Below are positions 1-64,000 of a DNA stretch of 64,000 nt, in pieces. Position numbers and translations under genes: made by a program. Under the pieces are notes generated by a model. It did no database searches. It worked only from the letters and a program-made list of their open reading frames with translations, and had not been told where the DNA came from. Source of the stretch: Candidatus Manganitrophaceae bacterium (GTDB lineage Bacteria > Nitrospirota > Nitrospiria > SBBL01 > Manganitrophaceae). The stretch lies in contig JACQEZ010000009.1 in the NCBI GenBank assembly GCA_016200325.1, forward strand, positions 1 through 64,000. The letters are read 5' to 3'. How positions within the stretch are numbered: position 1 is the first letter of the stretch; each line of letters begins with the position of its first letter.

Positions 1-52
1 AACTTTATTCGTTTTACAAGTATTTATGATGATCGTTGGAAGAGCTTTATTT

Positions 53-95
53 CGGTTTAGGAAACCGCTGCTCTATCCACCTGAGCTACGGGGGC
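53..95 (-). tRNA. Partial tRNA-Arg(CCT), 5' half; probable att core
   Basis: Read on the minus strand from base 95, this matches a bacterial tRNA-Arg through the 5' acceptor strand, the D arm and the whole anticodon loop with anticodon CCT. Homology stops inside the 3' side of the anticodon stem at base 53, and bases 1-52 contain no T arm or 3' acceptor strand. The integrase stop codon lies five bases from the tRNA 5' end. Tyrosine integrases often use anticodon-loop sequences as crossover sites, so this is probably the attachment core. It is not a functional tRNA as it stands. Confidence 0.8.
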
Positions 96-99
96 TTTG

Positions 100-1206
100 T
101 TATTTTTCAATAACTTGTGATTTAAGTTGATCTTTGGGATGGAGGATTGTAACCAAATTGTAACCATTTTTGATCAAATTTCGTTTCTCATGAATGTATT
201 TTGAAATCTGCTTCGTCGCTTCTAGGAGATCCCCTTGAGATACGATATTATACCTGTTGAACACAGAATCAGTCTTATGCCCTGAGATCTTCTTCGCGAC
301 AGCCTGGGGCACCCCTGCCCGAACGAGGTTGCGAATCGCCGAGCGGCGAAGGTCATGGAACAATCGCCCTTCCAGCCCAACCCGCTTGCAGGCGGTTCTC
401 CAAGCCCTGTAGATCCGGCTGAACCTCTCGCCCTGGTAATGACAAATCCAAGGACACCCTGGCCAGTCTTTCAGGGTGTTCAACCGCCACGCCTCAAGCG
501 TCTCTCGAACATCAGGCATCATCGGTAACAGCCGACCCTCGCCATTTTTGGTAGTACCGGGGTCCAAGCGTATCGTCCCCAAGTCCCAATCGATATGATC
601 CCACCGGAGGTTCAAGATTTCTCCCTGACGCATCCCAGTAAAATAAGCGATCGTTGCCGCCACCTTCAGGTGATCGGGCAGCGCGCCTCGCAAAGCGTAA
701 AACTCTTCCAACTCGAAGAATCCCTTGCGGACATTATTTTCTCTTACAAGCTCGATATTGGGGATCTGGCCGACCAGGGTAGGCGTGTGCTTTTGCCCCA
801 AACGGAACATCCGTCGGAGGGCCGCAAGCTCTCGATTGATGGTGCTGTCTTTAACACCCTCTGTCCTCCGCTTGGCCCGATAATCCATAACCTGCTCGGT
901 CGTTATATGAGCGGCCCGCATCCCTCCGAAGCGCGCTTTTATCAATGCAGCGAATTGGCGAGCCCGGACCACCGATTTGCGATCATTGATTTCATAATCC
1001 TTCAGATAAAGATCCACAAGGTCATCAATTCGGGTTTTTAGAATCCGCCCTTCCGGGAGCCGCCCTTCAGCAACCCGTCCCTCCCGGAGTTTCAGCATCC
1101 GTTTGGCTATAGATTTCTTGTCTGAATGTGTGCTTTCAAAACAGGGTTTCCCATTCCGGTAGTATTTGATCCAATGGATTTTCCCTCTCTTGTAAATACT
1201 CCCCAT
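100..1206 (-). CDS. int: Tyrosine recombinase / ICE integrase
   Basis: This 368-residue phage-type integrase should insert and excise the element at the adjacent partial tRNA-Arg. An N-terminal arm-binding region and a SAM-like core-binding domain precede the catalytic domain. The catalytic set is visible: R193, K220, H284-x-x-R287, H310 and nucleophile Y319. The start at 1206 (MGSIYKRG) fits the family N-terminus; the longer open frame upstream lacks homology-like sequence. The gene sits at the very edge of the element with an excisionase-like gene just upstream, the usual integration-module layout. There is a long tail after the catalytic Tyr (about 49 residues) of unknown role. Confidence 0.93.
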   Translation of the reverse strand: MGSIYKRGKIHWIKYYRNGKPCFESTHSDKKSIAKRMLKLREGRVAEGRLPEGRILKTRIDDLVDLYLKDYEINDRKSVVRARQFAALIKARFGGMRAAHITTEQVMDYRAKRRTEGVKDSTINRELAALRRMFRLGQKHTPTLVGQIPNIELVRENNVRKGFFELEEFYALRGALPDHLKVAATIAYFTGMRQGEILNLRWDHIDWDLGTIRLDPGTTKNGEGRLLPMMPDVRETLEAWRLNTLKDWPGCPWICHYQGERFSRIYRAWRTACKRVGLEGRLFHDLRRSAIRNLVRAGVPQAVAKKISGHKTDSVFNRYNIVSQGDLLEATKQISKYIHEKRNLIKNGYNLVTILHPKDQLKSQVIEK

Positions 1207-1264
1207 AGCACACCCATCCAGGTACTGACCCGTCTGGCGCGATGTTAACACAAGTATCAGAATG

Positions 1265-1483
1265 TTACAAGATTTCGCGCACCTTATGTTGCTCAATAAA
1301 GCCATCAAGATCCTTTATATCCAGGTGTACCCGACGGCCGACCTTGATGGAGGGAAGCTCTCCTTTCCAGATCAATTCTCTGACGCTCCAGATCGAACGG
1401 CCAAGATAGATGGCGGCTTCCGAGATCGTATAGAGGCGTTTTAGAGACTGAGGTTGTGAATGGTTTCTGATGAGAGTATCCAT
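1265..1483 (-). CDS. Excisionase-like helix-turn-helix protein
   Basis: This is a 72-residue protein with a MerR/AlpA-like winged helix. The segment beginning LYTISEAAIYLGRS, the wing-like GELPSIKVGRR and the ending DLDGFIEQHK match the excisionase-family DNA-binding domain, in which a helix-turn-helix binds att-flanking sites and biases integrase toward excision. It lies 58 bp upstream of the integrase on the same strand. The start at 1483 is chosen because a GGTGG motif precedes it and it trims a basic, unstructured leader; a start at 1528 is possible. Confidence 0.75.
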   Translation of the reverse strand: MDTLIRNHSQPQSLKRLYTISEAAIYLGRSIWSVRELIWKGELPSIKVGRRVHLDIKDLDGFIEQHKVREIL

Positions 1484-1726
1484 TTTTAGTCGTTCCACCA
1501 GCGAGCCTTTTTTTTGGAAACTCCGCACGCTCTCGCTCTATCAACTCCGTCGTTGGTCTCTTCCGTTGTGAGGGAAAGACCTCTCCCTTCCCTGGATATG
1601 ACATGAAAATCTGCGTTAGCAAGAGTGAAGTACTCAACAACGGTTAGGCAATCCAATGAACCTTCGTCAAACGGTGAGCCTGAATGAGTAAACTCGCAAA
1701 AACTTGAGTCTGCTTATGGGCTCATA

Positions 1727-1945
1727 TCATGTTTTCGTACCGTTCTTGTTGATTTGAATCTTCACATTCTGGCTGAGATATTCTCGAATGGCCTCAGCCA
1801 TCAAGTCCGGAATCGAGAGACCCTTCTCTCGGGCCGTGAGCGTCAGTAATGCTTGCTCATGCGGATCGAAATCATCAAATGAAAGTTGACTCGCCCCCCT
1901 GCCCCTCCTCGACGTCCGTTTTTTCGTCTCTGTAATCTCTGCCAT
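1727..1945 (-). CDS. Small ribbon-helix-helix-like protein
   Basis: This 72-residue protein has a basic Thr/Arg-rich N-terminus (TSRRGRGAS) and an amphipathic C-terminal part (EKGLSIPDLMAEAIREYLSQ) that resembles the helix pair of CopG/Arc-type DNA-binding proteins. The ATG at 1945 is preceded by a GAGGAGG ribosome site; an in-frame ATG at 1960 overlaps the stop of the SPFH gene, so the two are probably co-transcribed. It may regulate the adjacent excision genes, but that is inference from position only. Confidence 0.6.
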   Translation of the reverse strand: MAEITETKKRTSRRGRGASQLSFDDFDPHEQALLTLTAREKGLSIPDLMAEAIREYLSQNVKIQINKNGTKT

Positions 1946-1959
1946 TGCATGCCTCCTCA

Positions 1960-2946
1960 TTATTTTGAATTTTTCTGATTTCTAATCAACAATTCCTTAA
2001 TCCCACCGATAGAGCTTAAAAGTCCTGTGGCCTCGTAAGGCAAATAGACCACCTTATTTTCATTTCCTGAAACCATCCCCTTGAATGCCTCAATATACCT
2101 AAGTGCAATGAGATAATTCCCAGGATCATTTGCGAGGACATCCTTGATTTTCACGAAGGCCTCGGCCTCCGCTTGAGCCACTTTTATTTTTGCCTCAGAT
2201 TCTCCTTCTGCCATTAAAATCTTGGCTCTCTTTTCTCCCTCTGCCCTATTAATTTCAGACTCTTTGAACCCTTCCGATTCCAGGATTTTCGATTTCTTCA
2301 GTCCCTCCGCATCCAGTATGGCCGCGCGCTTGTCTCGCTCTGCGCGCATCTGTTTTTCCATGGCGCCGATGATGTCACGGGGCGGATGGATATCCTGCAG
2401 CTCCACCCGATTGACCTGGACGCCCCATTTTTCTGTGGCGCCATCGAGGATTTCCTTCAGCTTGCTATTGATCTTGTCCCGGGAGGCGAGGGTGGAATCG
2501 AGGTCCATATCGCCGATGACATTTCTTAGGGTCGTCTGAGACAATTTCTCGATGGCATCCGGAAGATTTATAATCGAATAGACGGCTTTTACCGGATCGG
2601 TAATTTGGAAATACAGGATCGCGTTGATCTCGATAACGACGTTATCTTTTGTTATGACATTCTGCCGAGGGAAATCATAAACGGTTTCTCTTAGATCGAT
2701 TCTGCTGATGCTTTCTTTTCGGATGAATGTTTTCCCGTCCCCGTCCGTTTTTACATATTTCCATTCGATCTCGCGCGCTTTTTCAATCATCGGAGAGATG
2801 AAGTTTACCCCGCTTTTCAATGTCCGCTTATAAGTCCCTAGCCGCTCGATTACCATCGTTTCGGACTGTTGAATAATCCGAAAGCCCTGTGATGCAATGA
2901 GTGCGACAATAACGATAACCATTCCGACAATGATGGTTGTACCCAT
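1960..2946 (-). CDS. SPFH/Band 7 (stomatin/paraslipin-like) membrane protein
   Basis: The 328-residue protein has one N-terminal transmembrane segment (IIVGMVIVIVALIA), then the SPFH domain starting at SETMVIERLG, followed by a long Ala/Glu/Lys-rich coiled coil with repeats of the form AEGEKRAKI and ESEAKIKVAQAEAEA. This is the layout of stomatin, slipin and QmcA proteins, which form membrane microdomain scaffolds and often associate with proteases. A GGAGGAAACATT site precedes the ATG at 2946. No NfeD partner is present. A membrane scaffold beside the transfer region could help the mating apparatus or be unrelated cargo. Confidence 0.9.
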   Translation of the reverse strand: MGTTIIVGMVIVIVALIASQGFRIIQQSETMVIERLGTYKRTLKSGVNFISPMIEKAREIEWKYVKTDGDGKTFIRKESISRIDLRETVYDFPRQNVITKDNVVIEINAILYFQITDPVKAVYSIINLPDAIEKLSQTTLRNVIGDMDLDSTLASRDKINSKLKEILDGATEKWGVQVNRVELQDIHPPRDIIGAMEKQMRAERDKRAAILDAEGLKKSKILESEGFKESEINRAEGEKRAKILMAEGESEAKIKVAQAEAEAFVKIKDVLANDPGNYLIALRYIEAFKGMVSGNENKVVYLPYEATGLLSSIGGIKELLIRNQKNSK

Positions 2947-3018
2947 AATGTTTCCTCCTTCTCGTTCCGGATGCAAATCCGATCCATCGTACTACCTCCA
3001 TCAGGATCAGTTCTCTTT

Positions 3019-3555
3019 TCAATCAAACGTCAAATCAACATCCTTGCCGTCGCAGATTGTTTCGAGCTTGCTATTGAATATGCAGGCTCGTCCGGTAGCG
3101 ACGTATTTACCTGGGCTTGGGATGATCTTTTGTCCCACGACTTTTCCAGAAAGAGAACAAATGACAGAGGGTAACCCGCCGGCGTTATTTTTGTAGTCAC
3201 AGAAGGCCTCGCCAGTGTTCGAACATGGCTGAGTTGCGGGGCCGCAGTTGAGCGTCAAGACTGTCGTATCCGATGACGTCGATGACTGAGGGCTCACGTG
3301 CCATTCAAATGTGTAGATGGAGCTCGGAGAGGAGAACGCCGCATGCCAGTTAACGATGAAGCTCTTGTCTAGTGCCACAGAGGAGGTGTCAATATTATAT
3401 TGATCCAACCGAACAAAATCCGGCGTCGCTTCCTGCGGTCCCGAGCTTGAGCCACAACCAAACAGGCCGAGGGCCGGACCCAACAAGAAAATAAAGAGGA
3501 GAAAAGTATATTTTCTTGCCGGGACAAGACTTAATTGCTGTGGTAGAAGGTTCAT
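3019..3555 (-). CDS. Putative lipoprotein, function unknown
   Basis: A 178-residue protein begins with a lipoprotein signal (hydrophobic [13 protein letters not shown], lipobox LFGC, then GSSSGP). The mature part is Ser/Thr-rich with several Cys residues that could form disulfides. The start at 3555 overlaps the stop of the upstream lytic transglycosylase in ATGA and has an AGGAG site, so the two genes are translationally coupled. The coupling suggests a periplasmic or outer-membrane role in the conjugation apparatus. I do not recognise the family. Confidence 0.75.
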
Positions 3556-4019
3556 CGAGTATCTCCTTTCGGGAGAGAGAGAAAGATCTTCCATGCGTAC
3601 GCTACCTTTTTCTCGTCGCTCGAAGCGTTGTAACAGCCAATCCCCTCCCATGAGTAGCCGAACCGCTTCATGCATTGTGATAACACCCACGCGCCGATTT
3701 TTACGTTCTGACACGGATCCGAAAGAGCGACCCATTGGTCTCGTCCCAGGACCTTCGCCCACGCTGAGTTTATTTGCATCACCCCAAAATCGTAGCTGCC
3801 ATCGGGATTCTTATTCGTTGCTTTTGGATTAAAATTAGACTCCACCTTGGCGATGGTCCACAATAATCGAGGCGAGATTTTATAAAGCGCGCCTGCTTCC
3901 TCAAAACAGAAACCGTGACTCGACATTGGAAGCGTGAGCTCGAAAAAAATTAAAGAAATCAGAGTAATAACAACTGTTATCACTCCATTTTGCGGTAGTA
4001 GAGGTTTCAAGATTGACAT
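3552..4019 (-). CDS. Lytic transglycosylase (VirB1/TrbN-like)
   Basis: The 155-residue protein has an N-terminal signal or membrane segment (residues 13-31) followed by an SLT domain. The putative catalytic Glu60 lies in AKVESNFNP, followed by [10 protein letters not shown] and later GIGCYN, the standard GEWL/SLT motif order. These enzymes open peptidoglycan so the secretion channel can cross the cell wall, and almost every conjugative type IV system has one. It forms a small operon with the lipoprotein downstream, separate from the main transfer operon. Confidence 0.9.
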
Positions 4020-4080
4020 TGGAACGATCCCTTGCTACCCTTAATGAGAGAAATACTTATCTAATTCTGGAACGGATACA

Positions 4081-4281
4081 ATGAATGCCTTTTTGTCGAT
4101 TCTAATTTTCATAACCGTTCTAGGGACCCTCTATCGCTTCCTCACCGGTAAAACGCTTGAAGCTCCCCCTAGACTTCGTCATCGCGGATCACTCGATATG
4201 CTGAATCCACATAACCACGGCCTTTTACCTGGAGATGTCGGGTACGAACCAGAAAAGCATGATAAGGGTCCTACTTCGTGA
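4081..4281 (+). CDS. Hypothetical small membrane protein
   Basis: A possible 66-residue protein on the opposite strand to its neighbours. It has one N-terminal hydrophobic segment (LSILIFITVLGTLYRFL) and a short Pro/His-rich polar tail. A weak GGAACGG site lies upstream. It begins in the 60-bp gap after the lytic transglycosylase start and its last 11 bases overlap the end of traG. No family is recognised. The membrane-then-polar-tail layout looks protein-like, but expression is uncertain. Confidence 0.4.
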   Translation: MNAFLSILIFITVLGTLYRFLTGKTLEAPPRLRHRGSLDMLNPHNHGLLPGDVGYEPEKHDKGPTS

Positions 4282-7200
4282 GCCGTTCCGCGGCGCCGAT
4301 GAGTGTGTCCGCTCCGTAGTCGCGTGGGGCAGACGTTCTTGCCTGGTCATAAATCTGCTTCGTGAGGTCGCCCACCTGATCCGCAACATACTTCTGTGTC
4401 TCCTTCGGTCCCAGTCCTTTCTCATTTGCTTCACCCACGGATTGCCGCAGAACCCGATCATATTCTGATGATAAGAGATTTACTGTTTCCGATTCGCGAG
4501 AGGATGTTCCTATCCCAATCGAGGTTCCTGATCCGCCAAGCCTAATGCCGCCCGAGGCTTCGCCATCCATATATCCAGCATGGAGTCCTTGTCTTGAAAT
4601 GAAACCGCCCACATCGTTTGCTAAATCCTTTGCGGTTTCGGCGACATTGGCTTCGAATCGACCGGGATTATATTTGTTCATCGTATGATCCGAGATCATA
4701 GAGGCGAGGGCGGGATCTTTTCTTAAAGCCATCTGCATCATCGAGCCGAAGGAGGTCCCGTGATCGATCGTGTTCTTATTGATATCTTCAGAGGTATTCC
4801 GTGACCCGCTGAGGCTGCTACTGTGCGCCTTCGTAACCGATTCCCATCCGCTCTGGCTCATTGAAAAATCCATTGTCCGTCCACTTTTTTCGTTGGTCAC
4901 CGACAATTGCCCCATCTCCCCGCCTTGCGTAGGATAGCTGTACTGCACCATGGCCGATCGGCCGTTGTCCCCAAGGTACTCCAATGTATTCACAGCTTGG
5001 TTGGAAACACCCTCGGATCGGAGCGTCTTTGCGAGGCCTTTGAGCTGCCATGAATTGAGCGTTTCATAGCCTTGCACTCCTCCTTCGATATTTGCCTTTG
5101 AAAGGTTTAATCCAACGCCTGTGATATCCCCATTCCGATCCTTAACCACGCTTGATCTTAAAGCTCCATCTCCGCCGTGATCGACCGGTTTCATCTGAAG
5201 CTCATACATGGCCGAATCGGAATCAGCGCTATAATGCGATGTCCCGTCGGCGGCGGTTTTCCGTCCGGGGATGACACGATAAGCGTCCCGTAAGGATCCC
5301 TCAAGCGAAATCTTTTTTCCGTCTTCGGAGGTGCCATTGATATAGACTTGGCCGCCGACCTGCTGAACCTTTCCTGAACTGAGCTTATAACTCCCGTACG
5401 GCGTGTCTACCGTAAGCCCCTTTCCATCTCGGAAGGTCTTCTCGGCGAAGTCCTCACTTTTAACCGACGTCGTGTCGGACGCGTTAAACGTCCCTTTCCC
5501 GCTAGAAGGATCGATGGCGTAACTCGCCATCATCCCCGGCTTGATCATCGAAGTCGCCTGATTGTGTCCGGCATTCGATGAAACTTCTCTCACGACATCG
5601 ATGTTTCCTTCCGTGACCGGACCTGAAAACGACATCGAGGCAGCCCGTCCGGTCTTCGGATCCGATCCGATGTCTGTGAGCCGCATTCCCGGGATGATCC
5701 CCTTATAGCCTTGCTTGGAAGCGGCCTCGGCCATATCCGGCGTAATCAAATGTCCGGTGGATCCGAACTCCGCGGCCTCAGAGGGTGTCTGAATTCCAAA
5801 GATCTGGTGGGCCTGGTCAAACCGTCCCTTTGATTCTCCGTATAGCGAGCTCTGTCTAAAATGCTGTGATTGCTCGCTCGCTGCGACGACGTTCCCTTCG
5901 GCGACATCGGATGCAAAGTGCTTTGTTCCGGCTGCGCTACCGCGCGAAGATTGCCCTTGGACCACACCGACATCGAACGACGAATCCATATCCTGCAGTC
6001 CCAATCCTTCTCCGACGCCTTTGGACATCGTGTTTGCCTTGGCGTGAGTCCTTTGCCCAAAATCCCACCGATACGCGTTGGACATGACGGGTGGAGAATT
6101 CTCAAGAGAGCTGATGAGACCGGCCGCGCCTTCGGGAGTCGCCACTCTTCCGGCTGCCTGGGCCGCATGCTGGGGAGAGCTGGTGATCCCTTCCGCGAGC
6201 ATACCGAGTGAGTGTCCCCCGAACCGAACGAGCATGGTGGTGATGACCGTGGCGAGCATCAATCCGGACCAGCGGATGGCCCCGAATGCCGCGAGCGTCT
6301 TTAGCGAGGCGGTCCCAAAAGTAGAAATTGCCGTCAGCCCGAGCTGATATTGGCGGACCTCGGAAAAGGCCTTCACGGCAAAGTCCATTGCAAATTGATG
6401 GGCAATGGCGTCAGTGACCCCCCAAGCCGTCAACCAGATGAAAAATCCTGCGATCAAAGTCACGGCCTTGCCAAATAGCGGCGTAGGGATGAAGACGACC
6501 AAGAAGGGGAGCAAGCCGATCGCGATCGCCGTGGTGACCGCGCGAATGATCGGAATCCATTGGTTGGCGACGACCGCCGTGGAAAGGAGCGAGGTTCCGG
6601 TGTCCCTCCCCGCCAGGACGGCGATCGCCGTATCCGGGCTGGCTGATTGCGCCACCGTGGAGAGCGCTTCCGCCATGGCCTGTTGACGGTAAATTTGTGT
6701 CGTGTCGAATGCGGCCCCCTCGAACCAGCTGACCAGGTTTCCCAACATCGTTCTACACTGATTATATTCAGAGGGAATGGAGGGATCGAAGCCCGCGTCT
6801 GAGCATCGCGCCTGGGAGGTTTTGTCGAATTGAGTGGGATTGGTGATTTTCGCCTCGATCGCCGGCATGGCGTCAGCGCACTTCAGGGTCTGTCCTTCCG
6901 GTTTCGCGTCCTGGTAGAAAGTTGTGTAGATCGCCGGACTGGCCGCCTTCCGAAATAACGGGAGGAAGTCGGTATTATTCGCCAATGCGTTGATGCTGAG
7001 CGTTGTTCCAGGCCGCGCGAGCTCAAAATAAAGACAGTCTTCGATGTATTTTTTGAGCGACAGATGAATATACTGGTCCGAGAGAAGGATTCCCTTGGAG
7101 TGGACGTTTAGAAGCATATCGAAGCCGATGCCCCCCGCCTGCTGCTGATAGCCCACCGGATCGGCCGCGGTCGACACGATATCGACCAAACCTCGCTCGA

Positions 7201-7621
7201 TCATGTTGAGCGTACCGACCACTAATACGAGGCCGTCCGGGATCCCGCCGACAACCTGAAACTGGTTTTTCACAGGGTCGTAAATGTTCAGATCTCCTTT
7301 GGGAACGACCAACGCCAAATAAATCGTAATCCCCATGCCGACCGGCCAGGTCCAAGCAAGAGGCGAGAGCCGGACGCCCGAGAAAGCCATGAAATAGACC
7401 GCCATCCCTCCCAGAAGAATTCCAAGTACGACAACGGTAAAGAAGAGGCCTTTATAATCGGCGTCGCTAAAGATCAGCGCAATCTTGGTAAACGCGCTGA
7501 CCACCGCGTTAAACCCGTTATAGGTGTAATACTCCATCGTGAGCGCATGAGCAGGGGCTTCCGCCACGATGAGGAGTAAAAGAGAGAGAGCAAGAATTTT
7601 CGCCGTTCGGGGTCGGAGCAT
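4271..7621 (-). CDS. traG: Conjugal transfer protein TraG (F-type mating pair stabilisation)
   Basis: This 1116-residue protein has a signal-like start and about 480 residues with several transmembrane segments, matching the TraG N-terminal domain. A long hydrophilic Gly/Ser-rich C-terminal half follows, probably periplasmic. F TraG acts in pilus assembly through its N-terminal domain and in mating-pair stabilisation and entry exclusion through its C-terminal region. It is the last gene of the transfer operon and follows traH by three bases. The C-terminal half is the part expected to be specific to the element's exclusion group. Confidence 0.92.
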   Translation of the reverse strand: MLRPRTAKILALSLLLLIVAEAPAHALTMEYYTYNGFNAVVSAFTKIALIFSDADYKGLFFTVVVLGILLGGMAVYFMAFSGVRLSPLAWTWPVGMGITIYLALVVPKGDLNIYDPVKNQFQVVGGIPDGLVLVVGTLNMIERGLVDIVSTAADPVGYQQQAGGIGFDMLLNVHSKGILLSDQYIHLSLKKYIEDCLYFELARPGTTLSINALANNTDFLPLFRKAASPAIYTTFYQDAKPEGQTLKCADAMPAIEAKITNPTQFDKTSQARCSDAGFDPSIPSEYNQCRTMLGNLVSWFEGAAFDTTQIYRQQAMAEALSTVAQSASPDTAIAVLAGRDTGTSLLSTAVVANQWIPIIRAVTTAIAIGLLPFLVVFIPTPLFGKAVTLIAGFFIWLTAWGVTDAIAHQFAMDFAVKAFSEVRQYQLGLTAISTFGTASLKTLAAFGAIRWSGLMLATVITTMLVRFGGHSLGMLAEGITSSPQHAAQAAGRVATPEGAAGLISSLENSPPVMSNAYRWDFGQRTHAKANTMSKGVGEGLGLQDMDSSFDVGVVQGQSSRGSAAGTKHFASDVAEGNVVAASEQSQHFRQSSLYGESKGRFDQAHQIFGIQTPSEAAEFGSTGHLITPDMAEAASKQGYKGIIPGMRLTDIGSDPKTGRAASMSFSGPVTEGNIDVVREVSSNAGHNQATSMIKPGMMASYAIDPSSGKGTFNASDTTSVKSEDFAEKTFRDGKGLTVDTPYGSYKLSSGKVQQVGGQVYINGTSEDGKKISLEGSLRDAYRVIPGRKTAADGTSHYSADSDSAMYELQMKPVDHGGDGALRSSVVKDRNGDITGVGLNLSKANIEGGVQGYETLNSWQLKGLAKTLRSEGVSNQAVNTLEYLGDNGRSAMVQYSYPTQGGEMGQLSVTNEKSGRTMDFSMSQSGWESVTKAHSSSLSGSRNTSEDINKNTIDHGTSFGSMMQMALRKDPALASMISDHTMNKYNPGRFEANVAETAKDLANDVGGFISRQGLHAGYMDGEASGGIRLGGSGTSIGIGTSSRESETVNLLSSEYDRVLRQSVGEANEKGLGPKETQKYVADQVGDLTKQIYDQARTSAPRDYGADTLIGAAERLTK

Positions 7622-7624
7622 CTC

Positions 7625-9049
7625 TTATCTCCCCATGGCGCGGCTGGCCAAAGAGGGCCTGAAAACTTGGGAGAGCGAAGCGCGAGAAACTTCGTTGAAC
7701 TGCTCGAGCCTCGCCGACAATTCCATGATCGTCGTGATTTCTCCGGCCATCGCCGCATACGATCGCTGAATTGCTTCCACCGAGGTATGGATGTGCACCG
7801 CCAGCTTCTGCGTCTGTGCGATTGCCGGCGCCATCAAATCGATTTGGCAATCCGATTGCCCCGTCTGTCCTTGGGCCGCCAATACCGACTGCGCAGTATA
7901 GAGACTCTGCAGAGCCACATGATAGAGATCGGACATCATGGAAAAGGCGTACGCGCGGGCGGTGATGTTCGAGAGAATCGCGATCGTGCTCCCCGGCTGA
8001 TTGGAGATCACCGCGACTCTTAGGGCGGAGTAGGCTGGAAGCGGGAGGGTATTGATAAAGCCTTCTTCATCAGCGCTGAGGTTTTGGCTCAGCTGCATTT
8101 TCGTTGCGATCCCCTGAAGCTTGCTTCCTGCCCACTGATTGAGGTTGGCGTTCGCATCCGTGATCAGCTGGCAGCCGCTTCCGTCGGCCGGCCGAAGATA
8201 CGCTTGCCCCGTGAAGAAGTTGTCGATCGCTTCTGATTTGTTCTGCTCACAGGGGGGAATAAGGATCGGCTCGATCTGGGTAAATCCGTTGGCGGAGGTC
8301 AACTGCGTGATCCCAATATCCCCGGTAAATCCCCGGGCAAGATCGATGTAGGCCGGGGGATATCCCTTTTTTTCAGCGATCGCTTGAAGCACCGTCTTTC
8401 CCGGCGTGGCAAAGATCTCCTTGAGTCCGGTGGGGCAGCCGGCGATCTGGTCACTATCGTGGACCGTCTGCTGATTGTTGTTGCTCTTCCAGGTGTCCGT
8501 CAGCTTTGCCCGCAAGGTCTGTAGTCCGCGGTTGAGGGAATAATCGCTTTCGGCCATCGCTCGGATCTCCGCATTGTCCTGGCCGAATCCTTCGAACGTT
8601 TTGGCTACCAACACCTTGGAGGCCTGGCAGTCGTTGAATTGAAGCTGATTAAGGGTATCGGTGATCGCCTCGAACGATTTGATCGATTTGGCGCACGGCT
8701 CGCAGAGGGTATTGAATGCAAGATCGAAGGCGACGGCCGGCGCATTTGTGAGCATCGCCTGAAGTTTCTGCACGAGCCGGTCAAAATCAAGGAACGATAT
8801 GGCCCCTCCGAAAACGTCGATCCCCCCGCAGCCGGTCTTAACCCGCGGCGGGTTGAGGCTTGCGACATAATCGTTGCTATTAAACCACCGTGCGGAGAAA
8901 CTGCCGCCATTGAAATACCCCCTCTTTTGGCCCTCGAAATATCCTGGGGCGGTCTCTGTCTTCTGGTTGATCCAGTCGTCGACCCAGCCTGCATAGCTTT
9001 GGATCGGAATGGTTAAAATAAATAGCGCGATGATGAATTTCTTGAACAT
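7625..9049 (-). CDS. traH: Conjugal transfer pilus assembly protein TraH
   Basis: The 474-residue protein has a Sec signal (IALFILTIPIQSYAG) and the TraH hallmarks: the early GYFNGGSFSARWF segment, CGGIDVFGGAISF, and the LCEPCAKSI cysteine pair. TraH is a periplasmic, outer-membrane-associated component of F-type pili that works with TraF, TraW, TraU and TrbC. Cysteines suggest dependence on the disulfide proteins encoded in the same operon. An AAGGAGG site precedes the ATG. Confidence 0.95.
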   Translation of the reverse strand: MFKKFIIALFILTIPIQSYAGWVDDWINQKTETAPGYFEGQKRGYFNGGSFSARWFNSNDYVASLNPPRVKTGCGGIDVFGGAISFLDFDRLVQKLQAMLTNAPAVAFDLAFNTLCEPCAKSIKSFEAITDTLNQLQFNDCQASKVLVAKTFEGFGQDNAEIRAMAESDYSLNRGLQTLRAKLTDTWKSNNNQQTVHDSDQIAGCPTGLKEIFATPGKTVLQAIAEKKGYPPAYIDLARGFTGDIGITQLTSANGFTQIEPILIPPCEQNKSEAIDNFFTGQAYLRPADGSGCQLITDANANLNQWAGSKLQGIATKMQLSQNLSADEEGFINTLPLPAYSALRVAVISNQPGSTIAILSNITARAYAFSMMSDLYHVALQSLYTAQSVLAAQGQTGQSDCQIDLMAPAIAQTQKLAVHIHTSVEAIQRSYAAMAGEITTIMELSARLEQFNEVSRASLSQVFRPSLASRAMGR

Positions 9050-9068
9050 GTCTCTCCTCCTTTGAGGC

Positions 9069-9806
9069 CTAACGTCGTAAAACCCGTCCCAGCCTTCCCC
9101 CGATCCAATATTTGTTGAGCCGACCCAGTCTATGGACGATCTCTAAAAAGAGGAGCGACGAATTCGAATCCAGACGGACGACCTCGGAAGAACGATCGTT
9201 GATGACCAGAAGGCCGACATCAAAAATCTGTTTGATTCCCTCCACCGTCTCATCCGTTCCGAGAATCTTTCGATCCGGGCTGATTCGGATGTGAGCCAAT
9301 CCCTTTTCTATCAGAAGATCCCTGATCCCCGAGTACCTTCGATAGATATCTTTCGCGATCTGATACTCCCGGAGTTCCACGCCATGGAGATGAGTCCTGA
9401 TTGCGAAATAAAAGAGAAATTTTGCGATACAGCTGCGATGATGTCCATCTTTTTCGATATAAAGCTTGCCGTCCGTTTTAATGTACGACATCTTCGGCGC
9501 TTTCTTTTTAACGCCATGGTAGTAATCCGGGTTCGTTTCAGCCAGAGAGAGATTTTCGGGCATTCGGCCGCCGGACCGGAGCAACTCCATCCAAGTCTTA
9601 CCTTCGTAGCTGAGGTCCGTTGTTCCGACGACGTCAGAGATGTTGATGCTTTGATTCGGCTGCCACGATTCCTCAAAAGCGAACTCCTTCATTTTCTCGA
9701 ATAGGACCCGATCGAATACCTCGATTTTCCTGAAGGCAAATTCCGGTGTGAGCCATAAGGCCTTTTTCAGAAGACTGTTTTCGATCTCGGGATGGGTCGG
9801 TTCCAT
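9069..9806 (-). CDS. ParB/sulfiredoxin-like domain protein inside the transfer operon
   Basis: The 245-residue protein has no signal peptide. Its central motif YIEKDGHHRSCIAKF resembles the GxxR-type phosphate-binding loop of the ParB N-terminal/sulfiredoxin fold, which can bind nucleotides (CTP in ParB) or act as a nuclease or kinase. The flanks are predicted alpha/beta with many charged residues. It lies between traF (one-base overlap) and traH, where canonical F-type systems have no such gene. It is presumably cytoplasmic while its neighbours are periplasmic. Function is unknown; the fold assignment rests on one motif. Confidence 0.6.
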   Translation of the reverse strand: MEPTHPEIENSLLKKALWLTPEFAFRKIEVFDRVLFEKMKEFAFEESWQPNQSINISDVVGTTDLSYEGKTWMELLRSGGRMPENLSLAETNPDYYHGVKKKAPKMSYIKTDGKLYIEKDGHHRSCIAKFLFYFAIRTHLHGVELREYQIAKDIYRRYSGIRDLLIEKGLAHIRISPDRKILGTDETVEGIKQIFDVGLLVINDRSSEVVRLDSNSSLLFLEIVHRLGRLNKYWIGGRLGRVLRR

Positions 9807-10672
9807 TATCGGCTCCCCTCCTTGACTCTGAGCGGTTCTGAGGGATCGAACCCTCCGCCGCGCTGGAATTCATACATCGAGAATTCTTCGGGGGTGATCT
9901 CTTTGCCGAGAACACGAATTCCCCGATAGAGGCGCTCTTCCATGTCTGTCAGCGCGACGACCCCGATCGAAACCGGCATGAAATCCTTGCTGTTCTTGTG
10001 AATCAGCATCAGGAAGGGAACGGCCCGGACCTTAAACTCCTCCGCAAGTTCGGCGTTTCGGCTGATATCGATCTTTCGGATCTGCCAGCCGCGGTATTTT
10101 TCCAAAAAGTATCCCAATATTTCGTTTTGCTCCGCGCAGAAGTGGCATGTGGGAGAATAAAAATAGAGGAGCGCAAAGTCTCCTTTCGATTGATCGATCT
10201 TTTGACTGACCTCGGCCGTCTGCTGCCTTACTTTTGCCGCCTTCCCGGGGAGCGCATTCGGGAAGTCTCCCTCCAGAGAAAGCTCCGGATATTTTTGAAC
10301 CACCAGCGCCGCGACATTGGCAAAGGCAAGCGCCTTCCGCCGGGCAATGTCTTGGATGGCGTAGTACTCCTTTACATTCTCAATCGTCGGGGCCCTTACC
10401 GCTTGTTTCTGGATAGAGATCAGGAGGGCCTGAAACTCGTCCGGATGCATGTTCCAGAGCTCTTCGGGTGAATGGCTGGAAAGAGATGGCGCCGGATTGG
10501 GCGCCTTCTCCGTCTCCTTCTTCTCCTCTTTCTTTTCGGGCTCCTTCTCGTACCACCACCAGCCATGTTTTGGCTCGATTCCCGCCTGTGCTTCTTTGGG
10601 AAACTCCGCGGCGTGCCCGAGAGCTGTTACGAGTAACGCGCTAAAAAATAGGATGAGCGATCGCAATAACAT
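9806..10672 (-). CDS. traF: Conjugal transfer protein TraF (thioredoxin-fold pilus assembly)
   Basis: The 288-residue periplasmic protein has a signal peptide (residues 1-22), a Lys/Glu-rich linker and a thioredoxin-like C-terminal domain. Its FYSPTCHFCAEQ active site has C176 and C179. F TraF lacks the CxxC in the plasmid F version, but many ICE homologues keep it, as here. It should fold or stabilise disulfide-rich TraH, TraU and TraN. It overlaps the S26 peptidase end by 32 bp and has a GAGG site. Confidence 0.93.
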   Translation of the reverse strand: MLLRSLILFFSALLVTALGHAAEFPKEAQAGIEPKHGWWWYEKEPEKKEEKKETEKAPNPAPSLSSHSPEELWNMHPDEFQALLISIQKQAVRAPTIENVKEYYAIQDIARRKALAFANVAALVVQKYPELSLEGDFPNALPGKAAKVRQQTAEVSQKIDQSKGDFALLYFYSPTCHFCAEQNEILGYFLEKYRGWQIRKIDISRNAELAEEFKVRAVPFLMLIHKNSKDFMPVSIGVVALTDMEERLYRGIRVLGKEITPEEFSMYEFQRGGGFDPSEPLRVKEGSR

Positions 10673-11132
10673 TTGTTTTCCTCACAAATCCGAAATATCT
10701 GGAATCAAAACTATCGATATGATTAGAAAAAACAAACAAACTGTCTTCTGGCACTCGTCCCTCGAACTGAAAGTTTTGGAGGGTTTCCCCTTTTAGGGAG
10801 TAATCTTTTGCCTGACCCAAATAGGTTTCGTTACAGTAGTAATATTTTTCCCGGACGCTGAGGGTGTCTCCTCCGGAGCACGCGACCTGTTTTAAGACCT
10901 TGTTGGTTTTTGCGCCTTCTAAATATTTCGAGTGCAATTCAAATAGCACGAAGGCGCCATTGCCCATTTGCTCTTTGGAGGGGGCTCGATCCAGAATGTA
11001 GATTCGATTCTTCAATGAAGGAGAAATCGTCACCGTGATCCTTTCGGGGATCGATGCGGAAGTCAGGAGCAACGCAGTCAAAAACACCGTCAAGCTAAGG
11101 GTTGAGGGTTTCTGTTTGGCTAACAATGACAT
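10641..11132 (-). CDS. S26-family conjugation signal peptidase (TrhF/TraF-peptidase type)
   Basis: The 163-residue protein has one N-terminal membrane segment and a small periplasmic S26 domain. Ser39 in ISPSLKNRIY and Lys81 in VLKQVACSGGD fit the Ser/Lys catalytic dyad of conjugative leader peptidases. These process pilin or other Tra precursors. The start at 11132 has a GGGAGA site and overlaps the trbI-like gene by 38 bp. The pilin encoded at the operon head is a plausible substrate. Confidence 0.85.
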   Translation of the reverse strand: MSLLAKQKPSTLSLTVFLTALLLTSASIPERITVTISPSLKNRIYILDRAPSKEQMGNGAFVLFELHSKYLEGAKTNKVLKQVACSGGDTLSVREKYYYCNETYLGQAKDYSLKGETLQNFQFEGRVPEDSLFVFSNHIDSFDSRYFGFVRKTNVIAIAHPIF

Positions 11133-11397
11133 CTCCCATGATGATGGTTTTGTTCTTCGGCATTCCGGCAATCTTTAGCTGAAGATTATCCAGGTTCTTC
11201 TTTAAGATCGCGTCATCGATTTTCCCTGAGAGGTAGAGCGTTCTCTGCTCCGCCATATAGCCCTTCATGTCGAGGGCGACGATCTTTGGAGCATAAAAAT
11301 GGTCATAGACGAAAAGCGAGATCGCCGACATCACCAACGAAATGACCGTCGCCTGAATCCAGGCGCGGTGAGAGTAAACTTTTGCCGTTTCTTCCAT
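11095..11397 (-). CDS. trbI: TrbI-like F-type conjugation protein
   Basis: A 100-residue inner-membrane protein with one transmembrane segment near residues 13-31 and a short periplasmic domain ending in PKNKTIIMGDVIVSQ. Size, topology and position next to trbC match F TrbI, which modulates pilus extension and retraction. An AGAGGTGGTCA site precedes the ATG. Sequence identity in this family is low, so the call leans on position. Confidence 0.75.
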   Translation of the reverse strand: MEETAKVYSHRAWIQATVISLVMSAISLFVYDHFYAPKIVALDMKGYMAEQRTLYLSGKIDDAILKKNLDNLQLKIAGMPKNKTIIMGDVIVSQTETLNP

Positions 11398-11431
11398 TGA
11401 CCACCTCTTGTTTAGAACCTTTTTGTGTTCT

Positions 11432-12502
11432 TTATTGTTGAAGTTTTGCCAAAATTCTTTTTAAGGAGAGACTCTTGGTCTCCTTTTGAATCCGTTCAAC
11501 GACATAAGCAAGCGAGGCGTCTCCATAGAGCGCGTAATATTTGGGCGCCTCGCCGAGGCCTTCGCTGCCCCCCGGTTCTTCGGAGCGGTACGAAGGGACA
11601 TAGACAACCGCTGGAACCTGGCGAATCTGATACATCCGAAAGAGCAACGGATCCACAATAAAATTGACGTTATAGGCGTCGCACTGCTTCTCCGTTTTCT
11701 TGCAGGCGGAGTCTTTTACAATGACATCCGAGACGAGTTTTAATGTCGGTTGGGCGTATTGCATGCCGCCTACGAATCCCCTCATCACCATGGTCACATT
11801 TCCGTCCGAGAGCCTAGCGATATCGGCCGCGTAGTTGCGCAGCGTCGCAAGCGGCATGGAGGAGGAGACAAAGACGTAGAGTCTCTCTGAAGAGGAGAGC
11901 GATCCGGTCTTTAGGGCAATCTCCGTTTGATCCGAAGGTGCTCCGCTCCCCTGGTGATCGACGTTCTTGTCTCTTCCAGCGACCTGGAATAGATCCCTCT
12001 TGATTCGCTCCGTTTCTTTCTGGATCTTTCCCTGAAACTCATCAGAGGCAAACTGACGGGCGGCTGCCTCGGCCGAGGTACTCCCCTTTTGATTGGCGGC
12101 GCCCTCCGGAATCCGGATTGTCTTCTCCATCGCCTTACTCTTCTCAAGCGAGTCCTGAATTAAATTTAAATCGACAATTTGCTGCTCCCGCCAGAAGGCG
12201 CCGTCGACGAAGACGCGGACCTTCTTAGTCGATGCGTCGATTTCAACCGGAATCGGATTCGCTCCGTCGGGGCAAGGGGAGGGTTGGGTCGTCAGGTATA
12301 TCGCTTCCGATTCGACCCTCTCCAATGAATGGCAGGGAGTGGGCTTTTGGACGGCCGCCTTCTTTTTGCCGGAGGCGGTGTGTCCCTTTACCGTGACGAA
12401 GGCGATTACGATGGAGATAAAAATGACGAAAACGGCCGTTCTTGTTTTGCATCGAGATGCCCGTCCTTTTTTTAGTGTTTCGTTCGTCGACTTATCCCGC
12501 AC
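11432..12502 (-). CDS. trbC: TrbC-like F-type pilin assembly protein
   Basis: The 356-residue protein has an N-terminal membrane anchor or signal, a charged coiled middle and a C-terminal thioredoxin-like TrbC domain. The domain shows LYVFVSSSMPLATLRNYA, then VMRGFVGGM and VPAVVYVP, which are characteristic of type-F TrbC. These proteins act in the periplasm with TraW and TraU in pilus assembly. Translation probably begins at GTG 12502 and overlaps the traU stop by 11 bp. Confidence 0.9.
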   Translation of the reverse strand: MRDKSTNETLKKGRASRCKTRTAVFVIFISIVIAFVTVKGHTASGKKKAAVQKPTPCHSLERVESEAIYLTTQPSPCPDGANPIPVEIDASTKKVRVFVDGAFWREQQIVDLNLIQDSLEKSKAMEKTIRIPEGAANQKGSTSAEAAARQFASDEFQGKIQKETERIKRDLFQVAGRDKNVDHQGSGAPSDQTEIALKTGSLSSSERLYVFVSSSMPLATLRNYAADIARLSDGNVTMVMRGFVGGMQYAQPTLKLVSDVIVKDSACKKTEKQCDAYNVNFIVDPLLFRMYQIRQVPAVVYVPSYRSEEPGGSEGLGEAPKYYALYGDASLAYVVERIQKETKSLSLKRILAKLQQ

Positions 12503-13520
12503 AGCACACCCGCTTTCTGAAAATAATCCAAAGGAAGTTGTCGCTCGAATTCCCTCCGGCCGAAAAAGGAGGGTTTTTCCTGCCTCCCCAAATCATGCTC
12601 GATCGGCCGATGGGATGACAGGTGAAATCACGGACCGGATGGGCAATCTGGATCCGGTAGTTCTGCTTCACCCAAATCGGAGTTGGGACGCAGGAACAAA
12701 GGTTGACGCCGGTGTCGCAGACCAGAAGCTCCCGGGAGAGTTTATAAATCAGCCGAGCCGCGATCGCCGCGTTCGCCTGAACGTACGCATCGTCGTTTAC
12801 ATGGCCCGTCAAGGGATAGGCGCTACCCCAGGAACCCATACACCAGAAAAGAGCGCTCAACGGGAGCCCGGCATTGGCCGCAACGCTGTCGGCGATGCAA
12901 GACATCTGAGAAATGGGATTGGCAAACAGAAGCGCCTCCGGATTGATCGTAAAGGCCAGCATATCGTTGTTCCAGAGGGGGTCCACCTCGGTGATGTAGG
13001 CGACATCGAAGCCGCTGTGTTCGACGCAGACATAGTCGACCAACAGCTCTAGAATGGCCCAGACGGGAAAGATGAAGTAGTGGGCCTGTGCAAAAGTAGA
13101 GGTGTCGACCTGATTGTGAGAGGCGATTTCCGAGTGTGTTCCGCCCAGAAACCCTGGGGTCGGGTTCGGCAGCTGGACCCCCAGGCTGGGAAAATAATAG
13201 GGGTCCTTGACGGTTTCAATGAAGCGCGCGGGCTCCCAAAAACTGACCGGGATGCCGGGCCTGAAGAAAAGAGGGGGCGGAGCGGGACAGATGCAGACCG
13301 GGAATTGGGCGGCGTCGGGCGTGTCTATAATATCGCCTGGAACGAGCGTGATTCCTCCCAGCTTTATCGGAAAGATGCAATTCCAACAGACATCCGAAAT
13401 GGGATTTATGGGAGCTCCGAAGCCGGCCGCTATAGAGCGATCTTCCTGGGCTACGATCAGAACGAAGAGTAGAAAGCCGAAAACCATTCTTCCTGGTTTA
13501 TTTCTTTTCAGGAATTGCAA
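12492..13520 (-). CDS. traU: Conjugal transfer protein TraU
   Basis: This protein shows the TraU signature: CWNCIFPIKLGGI near the N-terminus, CICPAPPP, the FWEPARFIE block, and many paired cysteines. TraU is a periplasmic protein needed for DNA transfer and pilus assembly. The open frame starts with TTG 13520, preceded by GGAGGT and giving a basic signal-peptide n-region; an ATG at 13487 with an AGGAAGA site is the alternative. It overlaps traW by 23 bp. Length (342 residues) is normal. Confidence 0.93.
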   Translation of the reverse strand: MQFLKRNKPGRMVFGFLLFVLIVAQEDRSIAAGFGAPINPISDVCWNCIFPIKLGGITLVPGDIIDTPDAAQFPVCICPAPPPLFFRPGIPVSFWEPARFIETVKDPYYFPSLGVQLPNPTPGFLGGTHSEIASHNQVDTSTFAQAHYFIFPVWAILELLVDYVCVEHSGFDVAYITEVDPLWNNDMLAFTINPEALLFANPISQMSCIADSVAANAGLPLSALFWCMGSWGSAYPLTGHVNDDAYVQANAAIAARLIYKLSRELLVCDTGVNLCSCVPTPIWVKQNYRIQIAHPVRDFTCHPIGRSSMIWGGRKNPPFSAGGNSSDNFLWIIFRKRVCCAG

Positions 13521-14139
13521 TTTCCAAGACCTCCATCATGGGCCCTTTTTGCCGGGCGACGGCCGGGGTGAACTGTACGTCCAACCGCTCGACCAAAGCG
13601 GCGTTCGCGTAGTAAGCCGGTCGCTTGAGCTCCTCGATGATCGATTGATACGAGCCGTCTGTGATCAGAAGAAATACTTTCGGATCGAGCGCGTACTCTG
13701 ATTTTCGAAACCAGGTGACTTGCTCTTTGTCCAGTCCGTCGATGATCACGAGCGTGTTCGGGAAGGCCACGAACTGAAGCGGATTGAAGGTATAGCCGCG
13801 AGGGTAGAGGACCCTTCCCTTACCGTCCGGGATGTCGGCCCCGAGGGTGTAAGCCATATCGATGATTTTGGTTTTATTGGTGACCGCCCGCGGGAGATGC
13901 TTTAGCCCGGTCGGATGGTAGGAGGCGATCGCCTTCTTCATCTTTTTTTCATCGAAATGTTTTTTCCAGTCCACCTCCTTTGCGCGGTTTTCGATTTCTG
14001 TCATCGAATCCGGTTCTGCGATGCTGTAAACGGCGCCGACCACGCCGAGGTTGCGGCCCGGCTCACTGGAATGCGCCATCGCATAGGATCCTCCGAAAAG
14101 GAGCGTCCCGCTAAGGATGAAGATTTTGATAAAATCCAT
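13498..14139 (-). CDS. traW: Conjugal transfer protein TraW
   Basis: The 213-residue periplasmic protein has a clear signal peptide (MDFIKIFILSGTLLFGGSYA). The segment starting GVVGAVYSIAEPDSMTEIE and the later VLYPRGYTFNPLQFV, LVIIDGLD and VFLLITDGSY blocks are typical of TraW, which works with TrbC in pilus assembly. The ATG at 14139 lies inside the 3' end of traN, and the long upstream extension in the same frame has no support. Confidence 0.93.
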   Translation of the reverse strand: MDFIKIFILSGTLLFGGSYAMAHSSEPGRNLGVVGAVYSIAEPDSMTEIENRAKEVDWKKHFDEKKMKKAIASYHPTGLKHLPRAVTNKTKIIDMAYTLGADIPDGKGRVLYPRGYTFNPLQFVAFPNTLVIIDGLDKEQVTWFRKSEYALDPKVFLLITDGSYQSIIEELKRPAYYANAALVERLDVQFTPAVARQKGPMMEVLEIAIPEKK

Positions 14140-15649
14140 TGATCTTATTCCCCAGATCGGTATTGATTTGTGACTGCGACTTCGTGGAAATATTCGCAAA
14201 ATATTCCGATAAATCCATTTGACTAAAATCGAGCATCTGCAGTTCTTCGGGAGCGAAGCCGACGCAATTCGGACTATTAGCCGTTCCCCACTGCCCATCG
14301 GGGGAGAACTTCTTCAGTTGTCCCCTCCCCTGCTCCTGTATCATTCGGCCGAGTTTAGAATTAAAGCAGCAGTAAACCTGCGATTTCTGGACGCAGCCGA
14401 CAAAGGGCCAAGAGGTTTTGCAGTAATCCCCAACATAGTGGCAAGCGCTGGCGTCGCGGGCCGTATTTGTATCTCTCTCGTTTGTGGCGCAGTATTTCAG
14501 AAAGTCGACGACCGACCCCGAGCTATTGGAGCAGCAATTAAAAAACGATGTGCCGGCGCCGGAAGGTCTGCACTCGGAACCTTTGCCATTAAAGATGAAT
14601 ACCGGACCCATGCACATGCCGGAGTTGGGGTTGGTCTGTCCGTTATTCTGATAGCCGGTTAGATCTGCGCCGGTCGATCCCGGCGGCGTCGCATCGAGGT
14701 CGATGCAGGTATTGGGGGAACACTGATAGGTTCCGTTGCTGTTCATACAGGCGGATTGGGGACCGAGCGGGCATGTGCTGTTGCCTTGATAGCAGGCGTG
14801 TTTTGCTGCGTCGTACGTTCCTGAGGCGCAAGTGGTCGGCGCCTGGCAGACCCCTCCGACGAGAGTGTAGCCTGCGGGACATCCAGGATAGGATCGCTCC
14901 CAGGTCGCCGAATAACAGCGGTCTTGTCCCAAACCAAAACAGCTGCCGTCCAAAAATACCTCCGACCCAGGTTGTAGGCGGATCTCTTGGGATGGAATCG
15001 CCAGAGCGCCTCGTATAATCTCCTGGAGGTAGCCGGCCGCAGTTTGCCGAGTCGGAAATGGGCTCGATCGGTTGACCTGCCATAAGTCCGCGGCTGGGAG
15101 AGCTTTTGTCCAGGTTAAAAGAGTCTTTGGGCCAGACGGTGACGGGGTAGATTGCAGAGTCAGGCCCCAATAATAGGAGCAGGAGGAAAATAAATTACCG
15201 GGTTGACAGGCTTTGCGTTCCACGACTTCATGATTGTCAAAGGCATAAACGCTCTGAAATTGAGAGGGACTGGCGACCGCCTGATCGGAAACTCCGTCTT
15301 GGTTCAGGTCGACGGACAGGTTAAAATTCCACACGCCGCTTGCTCCTACCAATTGAATGAGAAGCCAGTTGCGCCAGAGCGGGACCGTCGGCCCTTCGCA
15401 TTGATCCGTCGCGGGGTTTAAGCCGCCCCCCGCGGGGCAGGTCGAGGGGGTATAGGTCGCGCTGCAGGCGACTGCGCCAACGGGGCAGAAGGTTCCCTGG
15501 GGCGTTGCGGGGCAGGAGGCGGTCTCTCCAGTATCGGTCGCCGTTCCATCCCCGTTTAAGTCTTGGCCGCAGACAAAATTGACGGCGCGAGAGGGCTGGG
15601 ACAGCAATAAAACCGCTAAAATGGCGGCGAACAGAGCCTTATACATCAT
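14111..15649 (-). CDS. traN: TraN, cysteine-rich outer-membrane mating pair protein
   Basis: A 512-residue secreted protein with signal peptide and more than 30 cysteines. The C-terminal block KSQVYCCFNSKLGR, then NCVGFAPEELQMLDFSQMDLSE, is the conserved TraN end. TraN sits in the outer membrane of the donor and recognises a recipient surface receptor to stabilise mating pairs. The N-terminal half has DxNxDG motifs (DLNGDGTATD, DLNQDGVSDQ) resembling calcium-binding repeats. Disulfide formation would rely on the DsbC- and TraF-like proteins of the operon. Confidence 0.9.
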   Translation of the reverse strand: MMYKALFAAILAVLLLSQPSRAVNFVCGQDLNGDGTATDTGETASCPATPQGTFCPVGAVACSATYTPSTCPAGGGLNPATDQCEGPTVPLWRNWLLIQLVGASGVWNFNLSVDLNQDGVSDQAVASPSQFQSVYAFDNHEVVERKACQPGNLFSSCSYYWGLTLQSTPSPSGPKTLLTWTKALPAADLWQVNRSSPFPTRQTAAGYLQEIIRGALAIPSQEIRLQPGSEVFLDGSCFGLGQDRCYSATWERSYPGCPAGYTLVGGVCQAPTTCASGTYDAAKHACYQGNSTCPLGPQSACMNSNGTYQCSPNTCIDLDATPPGSTGADLTGYQNNGQTNPNSGMCMGPVFIFNGKGSECRPSGAGTSFFNCCSNSSGSVVDFLKYCATNERDTNTARDASACHYVGDYCKTSWPFVGCVQKSQVYCCFNSKLGRMIQEQGRGQLKKFSPDGQWGTANSPNCVGFAPEELQMLDFSQMDLSEYFANISTKSQSQINTDLGNKINGFYQNLHP

Positions 15650-16102
15650 TCATTTCACCATCAAAAATGCCGCTAGCCCTGCCGCGGTCAATACCAGGAA
15701 AGAAGAAATGATCGCCGATAAAAATACCGCCATCAAAACAAGACTTCTGTCCGGATTCGCCTTCCTCGATAAATAGACGAGAAGCAGTTTTAGAAAAATA
15801 TTTACTTCTCTCTTTTCTTGAATCAACTGCAAGTAGGCCGCGAAGGAGCCTAGCCGTTTCGCCGCATTTACAAAAATGATCGCAGAGAGAACGGCGGTCG
15901 AAAAGAAAGCCAAGGGAGAAAAAAACGCTCCAAAGATCCCGGTAGCGAAAGCCGCTGTAATTGACGAAACGCAGAGTATTCGCATCACGAAGAAATAGAA
16001 ATCTTCCCATTCCGGGTTGGTGAGAGAGCGGTTGCGAAGGGCCAGGAAGATCAGTCCCGCTACAACCCAGAGAGCTTCTATTGTTGAGGTCCCAAGATCC
16101 AT
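15650..16102 (-). CDS. Small polytopic membrane protein of the transfer operon
   Basis: A 150-residue protein with three or four hydrophobic segments (around residues 8-22, 40-62, 66-80 and 118-148). It lies between the two Cys-rich TraN-like genes, ends directly before traN and starts 19 bp after the upstream gene, so it belongs to the operon. No family is recognised. It could be an entry-exclusion or assembly factor, but nothing in the sequence decides this. Confidence 0.65.
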   Translation of the reverse strand: MDLGTSTIEALWVVAGLIFLALRNRSLTNPEWEDFYFFVMRILCVSSITAAFATGIFGAFFSPLAFFSTAVLSAIIFVNAAKRLGSFAAYLQLIQEKREVNIFLKLLLVYLSRKANPDRSLVLMAVFLSAIISSFLVLTAAGLAAFLMVK

Positions 16103-16121
16103 TCGTGCGCCTACACTTTAC

Positions 16122-17978
16122 TTATTGTTTTGTGCCGTTGCTGCAGATCATGTCTTTTCCGGCGTTCTGGAGCACCTGCATCAGAGACGCAGCCTCCGCG
16201 AAATCGGACACGCACTGACAGGTCTTGACGACTTCTTCTCCTGCCGAGAGCGGACAGGCGTTATTGGCGCATTTTTTATAATAGAAGTTATATCCGTTTG
16301 TCGTATTCCGGAACTGTTCAGTGGTTCCGGCCACCGACGCTTGCGTATCCGAAACAGGCGCTCTTGTTTTGCACGCCATATCGCAACTTGGGTTACTATC
16401 CCGGCCCGGCAGCGCCGTATCCTTCTGTTCCGAGATCCAATTGCCGTATTGGTCTTTACGCAGGTCCTGATAGTGCATCGACGTAATATTATCGGCGACG
16501 CCGGAGCGCACGGCGCCGGCGCGTCTTTGGGCGTCGGTGAAGTCGAACACCGGATTGTTTTGGCACAGATAAGTCCGATCCTTCTTCCACCAACTCCGGC
16601 AGATGTCGTAGTTCTGTAGCTGACCGATTAATGTGCTGCAGGAAGAAAGCGGCCCAAGCCCGGTCGGGTTAAAGCCATTATAGGTACTCACCGTGTCGAC
16701 CGTTTCCGCCCGGAGCCGGCAGTTTGGATCCGTATCTAGCGCGCTACAGTGATCGGTGACGGCTTCTGAGAAGATATCGGACGTTCTGGTGCAAAGGGAG
16801 TAGTAGTCGTAGGCGTCGTAGGTACAATCGTCTTTCCCTTTTTTCTTCCCACGGTCCCGGAAATTTTCCGCCGACGTTCCGAGTGGGATTGAGCCTACGG
16901 GCGGCGTGGCAAAAACGGCGGCCGACGGCGGAGAACAATAGCCCGTTACGTTTGTACAAACACAATCGTTTCGGTTCCTAAAGGTCCCTGCCAGGACTTT
17001 CAGGTAAACGGTATTTTCACTCGACGCGATCGCCCCCGCTGGGGCGGGATTCTGACAGAAGGTCTGTTGCGTGGTAATCGCCACGGTTCTTTGAATTGCG
17101 CAGAGGCGGTTTGTCGAGCTCGACTGGGTCGCCGGCGGCGTCGTGGTCATCAGATTGTAATAGCTTGCCGGATCACTCGACTGAAGCGCGATTTGCGAGC
17201 CGACGGCCCCTGAGATACCGCCAGGGTTGGAATAGTATTGCTCCGGGGAGCTCGGAGTCCCCGCGATACAGGCTCCTTCATTCTGTCCGTAGTAACTAAC
17301 CGCAAGCCCATCTACCTTAACGTCGGTGATGGCGAGTTTAGGGTTCTTCGCCTGAACGGAGCCGACTACGCCGCCTCCTATGTTTTTTAAAACTGAGGGG
17401 AGGTTCGTCATCGCAAGGTTACTGCCGCAACTGTTATTGACGCAGTAGCAGCCCCCGAGACTCAGGGGAGAAACCTCCTGGAGGTTGGCCCGCCCGGTGG
17501 AATCGGCGGTCCATTGGTAATAGTGGCAATTGGCCCACTGACCTGGCGTACAACTCACAACGCCATTGGCGCAAACCCCCGAGACCGGAAAGGGAGGCTG
17601 GTAGCTATAGTCGACTGCGCCGTCCAGGTCCGTATCTTGACCGACGAGGACCTGGGACAGGTCTCCCGTCCCCGAAGGAGCGACCAGGACATTGAGGAAT
17701 TTGGTCGAGGAGGGACAGCTCATGCCGGCGTTAAACGATTTCGTATTATCGATTGTTTTCATCGGACTGCTCCCCGAGGTCAGCGGGACCGAGGCGTTGT
17801 CCCTGATTCCCGACGTGGAACCGAACTTGGAAAGGGCTTGATTGGCGGAGTCTTGGGCCGCCGCTTTCGGATCGCTTTGAGCCAATGCGAATCCCGCGTG
17901 AAGAAGCGAGAGGATGAGAAAAAGAGCGGCGGCATTAACTACGATATTTTCGGACCATCTCATGGATCGCATCCTCAT
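16122..17978 (-). CDS. Second TraN-like cysteine-rich secreted protein
   Basis: A 618-residue protein with a signal peptide (VVNAAALFLILSLLHAGFALAQ) and about 35 cysteines spread through the mature part, plus a DTDLDGAVD calcium-binding-like motif that parallels TraN downstream. It lacks the diagnostic TraN C-terminal block, so it is a paralogue or a separate adhesin-like component. The start at 17978 has an AGGGAAGG site and overlaps traC by 44 bp. Having two large Cys-rich surface proteins suggests a two-part recipient-recognition device. Confidence 0.75.
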   Translation of the reverse strand: MRMRSMRWSENIVVNAAALFLILSLLHAGFALAQSDPKAAAQDSANQALSKFGSTSGIRDNASVPLTSGSSPMKTIDNTKSFNAGMSCPSSTKFLNVLVAPSGTGDLSQVLVGQDTDLDGAVDYSYQPPFPVSGVCANGVVSCTPGQWANCHYYQWTADSTGRANLQEVSPLSLGGCYCVNNSCGSNLAMTNLPSVLKNIGGGVVGSVQAKNPKLAITDVKVDGLAVSYYGQNEGACIAGTPSSPEQYYSNPGGISGAVGSQIALQSSDPASYYNLMTTTPPATQSSSTNRLCAIQRTVAITTQQTFCQNPAPAGAIASSENTVYLKVLAGTFRNRNDCVCTNVTGYCSPPSAAVFATPPVGSIPLGTSAENFRDRGKKKGKDDCTYDAYDYYSLCTRTSDIFSEAVTDHCSALDTDPNCRLRAETVDTVSTYNGFNPTGLGPLSSCSTLIGQLQNYDICRSWWKKDRTYLCQNNPVFDFTDAQRRAGAVRSGVADNITSMHYQDLRKDQYGNWISEQKDTALPGRDSNPSCDMACKTRAPVSDTQASVAGTTEQFRNTTNGYNFYYKKCANNACPLSAGEEVVKTCQCVSDFAEAASLMQVLQNAGKDMICSNGTKQ

Positions 17979-20427
17979 AGGACCTTCCCTGGGACACCAT
18001 TGATTCGATCTCTGCGACTTCTTTTCCATCCGAGGTGTAGACGTAATATGAGAAACTATCGAGCGCTAAGCGCACGACGCCCACGCCGAAGGGGGTATCC
18101 ATGAAGATCTCCGAGTACTTCGGGCGACTGCTTTTCACGCTTTTTAGAAGTCTCATCGTGAACGGATCGTAGTCGATCAGTTTTTCTTCCTTGGCTTTCT
18201 CAAAGTCAGGCGACTCCAGGAAGAATTTGAAGGCGGAGTTTCCGCGGATCACGTCCCCCACCGCTCCAAACATTTTGGAGTCCAGGAGAGACTGGGTAAC
18301 GATCGTAAAACTTCCACCATATTTTCTGGCCCGCCGATAGCCCTCCTTAATGACTTCTTTTAAGGCGATGCTATCGGAACCGCTTTCCAAGAACTGCCAC
18401 GCCTCATCGAAAACAGCCATTCGCGGCCGAGCCCGGTCCGACAGATAAAGATCGCGCGTGACCTCGTTGATCACCTGAAGTGTGACGACTTTGAAAAGCT
18501 CTTTCTGGGGCTTTAAATATTCCAGTTCTAAAACAACCCATTCGTCCTGCGTGATATCAAAAGTCGATCGTCCATTGAACCATCTTCCATAGGTATTGCC
18601 GGTGGTATATTCGGTCAGATTAAACGCGAGGATTTGAGCAAGTTGTTTGAAGGTCTGATTTTCTTTAAAATCTTCATCCATGTATTTCGGAAAGACTCGC
18701 AGGTATTGATAGACGGTGTCGATCTTCGCATCGGTTCCCTCCGTGTCCCACGCCCACTTCACGGCCGATTTAATCAGCGTCATTGCGGTTTCTCCGGAAT
18801 CAGCCGGCGCCGATCCTGTACGCGAATAGATCATCTGCAAGATAATCGATGCGATCACCGAGAGCTCTTCTTTTATTTCGATAACATGGGTGAAGGGATT
18901 GATGCAGATTTGAGAATCTTCTCGAAAGTCGAGGTAGCGTCCTTTTTGCATTCGGGTCAATCTTTTGTATGAGCCGCCGATATCGATCAAACGAATAATT
19001 GTCCCGCTCGCGAAATTGGTAAAACAGAGGTGACATACGAAGACCGATTTCCCGCCGCCGCTTCCACCTGCAACAAAACAGTTATGGTTACTGGCGCGCT
19101 TGCTAAAGAGGTCGATCCCGACAAATTGTCCTTTCCTTCCGGCAAAGACCGTGATCGGGTTTCCTCCTCCTGCAAAATCCGACTGGACGGGTAGAATGGA
19201 GGAGATCGAATCGAGGGGCGCGATGAAATCGCGGTCGAGCAGGTTGATGTTTCCACCCCGGTCGTAGAGTCCAAAGGGGAGCGACGAGATAAACAAAACC
19301 GGAAGGATGCCCCGATCCTCCTGCATGATGTATCCTTGGCCTTCCCAGATCCGCTTTGCGCGGGTGATTGCCTCCGCCGCGCTCTTCTCATCTCGATCCC
19401 AGACCCATAAGACCGGGAGTATCCTCAGAAACCGCGTTCCCTTCTCCAGCTCGTCGGTGGCCCACTGAAATTCGTCTTGCTTTCGGGCAAGCGAACGGGC
19501 AAAACTCCCGACCCCCTTTTGAAACAAGATCATGTTGCACTTTTTGTGCAAGGGTCCTTTCATATTCGTGAAAATGATATTGAGCGTATAAAGAAAGGGC
19601 GTTTTCATCTGGTCCCCATCGGAGACCAGCCCCCAACAGCCGCCGAAGAGCTGGTTGGTCTGAAACAGATCGACCTCTTTCGGGAAAACTTTCGGGGTGG
19701 CGCAACGGAATGAACGATCGGCGATTCGGATTGTCGACTGCTCTTTCTTTATTTCCGTTTCTGAAAGAATGACCTGTTTTCGGATCGGTATCCCGTCGGC
19801 GTAGTAATCGTTGTTGCCGGAGGGTGTCCCGTTAAATAGCCGCCTCATCCAGTCGAGTAGGACATCGGGGCCGACCGCCTCGGGGCATAGCGACGCTCCT
19901 CGAAGGGTTTCTTTGATCGTGGTCTGGATTTCTTCCAATTTCCGGGGGGTGAGGCCTCGCTCGGCCTTCGGCATCTTGACCGACATAAAGAGCCTGAAAT
20001 TTCGGATCGGGATTCCGGAAAGAGAAGCCATCCCGGTCGTTCCTTTCGAGAAGAATTCACAAAGGGCGCGGGTTGTATTCTGGATGATGGGGCTTTCTCT
20101 TTTTTTATGATCTCGAAAAGCGGAAAGAAACGGCTGAATATTATCGTCGGCATAGAGGATAAATTGAAGGATCGATCCTTCAGGGAAATCGATACGAAAG
20201 AGCGCTTCCAGCGTGGTCTGGGTCCGACTGCCTGCAAACGCCAGCGGAGCGCATTCCCAAATTGCTCCGACCGTTTCGTCGCTGTTGTAATAGAGGTTTG
20301 TTTTTTCGTCATAGGCGAGCCAAGGAAGATAGTCGGAGAATTTATTTCGATGGGTCATCGATTGAAGCTCGGCAGTGGTCAGCCCGCCGTTCTTACCCAA
20401 GATGTTTAGAATATTTGGAATAACCAT
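17935..20427 (-). CDS. traC: TraC, VirB4-type secretion ATPase
   Basis: An 830-residue cytoplasmic ATPase that energises F-type pilus assembly and secretion. The Walker A motif GGSGGGKS lies near residues 453-461. A Walker B-like ARPRMAVFDEAWQFLES block and the sensor-like FTIVTQSLLDSK follow. The N-terminal third is the TraC-specific domain. Length matches the F family (about 800-880). A GGGGGATTC site precedes ATG 20427. Confidence 0.96.
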   Translation of the reverse strand: MVIPNILNILGKNGGLTTAELQSMTHRNKFSDYLPWLAYDEKTNLYYNSDETVGAIWECAPLAFAGSRTQTTLEALFRIDFPEGSILQFILYADDNIQPFLSAFRDHKKRESPIIQNTTRALCEFFSKGTTGMASLSGIPIRNFRLFMSVKMPKAERGLTPRKLEEIQTTIKETLRGASLCPEAVGPDVLLDWMRRLFNGTPSGNNDYYADGIPIRKQVILSETEIKKEQSTIRIADRSFRCATPKVFPKEVDLFQTNQLFGGCWGLVSDGDQMKTPFLYTLNIIFTNMKGPLHKKCNMILFQKGVGSFARSLARKQDEFQWATDELEKGTRFLRILPVLWVWDRDEKSAAEAITRAKRIWEGQGYIMQEDRGILPVLFISSLPFGLYDRGGNINLLDRDFIAPLDSISSILPVQSDFAGGGNPITVFAGRKGQFVGIDLFSKRASNHNCFVAGGSGGGKSVFVCHLCFTNFASGTIIRLIDIGGSYKRLTRMQKGRYLDFREDSQICINPFTHVIEIKEELSVIASIILQMIYSRTGSAPADSGETAMTLIKSAVKWAWDTEGTDAKIDTVYQYLRVFPKYMDEDFKENQTFKQLAQILAFNLTEYTTGNTYGRWFNGRSTFDITQDEWVVLELEYLKPQKELFKVVTLQVINEVTRDLYLSDRARPRMAVFDEAWQFLESGSDSIALKEVIKEGYRRARKYGGSFTIVTQSLLDSKMFGAVGDVIRGNSAFKFFLESPDFEKAKEEKLIDYDPFTMRLLKSVKSSRPKYSEIFMDTPFGVGVVRLALDSFSYYVYTSDGKEVAEIESMVSQGRSYEDAIHEMVRKYRS

Positions 20428-20484
20428 GAATCCCCCAGAGGGAGTAACCCGAATAGATGTCTACACCGCGAGTCTACACCCGCC

Positions 20485-20970
20485 CTATTTCTGCGCCGGC
20501 ATCGCCGTCGCCCGTGCGGCGGACTCTTCGTTGAGCCATTGATTTCCCAACACCCATTTTGGCGCGTCTACAATGACGTATACGTATCGCGGCATATAGA
20601 GTCGCGCGTCTTCTCCTTTATAGGGGAGGATGAGGACCCGCATCACCTGCGGCGGGGCGATCATCGGAGTGGTCGGCTCTTTTAGGAGTCCTGTCAGCTT
20701 TTCATACAAAGCGTTTTGATAACTCGCTTCCGTCATCGCGGCCGTTCCTTTTTTCTTATCTTCTGACCCTCCGCCATTCGTCAACGGTTTTAAACCTTCG
20801 CCCTCCCTCTCTTTCGGACTCCCTTCCACCGATTCCTGATAGGCTGAAGTAGGAGAAACGCACTTTCCGTTGTAAGTCTTTGGACAGGTGAACGCGCCGT
20901 TGTAGGGATTAAAAATCGAACAGCCCGAAAGGAAGAGAATCAAAAGTCCGAGAAGCGTTACTTGTCGCAT
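20485..20970 (-). CDS. traV: TraV, outer-membrane core lipoprotein
   Basis: The 161-residue lipoprotein has the lipobox LSGC at the end of its signal sequence and the TraV-like start CSIFNPYNGAFTCPKTYNGKC. TraV is the VirB7-like lipoprotein that anchors TraK and TraB in the outer-membrane core ring. The C-terminal segment beginning QVMRVLILPYKGEDARLYMP is the conserved TraV end. ATG 20970 has GGAGG and overlaps traB by 13 bp. Confidence 0.93.
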   Translation of the reverse strand: MRQVTLLGLLILFLSGCSIFNPYNGAFTCPKTYNGKCVSPTSAYQESVEGSPKEREGEGLKPLTNGGGSEDKKKGTAAMTEASYQNALYEKLTGLLKEPTTPMIAPPQVMRVLILPYKGEDARLYMPRYVYVIVDAPKWVLGNQWLNEESAARATAMPAQK

Positions 20971-22157
20971 AGTTGTCCTCCGACGCAAATTTCTTTGATA
21001 ACGAGATCAACTCCCTCGGTGACGACGAGTGTGACCGTTTTTGTGGCCCCCACCTCGATGATCGGAGTCGCCTGGCGGGCCAGATCGAGATAGAGCCGTT
21101 CCAATTCGTGGGAGCCTCCCGAGAGTCCCCCGCCGATCGCCGCCTTGCCGAGATCTTCCGGTTTGATCAGCTGGGTTGCGCCCAGGGGACTGACCGATGT
21201 AGTGGTGGCTGAGGCCCGGAAGGCCTCTCCAGCCCCTCCGAAGAACCCCGCCAAGGCGGCGCGCGCCACCGCCGATCCCATTCGAGAGACGACGTTGCCC
21301 CTCAGTCCATTTTTCCCGTCTTCATCCACGACGTATCCTTTGACCCCCTGATCAATGACCGCCTGGCCATTTTTCGCAAGACAGGAGAGGGTCACCAAGC
21401 GCAGTTCTACCCGCTCTTTCGAGAGCTTCCCGTACCCGTGTGCGATCACGAAACAGCCCTTCAAATTGGTTTTGATCTGGTTGGGGAGTACGGCAAGATC
21501 CCGTATCCGAAGCAAGACCGGCTCGGGGTTCCCTTTTGCCGATTCCACCGTTTCCGCGTCCAGTCCGGTCAAAAGGGTCGCCTCCATGAAAGAAGGAGGA
21601 AGGTAGATCGTCTTTTTCTCTTTCTTTTTCTCGGTCCCTTCATCCTCCTTGGTCCGCTTGGCATAAGGATTTGAAACAACGGTGATCTCGCCGATCACCT
21701 CCCGCTCCGGCGCTTTGGCCTCGACTTCCCTTCCTGGCGGAGGCGGGGGAGGCGGAGGGATCCGGACGTCGGTCGGAGGAGGGGGCGGCGGGCCGGGGAA
21801 TCCACCCTTCTGAGGGACCGCCCTGCCGGTCTTGTCGGGAGGGATGGGGGGAACGGGAGGAGCCTTCTCCTCTCTCTCCTTTTTCAGATCCTCGAGCTCC
21901 TGGCGCATTTGGTCGAGGCTGTCTTTCTGGCTCTTAAGCTCTTTTTGGGACTCCATCACCTGGGATTTCTGTAGCATATTCGGCTCAAGCGAGATCTCCT
22001 TTTTCTGTTCTACCGGAGTGGAAGAGGTGGAACTCCCTCGCGTCATCCGGTATCCGAGGGTCCCGAGCGCCAAAACCACCACGATCAGAATGGATAAGAC
22101 TCCCCTGCGCTTTTGCTCCGAGGTCAAACCGCTCCAAAATGTTTTCAGGCCGTTCAT
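20958..22157 (-). CDS. traB: TraB, VirB10-like inner-to-outer membrane protein
   Basis: A 399-residue protein with one N-terminal membrane helix (LSILIVVVLALGTLGY), a coiled coil (LKSQKDSLDQMRQELEDLKK), a proline-rich rod with six- and eight-proline runs, and a C-terminal beta-barrel domain typical of TraB/VirB10. It spans both membranes and transmits energy from TraC and the coupling protein to the outer core. Its start overlaps the traK stop by one base. Confidence 0.95.
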   Translation of the reverse strand: MNGLKTFWSGLTSEQKRRGVLSILIVVVLALGTLGYRMTRGSSTSSTPVEQKKEISLEPNMLQKSQVMESQKELKSQKDSLDQMRQELEDLKKEREEKAPPVPPIPPDKTGRAVPQKGGFPGPPPPPPTDVRIPPPPPPPPGREVEAKAPEREVIGEITVVSNPYAKRTKEDEGTEKKKEKKTIYLPPSFMEATLLTGLDAETVESAKGNPEPVLLRIRDLAVLPNQIKTNLKGCFVIAHGYGKLSKERVELRLVTLSCLAKNGQAVIDQGVKGYVVDEDGKNGLRGNVVSRMGSAVARAALAGFFGGAGEAFRASATTTSVSPLGATQLIKPEDLGKAAIGGGLSGGSHELERLYLDLARQATPIIEVGATKTVTLVVTEGVDLVIKEICVGGQLCDK

Positions 22158-22912
22158 TAATTTCCCTCCCCGCGTTGTTCGACGATCAAGACACGCGCCG
22201 ACTGGCCGGTGGTCAAAGAGAGTCGATCGACCGTAATTGCTACCGGCCGAAGCGCAAGGTCGACCTTCAGAAAGTCTTTTTCATGCAGCTCCACACGGGA
22301 CCCTCTGGGCTGAACCACGAATTCCTTTACCAAAAGACCTTCTCCCTCGACCGAGATCGTCCGGGTGAGGGTAACTTCGATGTCGCGAAAGAGATCGATC
22401 ACTTTTCTTGTCTGGGTGACCGTAAAGCTTTCCGGAATTTGATCGGTATAGACCGCTCGAATCAGAGTGAGCAATTTCTCCTCATACGGAAGCCCACGCA
22501 TTAATGTAAGATTGGACTTGATCTGATCGGCGCCTCCGGATGTCAATCGCACCGTTTTCGACGGAACCCGTTTTGGGATGGCGATGATGCGGAAGACGTG
22601 GTCTCCGCAGACGACGAAGACCTCCGCGGGGGTAGTCGAATAAGTGAGCTGACCGTCCTCTTTTAGAATCTGGAATTTTAGAAAAGCGTCCCGTTTCGTA
22701 AAATGGACCGAGAGACCCTTTTCTTTCGAGAAGATAACGTCCTCGATCGTAGATGCGCAGACGATGCGGTTTGCATCCGAGTTGCTCATCTCTACCGGCG
22801 TGGTCACTTCCGGGAGAATGGCGATATCTCCTGGGGGCGGATCCTGGGAGAAAGCCGGTCCGGAAAACCCAAAATAGAAAATAGCCGTTAGAAGAGATAG
22901 AAGATAAAACAT
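22157..22912 (-). CDS. traK: TraK, VirB9/secretin-like outer core protein
   Basis: The 251-residue periplasmic protein has a signal peptide (residues 1-22). It shows the TraK-type start with SNSDANRIVCASTIEDVIFSKEKG and a C-terminal beta-rich domain. TraK forms the outer-membrane ring with TraV and TraB. The gene lies four bases after traE with a GGAGTGATCC site. Length matches F TraK. Confidence 0.92.
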   Translation of the reverse strand: MFYLLSLLTAIFYFGFSGPAFSQDPPPGDIAILPEVTTPVEMSNSDANRIVCASTIEDVIFSKEKGLSVHFTKRDAFLKFQILKEDGQLTYSTTPAEVFVVCGDHVFRIIAIPKRVPSKTVRLTSGGADQIKSNLTLMRGLPYEEKLLTLIRAVYTDQIPESFTVTQTRKVIDLFRDIEVTLTRTISVEGEGLLVKEFVVQPRGSRVELHEKDFLKVDLALRPVAITVDRLSLTTGQSARVLIVEQRGEGN

Positions 22913-22916
22913 AGGA

Positions 22917-23468
22917 TCACTCCTGCTTTTCGGAGATGTTTAATAAACTGAACCTGCCATCGATGATTCGATATTTCAGGAAGTATGACTTCACCGTTTC
23001 ATCCACTCGAGTGACTTCGACAAATTGCTTGCGCACTCCCCGCACTTCGATCAAGGAAGGGGTAAAGAAGATTTGCTGGATATAAAAGGCGCTCGTGATA
23101 TGGGCTATTTCGATACGGTCGGCCAGTTCATAGAAGCTCTTTTTCGCCTCCGGATACGACTCTGGCGCATATAAACCAATGAGCTCCTCGAACTGACCTC
23201 GCGCCGAGGCCTGCGTGTAGTTTCCAGCCAAACTCATTACATACCGGGCGTAGGCCCGGAGACTCTCTTCAGAGGCGCCCTCCTGGGTCACTTCCAATCG
23301 CGAGTTAAGCGCGGGGGGGATAATGATGGTGCGCGCTGTATTCATCGCCCGGGAGAGAAGGACGGTATTAAAGAGGACGGCGCCTCCGATCACAAGAACA
23401 GCAAGTTTTAGGATTCGATTCTCGGCCACTTTGTTCGACGAATCTTGTAAAAATGTCTCAAGTTTCAT
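22917..23468 (-). CDS. traE: TraE, VirB8-like inner membrane protein
   Basis: A 183-residue protein with one N-terminal membrane segment (LKLAVLVIGGAVLFNTVLL) followed by an NTF2-like periplasmic domain. Segments RTIIIPPALNSRLEV and YVMSLAGNYT are typical of F-type TraE. It is part of the inner-membrane complex. It sits between traL and traK as in F, with an AGAGG site. Confidence 0.93.
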   Translation of the reverse strand: MKLETFLQDSSNKVAENRILKLAVLVIGGAVLFNTVLLSRAMNTARTIIIPPALNSRLEVTQEGASEESLRAYARYVMSLAGNYTQASARGQFEELIGLYAPESYPEAKKSFYELADRIEIAHITSAFYIQQIFFTPSLIEVRGVRKQFVEVTRVDETVKSYFLKYRIIDGRFSLLNISEKQE

Positions 23469-23480
23469 GGGACCTCTTTT

Positions 23481-23750
23481 CTACTCCTGAAATTCGTCTT
23501 CGAAAAAAGTCGGATAGCCTTTCAGCCTGACGAGACCGATAAAATAAAAACAATGCTTAAGAAAACCTCTCGGATAACGCTTTTTCTGGGAGGAGTAAAA
23601 ATAGGGCCCTCCCACAATCATGAACCAAAAATAACTTCCGAATAGGAGCGCAATAATATAGAAGATCAGCGCGATGATGAGTTCGTCTGTCTCCAGCCAA
23701 AGCACCTGGAAGGGCTGGGAGAGATATTGCGGAAACCGTTTTCTATCCAT
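23481..23750 (-). CDS. traL: TraL, VirB3-like pilus assembly protein
   Basis: An 89-residue membrane protein with the TraL pattern: an N-terminal FPQYLSQPFQVLWLETDEL block, then a long hydrophobic hairpin (residues 26-50), then a basic segment KKRYPRGFLKHCFYFIGL. TraL is needed for pilus tip formation. It is directly upstream of traE, and separated from the pilin gene by an 82-bp gap with hairpins. Confidence 0.92.
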   Translation of the reverse strand: MDRKRFPQYLSQPFQVLWLETDELIIALIFYIIALLFGSYFWFMIVGGPYFYSSQKKRYPRGFLKHCFYFIGLVRLKGYPTFFEDEFQE

Positions 23751-23776
23751 CGATCACCTTCCCTGTCGGTAACGCC

Positions 23777-23819
23777 CTCTCCCCCCGGAGGATGAAGGGG
23801 GTCCACCCCCAGGGGAGAG
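23777..23819 (-). terminator. Nested hairpin between pilin gene and traL
   Basis: The arms CTCTCCCC (23777-23784) and GGGGAGAG (23812-23819) are fully complementary and enclose a second hairpin GGGGG-TCCA-CCCCC. It lies immediately after the traA stop in the 82-bp gap to traL. No T run follows, so partial termination or 3' protection of the pilin mRNA is more likely than full termination, because the downstream genes need read-through. Confidence 0.5.
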
Positions 23820-23832
23820 AGAACGCTCGGGT

Positions 23833-24201
23833 TCAAATCAGCGCGCCGAGGCTTGCAACCACGGTATCGGCTTTCATCAAGATGGCCCCTCCGAGAATGG
23901 ACGCGATGGCATACCAAATCTCGGCTTGGATCCCCATGTAGGCCCCAAACGCGATTGCAAGAACACCTCCGACGAAGCCGATCGGCCCTTTTAAGATCTT
24001 ATTGACGCCGATATCATACGCGTCGTAGGCAAATGAACCTGCTACGGGCGCCACAAATGCGTTCGCGAATGGGGCGATCGCCAGCACCAGGAGCAGCGCC
24101 AAGAAGGCCAATTGAACCTCCTTCCGATTGAAAATGCTGTTATGAGAATCACCTCCTTTTTTTGAGACTCTTCCACCGAAAATCCTGCGCAGTGTTTTCA
24201 T
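23833..24201 (-). CDS. traA: TraA-like pilin precursor
   Basis: A 122-residue precursor with a long leader. A basic n-region, a hydrophobic core (LAFLALLLVLAIAPF) and an ANAF cleavage region lead to a mature pilin of about 73 residues with two hydrophobic helices (GPIGFVGGVLAIAFGAYMGI and AEIWYAIASILGGAILM). This matches F-type pilins. A GGAGGGAACATG start signal is strong, as expected for the major pilus subunit. The S26 peptidase of the operon may process it. Confidence 0.92.
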   Translation of the reverse strand: MKTLRRIFGGRVSKKGGDSHNSIFNRKEVQLAFLALLLVLAIAPFANAFVAPVAGSFAYDAYDIGVNKILKGPIGFVGGVLAIAFGAYMGIQAEIWYAIASILGGAILMKADTVVASLGALI

Positions 24202-24247
24202 GTTCCCTCCTCGTTTGATAGCACCCTGTGTTCTACAGGGGGTTCCG

Positions 24248-24970
24248 TTATGATTTTGGCTCTAAAATTTGGACGATCTTCTTGATATCGGCCCCCGAGA
24301 CGAATTCTCCGTTTATCCAAAGAGAGGGAGTCCCCCGAACCCCTAACCTCTGGCCGATCCGTTGGTGCTCTGCGAGCAACTCCGCTGTTTTGGGGTCGTC
24401 GCAAAGCGTGATCTCCTCATCGTCGAGCTGTCCCGACAGCGCTTCGTCATAGGCGGCGGTCCGGTCCTTCGCGCAGAGGATATATTGCGCATGCCGTTCC
24501 GCCTCCGGATGCAGTTCTTTGATCGGGAAAAGAAAGATGTATCGCGTCACATCCTTTCTTTTTTTAAAGAAAGCGGCCGTTTTTCGACAAAACGGGCAGT
24601 CCGGGTCGACCACCTCCACGATCGTGTTCTTCCCATTGCCGATCTTGATCGCTTTTTCGAGCGGCAGCGCTTTGATCCGCGCCGCCGAAACCTCCGCCTT
24701 CTTTTGAGCCGTGAGACTTACCCCGTCTTTGTTCAGGATCTCTCCGACGAGGGTCAATCCGGTTTGGGGGTGGAAGTAAACGATCTTTTCATCGAAGGAG
24801 ATTTCATAGAGGCCCTCAATCTCCGTTTTTCGAATGCTTTCAATTTTCAACGTTGCGAATTCTTGCCGGATCGATTCCTCGATCGTCTGCTCTTTTCCAG
24901 TTTCCGCGTGAACACGGTACGAGGAAGAAATCAGCGCGATCAACATAAATAAAAAAAGCCTATTTCTCAT
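24248..24970 (-). CDS. DsbC-type periplasmic thiol-disulfide isomerase
   Basis: A 240-residue periplasmic protein with signal peptide, an N-terminal dimerisation region and a thioredoxin-like domain with CPFC (C125, C128) followed by a cis-Pro loop VRGTPSLWING. Conjugative elements often carry DsbC or TrbB proteins to fold cysteine-rich Tra proteins such as TraN, TraU and TraH. A GGAGGGGACC site fixes the start at 24970; it overlaps the OmpA-like gene end by 11 bp. Confidence 0.9.
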   Translation of the reverse strand: MRNRLFLFMLIALISSSYRVHAETGKEQTIEESIRQEFATLKIESIRKTEIEGLYEISFDEKIVYFHPQTGLTLVGEILNKDGVSLTAQKKAEVSAARIKALPLEKAIKIGNGKNTIVEVVDPDCPFCRKTAAFFKKRKDVTRYIFLFPIKELHPEAERHAQYILCAKDRTAAYDEALSGQLDDEEITLCDDPKTAELLAEHQRIGQRLGVRGTPSLWINGEFVSGADIKKIVQILEPKS

Positions 24971-25715
24971 GGTCCCCTCCATTTTTTATGACAACAATCT
25001 CCACTCTTCGATTCAATCTCCGATCGGTGGAGAGGGGGCAGCAACTTCCCTTTCCCTGGACATTGGCCACGTCAATACCTTGCTCTTTGAAAATTGTGGC
25101 AACCCGCTCGGCCCGATCAAAAGAGACCCTATTGTTTTGATCACTCCCTCCGAGATCGCAGGTGTGCCCTTGGATCCTGACCCCCCCTCCAGTTTTTTTA
25201 ACTTGCTCAACGACCTTTAAGATCTCCGTTTCCTGCATCGGGGTGAGGTTCACCTGGTTGAATCCGAATTGGATGATGGTCGGGTTGACGCTAAGTGAAG
25301 GGTGGCCCGATTCAGCGGGATCGTGAAGTTTGACGGTATCCATATTTTCGATTGCTACGATTTTCGTCGGAAGCGATTCTTCTTGGAGCGCGGGTGGAAG
25401 ACTGAAATGGAAAGGCTCCTCCGCCCTGACCGCGATAGGGACTTCTTGCGGTTTTACAAATAAAGGCGCTGCGGGTTTGCAGTCACACAGGACGAAGGTG
25501 TCATCCGCTGGCATGAGGACAGCCATATCGGAAAAATACTGGTAAGACATTTTGTTAATCTCGGCCGAGAGCGCCGGCGCTTTAAGGACAGCCAATTCAA
25601 AACCGATAATCGTGAAGGCGAGAGCAGTCCTGTAAGAATCGATGAAACCGCGGAATGAAAAAGCCCGGATGTCCGTTTCTCGAATGGATCGCCTTCTAAT
25701 CAAGTCACTTTTCAT
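24960..25715 (-). CDS. OmpA C-terminal domain protein at the head of the transfer operon
   Basis: A 251-residue protein with an N-terminal membrane segment or signal (residues 28-51) and a C-terminal OmpA-like peptidoglycan-binding domain. The domain motif IQGHTCDLGGSDQNNRVSFDRAERV and ending RRLNRRVEIVV match the family; the extra CC pair in GKGSCCPLS is unusual. It is the first gene of the transfer operon and could anchor the channel to the cell wall, analogous to TraQ/ChtI-like OmpA proteins in some ICEs. GAGG precedes ATG 25715. Confidence 0.88.
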   Translation of the reverse strand: MKSDLIRRRSIRETDIRAFSFRGFIDSYRTALAFTIIGFELAVLKAPALSAEINKMSYQYFSDMAVLMPADDTFVLCDCKPAAPLFVKPQEVPIAVRAEEPFHFSLPPALQEESLPTKIVAIENMDTVKLHDPAESGHPSLSVNPTIIQFGFNQVNLTPMQETEILKVVEQVKKTGGGVRIQGHTCDLGGSDQNNRVSFDRAERVATIFKEQGIDVANVQGKGSCCPLSTDRRLNRRVEIVVIKNGGDHEK

Positions 25716-25785
25716 GTGCGCCTCGTCGATAAATCCTGATGAGCCGGACTATACCAAATAGGTTCGACTGCAAATCATCCTAAAA

Positions 25786-25804
25786 TGCGACATGAAATGT
25801 CGCA
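25786..25804. promoter_or_regulatory. Perfect palindrome in divergent promoter region
   Basis: TGCGACAT-GAA-ATGTCGCA is an 8-bp perfect inverted repeat with a three-base centre. It lies in the 214-bp gap between the leftward tra operon and the rightward coupling-protein operon. That location suits an operator controlling both transfer operons, or a relaxase/accessory-protein site in oriT. No other copy was noticed in the window. Confidence 0.6.
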
Positions 25805-25929
25805 AAATCGCCTCTTTTTACATTCGGATGGCGTTGTAGTATGGGGGGCCGGGCGCTCGGGAGGTTTCAGGAAGCGCTTTCTGATGACCTAAGTTAATCG
25901 AACCGTGATTGGAACGAGGAGGGAGTCAT

Positions 25930-27720
25930 ATGAATCAGGTTGAATGGATTCGGAACAGTCCCATTTTCTCAGATAACTTATTTTTTGTTTTTATCATTGT
26001 CGCCGTTCTCATCGTCTTAATGGTCGGAGCGACCAGAGTCGTCCATGGGAGTGGGAGCGGCAGATATGCGACTTCCTGGGAGATCCTATCGCACCTTGGG
26101 AACTGGGCTCGATTTCCTCTTTCGATGTATGCGGTGATCCTGCTCTATGCGGGCCTATTGGCATCTGTTTTCGCATGGCGATTCCGGCAAGACGGATGGT
26201 CGGTCCTGGACCATCCTGATCAGACCGTGCTGATTCTTACAGGCGCCCTGATCGGCGCTCTTTTGATCTACGGGATGCTGTTGAATGTCTATTTCAATAG
26301 GCGAGATAAGAATCGCTTCATTTTAGGAACAAAAATTCTTTTCCTTCCGGTCATGATTTCGCTTCCTGAAAAAGACCGCTTCGAGCACATTCGCATCCAG
26401 GGCCGGGCCGGCACCGGAAAAACCGATGGGTACATGTTCCCCCAGCTGATCGAGGACGCCTCGGGCGATTGCTCCGCGGTCGTTCTCGATGTGAAATCGC
26501 CGGAAGCCTTTGAAACGATCGGCGGGGCATGGCATGCGAAGGCGAAGAAGGTGGTGCTGTTCGATCCCTATTCGGAAAGCTGTCCCGGGTTCGAGCCGCT
26601 CGCCGGCGCGTCCGTTGAAATGCTCTCTCAGATTGAGCAGACCGTATACGGGAAGAGGAACACCGACGCCAATGATACCTCGATCTGGTTTGACCTTCAG
26701 GAACGTCGACTCTTTCGCCTCTACTGCCAATTGGTCATGGGGTATAAAGATCCAAGGCAGTGCAGCCTTTCGATGGTCTATCAGCTGGCGCTGCGCGGGG
26801 CGCCGGCCTTGGAGGCTGCGGTGACCTATTGCCAGAATCCGGTCCTTCAATCCGAATTCGAGCATCAATTCCAAAACAAAAACAGATTGCCCGATGTGAT
26901 CAGCGGGATTCTCAATAAATTGGACCTCTTCGCCGATCCAAAGATTGCGGCGGCCTTCTCGCGCTCGGATTTGGACCTGGACCTTCTTTTTAGAGAACCG
27001 ACCTTATTGATTATCGCGAGCCCGCATTCGAATCCAAAAGCCAGACTTGCGGCGTCGATCCTGCTCCGCGCCCTGATGCAGAAAGTTTATGAAAGACCGG
27101 TTCGGAAGGAGGGCGACGGACGCTCTCTTTTTTTCTATCTTGATGAATTTTACGCGCTCCATCTGCCCGACATGGCCGACTTTGCAAATACCGCCCGGTC
27201 CGCTCGGGTCGGAATTGCAACCTATCTGCAGGCGGAAGGGCAGCTGACCCGATATAAACCCCACGAGGTCGTCTCGATTGCGGTCAATACAAAGACAGAG
27301 GTCTGTTTACAGGGTTGTGACCCGATTACATGCGAGCGCCTTTCGGATCTATTCGGGAAAAAGGCGATTCGCGATAAACGGGTCGCGCGATCGAGACGTG
27401 GGGCGGTAACGACGACCGGATTTCTGGAAAGGTCCCTTTTGACCAAAGATGAGATCTATAACATGGCGATCGGCGCTGCGCTCCTCCACATCGGAGGATT
27501 ACACCCGATTTGGGTTAAGCAAATCTCCTCGTATAAAAATCGCGCGTTCAAAAGCAAAAGAGGCCTGCCGGTCGAAGCGTATCGTCCTAACACCAACCCC
27601 CTTCTCGCCGCTGCCTATAAAGACCTCGACTTACCGGGGCCTGATTCGATCCCCCCCTCCCCGAACTTACCCCCTTCGCCGTCCATCCCTCAGGGTGGAG
27701 GAGAGATTATTAATTGGTGA
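25930..27720 (+). CDS. traD: Type IV coupling protein (TraD/VirD4 family)
   Basis: A 596-residue inner-membrane ATPase that brings the relaxosome to the channel. Three N-terminal membrane segments (about residues 17-33, 64-83 and 98-117) precede the ATPase domain. Walker A is GRAGTGKT (158-165) and Walker B-like is FFYLDEFYAL. GIATYLQAEGQL matches the conserved coupling-protein motif 3. A GAGGAGG site decides the start at 25930. It leads an operon with the primase and relaxase candidate. Confidence 0.94.
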   Translation: MNQVEWIRNSPIFSDNLFFVFIIVAVLIVLMVGATRVVHGSGSGRYATSWEILSHLGNWARFPLSMYAVILLYAGLLASVFAWRFRQDGWSVLDHPDQTVLILTGALIGALLIYGMLLNVYFNRRDKNRFILGTKILFLPVMISLPEKDRFEHIRIQGRAGTGKTDGYMFPQLIEDASGDCSAVVLDVKSPEAFETIGGAWHAKAKKVVLFDPYSESCPGFEPLAGASVEMLSQIEQTVYGKRNTDANDTSIWFDLQERRLFRLYCQLVMGYKDPRQCSLSMVYQLALRGAPALEAAVTYCQNPVLQSEFEHQFQNKNRLPDVISGILNKLDLFADPKIAAAFSRSDLDLDLLFREPTLLIIASPHSNPKARLAASILLRALMQKVYERPVRKEGDGRSLFFYLDEFYALHLPDMADFANTARSARVGIATYLQAEGQLTRYKPHEVVSIAVNTKTEVCLQGCDPITCERLSDLFGKKAIRDKRVARSRRGAVTTTGFLERSLLTKDEIYNMAIGAALLHIGGLHPIWVKQISSYKNRAFKSKRGLPVEAYRPNTNPLLAAAYKDLDLPGPDSIPPSPNLPPSPSIPQGGGEIINW

Positions 27721-27742
27721 ATTAACGATTCGGAGGTCAGCT

Positions 27743-29473
27743 ATGAAACGCCAAGGAGTGAATTCTTTCGAGGAGGTTAAAAGGAAAGTCGATATTCTCG
27801 CGTTTATCGAGAAATCTACAGGGCATCGGGCGCGGAGATCGGGAAAGGGCTACACCTTGCCGGAATGCCCTTTCTGTCAGGGACATGGATGTTTTTCGAT
27901 TACTCCGGAGAAACAACTTTATAACTGTTTCCAGTGTCCTGGAAAAAGCGGGGGAGATATCTTCAATTATCTTTGCAAACTCAGAGGTTGCGACAAACGC
28001 GCTGCCCTGGAGGAGCTCGCGAAAGAAGCGGGTTTTGAACTGCCGACTTCCCGCTTCGCGAAGCGGGATATCCGGGAAGAAATCCTGTCCCAGACGAAGG
28101 AAGACTGGTCCCTTCCCGAGGCGAAAGACGTTTGGGAGTACTTGATTAACACGCGCCGTCTCTCTCCCGAGACTTTGAAGGGCCACGACGTCGGCTTTTT
28201 CGGGGACCGCTCCAGGCTCATCGGAATTTTGAAAAAAAAGGGTTTCACCTACGACGAGATCAAAGCGTCCGGGATTCTAACTCAGGGATATGGGACCTTC
28301 TATCAGATTCTGTTCGGATGGCGGGCATACAACGGCAGATTGTCCGGATTCATCGCGGGGGCGACGAAGGCCCGACTGAAAACAGTCAAACCCGAAGAGG
28401 AGGATAGCTATCCGAAATACAAGAATGCGGCCGACCTTCAGGTCGACTCTCCATATAATCTCTATTATGCAAAAAGAAGAGTTCCCGAGGACGCGACTTT
28501 GGTCATCGTCGAGGGTATCCTCGACGTCCTTCAAATGCTATCGCACGGCGTGTTTAATACGGTCGCTTTGGGGGGAACGTCCTTTAAGGAAGGTTTTGGC
28601 GAGGCATTGGCGATGACTCGGTTCCTCCGTCTCATTATTCTATTGGACAGCGATAAGGCCGGAAAGCAGGGTACCTCGCAGTTGATTCGACACCTCATTC
28701 AGGCGCATCCTAAATTTACGCTTTACGTAACTGAAATCACCGCGGTCGATCCGCTGGACCAGAATCGAAGGATCAAGGATCCGGACGAATTGATCATCAA
28801 GCTGGGACCCGAGGTCCTCAAAAAGGTCATTCGCTATCCTGCCAAAGCGGGCCCCTGGCTCGTTCTCGCCATGCGCGATCAGTATGATATGAAAAACTCG
28901 ATCGATCGCGACCGGGCGTTTGAGGAGGTCGCCTCGTTGTGGGGTTTTATTTCCGACGAAGTCGAGCGGAAGGAGGTGCTTCGATATCTGGCGGATGGAT
29001 CGGAAATGCCACAAGAAGATATTCGAAAGACAATTGAGAAATACGCGCAGCGGCCCTCCGCCGGCGTCGCTCCAAAGCAGGCGGCGGCAGAATCTAATAA
29101 AAATGAAATAAAAAAGGAAGGGAGTTCTCTTATTCTATCGTCCCTGGCTGAGCTTCAGCGGAAGCTCAAGGATTCCAAAGAAGGGAATAAAGACATCAGG
29201 AGAAGGAACAAGGTTCTACTCCGGGCCTATGGCGCCTTTGTGGTTCAAACGAAAGAGCTCGCGAAGGCCGGTCTTCTATGGCATGTCAATCGGTTGTCGG
29301 AGGGACACATCGGTCTTCTGCGGCAGCTCCGCAAGGATCCCATGAGAGCGCAGACGATGGTAGAAAAGATCGATCAGATCTTTACGGCGGCCAGGCTTTC
29401 AGAAATCGACCGGATACAGAAGGAGATCGAACGGTTGTGCGATCAAGGTGATGCGAACGAAGGAGAGGGGTAA
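27743..29473 (+). CDS. DnaG-type primase (CHC2 zinc finger and Toprim)
   Basis: A 576-residue protein. The N-terminal CHC2 zinc finger uses C42-P-F-C45 and C62-F-Q-C65. A DnaG-like N-terminal catalytic region follows, then a Toprim domain with the acidic motif VIVEGILDVLQ and IILLDSDKAG. The C-terminal part is charged and may bind a helicase. It would prime the complementary strand of transferred single-stranded DNA. CGGAGG precedes ATG 27743; an upstream open frame overlaps the coupling-protein gene and is rejected. Confidence 0.92.
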   Translation: MKRQGVNSFEEVKRKVDILAFIEKSTGHRARRSGKGYTLPECPFCQGHGCFSITPEKQLYNCFQCPGKSGGDIFNYLCKLRGCDKRAALEELAKEAGFELPTSRFAKRDIREEILSQTKEDWSLPEAKDVWEYLINTRRLSPETLKGHDVGFFGDRSRLIGILKKKGFTYDEIKASGILTQGYGTFYQILFGWRAYNGRLSGFIAGATKARLKTVKPEEEDSYPKYKNAADLQVDSPYNLYYAKRRVPEDATLVIVEGILDVLQMLSHGVFNTVALGGTSFKEGFGEALAMTRFLRLIILLDSDKAGKQGTSQLIRHLIQAHPKFTLYVTEITAVDPLDQNRRIKDPDELIIKLGPEVLKKVIRYPAKAGPWLVLAMRDQYDMKNSIDRDRAFEEVASLWGFISDEVERKEVLRYLADGSEMPQEDIRKTIEKYAQRPSAGVAPKQAAAESNKNEIKKEGSSLILSSLAELQRKLKDSKEGNKDIRRRNKVLLRAYGAFVVQTKELAKAGLLWHVNRLSEGHIGLLRQLRKDPMRAQTMVEKIDQIFTAARLSEIDRIQKEIERLCDQGDANEGEG

Positions 29474-30316
29474 ATGGCGAGATCGGAAGGGCTTATTCTG
29501 ACGGATCGCGACATGGATTTACTAAAATACCTCGCCTTCGGTCCTGCGTTTGCCGACGACCTGCATACGCGGTTTTTCATAGGGAAGGGTAAATTGGTGA
29601 GTCGGCAGGCGTTCGAGAGGAGGATGTGGAAATTGATGGAGGGTTATTGTATTCAGCGAATGGAGCCGCAAAGAATCCGTGGTCGTCGGCCGATCCTGCA
29701 TAAACCGGTTTATTCCCTCGCAGAGGGCGGAATCGAGGTTTTGACGTCGCAGAGCGTCCTTCAGATCGACCGGATCCGCCGGGTTCGGCCGACTCGGCAG
29801 ACCCTTTTTCATGAAATCACGCTCACACGATTCATTCGGAGAATTTACGAAGGGGACCCGCGGCGGTATCAGGTCATGCGACTCTACGACCACGACATGC
29901 TGGCAAAGCAGGTTCAAAGGGTAAGGATTAAGAGAATCCCCGATTTGAGGTTTACGCTGAAATTCAAGCATGGCGCCTATTTTAGTTACCTTGTTGAAGT
30001 CGACGCCGGAACAACCCATACTCCTGAGTTCGTTCAAAAGTTGGTCGCGTTCATGCAGTTGAACCGCCGCCTGGCCCCGGTGAATTCAAAAGATCCGGTC
30101 GGGATATTGATCGTATGCCATACAGCGGACCGAATGGAAACGCTTCAACGAGCGGTCGTCGAGAGTCACATCACTGCGAAGGTGGCCAATAGGTTTCTTT
30201 TTAGCACGATTCAAAACATCGACAATAGCCTCGGTCTGTATAACCCCTGGTATAAGGCGGACGGAGCGAAAATAGATCTCATCTTCAAGGATGGTACGAA
30301 AGCTCACGAGAGTTAG
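29474..30316 (+). CDS. Replic_Relax-family protein; candidate MOBC relaxase
   Basis: A 280-residue protein that starts one base after the primase stop. The first 90 residues are a winged helix typical of Replic_Relax proteins (ILTDRDMDLLKYLAFGP). The second half has P156-D157 followed by a beta strand and E175-V-D177, the layout of a PD-(D/E)xK nuclease site. MOBC relaxases such as pAD1 TraX and CloDF13 MobC have this fold, so this is the best relaxase candidate; no HUH-type relaxase occurs in the window. Confidence 0.8.
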   Translation: MARSEGLILTDRDMDLLKYLAFGPAFADDLHTRFFIGKGKLVSRQAFERRMWKLMEGYCIQRMEPQRIRGRRPILHKPVYSLAEGGIEVLTSQSVLQIDRIRRVRPTRQTLFHEITLTRFIRRIYEGDPRRYQVMRLYDHDMLAKQVQRVRIKRIPDLRFTLKFKHGAYFSYLVEVDAGTTHTPEFVQKLVAFMQLNRRLAPVNSKDPVGILIVCHTADRMETLQRAVVESHITAKVANRFLFSTIQNIDNSLGLYNPWYKADGAKIDLIFKDGTKAHES

Positions 30317-30374
30317 AAAAAAGGCCCGACTTTAGGTCGTATAATATTAAACGCTTTAAGTAGACGGAGGAAGC

Positions 30375-30980
30375 GTGGAAACAATATTTTTGCCTTTTTT
30401 ATTGAGGAAGAAATCCCTTTCTGGTAGATTGCGTATCATGCTGGGCCAAGCCAATAAAGCGATCCTGCCGTTCGCGCTCCTGATTTCTCTAAACTGTTTC
30501 TTTCCATCACCGAATCTATGGGCCGGTGCCCCGGCACTGGAGGTCTGCTTTACTCCGGGAGAGAGCTGCACGGAGAAGATCGTCAAAGCATTGAGCCAAA
30601 GTAGGACGTCTGTGCTCGTTCAGGCCTATTCTTTCACGTCGGCCCCGATCGCTCGAGCTCTCGTTGACGCCCACAAGCGAGGTGTCCATGTCGAAATGAT
30701 CCTCGATAGAAGCAACAAGAGTCAGAAATATTCATCCGCCGACTTTGTTTCTCGAGCCGGTATTCCGACGTTTATCGATTCTCGGCATGCGATCGCTCAC
30801 AATAAAATAATGATCATTGACGGAGAGACGGTTGTTACCGGTTCTTTTAACTTCACAAAGGCTGCAGAGGAAAAGAATGCCGAAAATCTTCTTGTGATTC
30901 CCGATAAGTCTTTAGCCAGCCGATATACGGCGAACTGGCAGGTCCATAAAAGGCATTCGGAAGTTTACAGCGGTCGATAG
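30375..30980 (+). CDS. Secreted phospholipase D-type (Nuc-like) endonuclease
   Basis: A single-HKD PLD nuclease. A hydrophobic export signal (residues about 30-50) precedes the domain, and the active site is HNKIMIIDGETVVTGSFNF. Such Nuc proteins dimerise to make one active site and degrade DNA or RNA in the periplasm; many IncN and ICE transfer regions carry one. A GGAGG four bases upstream supports GTG 30375; ATG 30438 would give a shorter, more standard signal peptide. Confidence 0.9.
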   Translation: METIFLPFLLRKKSLSGRLRIMLGQANKAILPFALLISLNCFFPSPNLWAGAPALEVCFTPGESCTEKIVKALSQSRTSVLVQAYSFTSAPIARALVDAHKRGVHVEMILDRSNKSQKYSSADFVSRAGIPTFIDSRHAIAHNKIMIIDGETVVTGSFNFTKAAEEKNAENLLVIPDKSLASRYTANWQVHKRHSEVYSGR

Positions 30981-31029
30981 CTAGTTCCATGTTTCAGCGA
31001 TTTGAATCGGTCACCCATTATGGAGGAAT

Positions 31030-31307
31030 ATGAATAAGAAGGAGTTAGTCGAGTCGGTGGTCGCCGCAAGACGAAAAGTGGTTCGAGCAAGCGAGCGGTG
31101 GTTGAGATCGTAGGCGAGACTTTCGCCGCGATGGCAAAAGGGATAAAGAAGAATGGGAGATTCAGCTTTCCCGGGTTTGGCACATTTACCGTCCGCGCCC
31201 GCGCCGCGCGTAAAGGAAGAAACCCGCAAACGGGTGAGACTATTAAGATCAAAGCCTCCAAATCGATAAAGTTCAAGGCGGCTCCCTCTCTGAAAAGGAG
31301 CCTATAG
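31030..31307 (+). pseudogene. HU-family DNA-binding protein with a frameshift
   Basis: ATG 31030, behind TGGAGGAAT, begins MNKKELVESVVAA, the normal HU start. The frame closes at a TAG at 31111-31113. The remainder, SSKRAVVEIVGETF through FPGFGTFTVRARAARKGRNPQTG and KFKAAPSLKRS, lies in another frame from about 31077. A one-base loss in the CGAAAAGT run near 31072-31079 explains it. The joined product would be 93 residues, exactly HU length. It is a pseudogene unless this is a sequencing error or recoding site. Confidence 0.85.
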
Positions 31308-31313
31308 ACTTCA

Positions 31314-31589
31314 ATGAAAAAGAAACCTAAACTCAACAATACTAAACCCAGAACCATGGTTGAGCGGGACGCCAACTTCTATCGTAACCCGACTCAAAGA
31401 GAAATAGAAGTGATCCGTCTCGTTGCTGAAGGCTATAAAAATAAGGAAATCGCAGGAGAGATGGGTATTTCGGTCAAAACTGTCGAAACTCACCGATCTA
31501 ATGTCATGAATAAACTTGCTTTTCGAACTGTCGCGGACCTTATGAGATATGCAATCCAAAAGGGAATTATCAAGATAGAACTTGAGTGA
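31314..31589 (+). CDS. Short LuxR-type helix-turn-helix protein
   Basis: This 91-residue protein is essentially a single LuxR/GerE DNA-binding domain. It reads NPTQREIEVIRLVAEGYKNKEIAG, then ISVKTVETHRSNVMNKL. There is no receiver or ligand domain, so it is a stand-alone HTH (GerE-like). It starts seven bases after the HU pseudogene. It could regulate the transfer genes, but no target site is evident. Confidence 0.85.
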   Translation: MKKKPKLNNTKPRTMVERDANFYRNPTQREIEVIRLVAEGYKNKEIAGEMGISVKTVETHRSNVMNKLAFRTVADLMRYAIQKGIIKIELE

Positions 31590-31661
31590 CGAAACAAGGT
31601 TTTCTTTATCGATTCGATGGGAGTGGGTTAGCCACATGAAGTTTCAAAGTTAAATATGATT

Positions 31662-31883
31662 TTAAAGACATTGTAAAACGAAGTTCCTTCCTGAAGTCCT
31701 CGCCTCAAACCTCTTCTTCATCATTGAAGATTTCAATGTAATACAGAATAATCTTCTGATCTTTTTAGAATGCCGCTTCATTACAACCCAACTCTGCGGA
31801 CATCGCCAACTACTAAATTTCCTGCGCCTCTGCACTGATGTGATCACCTCGATAGGTTCCATGTTTTCCTCTGGTGTTGTCAT
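31662..31883 (-). pseudogene. Remnant of an insertion-sequence OrfA transposase
   Basis: The segment MTTPEENMEPIEVITSVQRRRKFS (read as two blocks) matches the N-terminus of HTH_Tnp_1-type OrfA proteins from IS3/IS66-like elements. The homology ends after about 25 residues at base 31809; the open frame continues to 31662 with no recognised sequence. It occupies the 483-bp gap between the LuxR-type gene and the aldo/keto reductase, which otherwise holds nothing I can identify. No terminal repeats were recognised. Confidence 0.6.
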
Positions 31884-32063
31884 AGGAACCAGGACCAAGA
31901 CTCTGACTAATGCTGATTTTTAGCAGTTCCCGTGTCCGGCGAAAAGGGGGCTACTTCGACTTGGGGAATTCTGATAATCTAGACATTAGATACTAACCGG
32001 TTAGCCGGGTGTCTTGGAAAGCATGTGCTGGTGGCAAGCGCAAAATACAGCGACACAGCTTAA

Positions 32064-32924
<861 letters not shown>

Positions 32925-33134
32925 TGAATGAACACTCGCCACAACATGGCTTTGGAAGGCGTCGCTTTCAAGCCAAAAAGCAGGCTAACCCGCGATTGAG
33001 CGGATATTTCGTAGGGCTTCCACATTGTTCTCCTTTTCTGTCCGTAATAATCAATTCTCGGGATTTTACAATATATATCAAATTGTAAGTGTAGGTCTCA
33101 AATGAATTTGAGCAAACCTATTGCGGCCGTTTTA

Positions 33135-33344
33135 TTATTTGACGGTCTTCAGGCGGATTCCGAGACGCCGTTCCTCCGCCGCAATCTTCTCATCTATCGC
33201 GCTTCGCACCAAATCAACGGCCGGATCATGTGTCTTATCATGCCAGCGTTTAAGCGCCTCGGCCTGATCTCTCCGAAGCAAGTATTGCTTCCGCACGAAG
33301 GGAAGATTCTCGTCCGAAGCATATTGTCGTTTTTTAATTTTCAA
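33135..33344 (-). CDS. Ribbon-helix-helix protein (CopG-like)
   Basis: This 69-residue protein has the ribbon-helix-helix pattern KQYLLRRDQAEALKRWHD, followed by DPAVDLVRSAIDEKIAA. Such proteins are dimeric DNA binders that often autoregulate. It is the third gene of a minus-strand operon and overlaps the preceding gene by four bases (ATGA). It is a good candidate for binding the palindrome at 34167-34196. Confidence 0.72.
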   Translation of the reverse strand: MKIKKRQYASDENLPFVRKQYLLRRDQAEALKRWHDKTHDPAVDLVRSAIDEKIAAEERRLGIRLKTVK

Positions 33345-33700
33345 AAGAGTCGATCCTGCTGATCGGACTGTTTATTGAGCCGGCTGGCCGCAATCGCCTG
33401 AGCCGCATCCCATTCGTACCCCTTTCGATGCAAAGCGACCATCGTAGAAACAAGCGTCGTTTCGTTTTTATCGTACCGCACTGTAGCACGCTGCCGGCCG
33501 GGTTTCGCGATTGCAGTGATCTTTCCGCGGCTGAGCAGGTATTGAATCGCGTTGCTGTAGGTTTTAATCTCCTCAAGCGGAGCATGACATGCGAAGAGAA
33601 ATTGCCGAAGTCGAAGGAATCTTCCGTCCTTTGGAAGATGGTCGACCTTTTTTACATGTCTCATATCGCCTGTTCTACGAATCCACTTCCTTTGTTGCAT
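33341..33700 (-). CDS. Putative winged-helix/MerR-like protein
   Basis: The 119-residue protein has YSNAIQYLLSRGKITAIAK, then GRQRATVRYDKNETTLVST, then ALHRKGYEWDAAQAIAA. The order of helix, basic wing and Arg-Tyr followed by a helix recalls MerR-type DNA-binding domains, although the usual N-terminal helix is not clear. It overlaps the upstream gene by 40 bp. ATG 33664 is a possible shorter start. Family assignment is tentative. Confidence 0.6.
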   Translation of the reverse strand: MQQRKWIRRTGDMRHVKKVDHLPKDGRFLRLRQFLFACHAPLEEIKTYSNAIQYLLSRGKITAIAKPGRQRATVRYDKNETTLVSTMVALHRKGYEWDAAQAIAASRLNKQSDQQDRLF

Positions 33701-34164
33701 ATTAATCCCCTATAAGCAATTTTGATACATTCTTTAAATCCCCAAAGATCCGCGCCATCAAGGAGAACGACAATTGACTCGGTGCGATCGCCCTTTATTT
33801 CTTTTGGTATAGAAGAGACTGCTGTCTCCTGCGCCTTGAGGAAAAAGCGGTCAGGGCCGTCCATTGTGACCTGAAGCTGCTTTTTCTTTTCGCCAAAGTG
33901 GTGAAATAAGTCGACCAAGACCCCCTTTTGGGGCGCTTCAAGGTGGCTGCCGATCTGGGAGAGGTCCTTCTCGGAAAGACGGAAGACTAACTTCTCCTCC
34001 CAGTTGTATTTGCGCTCTCCTTTCGACGGAATCTTTCGTTCCATCCCTTTCATCGCCCGACATACTTCTAACCAGACGCCCCATTCGCCGCGGTGCATCT
34101 TTGCGCTCAGCCTCAAAGCCGAGGATCCCTTGGACCAGATTTCTTCAAATCGGTATTCGTTCAT
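33661..34164 (-). CDS. Whirly-like single-stranded DNA-binding protein (candidate)
   Basis: The 167-residue protein, without signal or membrane segments, resembles the Whirly/MRP fold. KGSSALRLSAKM, then GVWLEVCRAM, and the core RKYNWEEKLVFRLSEKDL match the KGKAAL, LLLQFAP and YDWxxKQxFxLS blocks of Whirly proteins in order. The end (VLLDGADLWGFKECIKIAYRG) fits the final strand and helix. Such proteins bind single-stranded DNA or RNA as tetramers, fitting DNA transfer. No Shine-Dalgarno precedes either ATG (34164 or 34179), so translation may be leaderless. Confidence 0.55.
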   Translation of the reverse strand: MNEYRFEEIWSKGSSALRLSAKMHRGEWGVWLEVCRAMKGMERKIPSKGERKYNWEEKLVFRLSEKDLSQIGSHLEAPQKGVLVDLFHHFGEKKKQLQVTMDGPDRFFLKAQETAVSSIPKEIKGDRTESIVVLLDGADLWGFKECIKIAYRGLICNKGSGFVEQAI

Positions 34165-34166
34165 AT

Positions 34167-34196
34167 CTACATAGATCATACATAGAATCTATGTAG
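34167..34196. promoter_or_regulatory. Operator-like palindromes at the start of the Whirly-like operon
   Basis: CTACATAGA (34167-34175) is the exact reverse complement of TCTATGTAG (34188-34196). A third half-site ACATAGA between them forms a tighter palindrome ACATAGA-A-TCTATGT. The array covers the position where the promoter and ribosome site of the operon should be, so a bound protein would block expression. The RHH and wing-HTH products of the same operon are candidate ligands. Confidence 0.6.
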
Positions 34197-34266
34197 AACA
34201 CAATAAAAAAATAAACGACTCGCCACCGCCGGTCGAACGATCCCAGGGTTTTCGATCTATTTATTG

Positions 34267-34722
34267 CTGAATGTTCAGTAAGCGGAATGGAAGTCGTATG
34301 TTTATTCCCAATCAGAGGGGAAAACCAAATCCTTTCTTATCGACTTGCCTCTCCCCCTCCCGATCCAAATTAACTGAACATTCAGTAAGCCCCGTGCAAG
34401 TTTTCCGATTTCCAGCCGTGCCCCGAGCTCTCCCCGCCGGCGTCGGCCGATCCGCCCCACCCCTAACCCGCCCTCCTTTCCGGCCGCCCCTGCGCGGGGA
34501 TTCCGCGCGCGCTAAAACTCTCTCAAAAATCTCGAAAACTCGAATGAAGAGCGGTTAGGAAGGGAACGGCGCTGACAGGGAGAGCCGCATGGGTTAATTC
34601 CGTGAAGGGCTGGTCCGGGCGATGGCAATTGAAGGAAAGGTAGGGGGTCGGCCCGAGATTGGAAGAAAGAAAAAGGAGGATCTAGGAAAATGGGACTTCC
34701 ATTCCGCTTACTGAATGTTCAG
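34267..34722. repeat. 456-bp segment bounded by 29-bp inverted repeats with TetR-type palindromes
   Basis: The arms are 34267-34295 and 34694-34722. They are inverted copies of a unit made of CTGAAnnTTCAG followed by TAAGCGGAATGGAAGTC, differing only in two central bases. A further palindrome ACTGAACATTCAGT lies inside at 34373-34386. The interior has no credible gene. The palindromes look like TetR/AcrR-family operators, and the whole looks like a MITE-like unit or the scar of a deleted regulated gene. A strong AAGGAGG and ATG at 34690 open only a 39-codon frame. Confidence 0.65.
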
Positions 34723-34925
34723 TTAAATTTAGACCATCGGGAAACGGCCGTTGAGGGAATTTCGAATGAGAGGTCCGATCAATCTTATGAAAAACAAACT
34801 CCGGCGTAGTCCTTCCCATTGCTTAATCGAGACGTGACTTTAAATGGAGATAGTTGATCTAATAGATAGCCTGGCGTATCGTAATGCCAGATTCGAGCGA
34901 CTTTCGTTTTACCCCATTGGATAGA

Positions 34926-34954
34926 TTGACACTGTAATCGTCTGCCATCATAAA
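34926..34954 (+). promoter_or_regulatory. Sigma-70-type promoter
   Basis: TTGACA (34926-34931) and CATAAA (34949-34954) are 17 bp apart. They are followed at the right distance by an AGAGGAAAG ribosome site and ATG 34978. This supports transcription of the small gene or gene remnant at 34978 and of the lipoprotein gene behind it. Confidence 0.5.
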
Positions 34955-34977
34955 TGAATCTTATAAGAGGAAAGAAC

Positions 34978-35310
34978 ATGAAACGGACACGGTCAAAGAC
35001 CAAGCCTCGCAGCCAGATAGGCAGCGCATCAGCTCTCCCGGTAACGATACAGAAACACAGACTTCTCAGGGTGCAGCGGTTCAAAACAGTGCGGATTTCC
35101 TGGATAAGACCAGTGATGTCTTCCAATCTTTCACATCCCGAAACTGTGTCGCTTTCTTTTTCCGCTTTGGTAAAGGATCCACTTGAACAATTGATGTTTT
35201 ACGCTCTGGCCATGCGGTTAGCAGTTTGGAGAAAACTTAATAATAGAAAAGGTTCATTCGATGTATTCTCTCTTGAATATAGAGGAAAAGTAGGAATCTT
35301 ATTCCTGTGA
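34978..35310 (+). CDS. Uncertain reading frame, possibly a decayed gene
   Basis: A 110-codon frame with a good ribosome site and upstream promoter. The predicted product is unusually rich in Lys, Arg and Ser at the start and resembles nothing I know. The +1 frame from about 34980 to 35168 reads as a more natural acidic, Thr/Gln-rich sequence (GNDTETQTSQGAAVQNSADF), which suggests that a frameshift near the start ruined an older gene. Treat as hypothetical. Confidence 0.3.
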   Translation: MKRTRSKTKPRSQIGSASALPVTIQKHRLLRVQRFKTVRISWIRPVMSSNLSHPETVSLSFSALVKDPLEQLMFYALAMRLAVWRKLNNRKGSFDVFSLEYRGKVGILFL

Positions 35311-35313
35311 CTC

Positions 35314-35739
35314 ATGATACTGCTTCTATCAACTTCCTGTAGGTCTGGTCCAGCCTACAATGAAATTCCCATTACCGATCGCAAATTAAATATGCTCGGC
35401 TTGGAAAGGATCGCAACCGAATATCTGAACAGCCATCCGCGCGACTTTTATAAATTTCATCGCATCCTCACCGCGGCGGATGACGCGCTCCAGGCGTATC
35501 AGGCACCCTCTCATGGGGCGGTCATGAAGTGGATTAAGCAGGCGTTGAAAAGGGAAGGGCTCGATGAGCAGATGTCCGTTTATCTCTTCTTGAGAGCCGT
35601 TTATTTGAAAGATTGGGAAGGCTCTTATTTTCATTGGGTCGATGAAGGCGAGCGGGAATATCTCTATGATCTGATGGGAGCGGCCATGGGGGGAATGCAC
35701 CGCTGCTCCAAGTGCAGCACGAATCCAGAGGATGAGTAA
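35314..35739 (+). CDS. Putative lipoprotein, unknown function
   Basis: A 141-residue protein. The very short hydrophobic start MILLLSTSC could be a truncated lipoprotein signal with lipobox STSC. The rest is a helical domain (RIATEYLNSHPRDFYKF, QAYQAPSHGAVMKWIKQAL) with a C-terminal CSKCS motif that might bind metal. The true start may lie upstream if the preceding frame was once joined. It is followed by a hairpin and then the ECF sigma gene. Confidence 0.55.
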   Translation: MILLLSTSCRSGPAYNEIPITDRKLNMLGLERIATEYLNSHPRDFYKFHRILTAADDALQAYQAPSHGAVMKWIKQALKREGLDEQMSVYLFLRAVYLKDWEGSYFHWVDEGEREYLYDLMGAAMGGMHRCSKCSTNPEDE

Positions 35740-35753
35740 GAACGCGGTCTTTG

Positions 35754-35775
35754 ACTCCGTACCGTCAGACGGAGT
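35754..35775 (+). terminator. Possible terminator hairpin
   Basis: ACTCCGT and ACGGAGT are complementary 7-bp arms with an 8-base loop, shortly after the stop of the putative lipoprotein gene, and a T/A-rich stretch (GTATTATATCT) follows. A second small hairpin, ATGGA-TCAG-TCCAT, lies just beyond. Strength is modest. Confidence 0.35.
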
Positions 35776-35939
35776 GTATTATATCTCTATGGATCAGTCC
35801 ATAATCGGCAAGTCAGTCTAAAATTCGCGTTGAGATGGTTTTTTATGAGCATCAGCGGGGCTGATAAGGTAGTCAGAGGCCAGCACGGTCTGCCGGTTGA
35901 TCAGTCAGTCCTATTTAATGATGAGGTTTACACCTGCAC

Positions 35940-36491
35940 ATGGATGAAGCGATGAAAGACGAAGTCCTATCCAAGCTCTTGAGTAATCGGGAGAGGCTCC
36001 TCAGTTACGTTCGTAAGAAACTCTCCAATCCGGAGTTGGCGGAGGATGTGCTCCAGGATAGCTTGCTTAAAGCACTTCGGGCGGCGCCGGACCTAAGAGA
36101 GGATGAGAAGCTCTTTCCCTGGTTCTACAGGATCCTGAACAATGCCATTGTCGATGCCTACCGTCGCAAGCACATTGAGGCACAACATCTGGAACCGTAT
36201 ACTGAAGACCATGATTTGGCTATCACGCCTGAGGAGGAGGCCAACCTTTGTACCTGCTTTCGGGATTTGATCCCAACCCTCAAACCCGAATATGCCGAGT
36301 TGATTGAGGCATTGGATCTGGCTCACGGAAATCCTATACAGATGGCAAAAAAGCTCGGCATTACATCCAATAACCTGAAGGTGCGGAGGCACCGAGCGCG
36401 TCAGGCCCTCCTCCAACGATTAGAAGAAACCTGCCGGTCGTGCGCCAAACACGGCTGTCTCGATTGTACTTGTCGGAAGGATCAAATCTAG
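35940..36491 (+). CDS. ECF sigma factor with metal-sensing cysteine pattern (CorE-like, ECF44)
   Basis: The 183-residue sigma factor has region 2 (VRKKLSNPELAEDVLQDSLL, WFYRILNNAIVDAYRR) and region 4 (GNPIQMAKKLGITSNNLKVRRHRARQ, split here). A CxC pair, C104 and C106, lies in the linker between the two, and a C-terminal cysteine-rich tail carries C165, C168, C173, C176 and C178. Myxococcus CorE proteins have the same plan and sense copper or cadmium directly without an anti-sigma factor. None is present here either. The copper genes start 238 bp downstream. Confidence 0.88.
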   Translation: MDEAMKDEVLSKLLSNRERLLSYVRKKLSNPELAEDVLQDSLLKALRAAPDLREDEKLFPWFYRILNNAIVDAYRRKHIEAQHLEPYTEDHDLAITPEEEANLCTCFRDLIPTLKPEYAELIEALDLAHGNPIQMAKKLGITSNNLKVRRHRARQALLQRLEETCRSCAKHGCLDCTCRKDQI

Positions 36492-36591
36492 CCAGAGCCA
36501 AGACCTAATTTTCTCAACCCCATGCGCTTGAACGCATGAGACGCTTTCCTTCTTAATTGAAATCCTCCAGAAGCCCAGCCCGATCATAAAA

Positions 36592-36620
36592 GTGTAATTT
36601 TGCCTAAAATTGTCCGTCTA
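36592..36620 (+). promoter_or_regulatory. ECF-type promoter motif, upstream copy
   Basis: GTGTAATT at 36592 and CGTCTA at 36615 are 23 bp apart from first base to first base, the same spacing as the copy at 36654. CGTCTA is a typical ECF -10 element; the -35 element lacks the usual AAC core, so this copy may be weaker. It lies about 110 bp upstream of the copZ-like gene. Confidence 0.45.
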
Positions 36621-36653
36621 TTAACGCAGAAGAAGAACATCCCATGAAAAGAG

Positions 36654-36682
36654 GTGTAACCAAATCTATAAGTTTTCGTCTC
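36654..36682 (+). promoter_or_regulatory. ECF-type promoter of the copZ-like gene
   Basis: GTGTAACC (36654-36661) contains the AAC motif of ECF -35 elements, and CGTCTC (36677-36682) matches an ECF -10 element after a 15-bp spacer. Transcription would start about 40 bp upstream of the copZ-like ATG. The CorE-like sigma factor encoded just upstream is the obvious candidate to use it. Confidence 0.65.
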
Positions 36683-36728
36683 TACCTATAGAACCCCAAA
36701 CCTTAATCCCAATAATACGGAGGACATC

Positions 36729-37004
36729 ATGGCACAGCTTACCTTTAACATTCCTAAAATCTCTTGCAGCCACTGCGTGGAGACAATCACTCAAGCGCTC
36801 CATCCATTAGTTGGCGTGAATCAGGTTTCCGTCGATATTCCATCCAAGCAGTTGGAAGTTAATTATGATAAGACGCGCATTACGATCGACCGGATGAGAG
36901 AGGCCCTTGCCGGGATAAATTACCCTGTTGCATCGGTGCAAACAGAATCAGGCGAGAAACGTCCAGACCGACGCGGTGCGGAGTGTTCTTGCTGCGGCGC
37001 ATAA
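36729..37004 (+). CDS. copZ: CopZ-like copper chaperone (HMA domain)
   Basis: A 91-residue cytosolic HMA protein. The metal site is C13-S-H-C16 in PKISCSHCVETI and the fold signatures VNQVSVDIPSKQLEVNYD and REALAGINYPVA follow. It should bind Cu(I) and hand it to the CopA ATPase encoded downstream. An additional C-terminal CSCCGA motif is unusual for CopZ and may add a second metal site. CGGAGG precedes the ATG. Expression is probably driven by the ECF-type promoter upstream. Confidence 0.92.
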   Translation: MAQLTFNIPKISCSHCVETITQALHPLVGVNQVSVDIPSKQLEVNYDKTRITIDRMREALAGINYPVASVQTESGEKRPDRRGAECSCCGA

Positions 37005-37010
37005 ATACCG

Positions 37011-37055
37011 GTCTGAATCCCGGCTGGCGCATACAAATGCCGCCGGGATTCAGAC
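37011..37055 (+). terminator. Strong hairpin after copZ-like gene
   Basis: GTCTGAATCCCGGC (37011-37024) and GCCGGGATTCAGAC (37042-37055) are perfect 14-bp complementary arms with a 17-base loop, six bases after the copZ-like stop codon. The downstream run is GGGGGCTTCTTTT. It probably terminates or attenuates, giving more chaperone than downstream mRNA. Confidence 0.7.
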
Positions 37056-37193
37056 GATGGGGGCTTCTTTTCCCCTCGAACGCCCCTTTTGGGGGATTGC
37101 CCTTACATTCGTATTGCCACAAAATGGGTTTGTAGAAAGAGTCTGTTCAATTTGATTTCACATGACTGGCACAAACAAAATAGGGAGGAAGCA

Positions 37194-37838
37194 ATGAAAA
37201 AGTCGATCACCTCAATTTTCTGTCTGGCCCTCTTCATTTTTCTCGCGGTCCCACTGACTTCCTTCGCCGAAATGCAAGGGGGCGGAGAAGGAAAAGGAGG
37301 GATGATGGGAGAGGGAATGGGCGGCGGAATGCCGATGATGCAGAAAATGATGGGGATGCATGGCATGGATGCCGGGATGATGGAAATGATGAAGATGATG
37401 CAGGCCATGTCCCGCCTCGATCTCACCCCCGATCAAAAAAAGAAAATCGAATCGCTCAAGCTCAAACACCAGAAAGAAGCGATCCCGCTCCTCTCGAAAA
37501 CCGAGATGGCCAATGTCGAAATCAAGGAGCTGACCCTTTCCGATCCGATTGATTTAGAGAAGGTTAAAGCGAAGGTGAAGGAAAAATACACCGCGATGGC
37601 CGATCTGGAGGTCAGTCATCTTGCTCTGACGCAGCAGATGAAAGGAATTCTCACCCCCGAGCAGCGGCAGAAGATGGAATCGATGATGATGGAAATGGGA
37701 CCGATGATGGGCATGGGGATGATGGGAGGCCCCGCCGGAAAAGGCAAGACGGAGGGAGAAACCAAAGCGGCTCCAAAAACGACCCCGAAGGGATCGGAAG
37801 AAGCCGCCCCTGAAGGCGCCGATCCTCATGGCCATTGA
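37194..37838 (+). CDS. Met-rich CpxP/Spy/ZraP-like periplasmic protein
   Basis: A 214-residue exported protein. The signal peptide ends near TSFAEM. A Met/Gly-rich stretch (MMQKMMGMHGMDAGMMEMM) follows, then an LTP-type helical repeat pair (LDLTPDQKKKIESL and ILTPEQRQKMESM), the CpxP/Spy signature. A second Met-rich block and a Pro/Lys-rich tail ending in DPHGH close the protein. It should act as a periplasmic chaperone and Cu(I)/Ag(I) sponge through methionines and histidines. GGGAGG precedes the ATG. Confidence 0.85.
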   Translation: MKKSITSIFCLALFIFLAVPLTSFAEMQGGGEGKGGMMGEGMGGGMPMMQKMMGMHGMDAGMMEMMKMMQAMSRLDLTPDQKKKIESLKLKHQKEAIPLLSKTEMANVEIKELTLSDPIDLEKVKAKVKEKYTAMADLEVSHLALTQQMKGILTPEQRQKMESMMMEMGPMMGMGMMGGPAGKGKTEGETKAAPKTTPKGSEEAAPEGADPHGH

Positions 37839-37876
37839 GGCGTGGAATACAGTAAAGAAAAGAAAGGAGAAGTGAG

Positions 37877-38194
37877 ATGAAGACAAATCCTTGGAGAGCC
37901 GGGTTTACCCTGGCGCTGACCGTGACAATTACATATACAGTCTGCGCGGTCTTGTACGCGTTGTTTCCTGAACAAGGCATCGCGTTCTTGAATGCCCTGT
38001 TTCACGGAATTGATTTTAACAAGCTCGGGCCACCTTTGCCTTTCACCTTTCTGATGTTCGTTTATCCCCTGTTTGTTTTCGCAGTCTGGGGCTTTTTGGT
38101 TGGAGCGCTCTATACCCAGCTTAACAATCTGTTTCATGACGGTGATGAGCGGACCCATTCAGCGCATAAACGAAGAGTCGAGGCGACACGATGA
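37877..38194 (+). CDS. DUF5676 membrane protein
   Basis: A 105-residue protein with two hydrophobic segments ([20 protein letters not shown] and [20 protein letters not shown]) and a charged His-containing tail. It resembles the DUF5676 family found beside copper ATPases. It overlaps the copA start by four bases, so it is translationally coupled to it. Function is unknown. Confidence 0.78.
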
Positions 38195-40500
38195 CAACCG
38201 ATCCGGTCTGCGGAATGAAAGTGGATGAGAAGAGCGCGGTAGGAAAGGCCGTCTACAAAGGGACGACCTATTATTTCTGCTCGTCTTCCTGTCTGCAGAA
38301 GTTCGAAGCGACTCCCACCGACTACATCAAGGGAGGGGGCGCGGGAGAGGCGCCGCAGTCCGGTCCCCGCGCTCCCAAGTCGTCCGGGATGGTGAAAGAC
38401 CCGATCTGCGGGATGGTGGTGGATAAAGCAACGGCGCTTCATTCGGAGCGGAGCGGTCGGACCTATTATTTCTGCAGCGTTGGCTGTCAGCGGACGTTTG
38501 AATCTCCGGAGGCGGAATTGAAGTCGATGAAAACCCGGGTGACGATTGCGCTCACCGGCGTATTGGCGCTCGCGGTTCTTCGCGCCGCCGCTTTCATTGC
38601 GCTGGCCGCCGGCGCCACCATCGTTACCTGGGCGCCGATTCCGCAGCTCCCCTGGTTTACCTGGGGGATGTGGCTCTTCATTCTGGTGACGCCGGTTCAG
38701 TTTATCGGCGGCTGGTCGTTCTACGTCGGCTCTTGGAATGCGATTAAGAGTCGAACCATCAATATGGACTTCCTGATCGCGCTTGGGACCAGCGTCGCCT
38801 ATCTCTACAGCGTCGCGGTGATTTTCTTTCCCTGGGTCCTCCCGGTTCCGGTCGAAGAGCGGGCGGTCTACTTTGAGGTTTCCGCCGTCATCATCGCCTT
38901 TGTTCTGCTTGGGAAGTACATGGAGGAGATGATCAAGAAGCGCTCCTCCGCGGCGGTCCGAAAATTGATGGATTTAAAACCGGCGACCGCCCATGTCCTT
39001 CGAGAAAGGGTCGAGATGGAGGTCCCCGCCGAGACGGTGATGGTCGATGAGATCGTGATTGTCCGGCCCGGCGAGAAGATTCCGACGGATGGAGTCGTCC
39101 TGGAGGGGCGCTCGGCCGTCGACGAATCGATGCTGACCGGAGAGTCGATGCCGGTGGAGAAAACGCCGGGATCTTCGGTCATCGGTGGAACCTTGAACCG
39201 GACGGGGCTTTTCCGATTCACGGCGACACGGGTCGGATCGGAGACGGCGCTTGCGCAAATCATCAAAATGGTCGAAGAGGCGCAGGCGACCAGCGCGCCG
39301 ATCCAGCGGCTCGCTGATCAGGTCACCGGCTACTTTGTCCCGGCCGTGGTCGGCGTGGCGACCCTCTCATTTGCCCTCTGGTGGATTTCGGGAAACTTTC
39401 CGCAGGGTCTGCTTGCCTTCATCGCGGTGCTGATCATCGCCTGCCCTTGCGCCCTGGGGATTGCGACGCCGGCGGCGCTGATGGTCGGCGTGGGGAAGGG
39501 AGCCGAGGGAGGGATCTTGATCCGCGGCGGAGAGGTCTTGGAGCGCGCGGAGAAGCTGACCGCCGTCATCTTTGACAAGACCGGCACCCTCACGCGCGGG
39601 GAGCCGAATGTGACCGACATCCTCTCCTTCGGCGCTCATACCGAAACGGAAACCTTGCGGATGGCGGCGGCTGTCGAGGTCGGCTCCGAGCACCCGCTGG
39701 GAGAAGCGATTGTCCGCGCGGCGAAGCATCGGAGCTTGGAACTCTCCAAGGTGACGCAGTTTGAGGCGATCCCCGGTTATGGGATCCGAGGCGTCATCGA
39801 GGGCCGGGTCATTCTGCTCGGCGCCCGCCGTCTCTTCAAACGGGAGGGAATCGATTCCTCTCGGGCGGAAGAGGCGATGACCCGCTTGGAATCGGAGGGG
39901 AAGACCGCCATGCTGGTGGGGTGTGATGGAGCCCTTGCAGGGATCGTCGCCGTTGCCGACACACTGAAGCCGGAAGCGAAGGAGGCAGTCGCCGCCCTGC
40001 TTCGGGAGAAGGTCGAGGTGATTCTGCTCACCGGCGATAACCAGCAGACGGCCCGGGCCATTGCAAGGGAGGTTGGGATTCAGGAGGTGATCGCTGAGGT
40101 CCTCCCGGGGGATAAAGCGCGGGTCGTTCAGGACCTTCAGAAAAAAGGAAAGGTGGTGGCGATGGTCGGAGACGGCGTGAACGACGCCCCGGCGCTCGCC
40201 GCCGCCGACATCGGAATCGCCATCGGCTCCGGCTCCGACGTGGCGAAGGAGACCGGCGGGATCATCCTGGTCAAGAACGATGTCCGGGATGTCGTGGCGG
40301 GGATTCGGCTTTCCCGAGCGACCATGCGGAAGATCAAACAGAACCTTTTCTGGGCGTTCATCTATAACACCATCGGTGTTCCGGTGGCGGCGTTTGGCTA
40401 TCTTAACCCGATCATCGCCGGGGCGGCGATGGCGCTCAGCTCGCTTTCGGTCATTGTAAACTCGGCGATGTTGAAGCGGGCAAAGATTTCCGTCGATTGA
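38191..40500 (+). CDS. copA: Cu(I)-exporting P1B ATPase with two N-terminal YHS domains
   Basis: A 769-residue P-type ATPase. Two YHS domains (about residues 4-38 and 70-105, starting DPVCGM and DPICGM and each ending in YYFCS) replace the usual HMA domains. The transmembrane metal site is C418-P-C420 in [12 protein letters not shown], the phosphorylated residue is D462 in DKTGT, and SEHPLGEA and [10 protein letters not shown] follow. The CPC motif points to Cu(I)/Ag(I) export from the cytosol. It is coupled to DUF5676 upstream. Confidence 0.95.
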
Positions 40501-40534
40501 ACAGAACTTAAAATCTTGAAACAGGGGGAAAGAA

Positions 40535-40762
40535 ATGGAGACGCAACATCCTTCACAAGACCGTAAGAGCAGTCGGTTTAATCTGGCGCTGATCGCCTTT
40601 CTACTGATTGCCGCTTTCTTCCTGCTGTCGGAGCACCGAGCCCACTTCTTTGGGATTCTCCCCTATCTGTTGTTGCTCGCCTGCCCGTTTCTTCACTTGT
40701 TTATGCATGGAGGACATGACGGAGCCGCTTCAACCGATCACACGAAAGGAGATAAGCCATGA
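40535..40762 (+). CDS. DUF2933-type small membrane protein
   Basis: A 75-residue protein with two hydrophobic stretches (FNLALIAFLLIAAFFLL and ILPYLLLLACPFLHLFMH) and a His-rich C-terminal tail (MHGGHDG). The HLFMHGGHG-type ending is typical of DUF2933 proteins in copper-resistance islands. It overlaps the next start by four bases. The histidines could bind copper near the membrane; function is otherwise unknown. Confidence 0.8.
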   Translation: METQHPSQDRKSSRFNLALIAFLLIAAFFLLSEHRAHFFGILPYLLLLACPFLHLFMHGGHDGAASTDHTKGDKP

Positions 40763-41436
40763 ACGAATCATCCGCATACGGCCTCTGGCCGCTGGTAATT
40801 ATCAACTCGCTGATCTTCATCATTTTTGCCTTTAGCTTCACGCATCCCCGCACGAAGCGGGACTGGCGCTCCTTCGGCGCTTTCTCGGCGTTCATCGTCG
40901 CGCTCTTCACGGAGATGTACGGCTTTCCTTTGACGATTTATCTCCTTTCCGGTTGGCTGCAAAGCCGCTACCCCGGTGTGAACTGGCTCTCGCATGATTC
41001 CGGGCACCTACTCGAGATCCTTTTCGGCTGGCGCGCCAATCCGCATTTCGGGCCATTTCATCTGCTCAGCAATTTTCTGATCTTCGGTGGGTTTATTCTC
41101 CTCTCCGCCGCCTGGAAGGTCCTCTATGAAGCCCAAAGCAGCCACACCCTGGCGACCTCAGGCCCCTACGCGAAGATTCGTCATCCGCAGTACGCAGGGT
41201 TTGTCCTGATCCTGTTCGGATTCCTGCTGCAATGGCCGACGATTTTGACACTGGTCATGTTTCCGATTCTGGTCTTCATGTATGTCCGTCTCGCTCGGCG
41301 GGAAGAGCGGGAGGTCCTGGCGGAGTTCGGCGAGGCATATGCCCGTTATATGGCGAATACGCCGGCTTTTTTCCCGCGTCTCTCAGAGGGCGGCGCTAAA
41401 CAGGAAGCGGACAAGCCTCAAAGAGGAGCCCGGTGA
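40759..41436 (+). CDS. Isoprenylcysteine carboxyl methyltransferase-like membrane protein
   Basis: A 225-residue polytopic protein with about five membrane segments. The C-terminal signature LATSGPYAKIRHPQYAG, then ARREEREVLAEFGEAYARY, is typical of ICMT/PEMT-type SAM-dependent methyltransferases. Bacteria lack prenylated proteins, so the substrate is unknown. The next gene makes S-adenosylmethionine, its likely methyl donor, which makes the gene order notable. AGGAGATAAGCC precedes the ATG. Confidence 0.85.
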   Translation: MNESSAYGLWPLVIINSLIFIIFAFSFTHPRTKRDWRSFGAFSAFIVALFTEMYGFPLTIYLLSGWLQSRYPGVNWLSHDSGHLLEILFGWRANPHFGPFHLLSNFLIFGGFILLSAAWKVLYEAQSSHTLATSGPYAKIRHPQYAGFVLILFGFLLQWPTILTLVMFPILVFMYVRLARREEREVLAEFGEAYARYMANTPAFFPRLSEGGAKQEADKPQRGAR

Positions 41437-41439
41437 GCG

Positions 41440-42618
41440 ATGATTGATCGGAAGATCGTCGTCAATCCGATGGCTCGTCCACGGATCGAGGAGGAGGAAG
41501 TCGAGATGTGCGAGTGTAAGGGGATCGGGCATCCCGACACGATCGCCGACGGAGTCTGTGAGGCCGCATCCCGCGCGGTATCCTCGGCTTATATTCGGAC
41601 CTACGGCGCCGTTTTGCATCATAATCTGGACAAAGGGTTGCTCGTAGCGGGCCAAAGCGCCCCTCGGTTCGGCGGCGGACATTGGATAGATCCGATCAAG
41701 ATCTTCATCTGCGGCCGGGCCACCAATTCCGATCCGAAGTTGGATATCAAGAAAATCGTCTCGGATGCCGCGCGCGGATATTTGGAGGAAAATATCCGGT
41801 GCGACCTGAAATACTTCGAGATCATGACCGAAATCAAAGAAGGGAGCGCGAACTTAAAAGAGGTCTTCCGGCGCGGTGATGGCGCGCCACTGGCGAACGA
41901 TACCTCCTTCGGGTGCGGCTATGCCCCCTACTCCCGGTTGGAGCAGCGGGTCCTAAAACTGTCGCAGTTGATCCAATCGTCCGCGTTCAGGACATCGTTC
42001 CGCGCCGCAGGAGACGACTACAAGATCATGGGGCATCGCGTGAACGGCGATCTTTCCTTCACGATCGCGCTTGCCCTCATCGACCGATACGTCGAAGGGA
42101 TCGAACGCTACTTCATAATCAAGAAGGCAATCCACGACTACCTCGCCGATCACCTCGGCGCGCCGGCCGTGATCCGAATCAACACCCTCGATGATCCCGC
42201 GGCGCGGGATGAACGGGGCGTCTATCTGACCGTATCGGGATTGAGCGCCGAGATGGGGGATGACGGCCAGGTCGGTCGCGGTAACCGAGTGAACAGCTTG
42301 ATCACGCCGGGACGCGAGATGTCGCTGGAGGCGGCCGCGGGGAAGAACCCCGTCTCGCATGTCGGGAAGATCTACAATGTTCTCGCCCTCCTGATGGCGC
42401 GCGAGATCCACGAGGAGGTCGAGGAGGTGAGCGTCAAGCTATTGTCGGCGATTGGAGAGCCGACGGACCAGCCGCAGGTCGCGGCGATCGAAGTTCGCAC
42501 AAGTGAAGGCCTCAGCGTTGAATTGAAACGGTCGGTGACAGCGATCGCGGACGGGTGGCTGGAGAACATCGACCAGGTCACGCGGCTGATTTTGGACGAG
42601 AAAGTGTCTCTTTATTGA
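41440..42618 (+). CDS. mat: Archaeal-type S-adenosylmethionine synthetase
   Basis: A 392-residue cytosolic enzyme that makes S-adenosylmethionine from ATP and methionine. It belongs to the archaeal MAT family, not bacterial MetK: CKGIGHPDTIADG carries the GHPD motif, later GRATNSDP, and GDDGQVGRGNRVNSLITP matches the archaeal nucleotide-binding block. Full length. It starts three bases after the methyltransferase-like gene. Most bacteria use MetK, so the gene must be acquired or be a specialised second copy. Confidence 0.93.
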   Translation: MIDRKIVVNPMARPRIEEEEVEMCECKGIGHPDTIADGVCEAASRAVSSAYIRTYGAVLHHNLDKGLLVAGQSAPRFGGGHWIDPIKIFICGRATNSDPKLDIKKIVSDAARGYLEENIRCDLKYFEIMTEIKEGSANLKEVFRRGDGAPLANDTSFGCGYAPYSRLEQRVLKLSQLIQSSAFRTSFRAAGDDYKIMGHRVNGDLSFTIALALIDRYVEGIERYFIIKKAIHDYLADHLGAPAVIRINTLDDPAARDERGVYLTVSGLSAEMGDDGQVGRGNRVNSLITPGREMSLEAAAGKNPVSHVGKIYNVLALLMAREIHEEVEEVSVKLLSAIGEPTDQPQVAAIEVRTSEGLSVELKRSVTAIADGWLENIDQVTRLILDEKVSLY

Positions 42619-42672
42619 CATTTTATTTCCGTCCATTGGAAGATGAAAAAGAGGTGTTTCGGGAGAAGTTCG

Positions 42673-42822
42673 ATGATTGGAACCGTTCTGATGTGGATCG
42701 CAGTGGTTGCCTTCGGCCTCAGCGGTGCGGTCCGAATCGCGGAGGGGAAAAGGCTGCTCGGCCTGGCCCTTGTGCTGCTGGCCGCCGCCAATGCCATTCT
42801 GTTGAAGGCCGCCAATAGGTAG
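42673..42822 (+). CDS. Small hydrophobic membrane protein
   Basis: A 49-residue protein, below usual gene-calling size. Two hydrophobic helices (VLMWIAVVAFGLSGAV and LLGLALVLLAAANAILL) flank a short polar loop IAEGKR. A GGGAGAAG site lies six bases before the ATG. It lies between the SAM synthetase and the metallo-beta-lactamase genes in an otherwise gene-packed operon. Confidence 0.65.
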   Translation: MIGTVLMWIAVVAFGLSGAVRIAEGKRLLGLALVLLAAANAILLKAANR

Positions 42823-42864
42823 GCTGGTTTAGCCAAGGCTCTTAAAGGGAGAGGAAAGCCGAAC

Positions 42865-44223
42865 ATGGATATCACCTTTCTGGGGGCGACGGGGACGGTG
42901 ACCGGCTCGAAATATCTGGTTGCGGCCGGCTCTAAGAAACTTTTAATCGACTGCGGCCTGTTCCAGGGGTTCAAGCAACTGCGTCTGAGAAACTGGGAGC
43001 CGCTTCCGATCGCGCCGAGGCAGATCGACGCGGTGATCCTGACCCACGCCCATCTCGACCACAGCGGCTACATTCCTCTGTTGGTCAAGAAGGGTTTCTC
43101 GGGAAAGATCTATTCCACTCCGGCCACCCGCGATCTCTGCCGCATTCTCCTGCCGGACAGCGGCTTTCTCCAAGAGGAGGACGCGGCCTACGCGAACAAG
43201 AAAAAGTTCTCCAAACATGCCCCGGCGCTTCCGCTCTACACGCAGGAGGACGCGGAACGTTCGCTCCGCCATTTTTGGACCGTCGAGTTCGGACGGGATT
43301 TCGATCTCGGAGGGGGTCTTAGTTTTCAGTTCAAGCCTGCCGGGCATCTTCTCGGCGCCGCGATGATCTCCCTTCGGGAGGGCGACACTTCGCTTCTCTT
43401 CTCCGGCGACCTCGGCCGCCCGAATGATCTCCTCATGGCCGCCCCGTCGGAGATCGGCCGAACAGACTACCTGGTGATCGAATCGACCTACGGCAACCGG
43501 CGTCACGATCCCGCCGATCCGAAGAAAGCGCTTGCGGCAATCATCAACCGAACCGTGAGCCGCGGCGGAATCGTCGTGATCCCGTCTTTTGCAGTGGGCC
43601 GCGCCCAGGCGGTGCTCTACCTGATCCATCTTCTCAAAGCGGCGCATGAAATCCCCGACATTCCGGTCTTCCTCAACAGCCCGATGGCGGCCGAGGCGAC
43701 CGATCTCTACTGTGATCACCGGGAGGAACATCGGCTAACATCCGATCAGTGCCGGGCGATGTGCCGCGCCGCGCAGGTGGTCAATAGCGTGGAGGAATCG
43801 AAACGGGTCAATGGCTTAAAAGATCCAATGATTCTGATCTCGGCCAGCGGCATGGCCACCGGAGGACGGGTGCTCCACCACCTCAAAACCTTCGCTCCCG
43901 ACGAGCGGAATGCGATTCTCTTTGTCGGTTTTCAGGCGGGTGGGACACGCGGCGAGGCGATGGTGAACGGCGCCAAGGGGGTGAAGATTCATGGGGCCTA
44001 CATTCCGGTGAGGGCGGAAGTCGCGACCCTGGAGAATCTCTCCGGCCATGCAGACGCCGATGAAATCATGACCTGGCTGGGCCATTTCGCTGCGCCTCCG
44101 CGGGAAACATTTATCACTCATGGCGAGCCTGCCGCGGCGGATGACTTAAGACATCGGATTGAAGAGAAGCTCGGCTGGCGCTGCCAGATCCCGGACTATC
44201 TGCAAAAGACCGACCTGAAATAG
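42865..44223 (+). CDS. Metallo-beta-lactamase/beta-CASP exoribonuclease family protein
   Basis: The 452-residue protein has the full MBL motif set: FLGATGTVTGSKY, the zinc motif HAHLDHSG (residues 61-68), PAGHLLGAAM, FSGDLGR and the beta-CASP block DYLVIESTYGNR. The C-terminal GHADADEI and FITHGEP complete the domain. The family includes CPSF73-like and RNase J-related RNA nucleases. Its RNA-decay products could feed NMPs to the phosphorylase encoded 12 bp downstream, which is inference. Confidence 0.93.
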   Translation: MDITFLGATGTVTGSKYLVAAGSKKLLIDCGLFQGFKQLRLRNWEPLPIAPRQIDAVILTHAHLDHSGYIPLLVKKGFSGKIYSTPATRDLCRILLPDSGFLQEEDAAYANKKKFSKHAPALPLYTQEDAERSLRHFWTVEFGRDFDLGGGLSFQFKPAGHLLGAAMISLREGDTSLLFSGDLGRPNDLLMAAPSEIGRTDYLVIESTYGNRRHDPADPKKALAAIINRTVSRGGIVVIPSFAVGRAQAVLYLIHLLKAAHEIPDIPVFLNSPMAAEATDLYCDHREEHRLTSDQCRAMCRAAQVVNSVEESKRVNGLKDPMILISASGMATGGRVLHHLKTFAPDERNAILFVGFQAGGTRGEAMVNGAKGVKIHGAYIPVRAEVATLENLSGHADADEIMTWLGHFAAPPRETFITHGEPAAADDLRHRIEEKLGWRCQIPDYLQKTDLK

Positions 44224-44234
44224 CGGAGGGAAGG

Positions 44235-45758
44235 ATGTCTTCAAAGGAAGGAAAGTACGCTCATGCGCTTCGGCTTCGGAGAATCGGGATCGACACATAC
44301 CAGCAGCCGGTGATCTACATGAGGCGCGATTGCCACGTCTGCCGCTCGGAAGGATTTGAAGCGCTCTCCCGCGTCCAGGTGGCCCATAACGGGCATACTA
44401 TCATCGCAACCCTCAATATCGTAAACACCGATCTTTTGACTCCCGGAGAGGCCGCATTGTCCGAGTCGGCCTGGAAACTTTTGGGGGCGAAGGAAGGAGA
44501 CCGGATTGACCTTTCTCACCCGCCGCCGCTCGAATCGCTGAGCCATGTCCGCGCCAAGGCTTACGGAAAGCAGCTGGACGAAGTCGCCATGAAGGAGATC
44601 ATTCAAGACATCGTTGCGGGGAGATACTCCGATATTCATCTCGCCTCATTCATCACCGCCTCCGCGGGGGATCGCCTCGATACCTCGGAGATGGTCGCCC
44701 TGACCCGGGCGATGATCGGCGTCGGCGAGCGCCTCAGCTGGAGTCAGACTCCGGTGATGGACAAGCATTCCATCGGTGGCCTTCCCGGAAACCGGACGAC
44801 GCTGCTGATCGTTCCGATTGTCTCCGCATTCGGCCTGACGATACCGAAGACCTCCTCGCGAGCGATCACCTCTCCCGCTGGCACCGCCGACACGATGGAA
44901 ACGTTGGCGCCGGTGGCGCTTGACATTCCCTCCATGCGCCGCGTGGTGGAGCGGGAAGGGGGATGCATCATCTGGGGGGGAGCCGTTCGCCTGAGCCCCG
45001 CGGACGACGTTTTGATCCGGGTGGAACGGCCGCTGGACCTCGACAGCGACGGTCAAATCGTCGCCTCGATTCTCTCAAAGAAAGCGGCGGCGGGGTCGAC
45101 CCATGTGGTGATCGACATGCCGATCGGAGAGACGGCCAAAGTGCGAAGCGTTGAAGCGGCCGAAATTCTCCGCGACCGTCTGGAGGTGGTGGGCCGGGCG
45201 GTCGGCCTGAACATCCGAGCGGTTTTCACCGACGGCGCCCAGCCGGTCGGTTGCGGGATCGGTCCCGCGTTGGAGGCGCGCGACGTGCTCTCCGTCCTCC
45301 GCGGCGAGGCCACGGCGCCCCAGAGCCTTCGGGAGAGGGCGCTCACTCTCGCGGGGGCGATCTTGGAACTCTCCTCCCGAGTGCCCTCGGAAGAGGGATA
45401 TCATACAGCTCGCGCTATCCTCGACGATGGCCGGGCATGGCGCAAATTTCAGGCGATCTGCAGAGCGCAGGGTGGAATGCGGGAGCCTCAGCGCGCCGGA
45501 TATACCCGGACGGTTGAAGCCGAACGCGCGGGCGAGGTCGTTCAAATCGATAACCGCCGGCTCGCACGAGTCGCCAAGCTCTCCGGCGCGCCGCAGGCCC
45601 CCGCGGCTGGGTTATATTTGCATGCCCTCCTGGGCGCCCGGGTGGAAAAGGGCCAGCCGCTCTTCACGATTCACGCGGAGTCTCCGGGCGAGATGGCCTA
45701 TGCCTTGGCCTATGTGGAAGGACAAAAGGAGATCTTTCGCATCGAGGAGGCGCGATGA
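44235..45758 (+). CDS. AMP phosphorylase / thymidine phosphorylase family enzyme
   Basis: A 507-residue enzyme of the archaeal AMP phosphorylase group (annotated as putative thymidine phosphorylase in bacteria). DKHSIGGLPGNRTT and PKTSSRAITSPAGTADTME are the phosphate- and nucleoside-binding motifs; an extra N-terminal domain of about 85 residues distinguishes it from bacterial DeoA. Archaeal members phosphorolyse NMPs to ribose-1,5-bisphosphate and a base. No R15P isomerase or RuBisCO is present. It is coupled to PRPP synthetase (four-base overlap). Confidence 0.9.
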   Translation: MSSKEGKYAHALRLRRIGIDTYQQPVIYMRRDCHVCRSEGFEALSRVQVAHNGHTIIATLNIVNTDLLTPGEAALSESAWKLLGAKEGDRIDLSHPPPLESLSHVRAKAYGKQLDEVAMKEIIQDIVAGRYSDIHLASFITASAGDRLDTSEMVALTRAMIGVGERLSWSQTPVMDKHSIGGLPGNRTTLLIVPIVSAFGLTIPKTSSRAITSPAGTADTMETLAPVALDIPSMRRVVEREGGCIIWGGAVRLSPADDVLIRVERPLDLDSDGQIVASILSKKAAAGSTHVVIDMPIGETAKVRSVEAAEILRDRLEVVGRAVGLNIRAVFTDGAQPVGCGIGPALEARDVLSVLRGEATAPQSLRERALTLAGAILELSSRVPSEEGYHTARAILDDGRAWRKFQAICRAQGGMREPQRAGYTRTVEAERAGEVVQIDNRRLARVAKLSGAPQAPAAGLYLHALLGARVEKGQPLFTIHAESPGEMAYALAYVEGQKEIFRIEEAR

Positions 45759-46648
45759 AACCGCTGGTGTTTGCATTGCCGGGCAATGACGATCTGGCCA
45801 CATCCCTTGCGAATCGGATCGACGCCGAAGTCGGAAAGATTCTCTTCCGACGGTTTCCCGATAGCGAATCTTATTTCCGGATCGAGACCTCCGTTAAAGG
45901 GCGCCCGGCGATCCTCTGCTGTACGCTCGACCGGCCCGACACCAAGGCGATCCCGCTTTTTTTCGCGGCGCAAACCGCAAAGGATCTCGGGGCCACCCAG
46001 GTCGGGCTGGTCGTGCCCTATCTTGCCTATATGCGTCAGGATCGGCGGTTCCAACCCGGAGAGGGGATCACCTCCGTCTACTTTGCTCGGCTCCTATCCG
46101 GCTCCGTCGATTGGCTGGTCACAGTCGATCCCCATCTGCACCGGCGCGCCTCTCTGTCGGAGATCTACACTATCCCTACGCGGGTGATTCACGCCGCCCC
46201 TTTGATCTCAACCTGGATTCGCGCCAACATTGTTTCTCCGGTCCTGATCGGGCCTGACAGCGAGAGTAAGCAGTGGGTCTCCGAGATCGCAGCCCGGGCC
46301 GGAGCTCCCTATCTGGTTTTGGAGAAGATCCGCCGCGGCGACCGGGAGGTGGAGGTCTCGGTTCCCGAGATCGACCGCTGGAAAAGCTGCACGCCGGTGC
46401 TGGTGGACGACATCATCTCTACGGCCCGAACCATGATTGAGACAGTCGGACATCTGCGCCGCGCGGGACTTTCGAAGCCGGTCTGTATCGGGATTCATGC
46501 GATCTTTGCCGATCGGGCTGAGGAGGATCTTCAGGAAGCGGGGGCATTGAGGGTGGTGACCTGTAACACGATTCCGCACCCCTCCAATGCGATCGATCTC
46601 GGCGACCTGCTGGCGGGAGGGGTGCGCGAGATGAAGGATGCGGTATGA
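45755..46648 (+). CDS. prs: Ribose-phosphate pyrophosphokinase (PRPP synthetase)
   Basis: A 297-residue enzyme that makes PRPP from ribose-5-phosphate and ATP. DPHLHRR and the PRPP-binding loop VLVDDIISTARTM are conserved, and RRFPDSESY and YLAYMRQDRRF match the ATP-binding region. It is a little shorter than typical bacterial Prs (310-315), as in divergent or archaeal-like forms. The overlap with the AMP phosphorylase implies stoichiometric expression and a shared ribose-phosphate pathway. Confidence 0.93.
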   Translation: MKPLVFALPGNDDLATSLANRIDAEVGKILFRRFPDSESYFRIETSVKGRPAILCCTLDRPDTKAIPLFFAAQTAKDLGATQVGLVVPYLAYMRQDRRFQPGEGITSVYFARLLSGSVDWLVTVDPHLHRRASLSEIYTIPTRVIHAAPLISTWIRANIVSPVLIGPDSESKQWVSEIAARAGAPYLVLEKIRRGDREVEVSVPEIDRWKSCTPVLVDDIISTARTMIETVGHLRRAGLSKPVCIGIHAIFADRAEEDLQEAGALRVVTCNTIPHPSNAIDLGDLLAGGVREMKDAV

Positions 46649-46737
46649 AGCCTTATTGCTCGTCAAAGGATCGATATCGAAGAGCAGGGAAATGAGATCG
46701 TCGGCTGGAGGGATGATCATTTTTTCAGGAGGTCTCC

Positions 46738-46911
46738 ATGCGTAACTGGGCTTGGCTCTGTCCTTACATGATGATCGGGTTGGCGACGGGGGTCTTGGTC
46801 CTCTTTGGCCTGACCCTCTGGAGCGCTTTTCTGATCGCGCTTTTATTGGTCTGCCCGGCCGTGATGTTATGGGGAGCATGGCAGATAAGAAGCCCGCATA
46901 GAAAATTTTGA
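46738..46911 (+). CDS. Small membrane protein
   Basis: A 57-residue protein with two hydrophobic helices (MMIGLATGVLVLFGLTLWSAF and FLIALLLVCPAVMLWGAW, the pair almost contiguous) and a basic end. An AGGAGG site lies six bases before the ATG. It fills the gap between PRPP synthetase and the UbiB-like gene, which supports its being real. Confidence 0.7.
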   Translation: MRNWAWLCPYMMIGLATGVLVLFGLTLWSAFLIALLLVCPAVMLWGAWQIRSPHRKF

Positions 46912-46924
46912 GAAGGTAAAACGG

Positions 46925-48634
46925 ATGGCACTTCGACCTTACAAGATGAGACTTGCCGATCTGAACCGTCTGCGCAAGATTCTCGTCATCGTCGTCGAAT
47001 CGGGCGGAGGAATGCTCATTGATCGGCTCCGGCTCCGGTATCTACTTCCGCTTCGATATCGGATCGCGCATCTCTTCAGAGGCGCTTCCGTCGAGGAGAG
47101 CCCGGCTCAAATTGAAGGACCGCAGCCGATTCTCTCGCCCCCCGCCTTGAGAACCCTTCTGGAGCGGTTGGGACCGACTTTCATCAAACTGGGACAGATC
47201 TTGAGCATGCGCGCCGACCTGGTCGGGGAGACCCTCTCGCAGGAGTTCTCCAAGTTGCAGAGCCATGCCCCTCCTTTTTCGTATGAGGAGGCGAGAAAAA
47301 TTCTCCGGGAGGAGTTGGGCGGCGCTCCCGAGGAGCGGTTCAAGTCATTTGAAGAGAAACCGGTCGCCGCCGCCTCGCTGGCCCAGGTCCATCGGGCTTT
47401 CCTGGAAGATGGAACCGAGGTCGCCGTCAAAATCCAGCGGCCCGGGATTCAGAAGATCATTACCCAGGATATTCACATTCTCTTCTTCCTCGCTGGCTTG
47501 GCCGAGCGCTTCCTCCCGGAACTGCGGCTCTACCGGCCGACGCGGGTTATTAATGAGTTCGCCGACTGGACCTTGAGGGAGCTCGATTTCAGGGCGGAGG
47601 GGCGCAACGCGGAGCGGTTCCGCTATATCTTCCGAGACAATCCCGATATCACTATTCCGAAGGTCTTCTGGGACCGGACCACCGAGCGGGTCCTGACCGC
47701 TTCGTTCTCCCACGGGGTCAAGGTCACCGATCTCGACCGGATCGAGACGTTCGGCGGCGATCGAAAGCGGCTCGCCGCGATCGGCGTGAGCGCCTTTTTT
47801 CAACAATTTTTCGTTGCGGGATTCTTCCATGCCGATCCCCATCCAGGAAATTTCTTCGCCATGCCCGACGGGCGGCTCTGCCTTCACGATTTCGGGATGG
47901 TCGGATATCTGGACGAAGCGTCGCGCCGGGAGCTGTTGAGCTGTTTGATCTCCTTCGTCAATAAAGATATTGAAGGGTTCACGCGGCATCTGCTTCATCT
48001 CGCGACGATCGATCAGGAGAGCGACCTCGCCGGATTTCAGAGAGACATCGCCGGCATCTTGAGCGAGTTCTTCTTCACGGAGCATCCGCCGAGCATCACC
48101 TGGGCCTTCTTCCGGGTAATCAACCGGGGGGCGAGAAGCGGGATCCGGTTTCCCGCCGATCTCGCCCTCTTCGGCAAGGCGCTCGCCACCACGGAGGGGA
48201 TGGGCGTAAAACTCTACCCGGAGTTTGCTTTCAACAAGGAGCTCGAACCTTATGTGATGGGCGCCTTGAAAGATCAATTCAGCCCGACGAAGATCTTCCA
48301 AAAACTTCAGGCCGATCTCCTGGACCATGTCGGTTTCCTGGCCTCTCTTCCCGAAGAGATCAGACACGCGCTCGCTAAAATCGAGAAGGGAGAGATCGGC
48401 GTTAAAATCGACACCCAGGAAATTCAAGGGATGAAGCGGGAGTTTGATCGGCAGAACGATTTACGAATATTGGGGATGGTTCTGACGGCAGTGGTCCTCG
48501 CAACGTTCGGCCTGCTTCACCTGGAGGGGAAGGAGTCCCTTGGAGGGATTCCGTTCAGCGCCCTCGGCATGGTCGTGTCAGCGGTCCTGTTCATCTGGTT
48601 TGTGATGCGACTGAGAAAGGGGCCGGAGGCCTGA
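46925..48634 (+). CDS. UbiB/AarF-type (ABC1) atypical kinase
   Basis: The 569-residue protein has the KxGQ-like block PTFIKLGQILSMRADL, the Ala-rich loop PVAAASLAQVH, EVAVKIQRPG for ATP binding, HADPHPGNF and DFGMVG for catalysis, and two C-terminal membrane helices. UbiB/COQ8 proteins are atypical kinases or ATPases that support quinone synthesis and membrane lipid handling. In a copper operon it may help keep the quinone pool under metal stress. It is full length. Confidence 0.93.
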   Translation: MALRPYKMRLADLNRLRKILVIVVESGGGMLIDRLRLRYLLPLRYRIAHLFRGASVEESPAQIEGPQPILSPPALRTLLERLGPTFIKLGQILSMRADLVGETLSQEFSKLQSHAPPFSYEEARKILREELGGAPEERFKSFEEKPVAAASLAQVHRAFLEDGTEVAVKIQRPGIQKIITQDIHILFFLAGLAERFLPELRLYRPTRVINEFADWTLRELDFRAEGRNAERFRYIFRDNPDITIPKVFWDRTTERVLTASFSHGVKVTDLDRIETFGGDRKRLAAIGVSAFFQQFFVAGFFHADPHPGNFFAMPDGRLCLHDFGMVGYLDEASRRELLSCLISFVNKDIEGFTRHLLHLATIDQESDLAGFQRDIAGILSEFFFTEHPPSITWAFFRVINRGARSGIRFPADLALFGKALATTEGMGVKLYPEFAFNKELEPYVMGALKDQFSPTKIFQKLQADLLDHVGFLASLPEEIRHALAKIEKGEIGVKIDTQEIQGMKREFDRQNDLRILGMVLTAVVLATFGLLHLEGKESLGGIPFSALGMVVSAVLFIWFVMRLRKGPEA

Positions 48635-48758
48635 ATCGAGGACCGACCTCCTTCTGAGGGGTTGTGTTCGCTGTCTCTTTTGTCCAGAATGGAGAAAAGT
48701 GAGTCCTCTAGAAAATCGGAATTTAATGCATGTGAAGGCTTTAGATAAGGAGCGTACG

Positions 48759-49820
48759 ATGAGCAGAGTAAAGGTGGCTGTGAATGGTTATGGCGTGATC
48801 GGAAAGCGGGTGGCCGACGCGGTTCGGAAACAAGACGATTTAGAGTTGGTCGGCGTGGCCGACATCATGACCGACTACCGGATCAAAACCGCGGCGATCT
48901 TGGGGATTCCCGTCTTCGCGGCGGCGCCGGAGAAAGCGGCGGAGATGCGATCCTCCGGGATTCCGGTCGCGGGGACGGTGGACGAGCTTCTCTCCCGGGT
49001 CGACGTGGCGGTCGATTGCACCCCCAAGAAGATCGCCGCCGGAAACAAAGCGCGTTACGAAAAGGCAGGCGTCAAAGCGATCTTTCAGGGAGGCGAGGCG
49101 CACGCGCTGACCGGCCATTCGTTCGTGGCACAGGCGAACTACGAAACAGCGCTCGGACGGCAGATCACCCGCGTGGTCTCCTGCAACACCACCTCCATCG
49201 TCCGCACGCTCACGGCGCTGAAGAAGGCGGGGCTGCTGAAGCGCGCGCGGGGGACCCTGATCCGCCGGGCCTCCGATCCCTGGGAGTCGCACCTCGACGG
49301 CATCATGAACACGATCGTTCCGGAGAAGGTGATCCCGAGCCACCAAGGACCCGACGCGCGGACCGTCGACCCCGATCTGAATGTCGTCACCATTGCCGTC
49401 AAGGCCCCGGAAAACATCAGCCATCTCCATACCTGGTGGGTCGAGCTGACCCGATCTTCCACAAAGGAGGAGGTCCTCGCCGCGTTTCGCGCGGCGCCTC
49501 GGATTGCGTTTGTCCGGATGGGGGATGGCGTGACGGCGATCAACAGCACCAAGGAGCTGATGTCCGATCTGGGGCGCCCCCGGGCCGACCTCTATGAGGT
49601 GGGCCTCTGGGAAGACGTCCTTACTGTCGAGGGGAATGAAGTTTACTATACCTACCAGGTCGACAATCAGGCGATCGTCATTCCCGAGACGATTGATGCG
49701 ATCCGAGCGCTGGCCGGGATCGAGAAAGATGCGATGAAGTCGATCGAGAAAACCGACAGGGCGCTGGGAGTGGTAAAAGAATTTCTTCAAATTGAAAAGA
49801 AAAAGGCGGAGGCGGCCTAG
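48759..49820 (+). CDS. gap: Archaeal-type (type II) glyceraldehyde-3-phosphate dehydrogenase
   Basis: A 353-residue GAPDH of the archaeal type II family. [15 protein letters not shown] is its Rossmann motif, and the catalytic C142 lies in [20 protein letters not shown] and the C-terminal [10 protein letters not shown]-like block are typical. It can use NAD or NADP. Bacteria normally have type I GapA; a copper-sensitive cysteine enzyme is here duplicated by an unrelated-sequence form inside a copper operon. AAGGAG before ATG 48759 decides the start. Confidence 0.93.
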
Positions 49821-49839
49821 CGCTTTCGAAAGGGCATCG

Positions 49840-52236
49840 ATGAAGACGAGCACTATCGAGGTCGGGGAGATCCTCTCGCCGCTGAGCGCCCGCGGCGTGG
49901 AAAAGCAGTTGATGCGTCTGCCGGGGATGAAGCGGGTGGAGGTCAATCCAGTCTCGGATACCGCCACGGTGACGTATGACGAGGCGGTGATGGATCTCAA
50001 AACGATCAAGAAACGGGTGGAGGAGTGCGGCCATCACTGCCGCGGCGAGATGGTTCCCAAACACATCTGCGCGCCGGAAGATCCGGAGATGGAGGCGGCG
50101 ATGCCGGCTCCGATGGAGGAACACCGGGAGCATGCCGCCCATGCGCCGGCTCCAAAAGCCGCTCCCGCGATGGCGGAGATGGCGCACGAGATGGGGCATG
50201 GCCCCGGGATGGATCTGGCGGAGATGGCGCGCGACATGCGCAACCGCTTTTGGATTGCTTTACTCTTTTCGGTTCCGATTTTTCTCTATGCGCCGATGGG
50301 AATCGATTTCATCCGGCTGACGCCCCCGTTTGGTTTGAATCTCAACGTCTGGCTCTTTCTGCTGGCGAGCGCCGCGATCCTCTACCCCGGCTGGCCTTTT
50401 GTGGTCGCCGCCGTCCGGGCGATTCGAAACGGCGCGTTGAACATGGCGGTCCTGGTGGTGTTGAGCGTCGGAACCGGCTACCTCTTCAGCATCGGCGCGA
50501 CCTTCTTCTTTCAAGGGGAGCAGTTCTACGAGGCGGCCTCCGTTCTGCTGGTCTTTATCCTGCTCGGTCACTGGCTGGAGATGCGGGCCCGCGCCGGGGC
50601 GTCCAGCGCGATCCGGGCGCTGATGGACCTTGCCCCCCCGATGGCCACCGTCTTCAGGAACGACCGCGAAGTAGAGATCCCAACAGCGGAGGTGGAGGTC
50701 GGTGATTTGATCGTGATCCGTCCCGGGAACAAGATCCCGGTGGACGGTCAAGTCGTCGACGGATCGTCGCTCGTCGATGAATCGATGCTCACCGGCGAAT
50801 CGATGCCGGTGAGTAAGGCGCCGGGCAACACGGTGATCGGGGCCACGATCAATAAGAGTGGAACCTTCCGCTATCGCGCCACCAAGGTCGGAGCCGACAC
50901 CGCGCTCGCCCAGATCGTGAAGCTGGTCCAGGAGGCGCAGAACTCGAAGGCCCCGGCGCAGCTTCTCGCCGATCGCGCCGCCCAGTGGCTCGTCGCTTCC
51001 GCGATTGGAATCGGTCTGATCACATTTGCGTTTTGGTACGGATGGGCGGACCGCCCCCTCCTCTTTGCAATGACCCTCACGATCACGGTCTTCGTCATTG
51101 CCTGCCCCGACGCGTTGGGATTGGCCACCCCGATGGCAGTCATGGTCGGAACCGGACTCGGCGCGATGAACGGGATTCTCTTCAAGAACGCCGCGGCGTT
51201 AGAGGAGGCGACCAAACTGAATGTCGTTGTCTTCGATAAGACCGGAACTTTGACGATGGGCCAGCCGGAGGTGGTGGAGGTGGCGACCGTCGCCGGAAGA
51301 GGCGCAGACGAAATTCTCTCCTTGGCGGCCGCGGTCGAAGAGGGATCGGAACACCCGCTGGCCCAGGCGATTCTCCGCCGGGCGGAAGGGCTCCAGCGGG
51401 AGCGGGCAAAAGGTTTTACCGCCATCGAGGGAAAAGGAGCGCGGGCCGAGGTCTCCGGCCGGTCGGTGCTTCTCGGGAATCGCCGACTGATGGAGGAAGA
51501 AGGGGTCGACATGAGCGGCCTCGATGCGGAATCGAATCGGTTCCAAGGATCCGGAAGAACGGTGACCCATGTCGCTCAGGATCGAAAGGGAATCGGTCTG
51601 ATCGCGATCGCGGACGCCTCCCGTCCCACCGCCGCCGAGGCGGTGAAGAAATTGAGAGATCGGGGAGTTCATGTCGCCATGCTGACCGGCGATAACCGCG
51701 CGACCGCCGAGCGGATCGCCGCGGAGCTGGGGATCGAGATCGTCCTGGCCGACGTACTGCCGGGGCAGAAGGCGGAGAAGATTAAAGAACTTCAGTCGCA
51801 GGGGAAGAAGGTGGGAATGGTGGGGGACGGGGTCAACGATGCGCCGGCGCTCACGCAAGCCGATGTCGGATTCGCGATCGGCGCCGGGACCGATGTCGCG
51901 ATGGAGAGCGCCGATGTGGTGTTGATGAAGAGCGATCCGTATGATGTGGTCGGCGCGATTGAGCTCTCCCGCGCAACGCTACGCAAGATGCGGCAGAACC
52001 TCTTTTGGGCGGTTGCTTACAACGTGATTGCCTTTCCGCTGGCGGCGGGAGTATTCTATCCGATCACGATCAGCCCGGAGGCGGCGGCGCTCTCGATGTC
52101 CGGAAGCACGGTCCTGGTGGCGATGAACGCCATGTTGCTGAGGTGGACGCGCCTGGCGGGGATTCGAAAATCGTCCGCCGTATCGACTGAAGGAAAGAGC
52201 CACGAGAAAACGCATCAGATGCGCCGAGCGGCATGA
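49840..52236 (+). CDS. P1B ATPase with CPD motif and degenerate HMA domain
   Basis: A 798-residue heavy-metal ATPase. The N-terminal HMA-like domain lacks CxxC (SPLSARG replaces it) but ends in CGHHCRGE and KHIC, followed by a long Met/His-rich spacer. The transmembrane motif is C422-P-D424 in [12 protein letters not shown], not the CPC of CopA; D466 in DKTGT is phosphorylated. CPx variants change metal choice, so the substrate is uncertain; Cu, Ag or another metal are possible. It starts 19 bases after the GAPDH gene. Confidence 0.93.
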
Positions 52237-52493
52237 GGAAAAAGAAAGGGGTGCGAATTAAAAGAGGACTCCTTGCATTCATCGCGCTCTTATTCGCCTC
52301 GGCGACGGCGCTGGCCGGGGAGTACCGCTTGGTCATCGATGAAACGCGGGTCAACATCACCGGCCAGGAGCGGATGGCGATGACGATCAACGGCACGGCT
52401 CCCGGTCCCGCGCTCCGATGGCGAGAGGGGGAAGAGGTGACGCTTCGGGTGACTAACCGGCTCATGAAGAGTGCGCGACGATTCAGCGGATGA
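52233..52493 (+). pseudogene. N-terminal fragment of a multicopper oxidase
   Basis: The start overlaps the ATPase stop (ATGA), then a signal peptide (LLAFIALLFASATALAG) leads to the first cupredoxin strands: MAMTINGTAPGPALRWREG, then EEVTLRVTNRL. This matches the start of PcoA/CopA oxidases, including the intact one at 61946-63772. Homology ends at LMK near base 52468, before the first HWHG copper ligands, and the frame closes at 52493. The oxidase is clearly truncated. Confidence 0.85.
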
Positions 52494-52597
52494 AGGAAAT
52501 TCTTGCCGAGGAGGACTATGCCGTCGCATCCCATCGGAAGGGATTGGGCGAGAAAGTATCGCCTACCGGATCAGGTCCTTCGTGCTGCTGTGCATAG
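52472..52597 (+). pseudogene. C-terminal fragment of an HMA/CopZ-like chaperone
   Basis: Immediately after the broken oxidase, in another frame, ATIQRMKEILAEEDYAVASH followed by GPSCCCA and a TAG matches the last strand, helix and Cys-rich tail of a CopZ-like protein. It resembles the end of the copZ-like gene at 36729 (REALAGINYPVA, then CSCCGA). A deletion joined the two genes, removing most of each. Confidence 0.75.
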
Positions 52598-52606
52598 GTT
52601 AATCCT

Positions 52607-52642
52607 GAGCCCGGCCGATAGTTGTTAATATCGGCCGGGCTC
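52607..52642 (+). terminator. Terminator-like hairpin ending the copper/metabolic operon
   Basis: GAGCCCGGCCGATA (52607-52620) and TATCGGCCGGGCTC (52629-52642) are perfect 14-bp arms around an 8-base loop, nine bases after the HMA fragment stop codon. No T run follows. It marks the end of the long plus-strand operon. Confidence 0.65.
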
Positions 52643-52790
52643 CTCAGCGTAAGCACGAAATAAAAAGGCTGTCAGCTAAATGCACTCCCTCTTCAGTACC
52701 AATCCAATAGATCTGTAGGTCTGGTGATTTTTCCAGATAGCGAGGACTATACCAAATCTAAAAGTAAGAAGTTTCTTAGATGCAATGGAC

Positions 52791-52819
52791 TTGACATTGA
52801 ATTGTTGAACCTGTACGCT
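52791..52819 (+). promoter_or_regulatory. Sigma-70 promoter before the CusCBA region
   Basis: A perfect TTGACA (52791-52796) is followed after 17 bp by TACGCT (52814-52819). Transcription would begin near 52826, just upstream of the start at 52844. The standard spacing, not 19-20 bp, argues against MerR-type control. Confidence 0.6.
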
Positions 52820-52843
52820 TCTCATAAGAACTTGAGTGAACCT

Positions 52844-53218
52844 ATGTTCCATAGAAAAAATATAAAACTGCTGGTTCTCATCACTCTGGCAGCCTCCTTT
52901 CTCACCCTTTCGTTAGCCAACGCCTGTATGGTCCCGGATTGGGCTCCGAAAGCGGAAGATTGCTGCACCATTCCTTGCCGGAATGTCTCCTCGCCCGAGC
53001 TGGCCAAGAGCTTCTGTCAGCTCTCGACGCTGCAAGGCTCACTGCATGGCGGGCCGCAACTTCCCGCGCCGGCCATTCTTGTGGAAGATGGGCTTGCTTT
53101 AATCGTCCAATGTCTTAAGGACCCTCCTCCTATTTTTTCATCAATATTTGACCCGGATCATCCCTTGCAACAACCTCATGGGGATCTCATTATCCTCCAC
53201 CGCACCCTTCTGATTTAA
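52844..53218 (+). CDS. Secreted cysteine-rich small protein of metal-resistance locus
   Basis: A 124-residue protein with a signal peptide (LLVLITLAASFLTLSLANA). The first part of the mature chain is Cys-rich: ACMVPDWAPKAEDCCTIPC and later SFCQLS. The rest is Pro-rich. The early cysteines could bind Cu or form disulfides. The gene opens the CusCBA region behind a good promoter. The start at 52844 gives a normal signal; the longer upstream frame runs through the promoter. The family is not recognised. Confidence 0.6.
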   Translation: MFHRKNIKLLVLITLAASFLTLSLANACMVPDWAPKAEDCCTIPCRNVSSPELAKSFCQLSTLQGSLHGGPQLPAPAILVEDGLALIVQCLKDPPPIFSSIFDPDHPLQQPHGDLIILHRTLLI

Positions 53219-53326
53219 ATCGATCCACTCCAAGCACATTAGCTGGTAATTGCCTTTCTAAAAAATCTTAAGAAGGCGATTGCTCGTCTCTATTTCTTAG
53301 CCACATAAAATAACTGGAGTGGTCCG

Positions 53327-54577
53327 ATGAAACGACTTCTCTTGCTCTTTATCTTTTTCTTTAACGCCATTGAACCGTCAATCGCCGCTCCCGCTGCCAT
53401 AGAAAGTGCCCCGATGCTGGTTTTGGAGGACATCCTCCGGGAAGTGGCCGATAAGAACCCGGAGATCCTGGCAGCGGAAAAGCGGGAGCGCGCAGCCGAA
53501 GAGCGCATTCCACAAGCGCGCGCTTTTGACGATCCCCAGATCGGCGTGATGCAATGGTCGATTCCTTCCAATTTCAATCTCGGGAAGGCCGATGAGACTT
53601 GGTACACCCTCTCTCAAAGTTTTCCCTTCTTCGGAAAACGGGCGCTTCGCGGCAGCGTGGCCGGCCTAGAGCGGACGATGGCGGGCGAAGAGGCGCGCGG
53701 CGTCCGCCTTAAAATACTACGAGAATCAAAGCAGGCGTATTACGATCTCTTCTTCGCTCACAAGGCGCTTGAAATTCATCATACTCAGGTTGAGCTGGCC
53801 CGAAAGTTCTCCCAAATCGCCCAGGAGAAGTTTGCCGTCGGAGCGGTCGGCCAGCAAGACATCCTGCGTGCTCAGGTTGAATTGCTCGATCTCTCCAACG
53901 CGCTGGTCACGTTAGAACAGGAGCGGGAGACGGCGGAGGCGCGGCTCAACACCCTCCTGAATCGACCTTCCGACGCGCCGCTCGGTCTCCCTCAACCCCC
54001 GACGATCCCGGCGGTTGAGCCTTCAGTGGAGATGCTGCAGCGCGAAGCGGAGGAAGCCCGCCCTGAGAATCGGATGCACGCGCTGGCGATTCGCCGCGGA
54101 GAAGAATCGATCAAATTGGCCCGCCGCGATCTTTTTCCCGATGTGATGGCGGAGGTGGCCTATTGGGACGTTCATGACGGTCCGAACCGCTGGATGGCCT
54201 CGGTCAAAATCAATCTCCCCTGGATCAACAAGAAAAAATACGACGCCCGCATCCGGGAGAACGAAGCCGAGCAGTCCCGCGCCGAAGCCGCCCATCAAGC
54301 GGCGATCAATGAGACCGCCCTTCGAGTCAAAGAAGTTCTTGTCCGGTTCCAATCATCGCGGCGTCTGGCCCGGCTTTACGAGAGCGGCATCCTGCCGCTG
54401 GCGGAGCAGTCGCTGGAGGCGGCCACGATCGGATATCAGACGAAGAAGAACGATTTCCTCACTCTCATTGACGCGCAAAAGAACCTGAAGGAGTTGGAGC
54501 TGACCTACTTTCGCTCCTTGGTCGATGTGAATAAAAACGCAGCCGAGCTGGAAGAGCTGGTTGGAAGAGGATTTTAA
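53327..54577 (+). CDS. cusC: CusC-like outer-membrane factor (TolC family)
   Basis: The 416-residue protein has a signal peptide and the twofold repeated helical TolC/OEP pattern: LEDILREVADKNPEILAAEKR and ALEIHHTQVELARKFSQIA, then IRENEAEQSRAEAAHQAAI. It forms the outer-membrane channel for the RND pump. TGGAGTGGTCC precedes the ATG. It is the first of three cus genes, 26 bp before cusB. Confidence 0.92.
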   Translation: MKRLLLLFIFFFNAIEPSIAAPAAIESAPMLVLEDILREVADKNPEILAAEKRERAAEERIPQARAFDDPQIGVMQWSIPSNFNLGKADETWYTLSQSFPFFGKRALRGSVAGLERTMAGEEARGVRLKILRESKQAYYDLFFAHKALEIHHTQVELARKFSQIAQEKFAVGAVGQQDILRAQVELLDLSNALVTLEQERETAEARLNTLLNRPSDAPLGLPQPPTIPAVEPSVEMLQREAEEARPENRMHALAIRRGEESIKLARRDLFPDVMAEVAYWDVHDGPNRWMASVKINLPWINKKKYDARIRENEAEQSRAEAAHQAAINETALRVKEVLVRFQSSRRLARLYESGILPLAEQSLEAATIGYQTKKNDFLTLIDAQKNLKELELTYFRSLVDVNKNAAELEELVGRGF

Positions 54578-54603
54578 CTTTACAAAATAAGGAGGATACA
54601 AAA

Positions 54604-56247
54604 ATGAGAGCATTACAAAAGTTGGGTAGAACCAGAAAGATCGTGCTCCTGCTGGCGATTATTGCCATCGCAGCTTTATTGGTCTCGCAAATGACGAAGA
54701 ATCAAGCGCTCGGAGGGACGGAAACAGAGCGGGCAATGAAGGAGATGGATGGGATGCCTAGCATGGAAGGGATGAAGATGGGCGTCAATGAAACCGGCCA
54801 GGCGTCGACGATGCTTACGCCGGAGAAGAAGCAACGGATCGGCGTTAAAGTGGCCGAAGTTCAGGAGAAAGAGGTGGAGAAAGGAATCCGGGCCGTAGGC
54901 CGCGTGGCTTACGATGAACGGAAGCTCGCTCGGATTAATTTGAAGGTAGACGGTTGGATCCAGGACCTCTTCATTAATTTCACTGGACAAGTGGTGAAAA
55001 AGGGAGAACCGCTCCTGACCCTTTATTCTCCCGATCTGCTTACAACGCAGCAGGAGTACCTGTTGGCGAAAAGAAGCCAGGCAAAACTTGTGGCCAGTTC
55101 GGTCGCCGAAGTACGGGAGACTGGAGACGTCCTCCTTTCTTCGACGCGAAGAAGGCTTCTTTTGTCCGGAATCACCGAGAGGCAGATTCAGGAATTGGAG
55201 AAGCGAGGCGAGCCGCAGACGGCCATCGTGATCACCTCGCCAATCAACGGCGTTGTCACCAAAAGGGAGGGAACCCAAGGGATGCGGGTCACACCGGAGA
55301 TGACCCTTTACGAGATCGCCGATTTGTCCACCGTCTGGGTCGTTGCGGAGGTCTACGAATCCGATCTTGCATACGTGAAAGAAAGCCAGGAAGCCGCCGT
55401 CACCGTCGACGCTTACCCCGGCGAGATGTTTCGCGGGAAGGTGGCCTACATCGATCCCTTTCTCAATCCCCAAACCCGGACCGTTCGGGTCCGGCTGGAG
55501 CTTCCCAATCCGGGTTTTAAACTCAAGCCGGAGATGTTCGCCCAGGTGGAGCTGAAGGCTTTACTCGGAAAGGGCCTTTTGATTCCGGAGTCGGCGGTGC
55601 TCGACTCCGGCCTGCGTAAAATCGCCTTCATTGACAAAGGGATGGAGACGTATGAACCGAAGGAGATTAAAGCGAGCCGGATCGACGGTCAATACCTCGT
55701 TCAGGAGGGACTCTCGGTGAGAGACAAAATCGTCACCTCGGCCAATTTCTTGATCGACTCCGAGAGCAAGTTGATGGCTTCGTCCAACATGATGGGGGCG
55801 CTCGGGATGGCCGGCATCAAGATGGAGCAGGCACAGATGGGTGAGATGGATATGAAAGGGATGGAAGGAATGAAAGGGATGGAGGGGAAGAAAACCCCTG
55901 CAGGACCGCAGACTAAGAAAGCGGGAGGTCTCTCTCTGACCCTGTCAACGGAGCCGGCGCCCCCGAAAGACGGCGAGAACCTCGTCCGGCTGAAAATCGT
56001 CGATGCTTCCGGAAAACCGGTTGAAAACGCCAAGGTCGTCTTTTCCTACACGATGGCCATGCCTGGAATGAAGTCGGTGAAAGTTCCGGCCTCATTCAAG
56101 AACGGTCAGTATGAGGGGAAGGTCAAATTCGGTATGGCAGGAACGTGGGAGGTGACCGCCCTTATTACCCCACCTGGCAAACCGGAACTTCAGGAAAAAT
56201 TCACCTTGGAAGCGGGCGATGGAATGGAAGGAATGCCGGGAATGTAA
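54604..56247 (+). CDS. cusB: CusB-like adaptor with C-terminal YtkA/FixH-like domain
   Basis: A 547-residue membrane-fusion protein. An N-terminal anchor precedes a Met-rich segment (MKEMDGMPSMEGMKMG), then the hairpin-lipoyl-beta-barrel core (INLKVDGWIQDLFINFTG). A second Met-rich linker (MDMKGMEGMKGMEG) joins a C-terminal domain (LKIVDASGKPVENAKVVFSY, FKNGQYEGKVKFGMAGTWEV) of the YtkA/FixH type. The methionines fit Cu(I)/Ag(I) capture. The fused domain is absent from E. coli CusB. Confidence 0.92.
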   Translation: MRALQKLGRTRKIVLLLAIIAIAALLVSQMTKNQALGGTETERAMKEMDGMPSMEGMKMGVNETGQASTMLTPEKKQRIGVKVAEVQEKEVEKGIRAVGRVAYDERKLARINLKVDGWIQDLFINFTGQVVKKGEPLLTLYSPDLLTTQQEYLLAKRSQAKLVASSVAEVRETGDVLLSSTRRRLLLSGITERQIQELEKRGEPQTAIVITSPINGVVTKREGTQGMRVTPEMTLYEIADLSTVWVVAEVYESDLAYVKESQEAAVTVDAYPGEMFRGKVAYIDPFLNPQTRTVRVRLELPNPGFKLKPEMFAQVELKALLGKGLLIPESAVLDSGLRKIAFIDKGMETYEPKEIKASRIDGQYLVQEGLSVRDKIVTSANFLIDSESKLMASSNMMGALGMAGIKMEQAQMGEMDMKGMEGMKGMEGKKTPAGPQTKKAGGLSLTLSTEPAPPKDGENLVRLKIVDASGKPVENAKVVFSYTMAMPGMKSVKVPASFKNGQYEGKVKFGMAGTWEVTALITPPGKPELQEKFTLEAGDGMEGMPGM

Positions 56248-56302
56248 TGCTAATCGGGGCGGGGTAGACCCGCCCCGATTACGAAACTGATTGGAGTTTC
56301 AC

Positions 56303-59300
56303 ATGATTGAAAAAATCATCGATTATTCTGCCCGGAATAAATTTTTAATCATCACAATCACCTTTTTTCTGGTCGCCTGGGCGGTCTGGGCGATGCGGAA
56401 TGTTCCCCTCGACGCCATTCCGGATCTTTCGGATGCGCAGGTCATCGTCTTCACAGAATGGCCGGGCCGAAGCCCGACCCTCATTGAAGATCAGATCACT
56501 TATCCGGTGATCACCTCGCTCATCTCCGCGCCGAAGGTAAAGTATGTCCGTGGCCAGTCGATGCTGGGGCTCTCCTACGTCTACGTCATATTCGAAGACG
56601 GCACCGATATCTACTGGGCTCGAAGCCGGGTCCTGGAATACATGCAAGGGGTCTCTCAAAAATTGCCGGAAGGAGTGACCCCCACGCTCGGTCCGGATGC
56701 GACCGGCGTCGGATGGGTTTATCAGTACGCCTTGGTGGATGAATCGGGAAAGCACGATCTGGCGGAGCTTCGGACCCTTCAGGACTGGTCTCTGCGCTAC
56801 TGGCTTCAATCGGTGCCCGGGGTCGCGGAGGTCGCCTCGGTCGGCGGCTTCGTTAAGCAGTACCAGGTCAATATCGATCCGAATAAGCTGGCGGCCTACC
56901 CTATCCCGCTCAATCATGTCGTCATGGCGATCCGCGCGAGCAACAACGACGTCGGAGGGCGGGTTATCGAGCAGGCAGGCCGGGAATATGTCATCCGGGG
57001 GCAGGGCTATATCCAGTCGACCGAGGATATTCGCATCATCCCGATCGGAACCGACGAGAAGGGTACACCGATCCGAGTGGAAGATGTCGCGAATGTGACG
57101 ATTGGTCCCGACATTCGGCGGGGGGTGGCGGAGTTGGATGGAAAAGGAGAGGTGGTCGGCGGGGTCGTCGTCATGCGTTACGGCGAAAATGCGCTGAACG
57201 TGATCAACCGGGTGAAGGAAAAGATCAAGGCGATCGGACCCTCGTTGCCGGAAGGGGTCAAAATTGTCCCCACCTATGATCGATCCGATCTGATCGAACG
57301 GGCAATCGACACGCTTAAACATACCTTAACAGAGGAGCTGCTCATTGTCAGCGGGGTCATTCTGATCTTCCTTTGGCATATCCCCAGCGCCATGATTCCG
57401 ATCGTGACGATTCCGATTGCGGTAATCCTCTCTTTTATTCCGATGTACTATTCGGGCCTGACCTCGAATATCATGTCGCTGGCCGGCATTGCCATTTCCA
57501 TCGGTGTTCTGGTGGATGGCGCCATCGTGGAGGTGGAGAATGCCTACAAAAAGCTGGAACATTGGCAATCGACGGGAAGGGTCGGCGACTACCATGAGGT
57601 GCGGCTCAATGCGCTGAAGGAGGTGGGGCCTTCGGTCTTTTTCTCGCTGCTCGTTATCGCCGTAGCCTTTATTCCGATCTTCACCTTACAAGCGCAGGAG
57701 GGCCGTCTCTTTAAGCCGCTCGCCTTTACCAAAAATCTGGCGATGGCAATCGCGGCCGTGCTAGCCATCACGCTCGATCCCGCGATGCGGATGCTCTTCA
57801 CCCGGATGGATCCTTTTACTTTTCGACCCAAATGGCTCTCCTGGATCGGTAATCATGCCTTGGTTGGAAAGTACTACGCTGAAGAAAAGCATCCAATCAG
57901 CCGGCCGCTCCAGCGGATTTATCATCCTGTGCTCGAATTCATGCTTCGGCACCGTTGGCCGGTGGTGATTTCGGCCGTTTTGATCGTTCTTCTCACTATT
58001 CCCGTTTATCTTCGCCTCGGCTCAGAGTTTATGCCTCCTTTGAACGAAGGGACGATCCTTTATATGCCGACCACCCTCCCTGGGATTTCAATCACCGAAG
58101 CAACGCGGATTTTAAAGATCCAGGATCAGATGTTAAAGGAATTTCCGGAGGTGGAGCGGGTCTTCGGGAAGATCGGCGAGGCGAAGAGTGCCACCGACCC
58201 TGCGCCGCTGAACATGGGAGAGACGGTCATCACTTTAAAACCGAAGGACCAATGGCGGCCTGGAATGACCTGGGAAAAGCTGATCGCCGAGATGGACAAG
58301 AAGCTGAAGTTCCCCGGCGTCCCGAACATCTGGTGGATGCCGATCCAGACCCGGACTGAAATGCTCGCCACCGGCATTCGAAGCAATATCGGGATCAAAA
58401 TTTTAGGGGCCGATTTAAATGAGATCGAGAAGATCGGGCAACAGATCGAAGGGGTGATGGCCAAGATTCCGGATACGCGATCTTCTTTCTTCGAGCGGGT
58501 GACAGGCGGCTATTACCTCGATTTCGTGATCGACCGGAAGGCGGCTTCTCGTTATGGGCTTCGGGTTGAAGAGATTCAGGAGATCATTGAAACGGCGATT
58601 GGAGGGAAAAATATCTCGCAAACCGTGGAAGGCCGGGAGCGCTACCCGATCAACGTTCGCTACGCGCGCGAATACCGGGATGATATCGAAAAGTTAAAGC
58701 GTGTTCTCGTGCCGACTCCCGCCGGAGCGCAAATTCCGATGGCTCAGCTGGCTGAGATCAAATATACCGAAGGCCCTCCGATGGTGAAGGATGAGAGCGC
58801 CATGCTGGCGGGGGTGGTCTTTGTCGATACCACGAGGTCTGATATGGGGGGCTATGCCAAAGAGGCTCAGAGAATCGTTGCGGAGAAGGTCAAGCTTCCA
58901 GCAGGATACTCATTGGTCTGGGCCGGCCAATATGAATATCTTCTGCGGGCCAAAGAGCATCTGAAAATTGTTTTGCCGCTCACCTTTTTTATTATCTTTC
59001 TTCTCCTTTACCTGAACACCGGTTCTGCGGTAAAGACCCTGATCGTCTTTCTCGCCGTTCCCTTTTCAGCGGTCGGCGCCATTCTGTTTTTATACTTCCT
59101 CGGTTACAACATGAGCATCGGGGTCTGGGTCGGACTGATCGCCTTGATGGGGCTCGATGCCGAAACCGGTGTCTTCATGCTCCTTTATCTCGACCTTGCT
59201 TATGAGGAGCGGCTAAGGAACGGAACAATGCGAACCATACGGGACTTAAAAGAAGCCATCATTGAGGGCGCGGTCCATCGACTTCGGCCGAAAGTGATGA

Positions 59301-59575
59301 CGGTCAGCGTCATGTTTATGGGTCTGGTTCCGATCATGTGGTCGGCTGGCGCCGGCGCCGATCTGATGCGGCGGATTGCAGCGCCAATGATCGGCGGCAT
59401 TTTCACTTCATTCATCATGGAGCTGCTGATCTATCCTGTCATTTACGAGATCTGGCGGGAGCGCGGGTTAAGAAGAACGACGTTTGAAAAGGACGCAAAT
59501 GTAGAACCTGTGTCGGTTTTGCTCTCAGATGAGAGGAGTATTCATGAAACAGACCGAAAAGAAGAACCCCGATAA
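56303..59575 (+). CDS. cusA: CusA-like heavy-metal RND transporter
   Basis: The 1090-residue inner-membrane pump has 12 predicted membrane segments and two large periplasmic loops. SISIGVLVDGAIVEVEN-type sequence (here AISIGVLVDGAIVEVENA) and NTGSAVKTLIVFLAVPFS are conserved HME-RND blocks. In CusA proteins three methionines bind Cu(I)/Ag(I) in the periplasmic cleft; Met-rich candidates are present, but positions need alignment. ATG 56303 has GGAG; TTG 56291 is an alternative. It completes the tripartite pump. Confidence 0.95.
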   Translation: MIEKIIDYSARNKFLIITITFFLVAWAVWAMRNVPLDAIPDLSDAQVIVFTEWPGRSPTLIEDQITYPVITSLISAPKVKYVRGQSMLGLSYVYVIFEDGTDIYWARSRVLEYMQGVSQKLPEGVTPTLGPDATGVGWVYQYALVDESGKHDLAELRTLQDWSLRYWLQSVPGVAEVASVGGFVKQYQVNIDPNKLAAYPIPLNHVVMAIRASNNDVGGRVIEQAGREYVIRGQGYIQSTEDIRIIPIGTDEKGTPIRVEDVANVTIGPDIRRGVAELDGKGEVVGGVVVMRYGENALNVINRVKEKIKAIGPSLPEGVKIVPTYDRSDLIERAIDTLKHTLTEELLIVSGVILIFLWHIPSAMIPIVTIPIAVILSFIPMYYSGLTSNIMSLAGIAISIGVLVDGAIVEVENAYKKLEHWQSTGRVGDYHEVRLNALKEVGPSVFFSLLVIAVAFIPIFTLQAQEGRLFKPLAFTKNLAMAIAAVLAITLDPAMRMLFTRMDPFTFRPKWLSWIGNHALVGKYYAEEKHPISRPLQRIYHPVLEFMLRHRWPVVISAVLIVLLTIPVYLRLGSEFMPPLNEGTILYMPTTLPGISITEATRILKIQDQMLKEFPEVERVFGKIGEAKSATDPAPLNMGETVITLKPKDQWRPGMTWEKLIAEMDKKLKFPGVPNIWWMPIQTRTEMLATGIRSNIGIKILGADLNEIEKIGQQIEGVMAKIPDTRSSFFERVTGGYYLDFVIDRKAASRYGLRVEEIQEIIETAIGGKNISQTVEGRERYPINVRYAREYRDDIEKLKRVLVPTPAGAQIPMAQLAEIKYTEGPPMVKDESAMLAGVVFVDTTRSDMGGYAKEAQRIVAEKVKLPAGYSLVWAGQYEYLLRAKEHLKIVLPLTFFIIFLLLYLNTGSAVKTLIVFLAVPFSAVGAILFLYFLGYNMSIGVWVGLIALMGLDAETGVFMLLYLDLAYEERLRNGTMRTIRDLKEAIIEGAVHRLRPKVMTVSVMFMGLVPIMWSAGAGADLMRRIAAPMIGGIFTSFIMELLIYPVIYEIWRERGLRRTTFEKDANVEPVSVLLSDERSIHETDRKEEPR

Positions 59576-59591
59576 GCAGAAGGAAATATGA
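59544..59591 (+). CDS. Possible 15-codon coupling ORF
   Basis: A strong GAGAGGAGTATTC site precedes ATG 59544, opening a 15-codon frame (MKQTEKKNPDKQKEI) that overlaps the cusA end. Its TGA overlaps the ATG of the lipoprotein remnant at 59588. It may only serve to deliver ribosomes to the next gene, or may be what is left of a deleted gene. No function is claimed. Confidence 0.3.
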   Translation: MKQTEKKNPDKQKEI

Positions 59592-59931
59592 GGCCTTCGA
59601 TCATTTTGTTCCTTTTACTGGGCGTTTTGCCGTCTTGTACGTGCGGCAGCAGTACGAAGATTTTAACGTCCTACATCGGGAGCGGGAAGATTATGTTTTG
59701 ACCTTGTCACCTTCTTCCTCTGGTAGGGCGATCACCGACGCAAGGATCACCTTTCACTATTCCATGCACGGGATGCGCGGCGCCGAAAAAGGCGCGCTCA
59801 CCGACAATGGGAACTATGAGGTGGAGATCGATTTGATGATGGGAGGCGAGTGGACGATCTCCATCGAAATAGAACGACCTGGTATTAAGAAGATCCGGGA
59901 AAAATTTATCATCGATGCTGGGCCGTACTAG
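59588..59931 (+). pseudogene. YtkA/FixH-like lipoprotein with a frameshift
   Basis: ATG 59588, behind AGAAGGAAAT, opens a lipoprotein signal MRPSIILFLLLGVLPSC. The frame then runs into TGA near 59702. A second frame, entered at about 59638, reads VRQQYEDFNVLHREREDYVL and then a YtkA-like domain (GRAITDARITFHYSMHGM, GNYEVEIDLMMGGEWTIS) to 59931. A one-base loss near 59636-59640 would split one lipoprotein gene. The domain is related to the tail of the CusB-like adaptor. Sequencing error is possible. Confidence 0.65.
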
Positions 59932-59997
59932 CTCATAAGAGTGCTATCAAAACGAATGAATCGCTTATCCAGCGTGATTTCCCTGAATTAAAAAGAC

Positions 59998-60028
59998 TTG
60001 ACTCTATATCTAGGGAGAGGGTTTATAA
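59998..60028 (+). promoter_or_regulatory. MerR-type promoter/operator
   Basis: TTGACT (59998-60003) and TTATAA (60023-60028) are separated by 19 bp, the long spacing that MerR proteins correct by twisting DNA. The spacer has the imperfect dyad ACTCT and AGAGGGT typical of Zn/Cd/Pb or Hg-type MerR operators. It lies just upstream of the truncated merR-like gene, its probable former autoregulator. Confidence 0.6.
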
Positions 60029-60047
60029 AGAAGATGAGGGGAATGAA

Positions 60048-60150
60048 ATGAAAACGCTCTCGATCGGGCAGGCAGCAAAGGAGGCGGATGTAAATGTCCA
60101 GACCCTCCGCTATTATGAAAAGCGTGGGTTGATCCCGGCCCCTGCGAAGG
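60048..60150 (+). pseudogene. Truncated MerR-family regulator
   Basis: MKTLSIGQAAKEADVNVQTL followed by RYYEKRGLIPAPAK is the complete MerR helix-turn-helix start. After about residue 34 the homology ends, and the open frame continues to 60332 only as the antisense of a transporter gene. The wing, dimerisation helix and metal-binding loop are missing, so it cannot work as a MerR activator. It still has its promoter at 59998-60028. Confidence 0.8.
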
Positions 60151-60204
60151 GAATCCGGGATGCACCCCTGCTCAACCTGCAGCACCGATCCAAACGACGA
60201 GTGA

Positions 60205-60338
60205 AAAGAGGAATTGCCCACCAGGGCGACGCTACCGGCAAGGAGCCCGGCCGCAATGGAGACGATCCCTTCGATCAGGTTATACCCTACCGTGAAATAG
60301 GACAGCCGCAACGCTCTGCGCTGAAGTGCTGAATCCAT
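60205..60338 (-). pseudogene. Truncated CDF-type cation efflux transporter
   Basis: On the minus strand, ALRLSYFTVGYNLIEGIVSI and AAGLLAGSVALVG are the first two helices of a cation diffusion facilitator. Homology stops at about base 60205 and the frame goes on as the antisense of the MerR fragment. The later helices with the metal-binding HxxxD motifs are absent. It starts five bases downstream of the DUF1232 stop. Confidence 0.75.
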
Positions 60339-60342
60339 CCTA

Positions 60343-60540
60343 TCAACCTCCCTCTTTTTCCGCCGGCATTCTGCATTCCTCGATCGCCTCTCTGGGTATC
60401 ATTTTCAGAGCCACAAAGATAAGAGCCGGGACGATGATCATGTCGTAGAGGTGGCCGATCAGAGGAATAAAATCGGCAATGAGATCGAACGGAAAAAGGA
60501 GATAGCCAATAGAGCCGCTTCCGATGTCCGGATCGTTCAT
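60343..60540 (-). CDS. DUF1232/YkvA-type membrane protein
   Basis: A 65-residue protein. GYLLFPFDLIADFIPLIGHL, then YDMIIVPALIFVALKMIP, is the DUF1232 core with its YLLxPxDLIPDxIPxxG signature. It is shorter than usual because the N-terminal helix is missing. It lies 11 bp downstream of the DUF2231 gene and just upstream of the CDF fragment. No clear ribosome site. Confidence 0.75.
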   Translation of the reverse strand: MNDPDIGSGSIGYLLFPFDLIADFIPLIGHLYDMIIVPALIFVALKMIPREAIEECRMPAEKEGG

Positions 60541-60551
60541 GGATATCTATT

Positions 60552-61073
60552 TCAGTGGTTATCCTCATGAGTCGATTTCTCTGTCGCCGATTTCAGAACT
60601 TCGGGATTTATTCCTGTCCCGGACTCAAATACGAGCCGGCCGCCCCGATCAGCTCCCAGAGCGACTAGCGCCGACAAGACCGCCAGCCCCAGCAGGAGTC
60701 TCCAGCGGTGAGAAACCCAATTCTTTTTTTTGTTGATCCAGAGAAGATAACCCGTCAAAAGGATTCCTACAGCGGTAGAGGCGACCATCCAGTTCCGGTG
60801 AATGTGGATGAAATCATGGCCCGGCGCGTCATGCCCTCGCGGGTCGGTCGCCGCGACAATATTGGCGGCGATAAATCCGGTCGGAAGAGCGATCAAGGCC
60901 GAGAGTGTTCCCAAGTAAAGCATCCAGGTTGCAGCGAAATGGAATTTCTCATCACGCAAAACAGCAAGCACTTCCATCGCAAGCGCCCCCACAAAAAAAG
61001 CGATTGGAAAGTGGATCAGCAAAGGGTGGATATTTCCTCGGAGCGTAGCCATTCCTGGAAGCAGCGTTTCCAT
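60552..61073 (-). CDS. DUF2231 membrane protein
   Basis: A 173-residue protein with four hydrophobic segments. HPLLIHFPIAFFVGALAMEV is the DUF2231 signature, followed by TWMLYLGTLSALIALPTGFIA. His residues in the first segment and HIHRN could bind haem or metal, as proposed for this family. GGAGAGAAAA precedes the ATG. It lies downstream of copB on the same strand and is often found in copper-resistance clusters. Confidence 0.85.
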   Translation of the reverse strand: METLLPGMATLRGNIHPLLIHFPIAFFVGALAMEVLAVLRDEKFHFAATWMLYLGTLSALIALPTGFIAANIVAATDPRGHDAPGHDFIHIHRNWMVASTAVGILLTGYLLWINKKKNWVSHRWRLLLGLAVLSALVALGADRGGRLVFESGTGINPEVLKSATEKSTHEDNH

Positions 61074-61139
61074 TTTTCTCTCCTTATTGGTAACCGGATA
61101 CGTTCAACCTACCTGATGTTCATTCTATTTCCACAATTT

Positions 61140-61949
61140 TCAGAACCACATTCTCACACCGGCCACAAAGCGAACCTGCCGGGGGTCGCCCCCTTCCCGC
61201 CGCACGAGGTCGGCTGTGCCGAAGAAGCTCCGGTCAAACGAGACGCCGAGGTAGGGGGCGAACTCGCGCCGGATCTCATAGCGAAGGCGGAGTCCCAGCT
61301 CAATGTTGTTCAACCCTCTGCCGGTCGTGAACTTTTCGACCCTCTGAATGGCGGCGTTGGTCTCAAAGCGAGGCTGGAAAACCAGCCGTTGTGTCACCAG
61401 ATAGTTTTTTGTGATGGTGAAGCGGGCAGACAGGTCGCCGTTCTGGCTGATAAATAGCGCAGACTTGATCTCGTAGCGATAAGGAATCAGTCCTTCAAAA
61501 CCGATGACCGCATGCGCGCGGGTCACGTTGCGATCGCTGAAGGTCTGCGTTTCGGCGCGGAGACCGGCCTGAAAGTCGTAATACTTCCGGATAAAGCGTC
61601 CGTAAAGCAGTTGGAAGTCGATGTCGTAGTCGGCTTTGAACGCGGTGTGGCGCTCCCCTTCGCTCTTGAACCAGAGGCGGTTGTAATCGCCGCCGCGCCA
61701 TCCCTCGATGTCCCACCGGAAGTCTCTATCCGTTCCTTTCGGGCGGTATTCGAACACGTCGGCGAGGACGAAGGTAAACGGCTCCATATCGTCGACCGGA
61801 CTGGGCCAGTTCCGCTGCGGCGATAGGTTCGCCGGCGTACGGCCCTCCTTGTCCGATACGACCTGCGCGCTCGAAGCGCTGAAGGCGTCCGTTGCTCCCG
61901 ACAGATAGATGAGAGCGATCAGCATGAGAATTCGTAGAGAAGTTTTCAT
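61140..61949 (-). CDS. copB: CopB/PcoB outer-membrane copper resistance protein
   Basis: A 269-residue outer-membrane protein with signal peptide (residues 1-27) and the CopB signature DVFEYRPKGTDRDFRWDIEGW. GRGLNNIELGLRLRYEIRREFAPY and the terminal VRFVAGVRMWF are conserved beta-barrel strands with a C-terminal Phe. CopB binds or exports copper at the outer membrane with CopA. ATG 61949 overlaps the oxidase stop (ATGA) and has GGAGG. The N-terminal Met-rich domain of longer CopB proteins is absent. Confidence 0.93.
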   Translation of the reverse strand: MKTSLRILMLIALIYLSGATDAFSASSAQVVSDKEGRTPANLSPQRNWPSPVDDMEPFTFVLADVFEYRPKGTDRDFRWDIEGWRGGDYNRLWFKSEGERHTAFKADYDIDFQLLYGRFIRKYYDFQAGLRAETQTFSDRNVTRAHAVIGFEGLIPYRYEIKSALFISQNGDLSARFTITKNYLVTQRLVFQPRFETNAAIQRVEKFTTGRGLNNIELGLRLRYEIRREFAPYLGVSFDRSFFGTADLVRREGGDPRQVRFVAGVRMWF

Positions 61950-63772
61950 GACCGCACCTCCGACGCTTTCTCCGAGACCTCGACGACCCGGAACATCCCC
62001 GCTTCCATATGAAAGAGGAGGTGGCAGTGAAATGCCCATCTCCCCGGCGCGTCGGCGGTGATGGCGACTGAGAGGCGCTCGGCGGGCTTGACGTTGATCG
62101 TGTGCTTGCGCGGCAGGTGCTCGCCGGCGCCGTTCTCCAGTTCCATGAACATCCCGTGCAGGTGGAGCGGATGTTCCATCATGGTGTCGTTGACGAACGT
62201 CCAGCGCAATCGCTCACCGAAGCGAAAGTGAATCGGCTCTTTCGCTTCGGAAAACTTTTTCCCGTCGAACGACCAGATGAAGCGCTCCATATGCCCGGTA
62301 ATGTGAATTTCGATTTCGCGCTCCGGCGCGCGCCGGTCGGGATACGGATGCAGACTCTTCAGGTCGGTATACACAAGCACCCTCCGGCCGTCGTTCCCCA
62401 GCCCGGCGCCCGGTTCGTCCAACCGGCTGCGCGTGACATCAGGGACCATCTGATTGCCGGAGCCGTGCGTGTCGGGACCGTGCTTGACTGGGGCGCTGCC
62501 GGGAATCTCCGAGCGATGCTGATCTTCCATCTGCATCCCTGGCATATTTTCCATATCCCGCATATTATGCTCCCCAGGCTCATTAGGCATTCCTTCCATT
62601 TCCTTCCCATGCTGCATCCCGGGCATCTCTCCCATCCCTTCCACGATCATCCCCATGTCTTCCATCGTGCGAAGCGGACGGGGTCGGCGCGCCGGGATCT
62701 CCGCGCTCATGCCGGGCCGCGGGGCAAGCGTCCCGCGCGTGTAGCCGCCGCGATCGATCGACTCTGCGAAGATCGTGTAGGCGCGATCCTCCTTCGGCTC
62801 GACGATTACATCGTACGTCTCCGCCGTCGCGATGCGGAACTCATCCACTTCGACCGGCTGAACATTCTGACCGTCTGCCTGAACCACCCTCATTTTTAAA
62901 CCCGGAAGGCGAACATCGAAGATGGACATGGCCGATGCGTTGATGAACCGCAGGCGGACCCGCTCGCCGGAACGAAAAAGTCCCGTCCAGTTGGAGGCCG
63001 AGGGAAGCCCGTTGATCAGGTAGGTATAGGCGTGGCCGGTCACGTCGGCCAGATCGGTCGGGTCCATCCGCATCCGGGCCCACATCCGGTAGTCCTCAAA
63101 TGTCGCGCGCCAGCCGTTTTTCTTCGCGACGGAGAGGAATTCTTTCATCGTTCGCCGTTGAAAATTGAAATAGCCCGCCTGCTTCTTGAGTTTGCCCATC
63201 ATTTTCATGGGGTCCTCAAACGTCCAATCCGAAAGCACCACTGCATAATCTCGGTCATACTTAACCGGATCCGGTTCACGCGGATCGATGATCATCGGCG
63301 CATAGACGCCAACCTGTTCCTGAAATCCCGAATGGCTGTGAAACCAGTAGGTCCCGCTCTGTTTTAAGGGAAAGCGATAAGTGAACGTTGTTCCCGGCTT
63401 GATTCCGCCGAAGCTGACGCCGGGCACCCCGTCCATATCAGGCGGGACAAGCACCCCATGCCAGTGAATCGAAGCGATCTCCTTCAAGCGGTTCGTCACG
63501 TTGAGCGTGACCTCTTCCCCTTCACGCAGGCGAACCAGCGGCCCCGGCACTGTGCCGTTGATCGTCACCGCCGTCCCGGATCGATTCCCGACGCGGAAAG
63601 GGGTCTCGGCGATCGTGAGATCGATGATGTTCCCGGTCAATTCCCCGGTTTGCGCTAATTTCGTCGGCCTCGCCCACGCGTAGGCGGGCGCGAAGCGTTC
63701 CAACAACGCCAGCATCCCTAGTGCCCCGGCGCTCTTCAGTAACTGACGTCTGGAAATAAGATCTGTTTTCAT
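61946..63772 (-). CDS. CopA/PcoA multicopper oxidase (Tat-exported)
   Basis: A 608-residue periplasmic oxidase of Cu(I). A Tat signal (SRRQLLKSAG) is followed by three cupredoxin domains: the copper ligand motifs SIHWHGV, FHSHSGF, then HPLHLHG and HCHLLFHMEAGM are all intact. A Met-rich region between domains (VEGMGEMPGMQHGKEMEGM, MRDMENMPGMQ) is typical of PcoA and binds Cu(I). ATG 63772 has AAGGAGG. It forms an operon with copB. Confidence 0.95.
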   Translation of the reverse strand: MKTDLISRRQLLKSAGALGMLALLERFAPAYAWARPTKLAQTGELTGNIIDLTIAETPFRVGNRSGTAVTINGTVPGPLVRLREGEEVTLNVTNRLKEIASIHWHGVLVPPDMDGVPGVSFGGIKPGTTFTYRFPLKQSGTYWFHSHSGFQEQVGVYAPMIIDPREPDPVKYDRDYAVVLSDWTFEDPMKMMGKLKKQAGYFNFQRRTMKEFLSVAKKNGWRATFEDYRMWARMRMDPTDLADVTGHAYTYLINGLPSASNWTGLFRSGERVRLRFINASAMSIFDVRLPGLKMRVVQADGQNVQPVEVDEFRIATAETYDVIVEPKEDRAYTIFAESIDRGGYTRGTLAPRPGMSAEIPARRPRPLRTMEDMGMIVEGMGEMPGMQHGKEMEGMPNEPGEHNMRDMENMPGMQMEDQHRSEIPGSAPVKHGPDTHGSGNQMVPDVTRSRLDEPGAGLGNDGRRVLVYTDLKSLHPYPDRRAPEREIEIHITGHMERFIWSFDGKKFSEAKEPIHFRFGERLRWTFVNDTMMEHPLHLHGMFMELENGAGEHLPRKHTINVKPAERLSVAITADAPGRWAFHCHLLFHMEAGMFRVVEVSEKASEVRS

Positions 63773-64000
63773 CCCAACAGCCTCCTTACCGACATGTATC
63801 ATTTTCCTCTTCCTGCCAAATGCAGGCGTGCTCACGCTTAAAAGGAAAATAAATAGATAGGAAATAGGACATTAATCCTCTTTTTCGATGGCTCGAAAAA
63901 TTGCTCGAAAGAACTTTTATCCACGGTTGCTTAAAAAGAGCGCCGCTGGATATGCTACGAGCATCACTTTCCTAAACTTCGGAAGAGAAGGTTTAAATTC

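Follow-up and report, generated by a model that had tools for sequence, protein, structure and literature searches.

Does a bacterial mobile element encode a Whirly protein, and what would such a protein do there? Whirlies have been described as guardians of organelle genomes that are specific to plants (PMC9070903), are known for single-stranded DNA (ssDNA) binding and organelle genome stability (PMC9070903; PMC10909546) and, according to a review, have no reported homologue in a cyanobacterium (PMC10909546). The locus considered here lies in a 64,000-nucleotide window, the whole stretch of DNA that was analysed, which is part of a 154,765-bp contig (G000:C9) of a genome whose named close relatives are Candidatus Manganitrophus (Nitrospirota, Troglogloeales). 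The element in the window carries an F-type type IV secretion system (T4SS), a VirD4-like coupling protein, a DnaG-like primase, a replication-relaxation protein, an integrase and metal-resistance cargo. The original prediction proposed that a three-gene operon on this element encodes a Whirly-like protein that could protect transferred single strands or bind RNA. Its main idea, that a conserved operon encodes a Whirly-like protein in a bacterium, proves partly right. What is new and best supported is that the operon recurs and has a conserved candidate operator, not the protection of DNA in transfer.

A recurrent operon with conserved upstream repeats

The operon occupies the minus strand of the window as three overlapping open reading frames (34164/34179-33661, 33664/33700-33341 and 33344-33135), with every start after the first located at or ahead of the preceding stop, in the arrangement originally described (34179-33661, 33700-33341 and, from a TTG, 33344-33135). 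Gene 1 (33661..34164, minus strand) encodes a Whirly/PUR-like protein of 167 amino acids from its likely start, M6, or 172 from the ATG at 34179. At three-gene loci most gene 1 homologues start at MRxFEE, so that M6 at 34164, and not the ATG at 34179, is probably where translation begins. Gene 2 (33341..33664, minus strand) encodes a MerR_1-like winged helix-turn-helix (wHTH) protein of 107 amino acids from its likely start at 33664, which falls at a conserved M-x-HVK and forms an ATGA overlap with the gene 1 stop; its frame can be extended to an alternative upstream start at 33700, preceded by an AGGGGA-like stretch. Gene 3 (33135..33344, minus strand) encodes a small ribbon-helix-helix (RHH)-like protein of 69 amino acids, and its TTG start at 33344 overlaps the gene 2 stop.

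The two partners of gene 1 had been called a wing-HTH and an RHH protein. Three of four gene 2 orthologues tested score 21.7–25.4 bits against MerR_1 (cut-off 21.6), with no MerR match in Pfam for the window copy itself, and the family alignment reveals a conserved C-terminal [QE]x[RK]LF-COOH in which LF is invariant. Gene 3, present at all four three-gene loci, resembles RHH proteins by pattern only, its family profile having no RHH match in Pfam, NCBIfam or the PDB. All three genes are under purifying selection: between G302 and G301, dN and dS are 0.21 and 1.23 for gene 1, 0.09 and 0.99 for gene 2, and 0.02 and 0.81 for gene 3.

The operon is a real gene module, since it recurs on related plasmids and contigs. 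A search for the same gene order elsewhere recovered it in full at three loci besides the window (G253, G302 and G301:C92). Gene 1 homologues are found on three Manganitrophus plasmids, at 52–53% identity, and in the genomes G253, G300, G301 (two copies), G302 and G303. At plasmid-type loci gene 1 stands between an upstream AbrB-like gene and a downstream gene 2, and gene 3 is absent (AbrB-Whirly-wHTH). In the PDB, BFVD and the genome, plasmid, phage and viral collections searched, homologues were found in Troglogloeales/Manganitrophus relatives only, and 84,980 species genomes, scanned twice with seed patterns at limited sensitivity, yielded Nitrospirota loci only. A phage origin of the operon was rejected, with no match among phage records or viral contigs, as was a defence system, with no meaningful PADLOC match.

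An HU-family gene (31098..31307, plus strand; Pfam Bac_DNA_binding, E=6e-22) and a stand-alone LuxR/GerE HTH gene (31314..31589, plus strand; Pfam GerE, E=7e-19) converge on the operon in the window, and genes of these types face it at all loci examined except G253. The window HU gene (31077-31307) seems N-terminally shortened, as homology extends 5' of its first start codon. In G302 the LuxR gene and the operon are separated by a DnaJ-domain gene, which in G301:C92 holds the same position but is apparently split into two frames (L025:1870-2886, L024:535-1538); the window locus shows none. In G253, HicA-like and HicB-like toxin-antitoxin genes (L005:2818-3000, L006:7198-7626), recognised by eye, lie downstream of the operon.

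Directly before gene 1, all four three-gene loci carry two or three tandem near-palindromic 10-mers, TCTA(TG/CA)TAGA, at 11-bp spacing. In the window this operator-like site (34166..34197, minus strand) comprises three such units (34197-34188 exact, 34186-34177 imperfect, 34175-34166 exact) and ends 1 bp before the likely start of gene 1. The original prediction had placed palindromes over the gene start. Inverted repeats of 11+11 and 8+8 nt are indeed there and span the annotated start, but with M6 as the probable start they would lie just upstream of gene 1 and not inside it. When 18 genomes belonging to the order were scanned with the tandem pattern (at most one mismatch), G253, G301 and G302 each had a single site, in every case in front of the operon, there was none elsewhere, and controls gave no match; the window repeats escape this pattern because one unit is on the other strand and one is imperfect. 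The repeats are missing at all three AbrB-type loci examined, which are without gene 3. We regard these palindromes as conserved operator-like units, and we infer that gene 3 is their reader because repeats and gene 3 co-occur.

Candidate -35/-10 boxes overlap the repeats. Those in the window are weak (TTGTGT-N17-TATGAT, overlapping the candidate operator), and the promoter match stands clearly above shuffled sequence at one of four loci (G301:C92). The -10 box lies five to ten bases before the ATG at three loci, which suggests that the gene 1 transcript may be leaderless or near-leaderless. An RNA element over the gene 1 start was rejected, with no Rfam match.

Gene 1 between the Whirly and PUR families

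Several lines of sequence evidence link gene 1 to Whirly proteins. The window protein matches the Pfam Whirly family (PF08536) at 20.4 bits (E=4.8e-4), just under the curated Pfam cut-off of 23 bits, over profile positions 38-81 of 136, and an orthologue in G301:C343 passes that cut-off at 23.7 bits. All six gene 1 family members match Whirly and no other Pfam family, and each of the six PDB sequence matches of gene 1 is a plant Whirly. Searched against the PDB, the family profile ranks plant WHY2 first (E=8.6e-4), and hhalign aligns the family with plant Whirly segments at 94% with a score of 48, the maximum for column-shuffled targets being 21. A GxRKYDWxxK signature followed by a strand and a helix is present in the family and aligns to WHY2; K57, Y58, W60 and K63 are invariant. 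The G301:C343 orthologue (L009:2698-3177, SCUR01000208.1) contains an in-frame TAG and is followed by a split gene 2 frame, so that this copy looks decayed.

The three blocks on which the original prediction relied, KGSSAL, LEVCRAM and YNWEEKLVFRLS, are real, and the region of YNWEEKLVFRLS is the formal Whirly match (E=4.8e-4), but the homology signal resides mostly in a single block of about 28 residues and the second lysine of KGKAAL is missing. Similarity does not extend over the whole Whirly domain, as hhalign returned 95% for the N-terminal half and 1–15% for the C-terminal half. The counterparts of KGKAAL in the family are KGSSAL, KGSAAL, RGSGTL, RGSGAL and RGAAAL, none with the second lysine; this residue has been linked to higher-order assembly, and algal Whirly-like proteins are also without the motif (PMC9070903).

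The predicted fold has the double four-stranded sheet whose absence would have refuted the original prediction. An AlphaFold2 model of gene 1 (pLDDT 81, pTM 0.78), for which the alignment was built from genome loci only and the plasmid-record row was left out, has the strand/helix order E E E E H E E E E H, that is, bbbba twice: two four-stranded antiparallel sheets with a helix after each, as in the Whirly/PUR topology. Comparison with known structures did not single out the Whirlies. Foldseek ranks PURA first (E of about 1e-5, probability 1.00, TM-scores of only 0.32–0.45), the best matches being nucleic-acid-binding PUR I-II repeats, and no plant Whirly appears in the top 50. A control model of a bacterial Whirly from G135, made from a similarly shallow alignment (pLDDT 64), does return plant Whirlies first. 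Kinetoplastid MRP1/MRP2, which have a related fold, turn up in the fold search of this control but lie outside the top 50 for the window protein. The title of a Pur-alpha structure paper, as it appears in the reference list of PMC7990775, speaks of a 'whirly-like fold'.

With plant Whirlies (WHY1/WHY2/WHY3, PBF-2; PF08536) gene 1 shares the bbbba-bbbba topology and a GxRKYDWxxKxxFxLS block preceded by a KG-xx-AL block; it differs in a match mostly confined to 28 residues, without the second K of KGKAAL, in having two putative DNA-binding genes as operon partners and in the low Foldseek rank of Whirly structures. Because Foldseek favours PURA while the G135 control returns plant Whirlies, we assign gene 1 to the Whirly/PUR superfamily without calling it a Whirly. 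From its sequence and its model it would be a divergent subfamily, nearest to Whirly by sequence.

The closest competitor to our reading, though an improbable one, is that gene 1 would be a PUR-type protein like Borrelia Bpur, a transcriptional co-regulator that acts with genes 2 and 3 and binds double-stranded DNA or RNA rather than ssDNA. All 12 Foldseek matches at E <= 0.001 are PURA/Pur-alpha, and genes 2 and 3 resemble regulators. Bpur, a bacterial PUR protein known for co-repression, enhances the repressor BpaB and prefers RNA over double-stranded DNA over ssDNA (PMC3764826). PUR-domain proteins (human/Drosophila PURA repeats I-II, Borrelia Bpur) have the double bbbba fold that is predicted for gene 1, but TM-scores to PURA are low and there is no detectable sequence kinship: Pfam gives no PUR match to the gene 1 family up to E=10, hhalign to bacterial PUR stays at background level (0.08%), and the GxRKYxWxxK block fits Whirly.

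The G135 gene itself (G135:C17:107262-107804; L019:1405-1947) is a clear bacterial Whirly in one Nitrospiraceae genome, with 42 bits and plant Whirly structures as its top Foldseek matches. It was the only Whirly among the 175 family genomes searched; PF08536 matched G135 only across 396 Nitrospirota genomes, and G135 and G301 across 270 genomes of the class. Neither a plant Whirly segment nor the G135 protein matched the plasmids. The G135 protein is bacterial like that of gene 1, shares Y-x-W-x-x-K with it and is encoded on a contig with a TraC/VirB4-like ATPase about 105 kb away; it differs in its identity to the window protein (about 21%), and no such three-gene operon is seen around it.

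Possible roles of the operon

We propose, with a probability of about one in two, that the operon is a self-regulated, element-borne regulatory or nucleoid module that binds single-stranded nucleic acids. It would be a small autoregulated operon on mobile elements of Troglogloeales (Manganitrophus and relatives), in which gene 1 probably binds ssDNA or RNA with a beta-sheet surface and probably has an mRNA with no or almost no leader. Genes 2 (MerR-like wHTH) and 3 (RHH-like) would serve as DNA-binding partners. One of the two, most likely gene 3, probably represses the operon by feedback through binding to the tandem 11-bp operator that overlaps the promoter. Together with its HU and LuxR-type neighbours, the operon may make up a nucleoid/regulatory package of the element, acting on single strands that are exposed in replication, repair or transcription.

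Other roles appear unlikely. One is DNA-damage tolerance, in which gene 1 would protect ssDNA gaps and gene 2 would dock to the sliding clamp through its [QE]x[RK]LF terminus, alongside SOS polymerases. This terminus (gene 2, 33341-33664) resembles a sliding-clamp binding motif. Its LF is invariant, but two gene 2 members have E where the clamp motif has Q, and the terminal TTT TGA of gene 2 also carries the TTG start of gene 3. In G253 the operon is flanked by divergent genes for lexA, a RadA/ImuA-like protein and a B-family polymerase, and on the GAC1 and GAC4 plasmids lexA, ImuA-like and Y-family polymerase genes are found at a distance of a few kb, but no homologue of these lexA or polymerase proteins was found in the window, in the part of the remaining contig that was retrieved or in the 20 kb around the G300:C7 copy. 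The G253 genes lie in a row (L006:1356-5372), as an SOS-type cassette with a B-family and not a Y-family polymerase.

Least probable, by a little, is the role that the original prediction suggested, in which gene 1 is a conjugation accessory protein coating the transferred single strand in ICE or plasmid transfer: the F-type T4SS, coupling protein, primase and replication-relaxation genes do lie just beside the window operon and distant TraC homologues occur on two carrier plasmids, but a dedicated transfer role is unlikely because the sister genome G299, whose TraC is 81% identical, has gene 1 nowhere, the sister T4SS regions G300:C2 and G253:C55 have no operon beside the relaxation gene, and plasmid CP114563 carries the operon with no TraC match. 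Comparison with those sister T4SS regions also rules out the operon as core conjugation machinery.

Returning to the self-regulated module, we tentatively suggest that Nitrospirota mobile elements may harbour, in the form of a self-regulated operon, a prokaryotic branch of the Whirly/PUR superfamily that has not been described before, and that, together with the G135 Whirly, it may indicate that a 'plant-specific' family has prokaryotic, element-borne relatives. If true, such relatives could bear on the origin of the Whirly family. A bacterial mobile-element branch with a conserved operator would offer a simple genetic setting in which to test the activity of the Whirly/PUR fold, and with the operon the gene pool of the plasmids and ICEs that carry it gains a possible single-strand-binding module.

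Follow-up and report, generated by a model that had tools for sequence, protein, structure and literature searches.

Accounts of metal resistance centre on export, chelation and oxidation. The copper resistance islands known to date (cop/pco, cus, CopA plus CopZ) have P1B ATPases, CusABC-type efflux, CopA/CopB and CopZ in common with the locus analyzed here. In our locus, however, enzymes of central metabolism are interleaved between the pumps, and neither this arrangement nor the combination as one system was found described in the open-access literature searched, which included the accessible parts of PMC9948745, PMC5467263, PMC6315756 and PMC10233261.

In Staphylococcus aureus, copper inhibits GapA and Prs according to the accessible parts of PMC6350627 and PMC10249872, which agrees with the statement of the first-pass annotation that GAPDH is a documented copper target. 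Both of these enzyme families or steps are represented among the island proteins, whereas the effects in those parts of the S. aureus work concern the normal enzymes and involve no acquired replacement genes. The island phosphorylase belongs to the same superfamily as the AMP phosphorylase of the archaeal pentose bisphosphate pathway (nearest solved chains 4ga5 and 4ga4). However, it scored under the curated cut-off of the AMP-phosphorylase equivalog TIGR03327 (490.5 vs 535), its partner is a PRPP-synthetase paralogue, and R15P isomerase was found over the cut-off in 0/30 phosphorylase-bearing genomes, with matches below the cut-off in 15. CorE-type ECF sigma factors have a CXC in the linker and a Cys-rich C-terminal domain, as given in the accessible part of PMC8999054. 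Both features are shared by the island sigma factor, which would on this sequence basis be CorE-like; it shares 40.6% identity with one from a Roseovarius plasmid, encoded close to a type II GAPDH there.

Results

The window, i.e., the whole stretch of 64,000 nucleotides analyzed, derives from a relative of manganese-oxidising bacteria. The copper locus occupies approximately 35.9–63.8 kb and comprises the CorE-like ECF sigma factor, CopZ, YHS-CopA, a CPD-type P1B ATPase, CusABC and CopAB, together with the enzyme genes (Table 1); the contig also bears F-type conjugation genes.

Table 1 Features of the copper locus (positions in the window).
Feature	Position	Strand	Remarks
ECF sigma factor, CorE-like signature	35940..36491	+	CXC (C104, C106) between regions 2 and 4; five Cys in last 20 residues
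CopZ-like HMA metallochaperone	36729..37004	+	
Met-rich LTXXQ/Spy-like protein	37194..37838	+	
DUF5676 small membrane protein	37877..38194	+	
Copper P1B ATPase, two YHS domains, CPC motif	38191..40500	+	
DUF2933 small membrane protein	40535..40762	+	
ICMT/PEMT-type membrane methyltransferase	40759..41436	+	
Archaeal-type S-adenosylmethionine synthetase (SAMS)	41440..42618	+	PF01941, NF003366
Small ORF, membrane-like	42643..42822	+	No family over cut-off
Beta-CASP metallo-beta-lactamase (MBL)	42865..44223	+	PF10996, PF07521; nearest solved relative RNase TTHA0252
Thymidine/AMP phosphorylase (TP), PRK04350 subfamily	44235..45758	+	PRK04350
PrsL, PRPP-synthetase paralogue of the phosphorylase-linked group (name coined here)	45755..46648	+	PRK07199, TIGR01251
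Small ORF, membrane-like, no family	46738..46911	+	Present in sister too; just within right edge of shared core
UbiB-like ABC1 kinase	46925..48634	+	PF03109
Type II (archaeal-type) GAPDH	48759..49820	+	NF003251, TIGR01546
P1B ATPase, CPD motif, HMA domain	49840..52236	+	
TolC-CusB-CusA type metal efflux	53327..59575	+	
CopB and copper-resistance multicopper oxidase of the CopA type	61140..63835	-	

The first-pass annotation had read six ORFs at 41440–49820 as a back-up metabolic module between two copper ATPases. Their places, strand and order were reproduced, their family identities were supported by profile scores, and a P1B ATPase lies on each side (CPC at window position 39441 upstream, CPD at 51102 downstream). 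The run had also been described as free of promoter gaps, which was almost correct; there are three gaps, of 258, 246 and 276 bp, each holding one of the small ORFs in Table 1 (the DUF2933 gene and the two membrane-like ORFs). Outside the island, the 99.4% complete host genome encodes one MetK, two type I GAPDHs and one canonical Prs. Because the host thus has its own enzymes, those of the island are extra copies, as the term back-up had implied.

The GAPDH scored over both curated type II cut-offs (NF003251, 457.1 vs 185; TIGR01546, 345.2 vs 232.9), and its start at ATG 48759 is favoured over GTG 48699 because the family profile starts at the ATG. C140 (SCNTT), H220 and H222 (HxH), which we take to be the catalytic residues, were invariant across six aligned type II sequences. 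Scores over the cut-offs were also obtained for SAMS (PF01941, 452 bits vs 27; NF003366, 475.7 vs 435), the phosphorylase (PRK04350 subfamily, 696.9 vs 434), PrsL (ribose-phosphate diphosphokinase, PRK07199, 416.9 vs 322; TIGR01251, 183.5 vs 113) and both P1B ATPases, which are predicted to be of the copper type (TIGR01511, 600.7 and 613.7 vs 397) and have CPC and CPD, respectively. The UbiB-like kinase contains the ABC1 domain PF03109 and scored under the UbiB equivalog TIGR01982 (379.8 vs 487.55). Assignment of the beta-CASP protein as Cas14 of type VII CRISPR was rejected (NF045584, 381.2 vs cut-off 800).

The active-site motif of the island GAPDH is SCNTTS, whereas that of both host type I enzymes is CTTNC. 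Cysteine residues number 2 in the island GAPDH against 3 and 4 in the host enzymes, 6 in SAMS against 5 in MetK, and 5 in PrsL against 4 in Prs. A general preference for Cys-poor enzymes was rejected, since only GAPDH has fewer Cys among the three pairs compared. The type II GAPDH still depends on a catalytic Cys. The idea of metal-tolerant replacements put forward for the module does not suit the MBL protein, because its family is Zn-dependent.

Type II GAPDH (E <= 1e-60) was present in 2 of 295 Nitrospirota genomes, including the source genome. For comparison across genomes, five plasmid sequences formed the seed of the query alignment, and the 80 best of at least 568 relatives were used. 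Type I GAPDH was also present in 49 of 50 genomes with type II GAPDH (those carrying 50 of the 80 loci), and one type I place each from 40 of these 50 genomes served as the control. The proposed co-occurrence with P1B ATPases held for type II GAPDH and, less strongly, for the phosphorylase, but not for the six families as a unit. Among the best 80 of 568, a complete P1B motif within about 10 kb was observed at 31/80 type II loci and 0/40 controls, a count that leaves out incomplete ATPases at locus edges. Within the same best 80, 29/53 clusters were positive after dereplication at 90% identity and 14/15, window included, after merging at 75%. When edge-incomplete ATPases were included by a tblastn panel, in which the window was taken as a 36-kb stretch and the other loci as at most 21 kb, a P1B match was found in 37/80 loci of this best 80 of 568 (32/53 dereplicated, 0/40 controls). 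An unbiased count of neighbouring families also put P1B first (31/53 vs 0/40 controls; best 80 of 568) once the anchor and the ORFs antisense to it were set aside. The P1B-positive loci cover at least eight phyla, and the type II GAPDH tree intermixes phyla. The P1B association of type II GAPDH exceeds chance, although the control loci are core genes, so that accessory location may account for some of the enrichment. The complete motif was absent from 49/80 loci of the best 80 of 568 (14/33 of the full-length dereplicated ones); PGK with PEP synthase, PEPCK or citrate synthase neighboured the GAPDH at single P1B-negative loci.

A PRPP-synthetase paralogue accompanied the phosphorylase in 58/60 loci, and the two genes lie side by side in Nitrospirota and Pseudomonadota as well as on a Criblamydia plasmid. 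The linked sequences have GPDxE as the pocket motif in 59/59 cases, against SPDxGG in 29/29 canonical Prs, and the loop residue preceding the last T is R in 37/59 against G in 28/29. PrsL therefore lacks the canonical bacterial pocket residues (SPDxGG; loop ending GT) at positions that we presume to bind ribose phosphate. Because this pocket is altered, PrsL may be something other than a simple back-up Prs. Canonical Prs was found in 30/30 phosphorylase-bearing genomes searched. In the Pseudomonadota sample (phosphorylase in 38/398 genomes at 41 places, 39 of them read, without G305 and a contig-end match in G580), a complete P1B motif was near the phosphorylase in 6/39 loci vs 0/40 controls. 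All six were within the 18 best-scoring loci, a split drawn after the result had been seen, and weak P-type ATPase similarity (28–35%) was present in three of the 21 lower-scoring ones.

The six genes were not conserved as one unit, contrary to what the first-pass annotation had implied. The sister contig (L013) has approximately 70 bp in place of window positions 41381–46715, i.e., the SAMS-MBL-TP-PRPP block, while the copper core is kept, and SAMS was found in 0/80 of the GAPDH loci (best 80 of 568); a fixed six-gene unit was hence rejected. Among five plasmid loci, SAMS gave a partial match only, on a Ciceribacter plasmid. The closest relative of SAMS (66%) has CopA-UbiB-ICMT on one side and a CPD ATPase on the other. 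Of six SAMS loci in metal-type settings or on plasmids, three had a P1B motif (L099, L121, L233), two had an annotated heavy-metal ATPase (L235) or an untyped P-type ATPase (L236) cut by the end of the stretch, and one had none (L234). Weak P-type ATPase similarity was seen in one (L108) of 14 ordinary SAMS loci, four of which were stretches below 15 kb.

Other blocks recur. On Acidovorax plasmid p1-T1, a CPD ATPase lies upstream of MBL-TP-PRPP-UbiB-GAPDH, whose order matches that of the window, and these five occur together in 11/80 loci of the best 80 of 568, many being near-copies. Among the 53 dereplicated loci of that best 80, the tblastn panel gave a UbiB-like neighbour in 9; phosphoketolase was found in 9 and a glycogen-phosphorylase-type gene in 7, against 0/40 controls each. 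The ECF sigma factor does not accompany such loci regularly; proteins resembling it were found in 1/80 GAPDH loci (a part match; best 80 of 568) and on two plasmids. In unrelated bacteria, too, parts of the combination lie next to metal pumps.

Discussion

We consider it somewhat probable that an F-type conjugative element bears the locus and that the latter is a copper-resistance island which would combine export with a metabolic bypass of copper-poisoned steps, a judgement that jointly covers the assembly of its parts as a mosaic by horizontal transfer. The CorE-like sigma factor probably senses copper and would switch on the pumps, chaperone and oxidase together with the extra enzymes. Copper escaping export may inhibit the host type I GAPDH and Prs, by analogy with S. 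aureus. The type II GAPDH could then take over the triose step, SCNTTS in place of CTTNC hinting at copper tolerance. The beta-CASP protein, phosphorylase and PrsL may convert RNA or NMPs to ribose phosphates or PRPP around the blocked Prs, and SAMS would supply the adjoining ICMT and other island methyltransferases. A narrower form, in which mobile elements bypass the targets with a single-Cys-motif GAPDH and a route from RNA through NMPs and ribose-1,5-bisphosphate to PRPP via beta-CASP protein, phosphorylase and PrsL without the copper-sensitive Prs, is put forward tentatively.

An emergency energy supply is a rather doubtful explanation, to the same degree as that narrower form. Here copper would halt respiration and Fe-S enzymes, and such islands would give substrate-level ATP from RNA ribose, glycogen, polyphosphate and arginine; GAPDH and phosphorylase would feed ATP formation, and the copper tolerance of single enzymes would be beside the point. 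Related islands do carry phosphoketolase, acetate kinase and PPK2, or P-type ATPase-phosphoketolase-GlgP-MBL-TP-PRPP-acetate kinase, or the arginine deiminase pathway, or else acetate kinase and CusA-type efflux along with an alternate F1F0 ATPase. The phosphoketolase and glycogen-phosphorylase-type neighbours counted above point the same way. However, no phosphoketolase, acetate kinase or PPK2 match was found within window positions 28001–64000, and neither SAMS nor UbiB makes ATP.

Hitch-hiking, in which accessory metabolic and metal genes gathered through joint selection at polluted sites without functional coupling, is improbable in our estimation. The mosaic build with blocks gained or lost is consistent with it, as is the frequent distance of phosphorylase-PrsL pairs from metal pumps (33/39 Pseudomonadota loci lacked a P1B motif), but the same neighbours return in several phyla, the genes are packed tightly inside the copper run, and both copper targets named in the accessible S. 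aureus texts are represented in the island. That these copies serve ordinary housekeeping because the host otherwise lacks the enzymes is extremely improbable; we found nothing in its favour, and the host MetK, canonical Prs and two type I GAPDHs led us to reject it.

If the bypass of copper-poisoned steps is true, the mobile stand-ins for copper-inhibited enzymes would be the metal counterpart of target-replacement antibiotic resistance. The gene content of such islands would then show, as a list drawn up by nature, which cytosolic enzymes copper really poisons, and the substrate of the phosphorylase-linked PRPP-synthetase paralogue would become testable.

The six-gene run and its copper setting

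The first-pass annotation described six plus-strand genes without promoter gaps between two copper ATPases: archaeal-type SAM synthetase (SAMS), beta-CASP MBL protein (MBL), thymidine/AMP phosphorylase (TP), PRPP synthetase (PRPP), a UbiB-like protein (UbiB) and type II GAPDH. Coordinates, strand and order of the six ORFs were all borne out, and profile searches confirmed each to at least subfamily or domain level. The run is indeed packed, yet it holds three gaps of about 250 bp, each with a small ORF, one of which encodes a DUF2933 protein. The flanking ATPases were as described, a YHS-CopA with CPC on one side and a P1B ATPase with CPD on the other, and the surroundings of the run are a copper locus. 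In the ECF sigma factor, Cys104 and Cys106 fall between the stretches matching region 2 and region 4, and the last 20 residues contain five Cys. A review (PMC8999054) gives a CXC in the linker and a Cys-rich C-terminal domain as CorE-type marks, with CorE responding to copper, and CorE2 to Cd and Zn.

Features of the window
Feature	Position	Remark
Integrase	100-1308	
TraG, TraH, TraF, TrbC, TraN, TraC, TrbI matches	1-31000	F-type conjugation genes
Coupling-protein match	25909-27720	
Replic_Relax-type match	29474-30316	
ECF sigma factor, CopZ-like chaperone, LTXXQ/Spy-like protein, DUF5676, CopA		ahead of run; profile basis
Six-gene run	41440-49820	plus strand
80-aa ORF, start of multicopper oxidase (PF07732)	52251-52493	directly behind CPD ATPase; probably a truncated copy
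TolC-CusB-CusA		after run
CopB, CopA-type multicopper oxidase		then, on opposite strand

The run includes extra copies, as had been supposed, with one MetK, two type I GAPDHs and one canonical Prs elsewhere in the genome. Across 295 genomes of the phylum, type II GAPDH (E <= 1e-60) occurred in two, the own genome counted, archaeal-type SAMS (E <= 1e-20) in 75, and the phosphorylase (E <= 1e-30) in 29, five of them close (own genome counted) and 24 distant at 27-32% identity.

Association of type II GAPDH and SAMS with P1B ATPases

The suggested co-occurrence with P1B ATPases was found for type II GAPDH. Loci of up to 10 kb on each side were taken from the best 80 of at least 568 relatives, a sample tilted to the own clade by this choice and by five plasmid sequences in the query; a complete P1B motif was present in 31/80, against 0/40 type I GAPDH control loci drawn from the same set of genomes (Fisher p 3.5e-7, kinship ignored). 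Within these best 80, the positive loci span at least eight phyla, and the motif was found in 29 of 53 clusters after merging at 90% identity and in 14 of 15, the window among them, at 75%. In a panel-free neighbour count of the same best 80, P1B was the commonest family (31/53 vs. 0/40) besides the anchor and its antisense ORFs. With the panel, UbiB, ICMT, cyclopropane synthase, phosphoketolase and multicopper oxidase each reached about 9/53, a glycogen-phosphorylase-type enzyme about 7/53, and MBL, TP and PRPP about 6/53 each, all against 0/40. MBL, TP, PRPP, UbiB and type II GAPDH occurred jointly at 11 of the best 80 loci, many of these being near-copies from Beta- and Gammaproteobacteria.

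The GAPDH tree of the best 80 mixed phyla; in one case a Nitrospira bin grouped with a planctomycete bin. The enzyme was identical between Stenotrophomonas and Hydrogenophaga. The type II GAPDHs of L014 (Nitrospira bin) and L016 (Planctomycetaceae bin) are nearly identical, reflecting either recent transfer or a binning error. Type I GAPDH was also present in 49/50 genomes bearing type II loci; the remaining one may be an incomplete bin.

Counting against the copper reading, 14/33 full-length dereplicated loci among the best 80 lacked the complete P1B motif. At three loci of this kind (one or two neighbours read at each), PGK with PEP synthase, PEPCK, or citrate synthase adjoined GAPDH.

The only close SAMS relative in Nitrospirota (66%) is located with CopA, UbiB, ICMT and a CPD ATPase. 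No P1B motif was seen near ordinary SAMS relatives (39-45%) at the 14 loci read, four of them short stretches; one showed weak P-type ATPase similarity. One plasmid each from Cupriavidus and Burkholderia has SAMS near P1B ATPases, and a Phenylobacterium plasmid has it near cueR and CopA/CopB; a P1B ATPase was looked for near SAMS on a Methylocystis plasmid and none was seen.

The phosphorylase and its PRPP-synthetase paralogue

A PRPP-synthetase paralogue shared the stretch with the phosphorylase at 58/60 loci, near-copies counted; in a Pseudomonadota draw it was found at 38/39 phosphorylase loci and the MBL homologue at 17/39. The 59 paralogues, including the window's, and 29 canonical Prs formed separate groups (SH-aLRT 100). 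The paralogues retain RQD and the flexible-loop K and R, and carry GPDxE in place of SPDxGG and LHR after the conserved active-site His. In the loop, Ser replaces Asp in 57/59, and the residue preceding the last Thr is Arg in 37/59, against Gly in 28/29 canonical Prs; two archaeal solved relatives retain STGGT there. At the phosphorylase loci L164-L202 and L100-L104, a paralogue with an altered ribose-phosphate pocket stands beside nearly every PRK04350-type phosphorylase read, including those not close to metal pumps.

Canonical Prs was also present in 30/30 phosphorylase-bearing genomes searched. Among these, known R15P isomerase exceeded the cut-off in none (below it in 15) and PhnN in seven (below it in all others); the sub-cut-off matches are presumably MtnA and guanylate kinases. 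These findings suggest that the paralogue itself may consume the phosphorylase product.

The pair is not generally metal-bound, since a P1B motif was near just 6/39 Pseudomonadota phosphorylase loci. These six all belong to the 18 loci with the best scores (51-60% identical), while the other 21 (46-51%) contributed none, a post hoc split. Two papers (PMC5467263, PMC6315756) name a thymidine phosphorylase gene in P. aeruginosa ATCC 27853 that PAO1 lacks, with a locus tag between copper-response and mercury regions, and a protein named DeoA up 2.5-fold under uranium in a Burkholderia. On L119, a Legionella anisa plasmid, TP-PRPP is followed within 78-20000 by an alternate F1F0 ATPase (most of its subunits), by CusA-type efflux, and by genes for phosphate acetyltransferase and acetate kinase.

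Probable mobility of the island

Judging from the Tra/Trb, integrase and coupling-protein matches in the left window, the copper island is probably cargo of an F-type conjugative element. In the sister contig (L013), window 37248-41381 and 46715-52471 both align at about 90% identity, and about 70 bp replaces 41381-46715. This pattern indicates a shared core of ICMT, UbiB, GAPDH and both ATPases, with SAMS-MBL-TP-PRPP gained or lost jointly. By GAPDH, the nearest named relative among the matches listed is a Candidatus Manganitrophaceae metagenome bin (96% identical).

Copper targets and related islands

The annotation had named GAPDH as a copper target, which agrees with Tarrant 2018 (PMC6350627), where GapA is reported to bind copper and to be inhibited by it. 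According to Norambuena 2023 (PMC10249872), Prs of S. aureus is inhibited by Cu(I) and extra prs gives higher copper tolerance. Both host type I GAPDHs carry CTTNC, against SCNTTS in the island enzyme, which has two Cys overall. The idea of Cys-poor replacements failed in sequence comparison for SAMS and PRPP, neither being lower in Cys than the host enzymes. No description of the combination of pumps and metabolic enzymes was found in searches of open-access papers.

A metal island on L123, a Roseovarius plasmid (15081-28176), also bears a Rieske-type subunit with FabI and the arginine deiminase pathway.

On Acidovorax plasmid p1-T1 the genes MBL-TP-PRPP-UbiB-GAPDH follow one another as they do in the window; a CPD ATPase and PPK2 lie on their upstream side, phosphoketolase and acetate kinase on their downstream side. 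A Criblamydia plasmid has a P-type ATPase, phosphoketolase, GlgP, MBL-TP-PRPP and acetate kinase, and the Roseovarius plasmid has MBL-TP-PRPP, P1B and type II GAPDH besides the FabI and arginine deiminase pathway genes just named. The gene content of these three islands points to a role in stress metabolism broader than copper targets alone.
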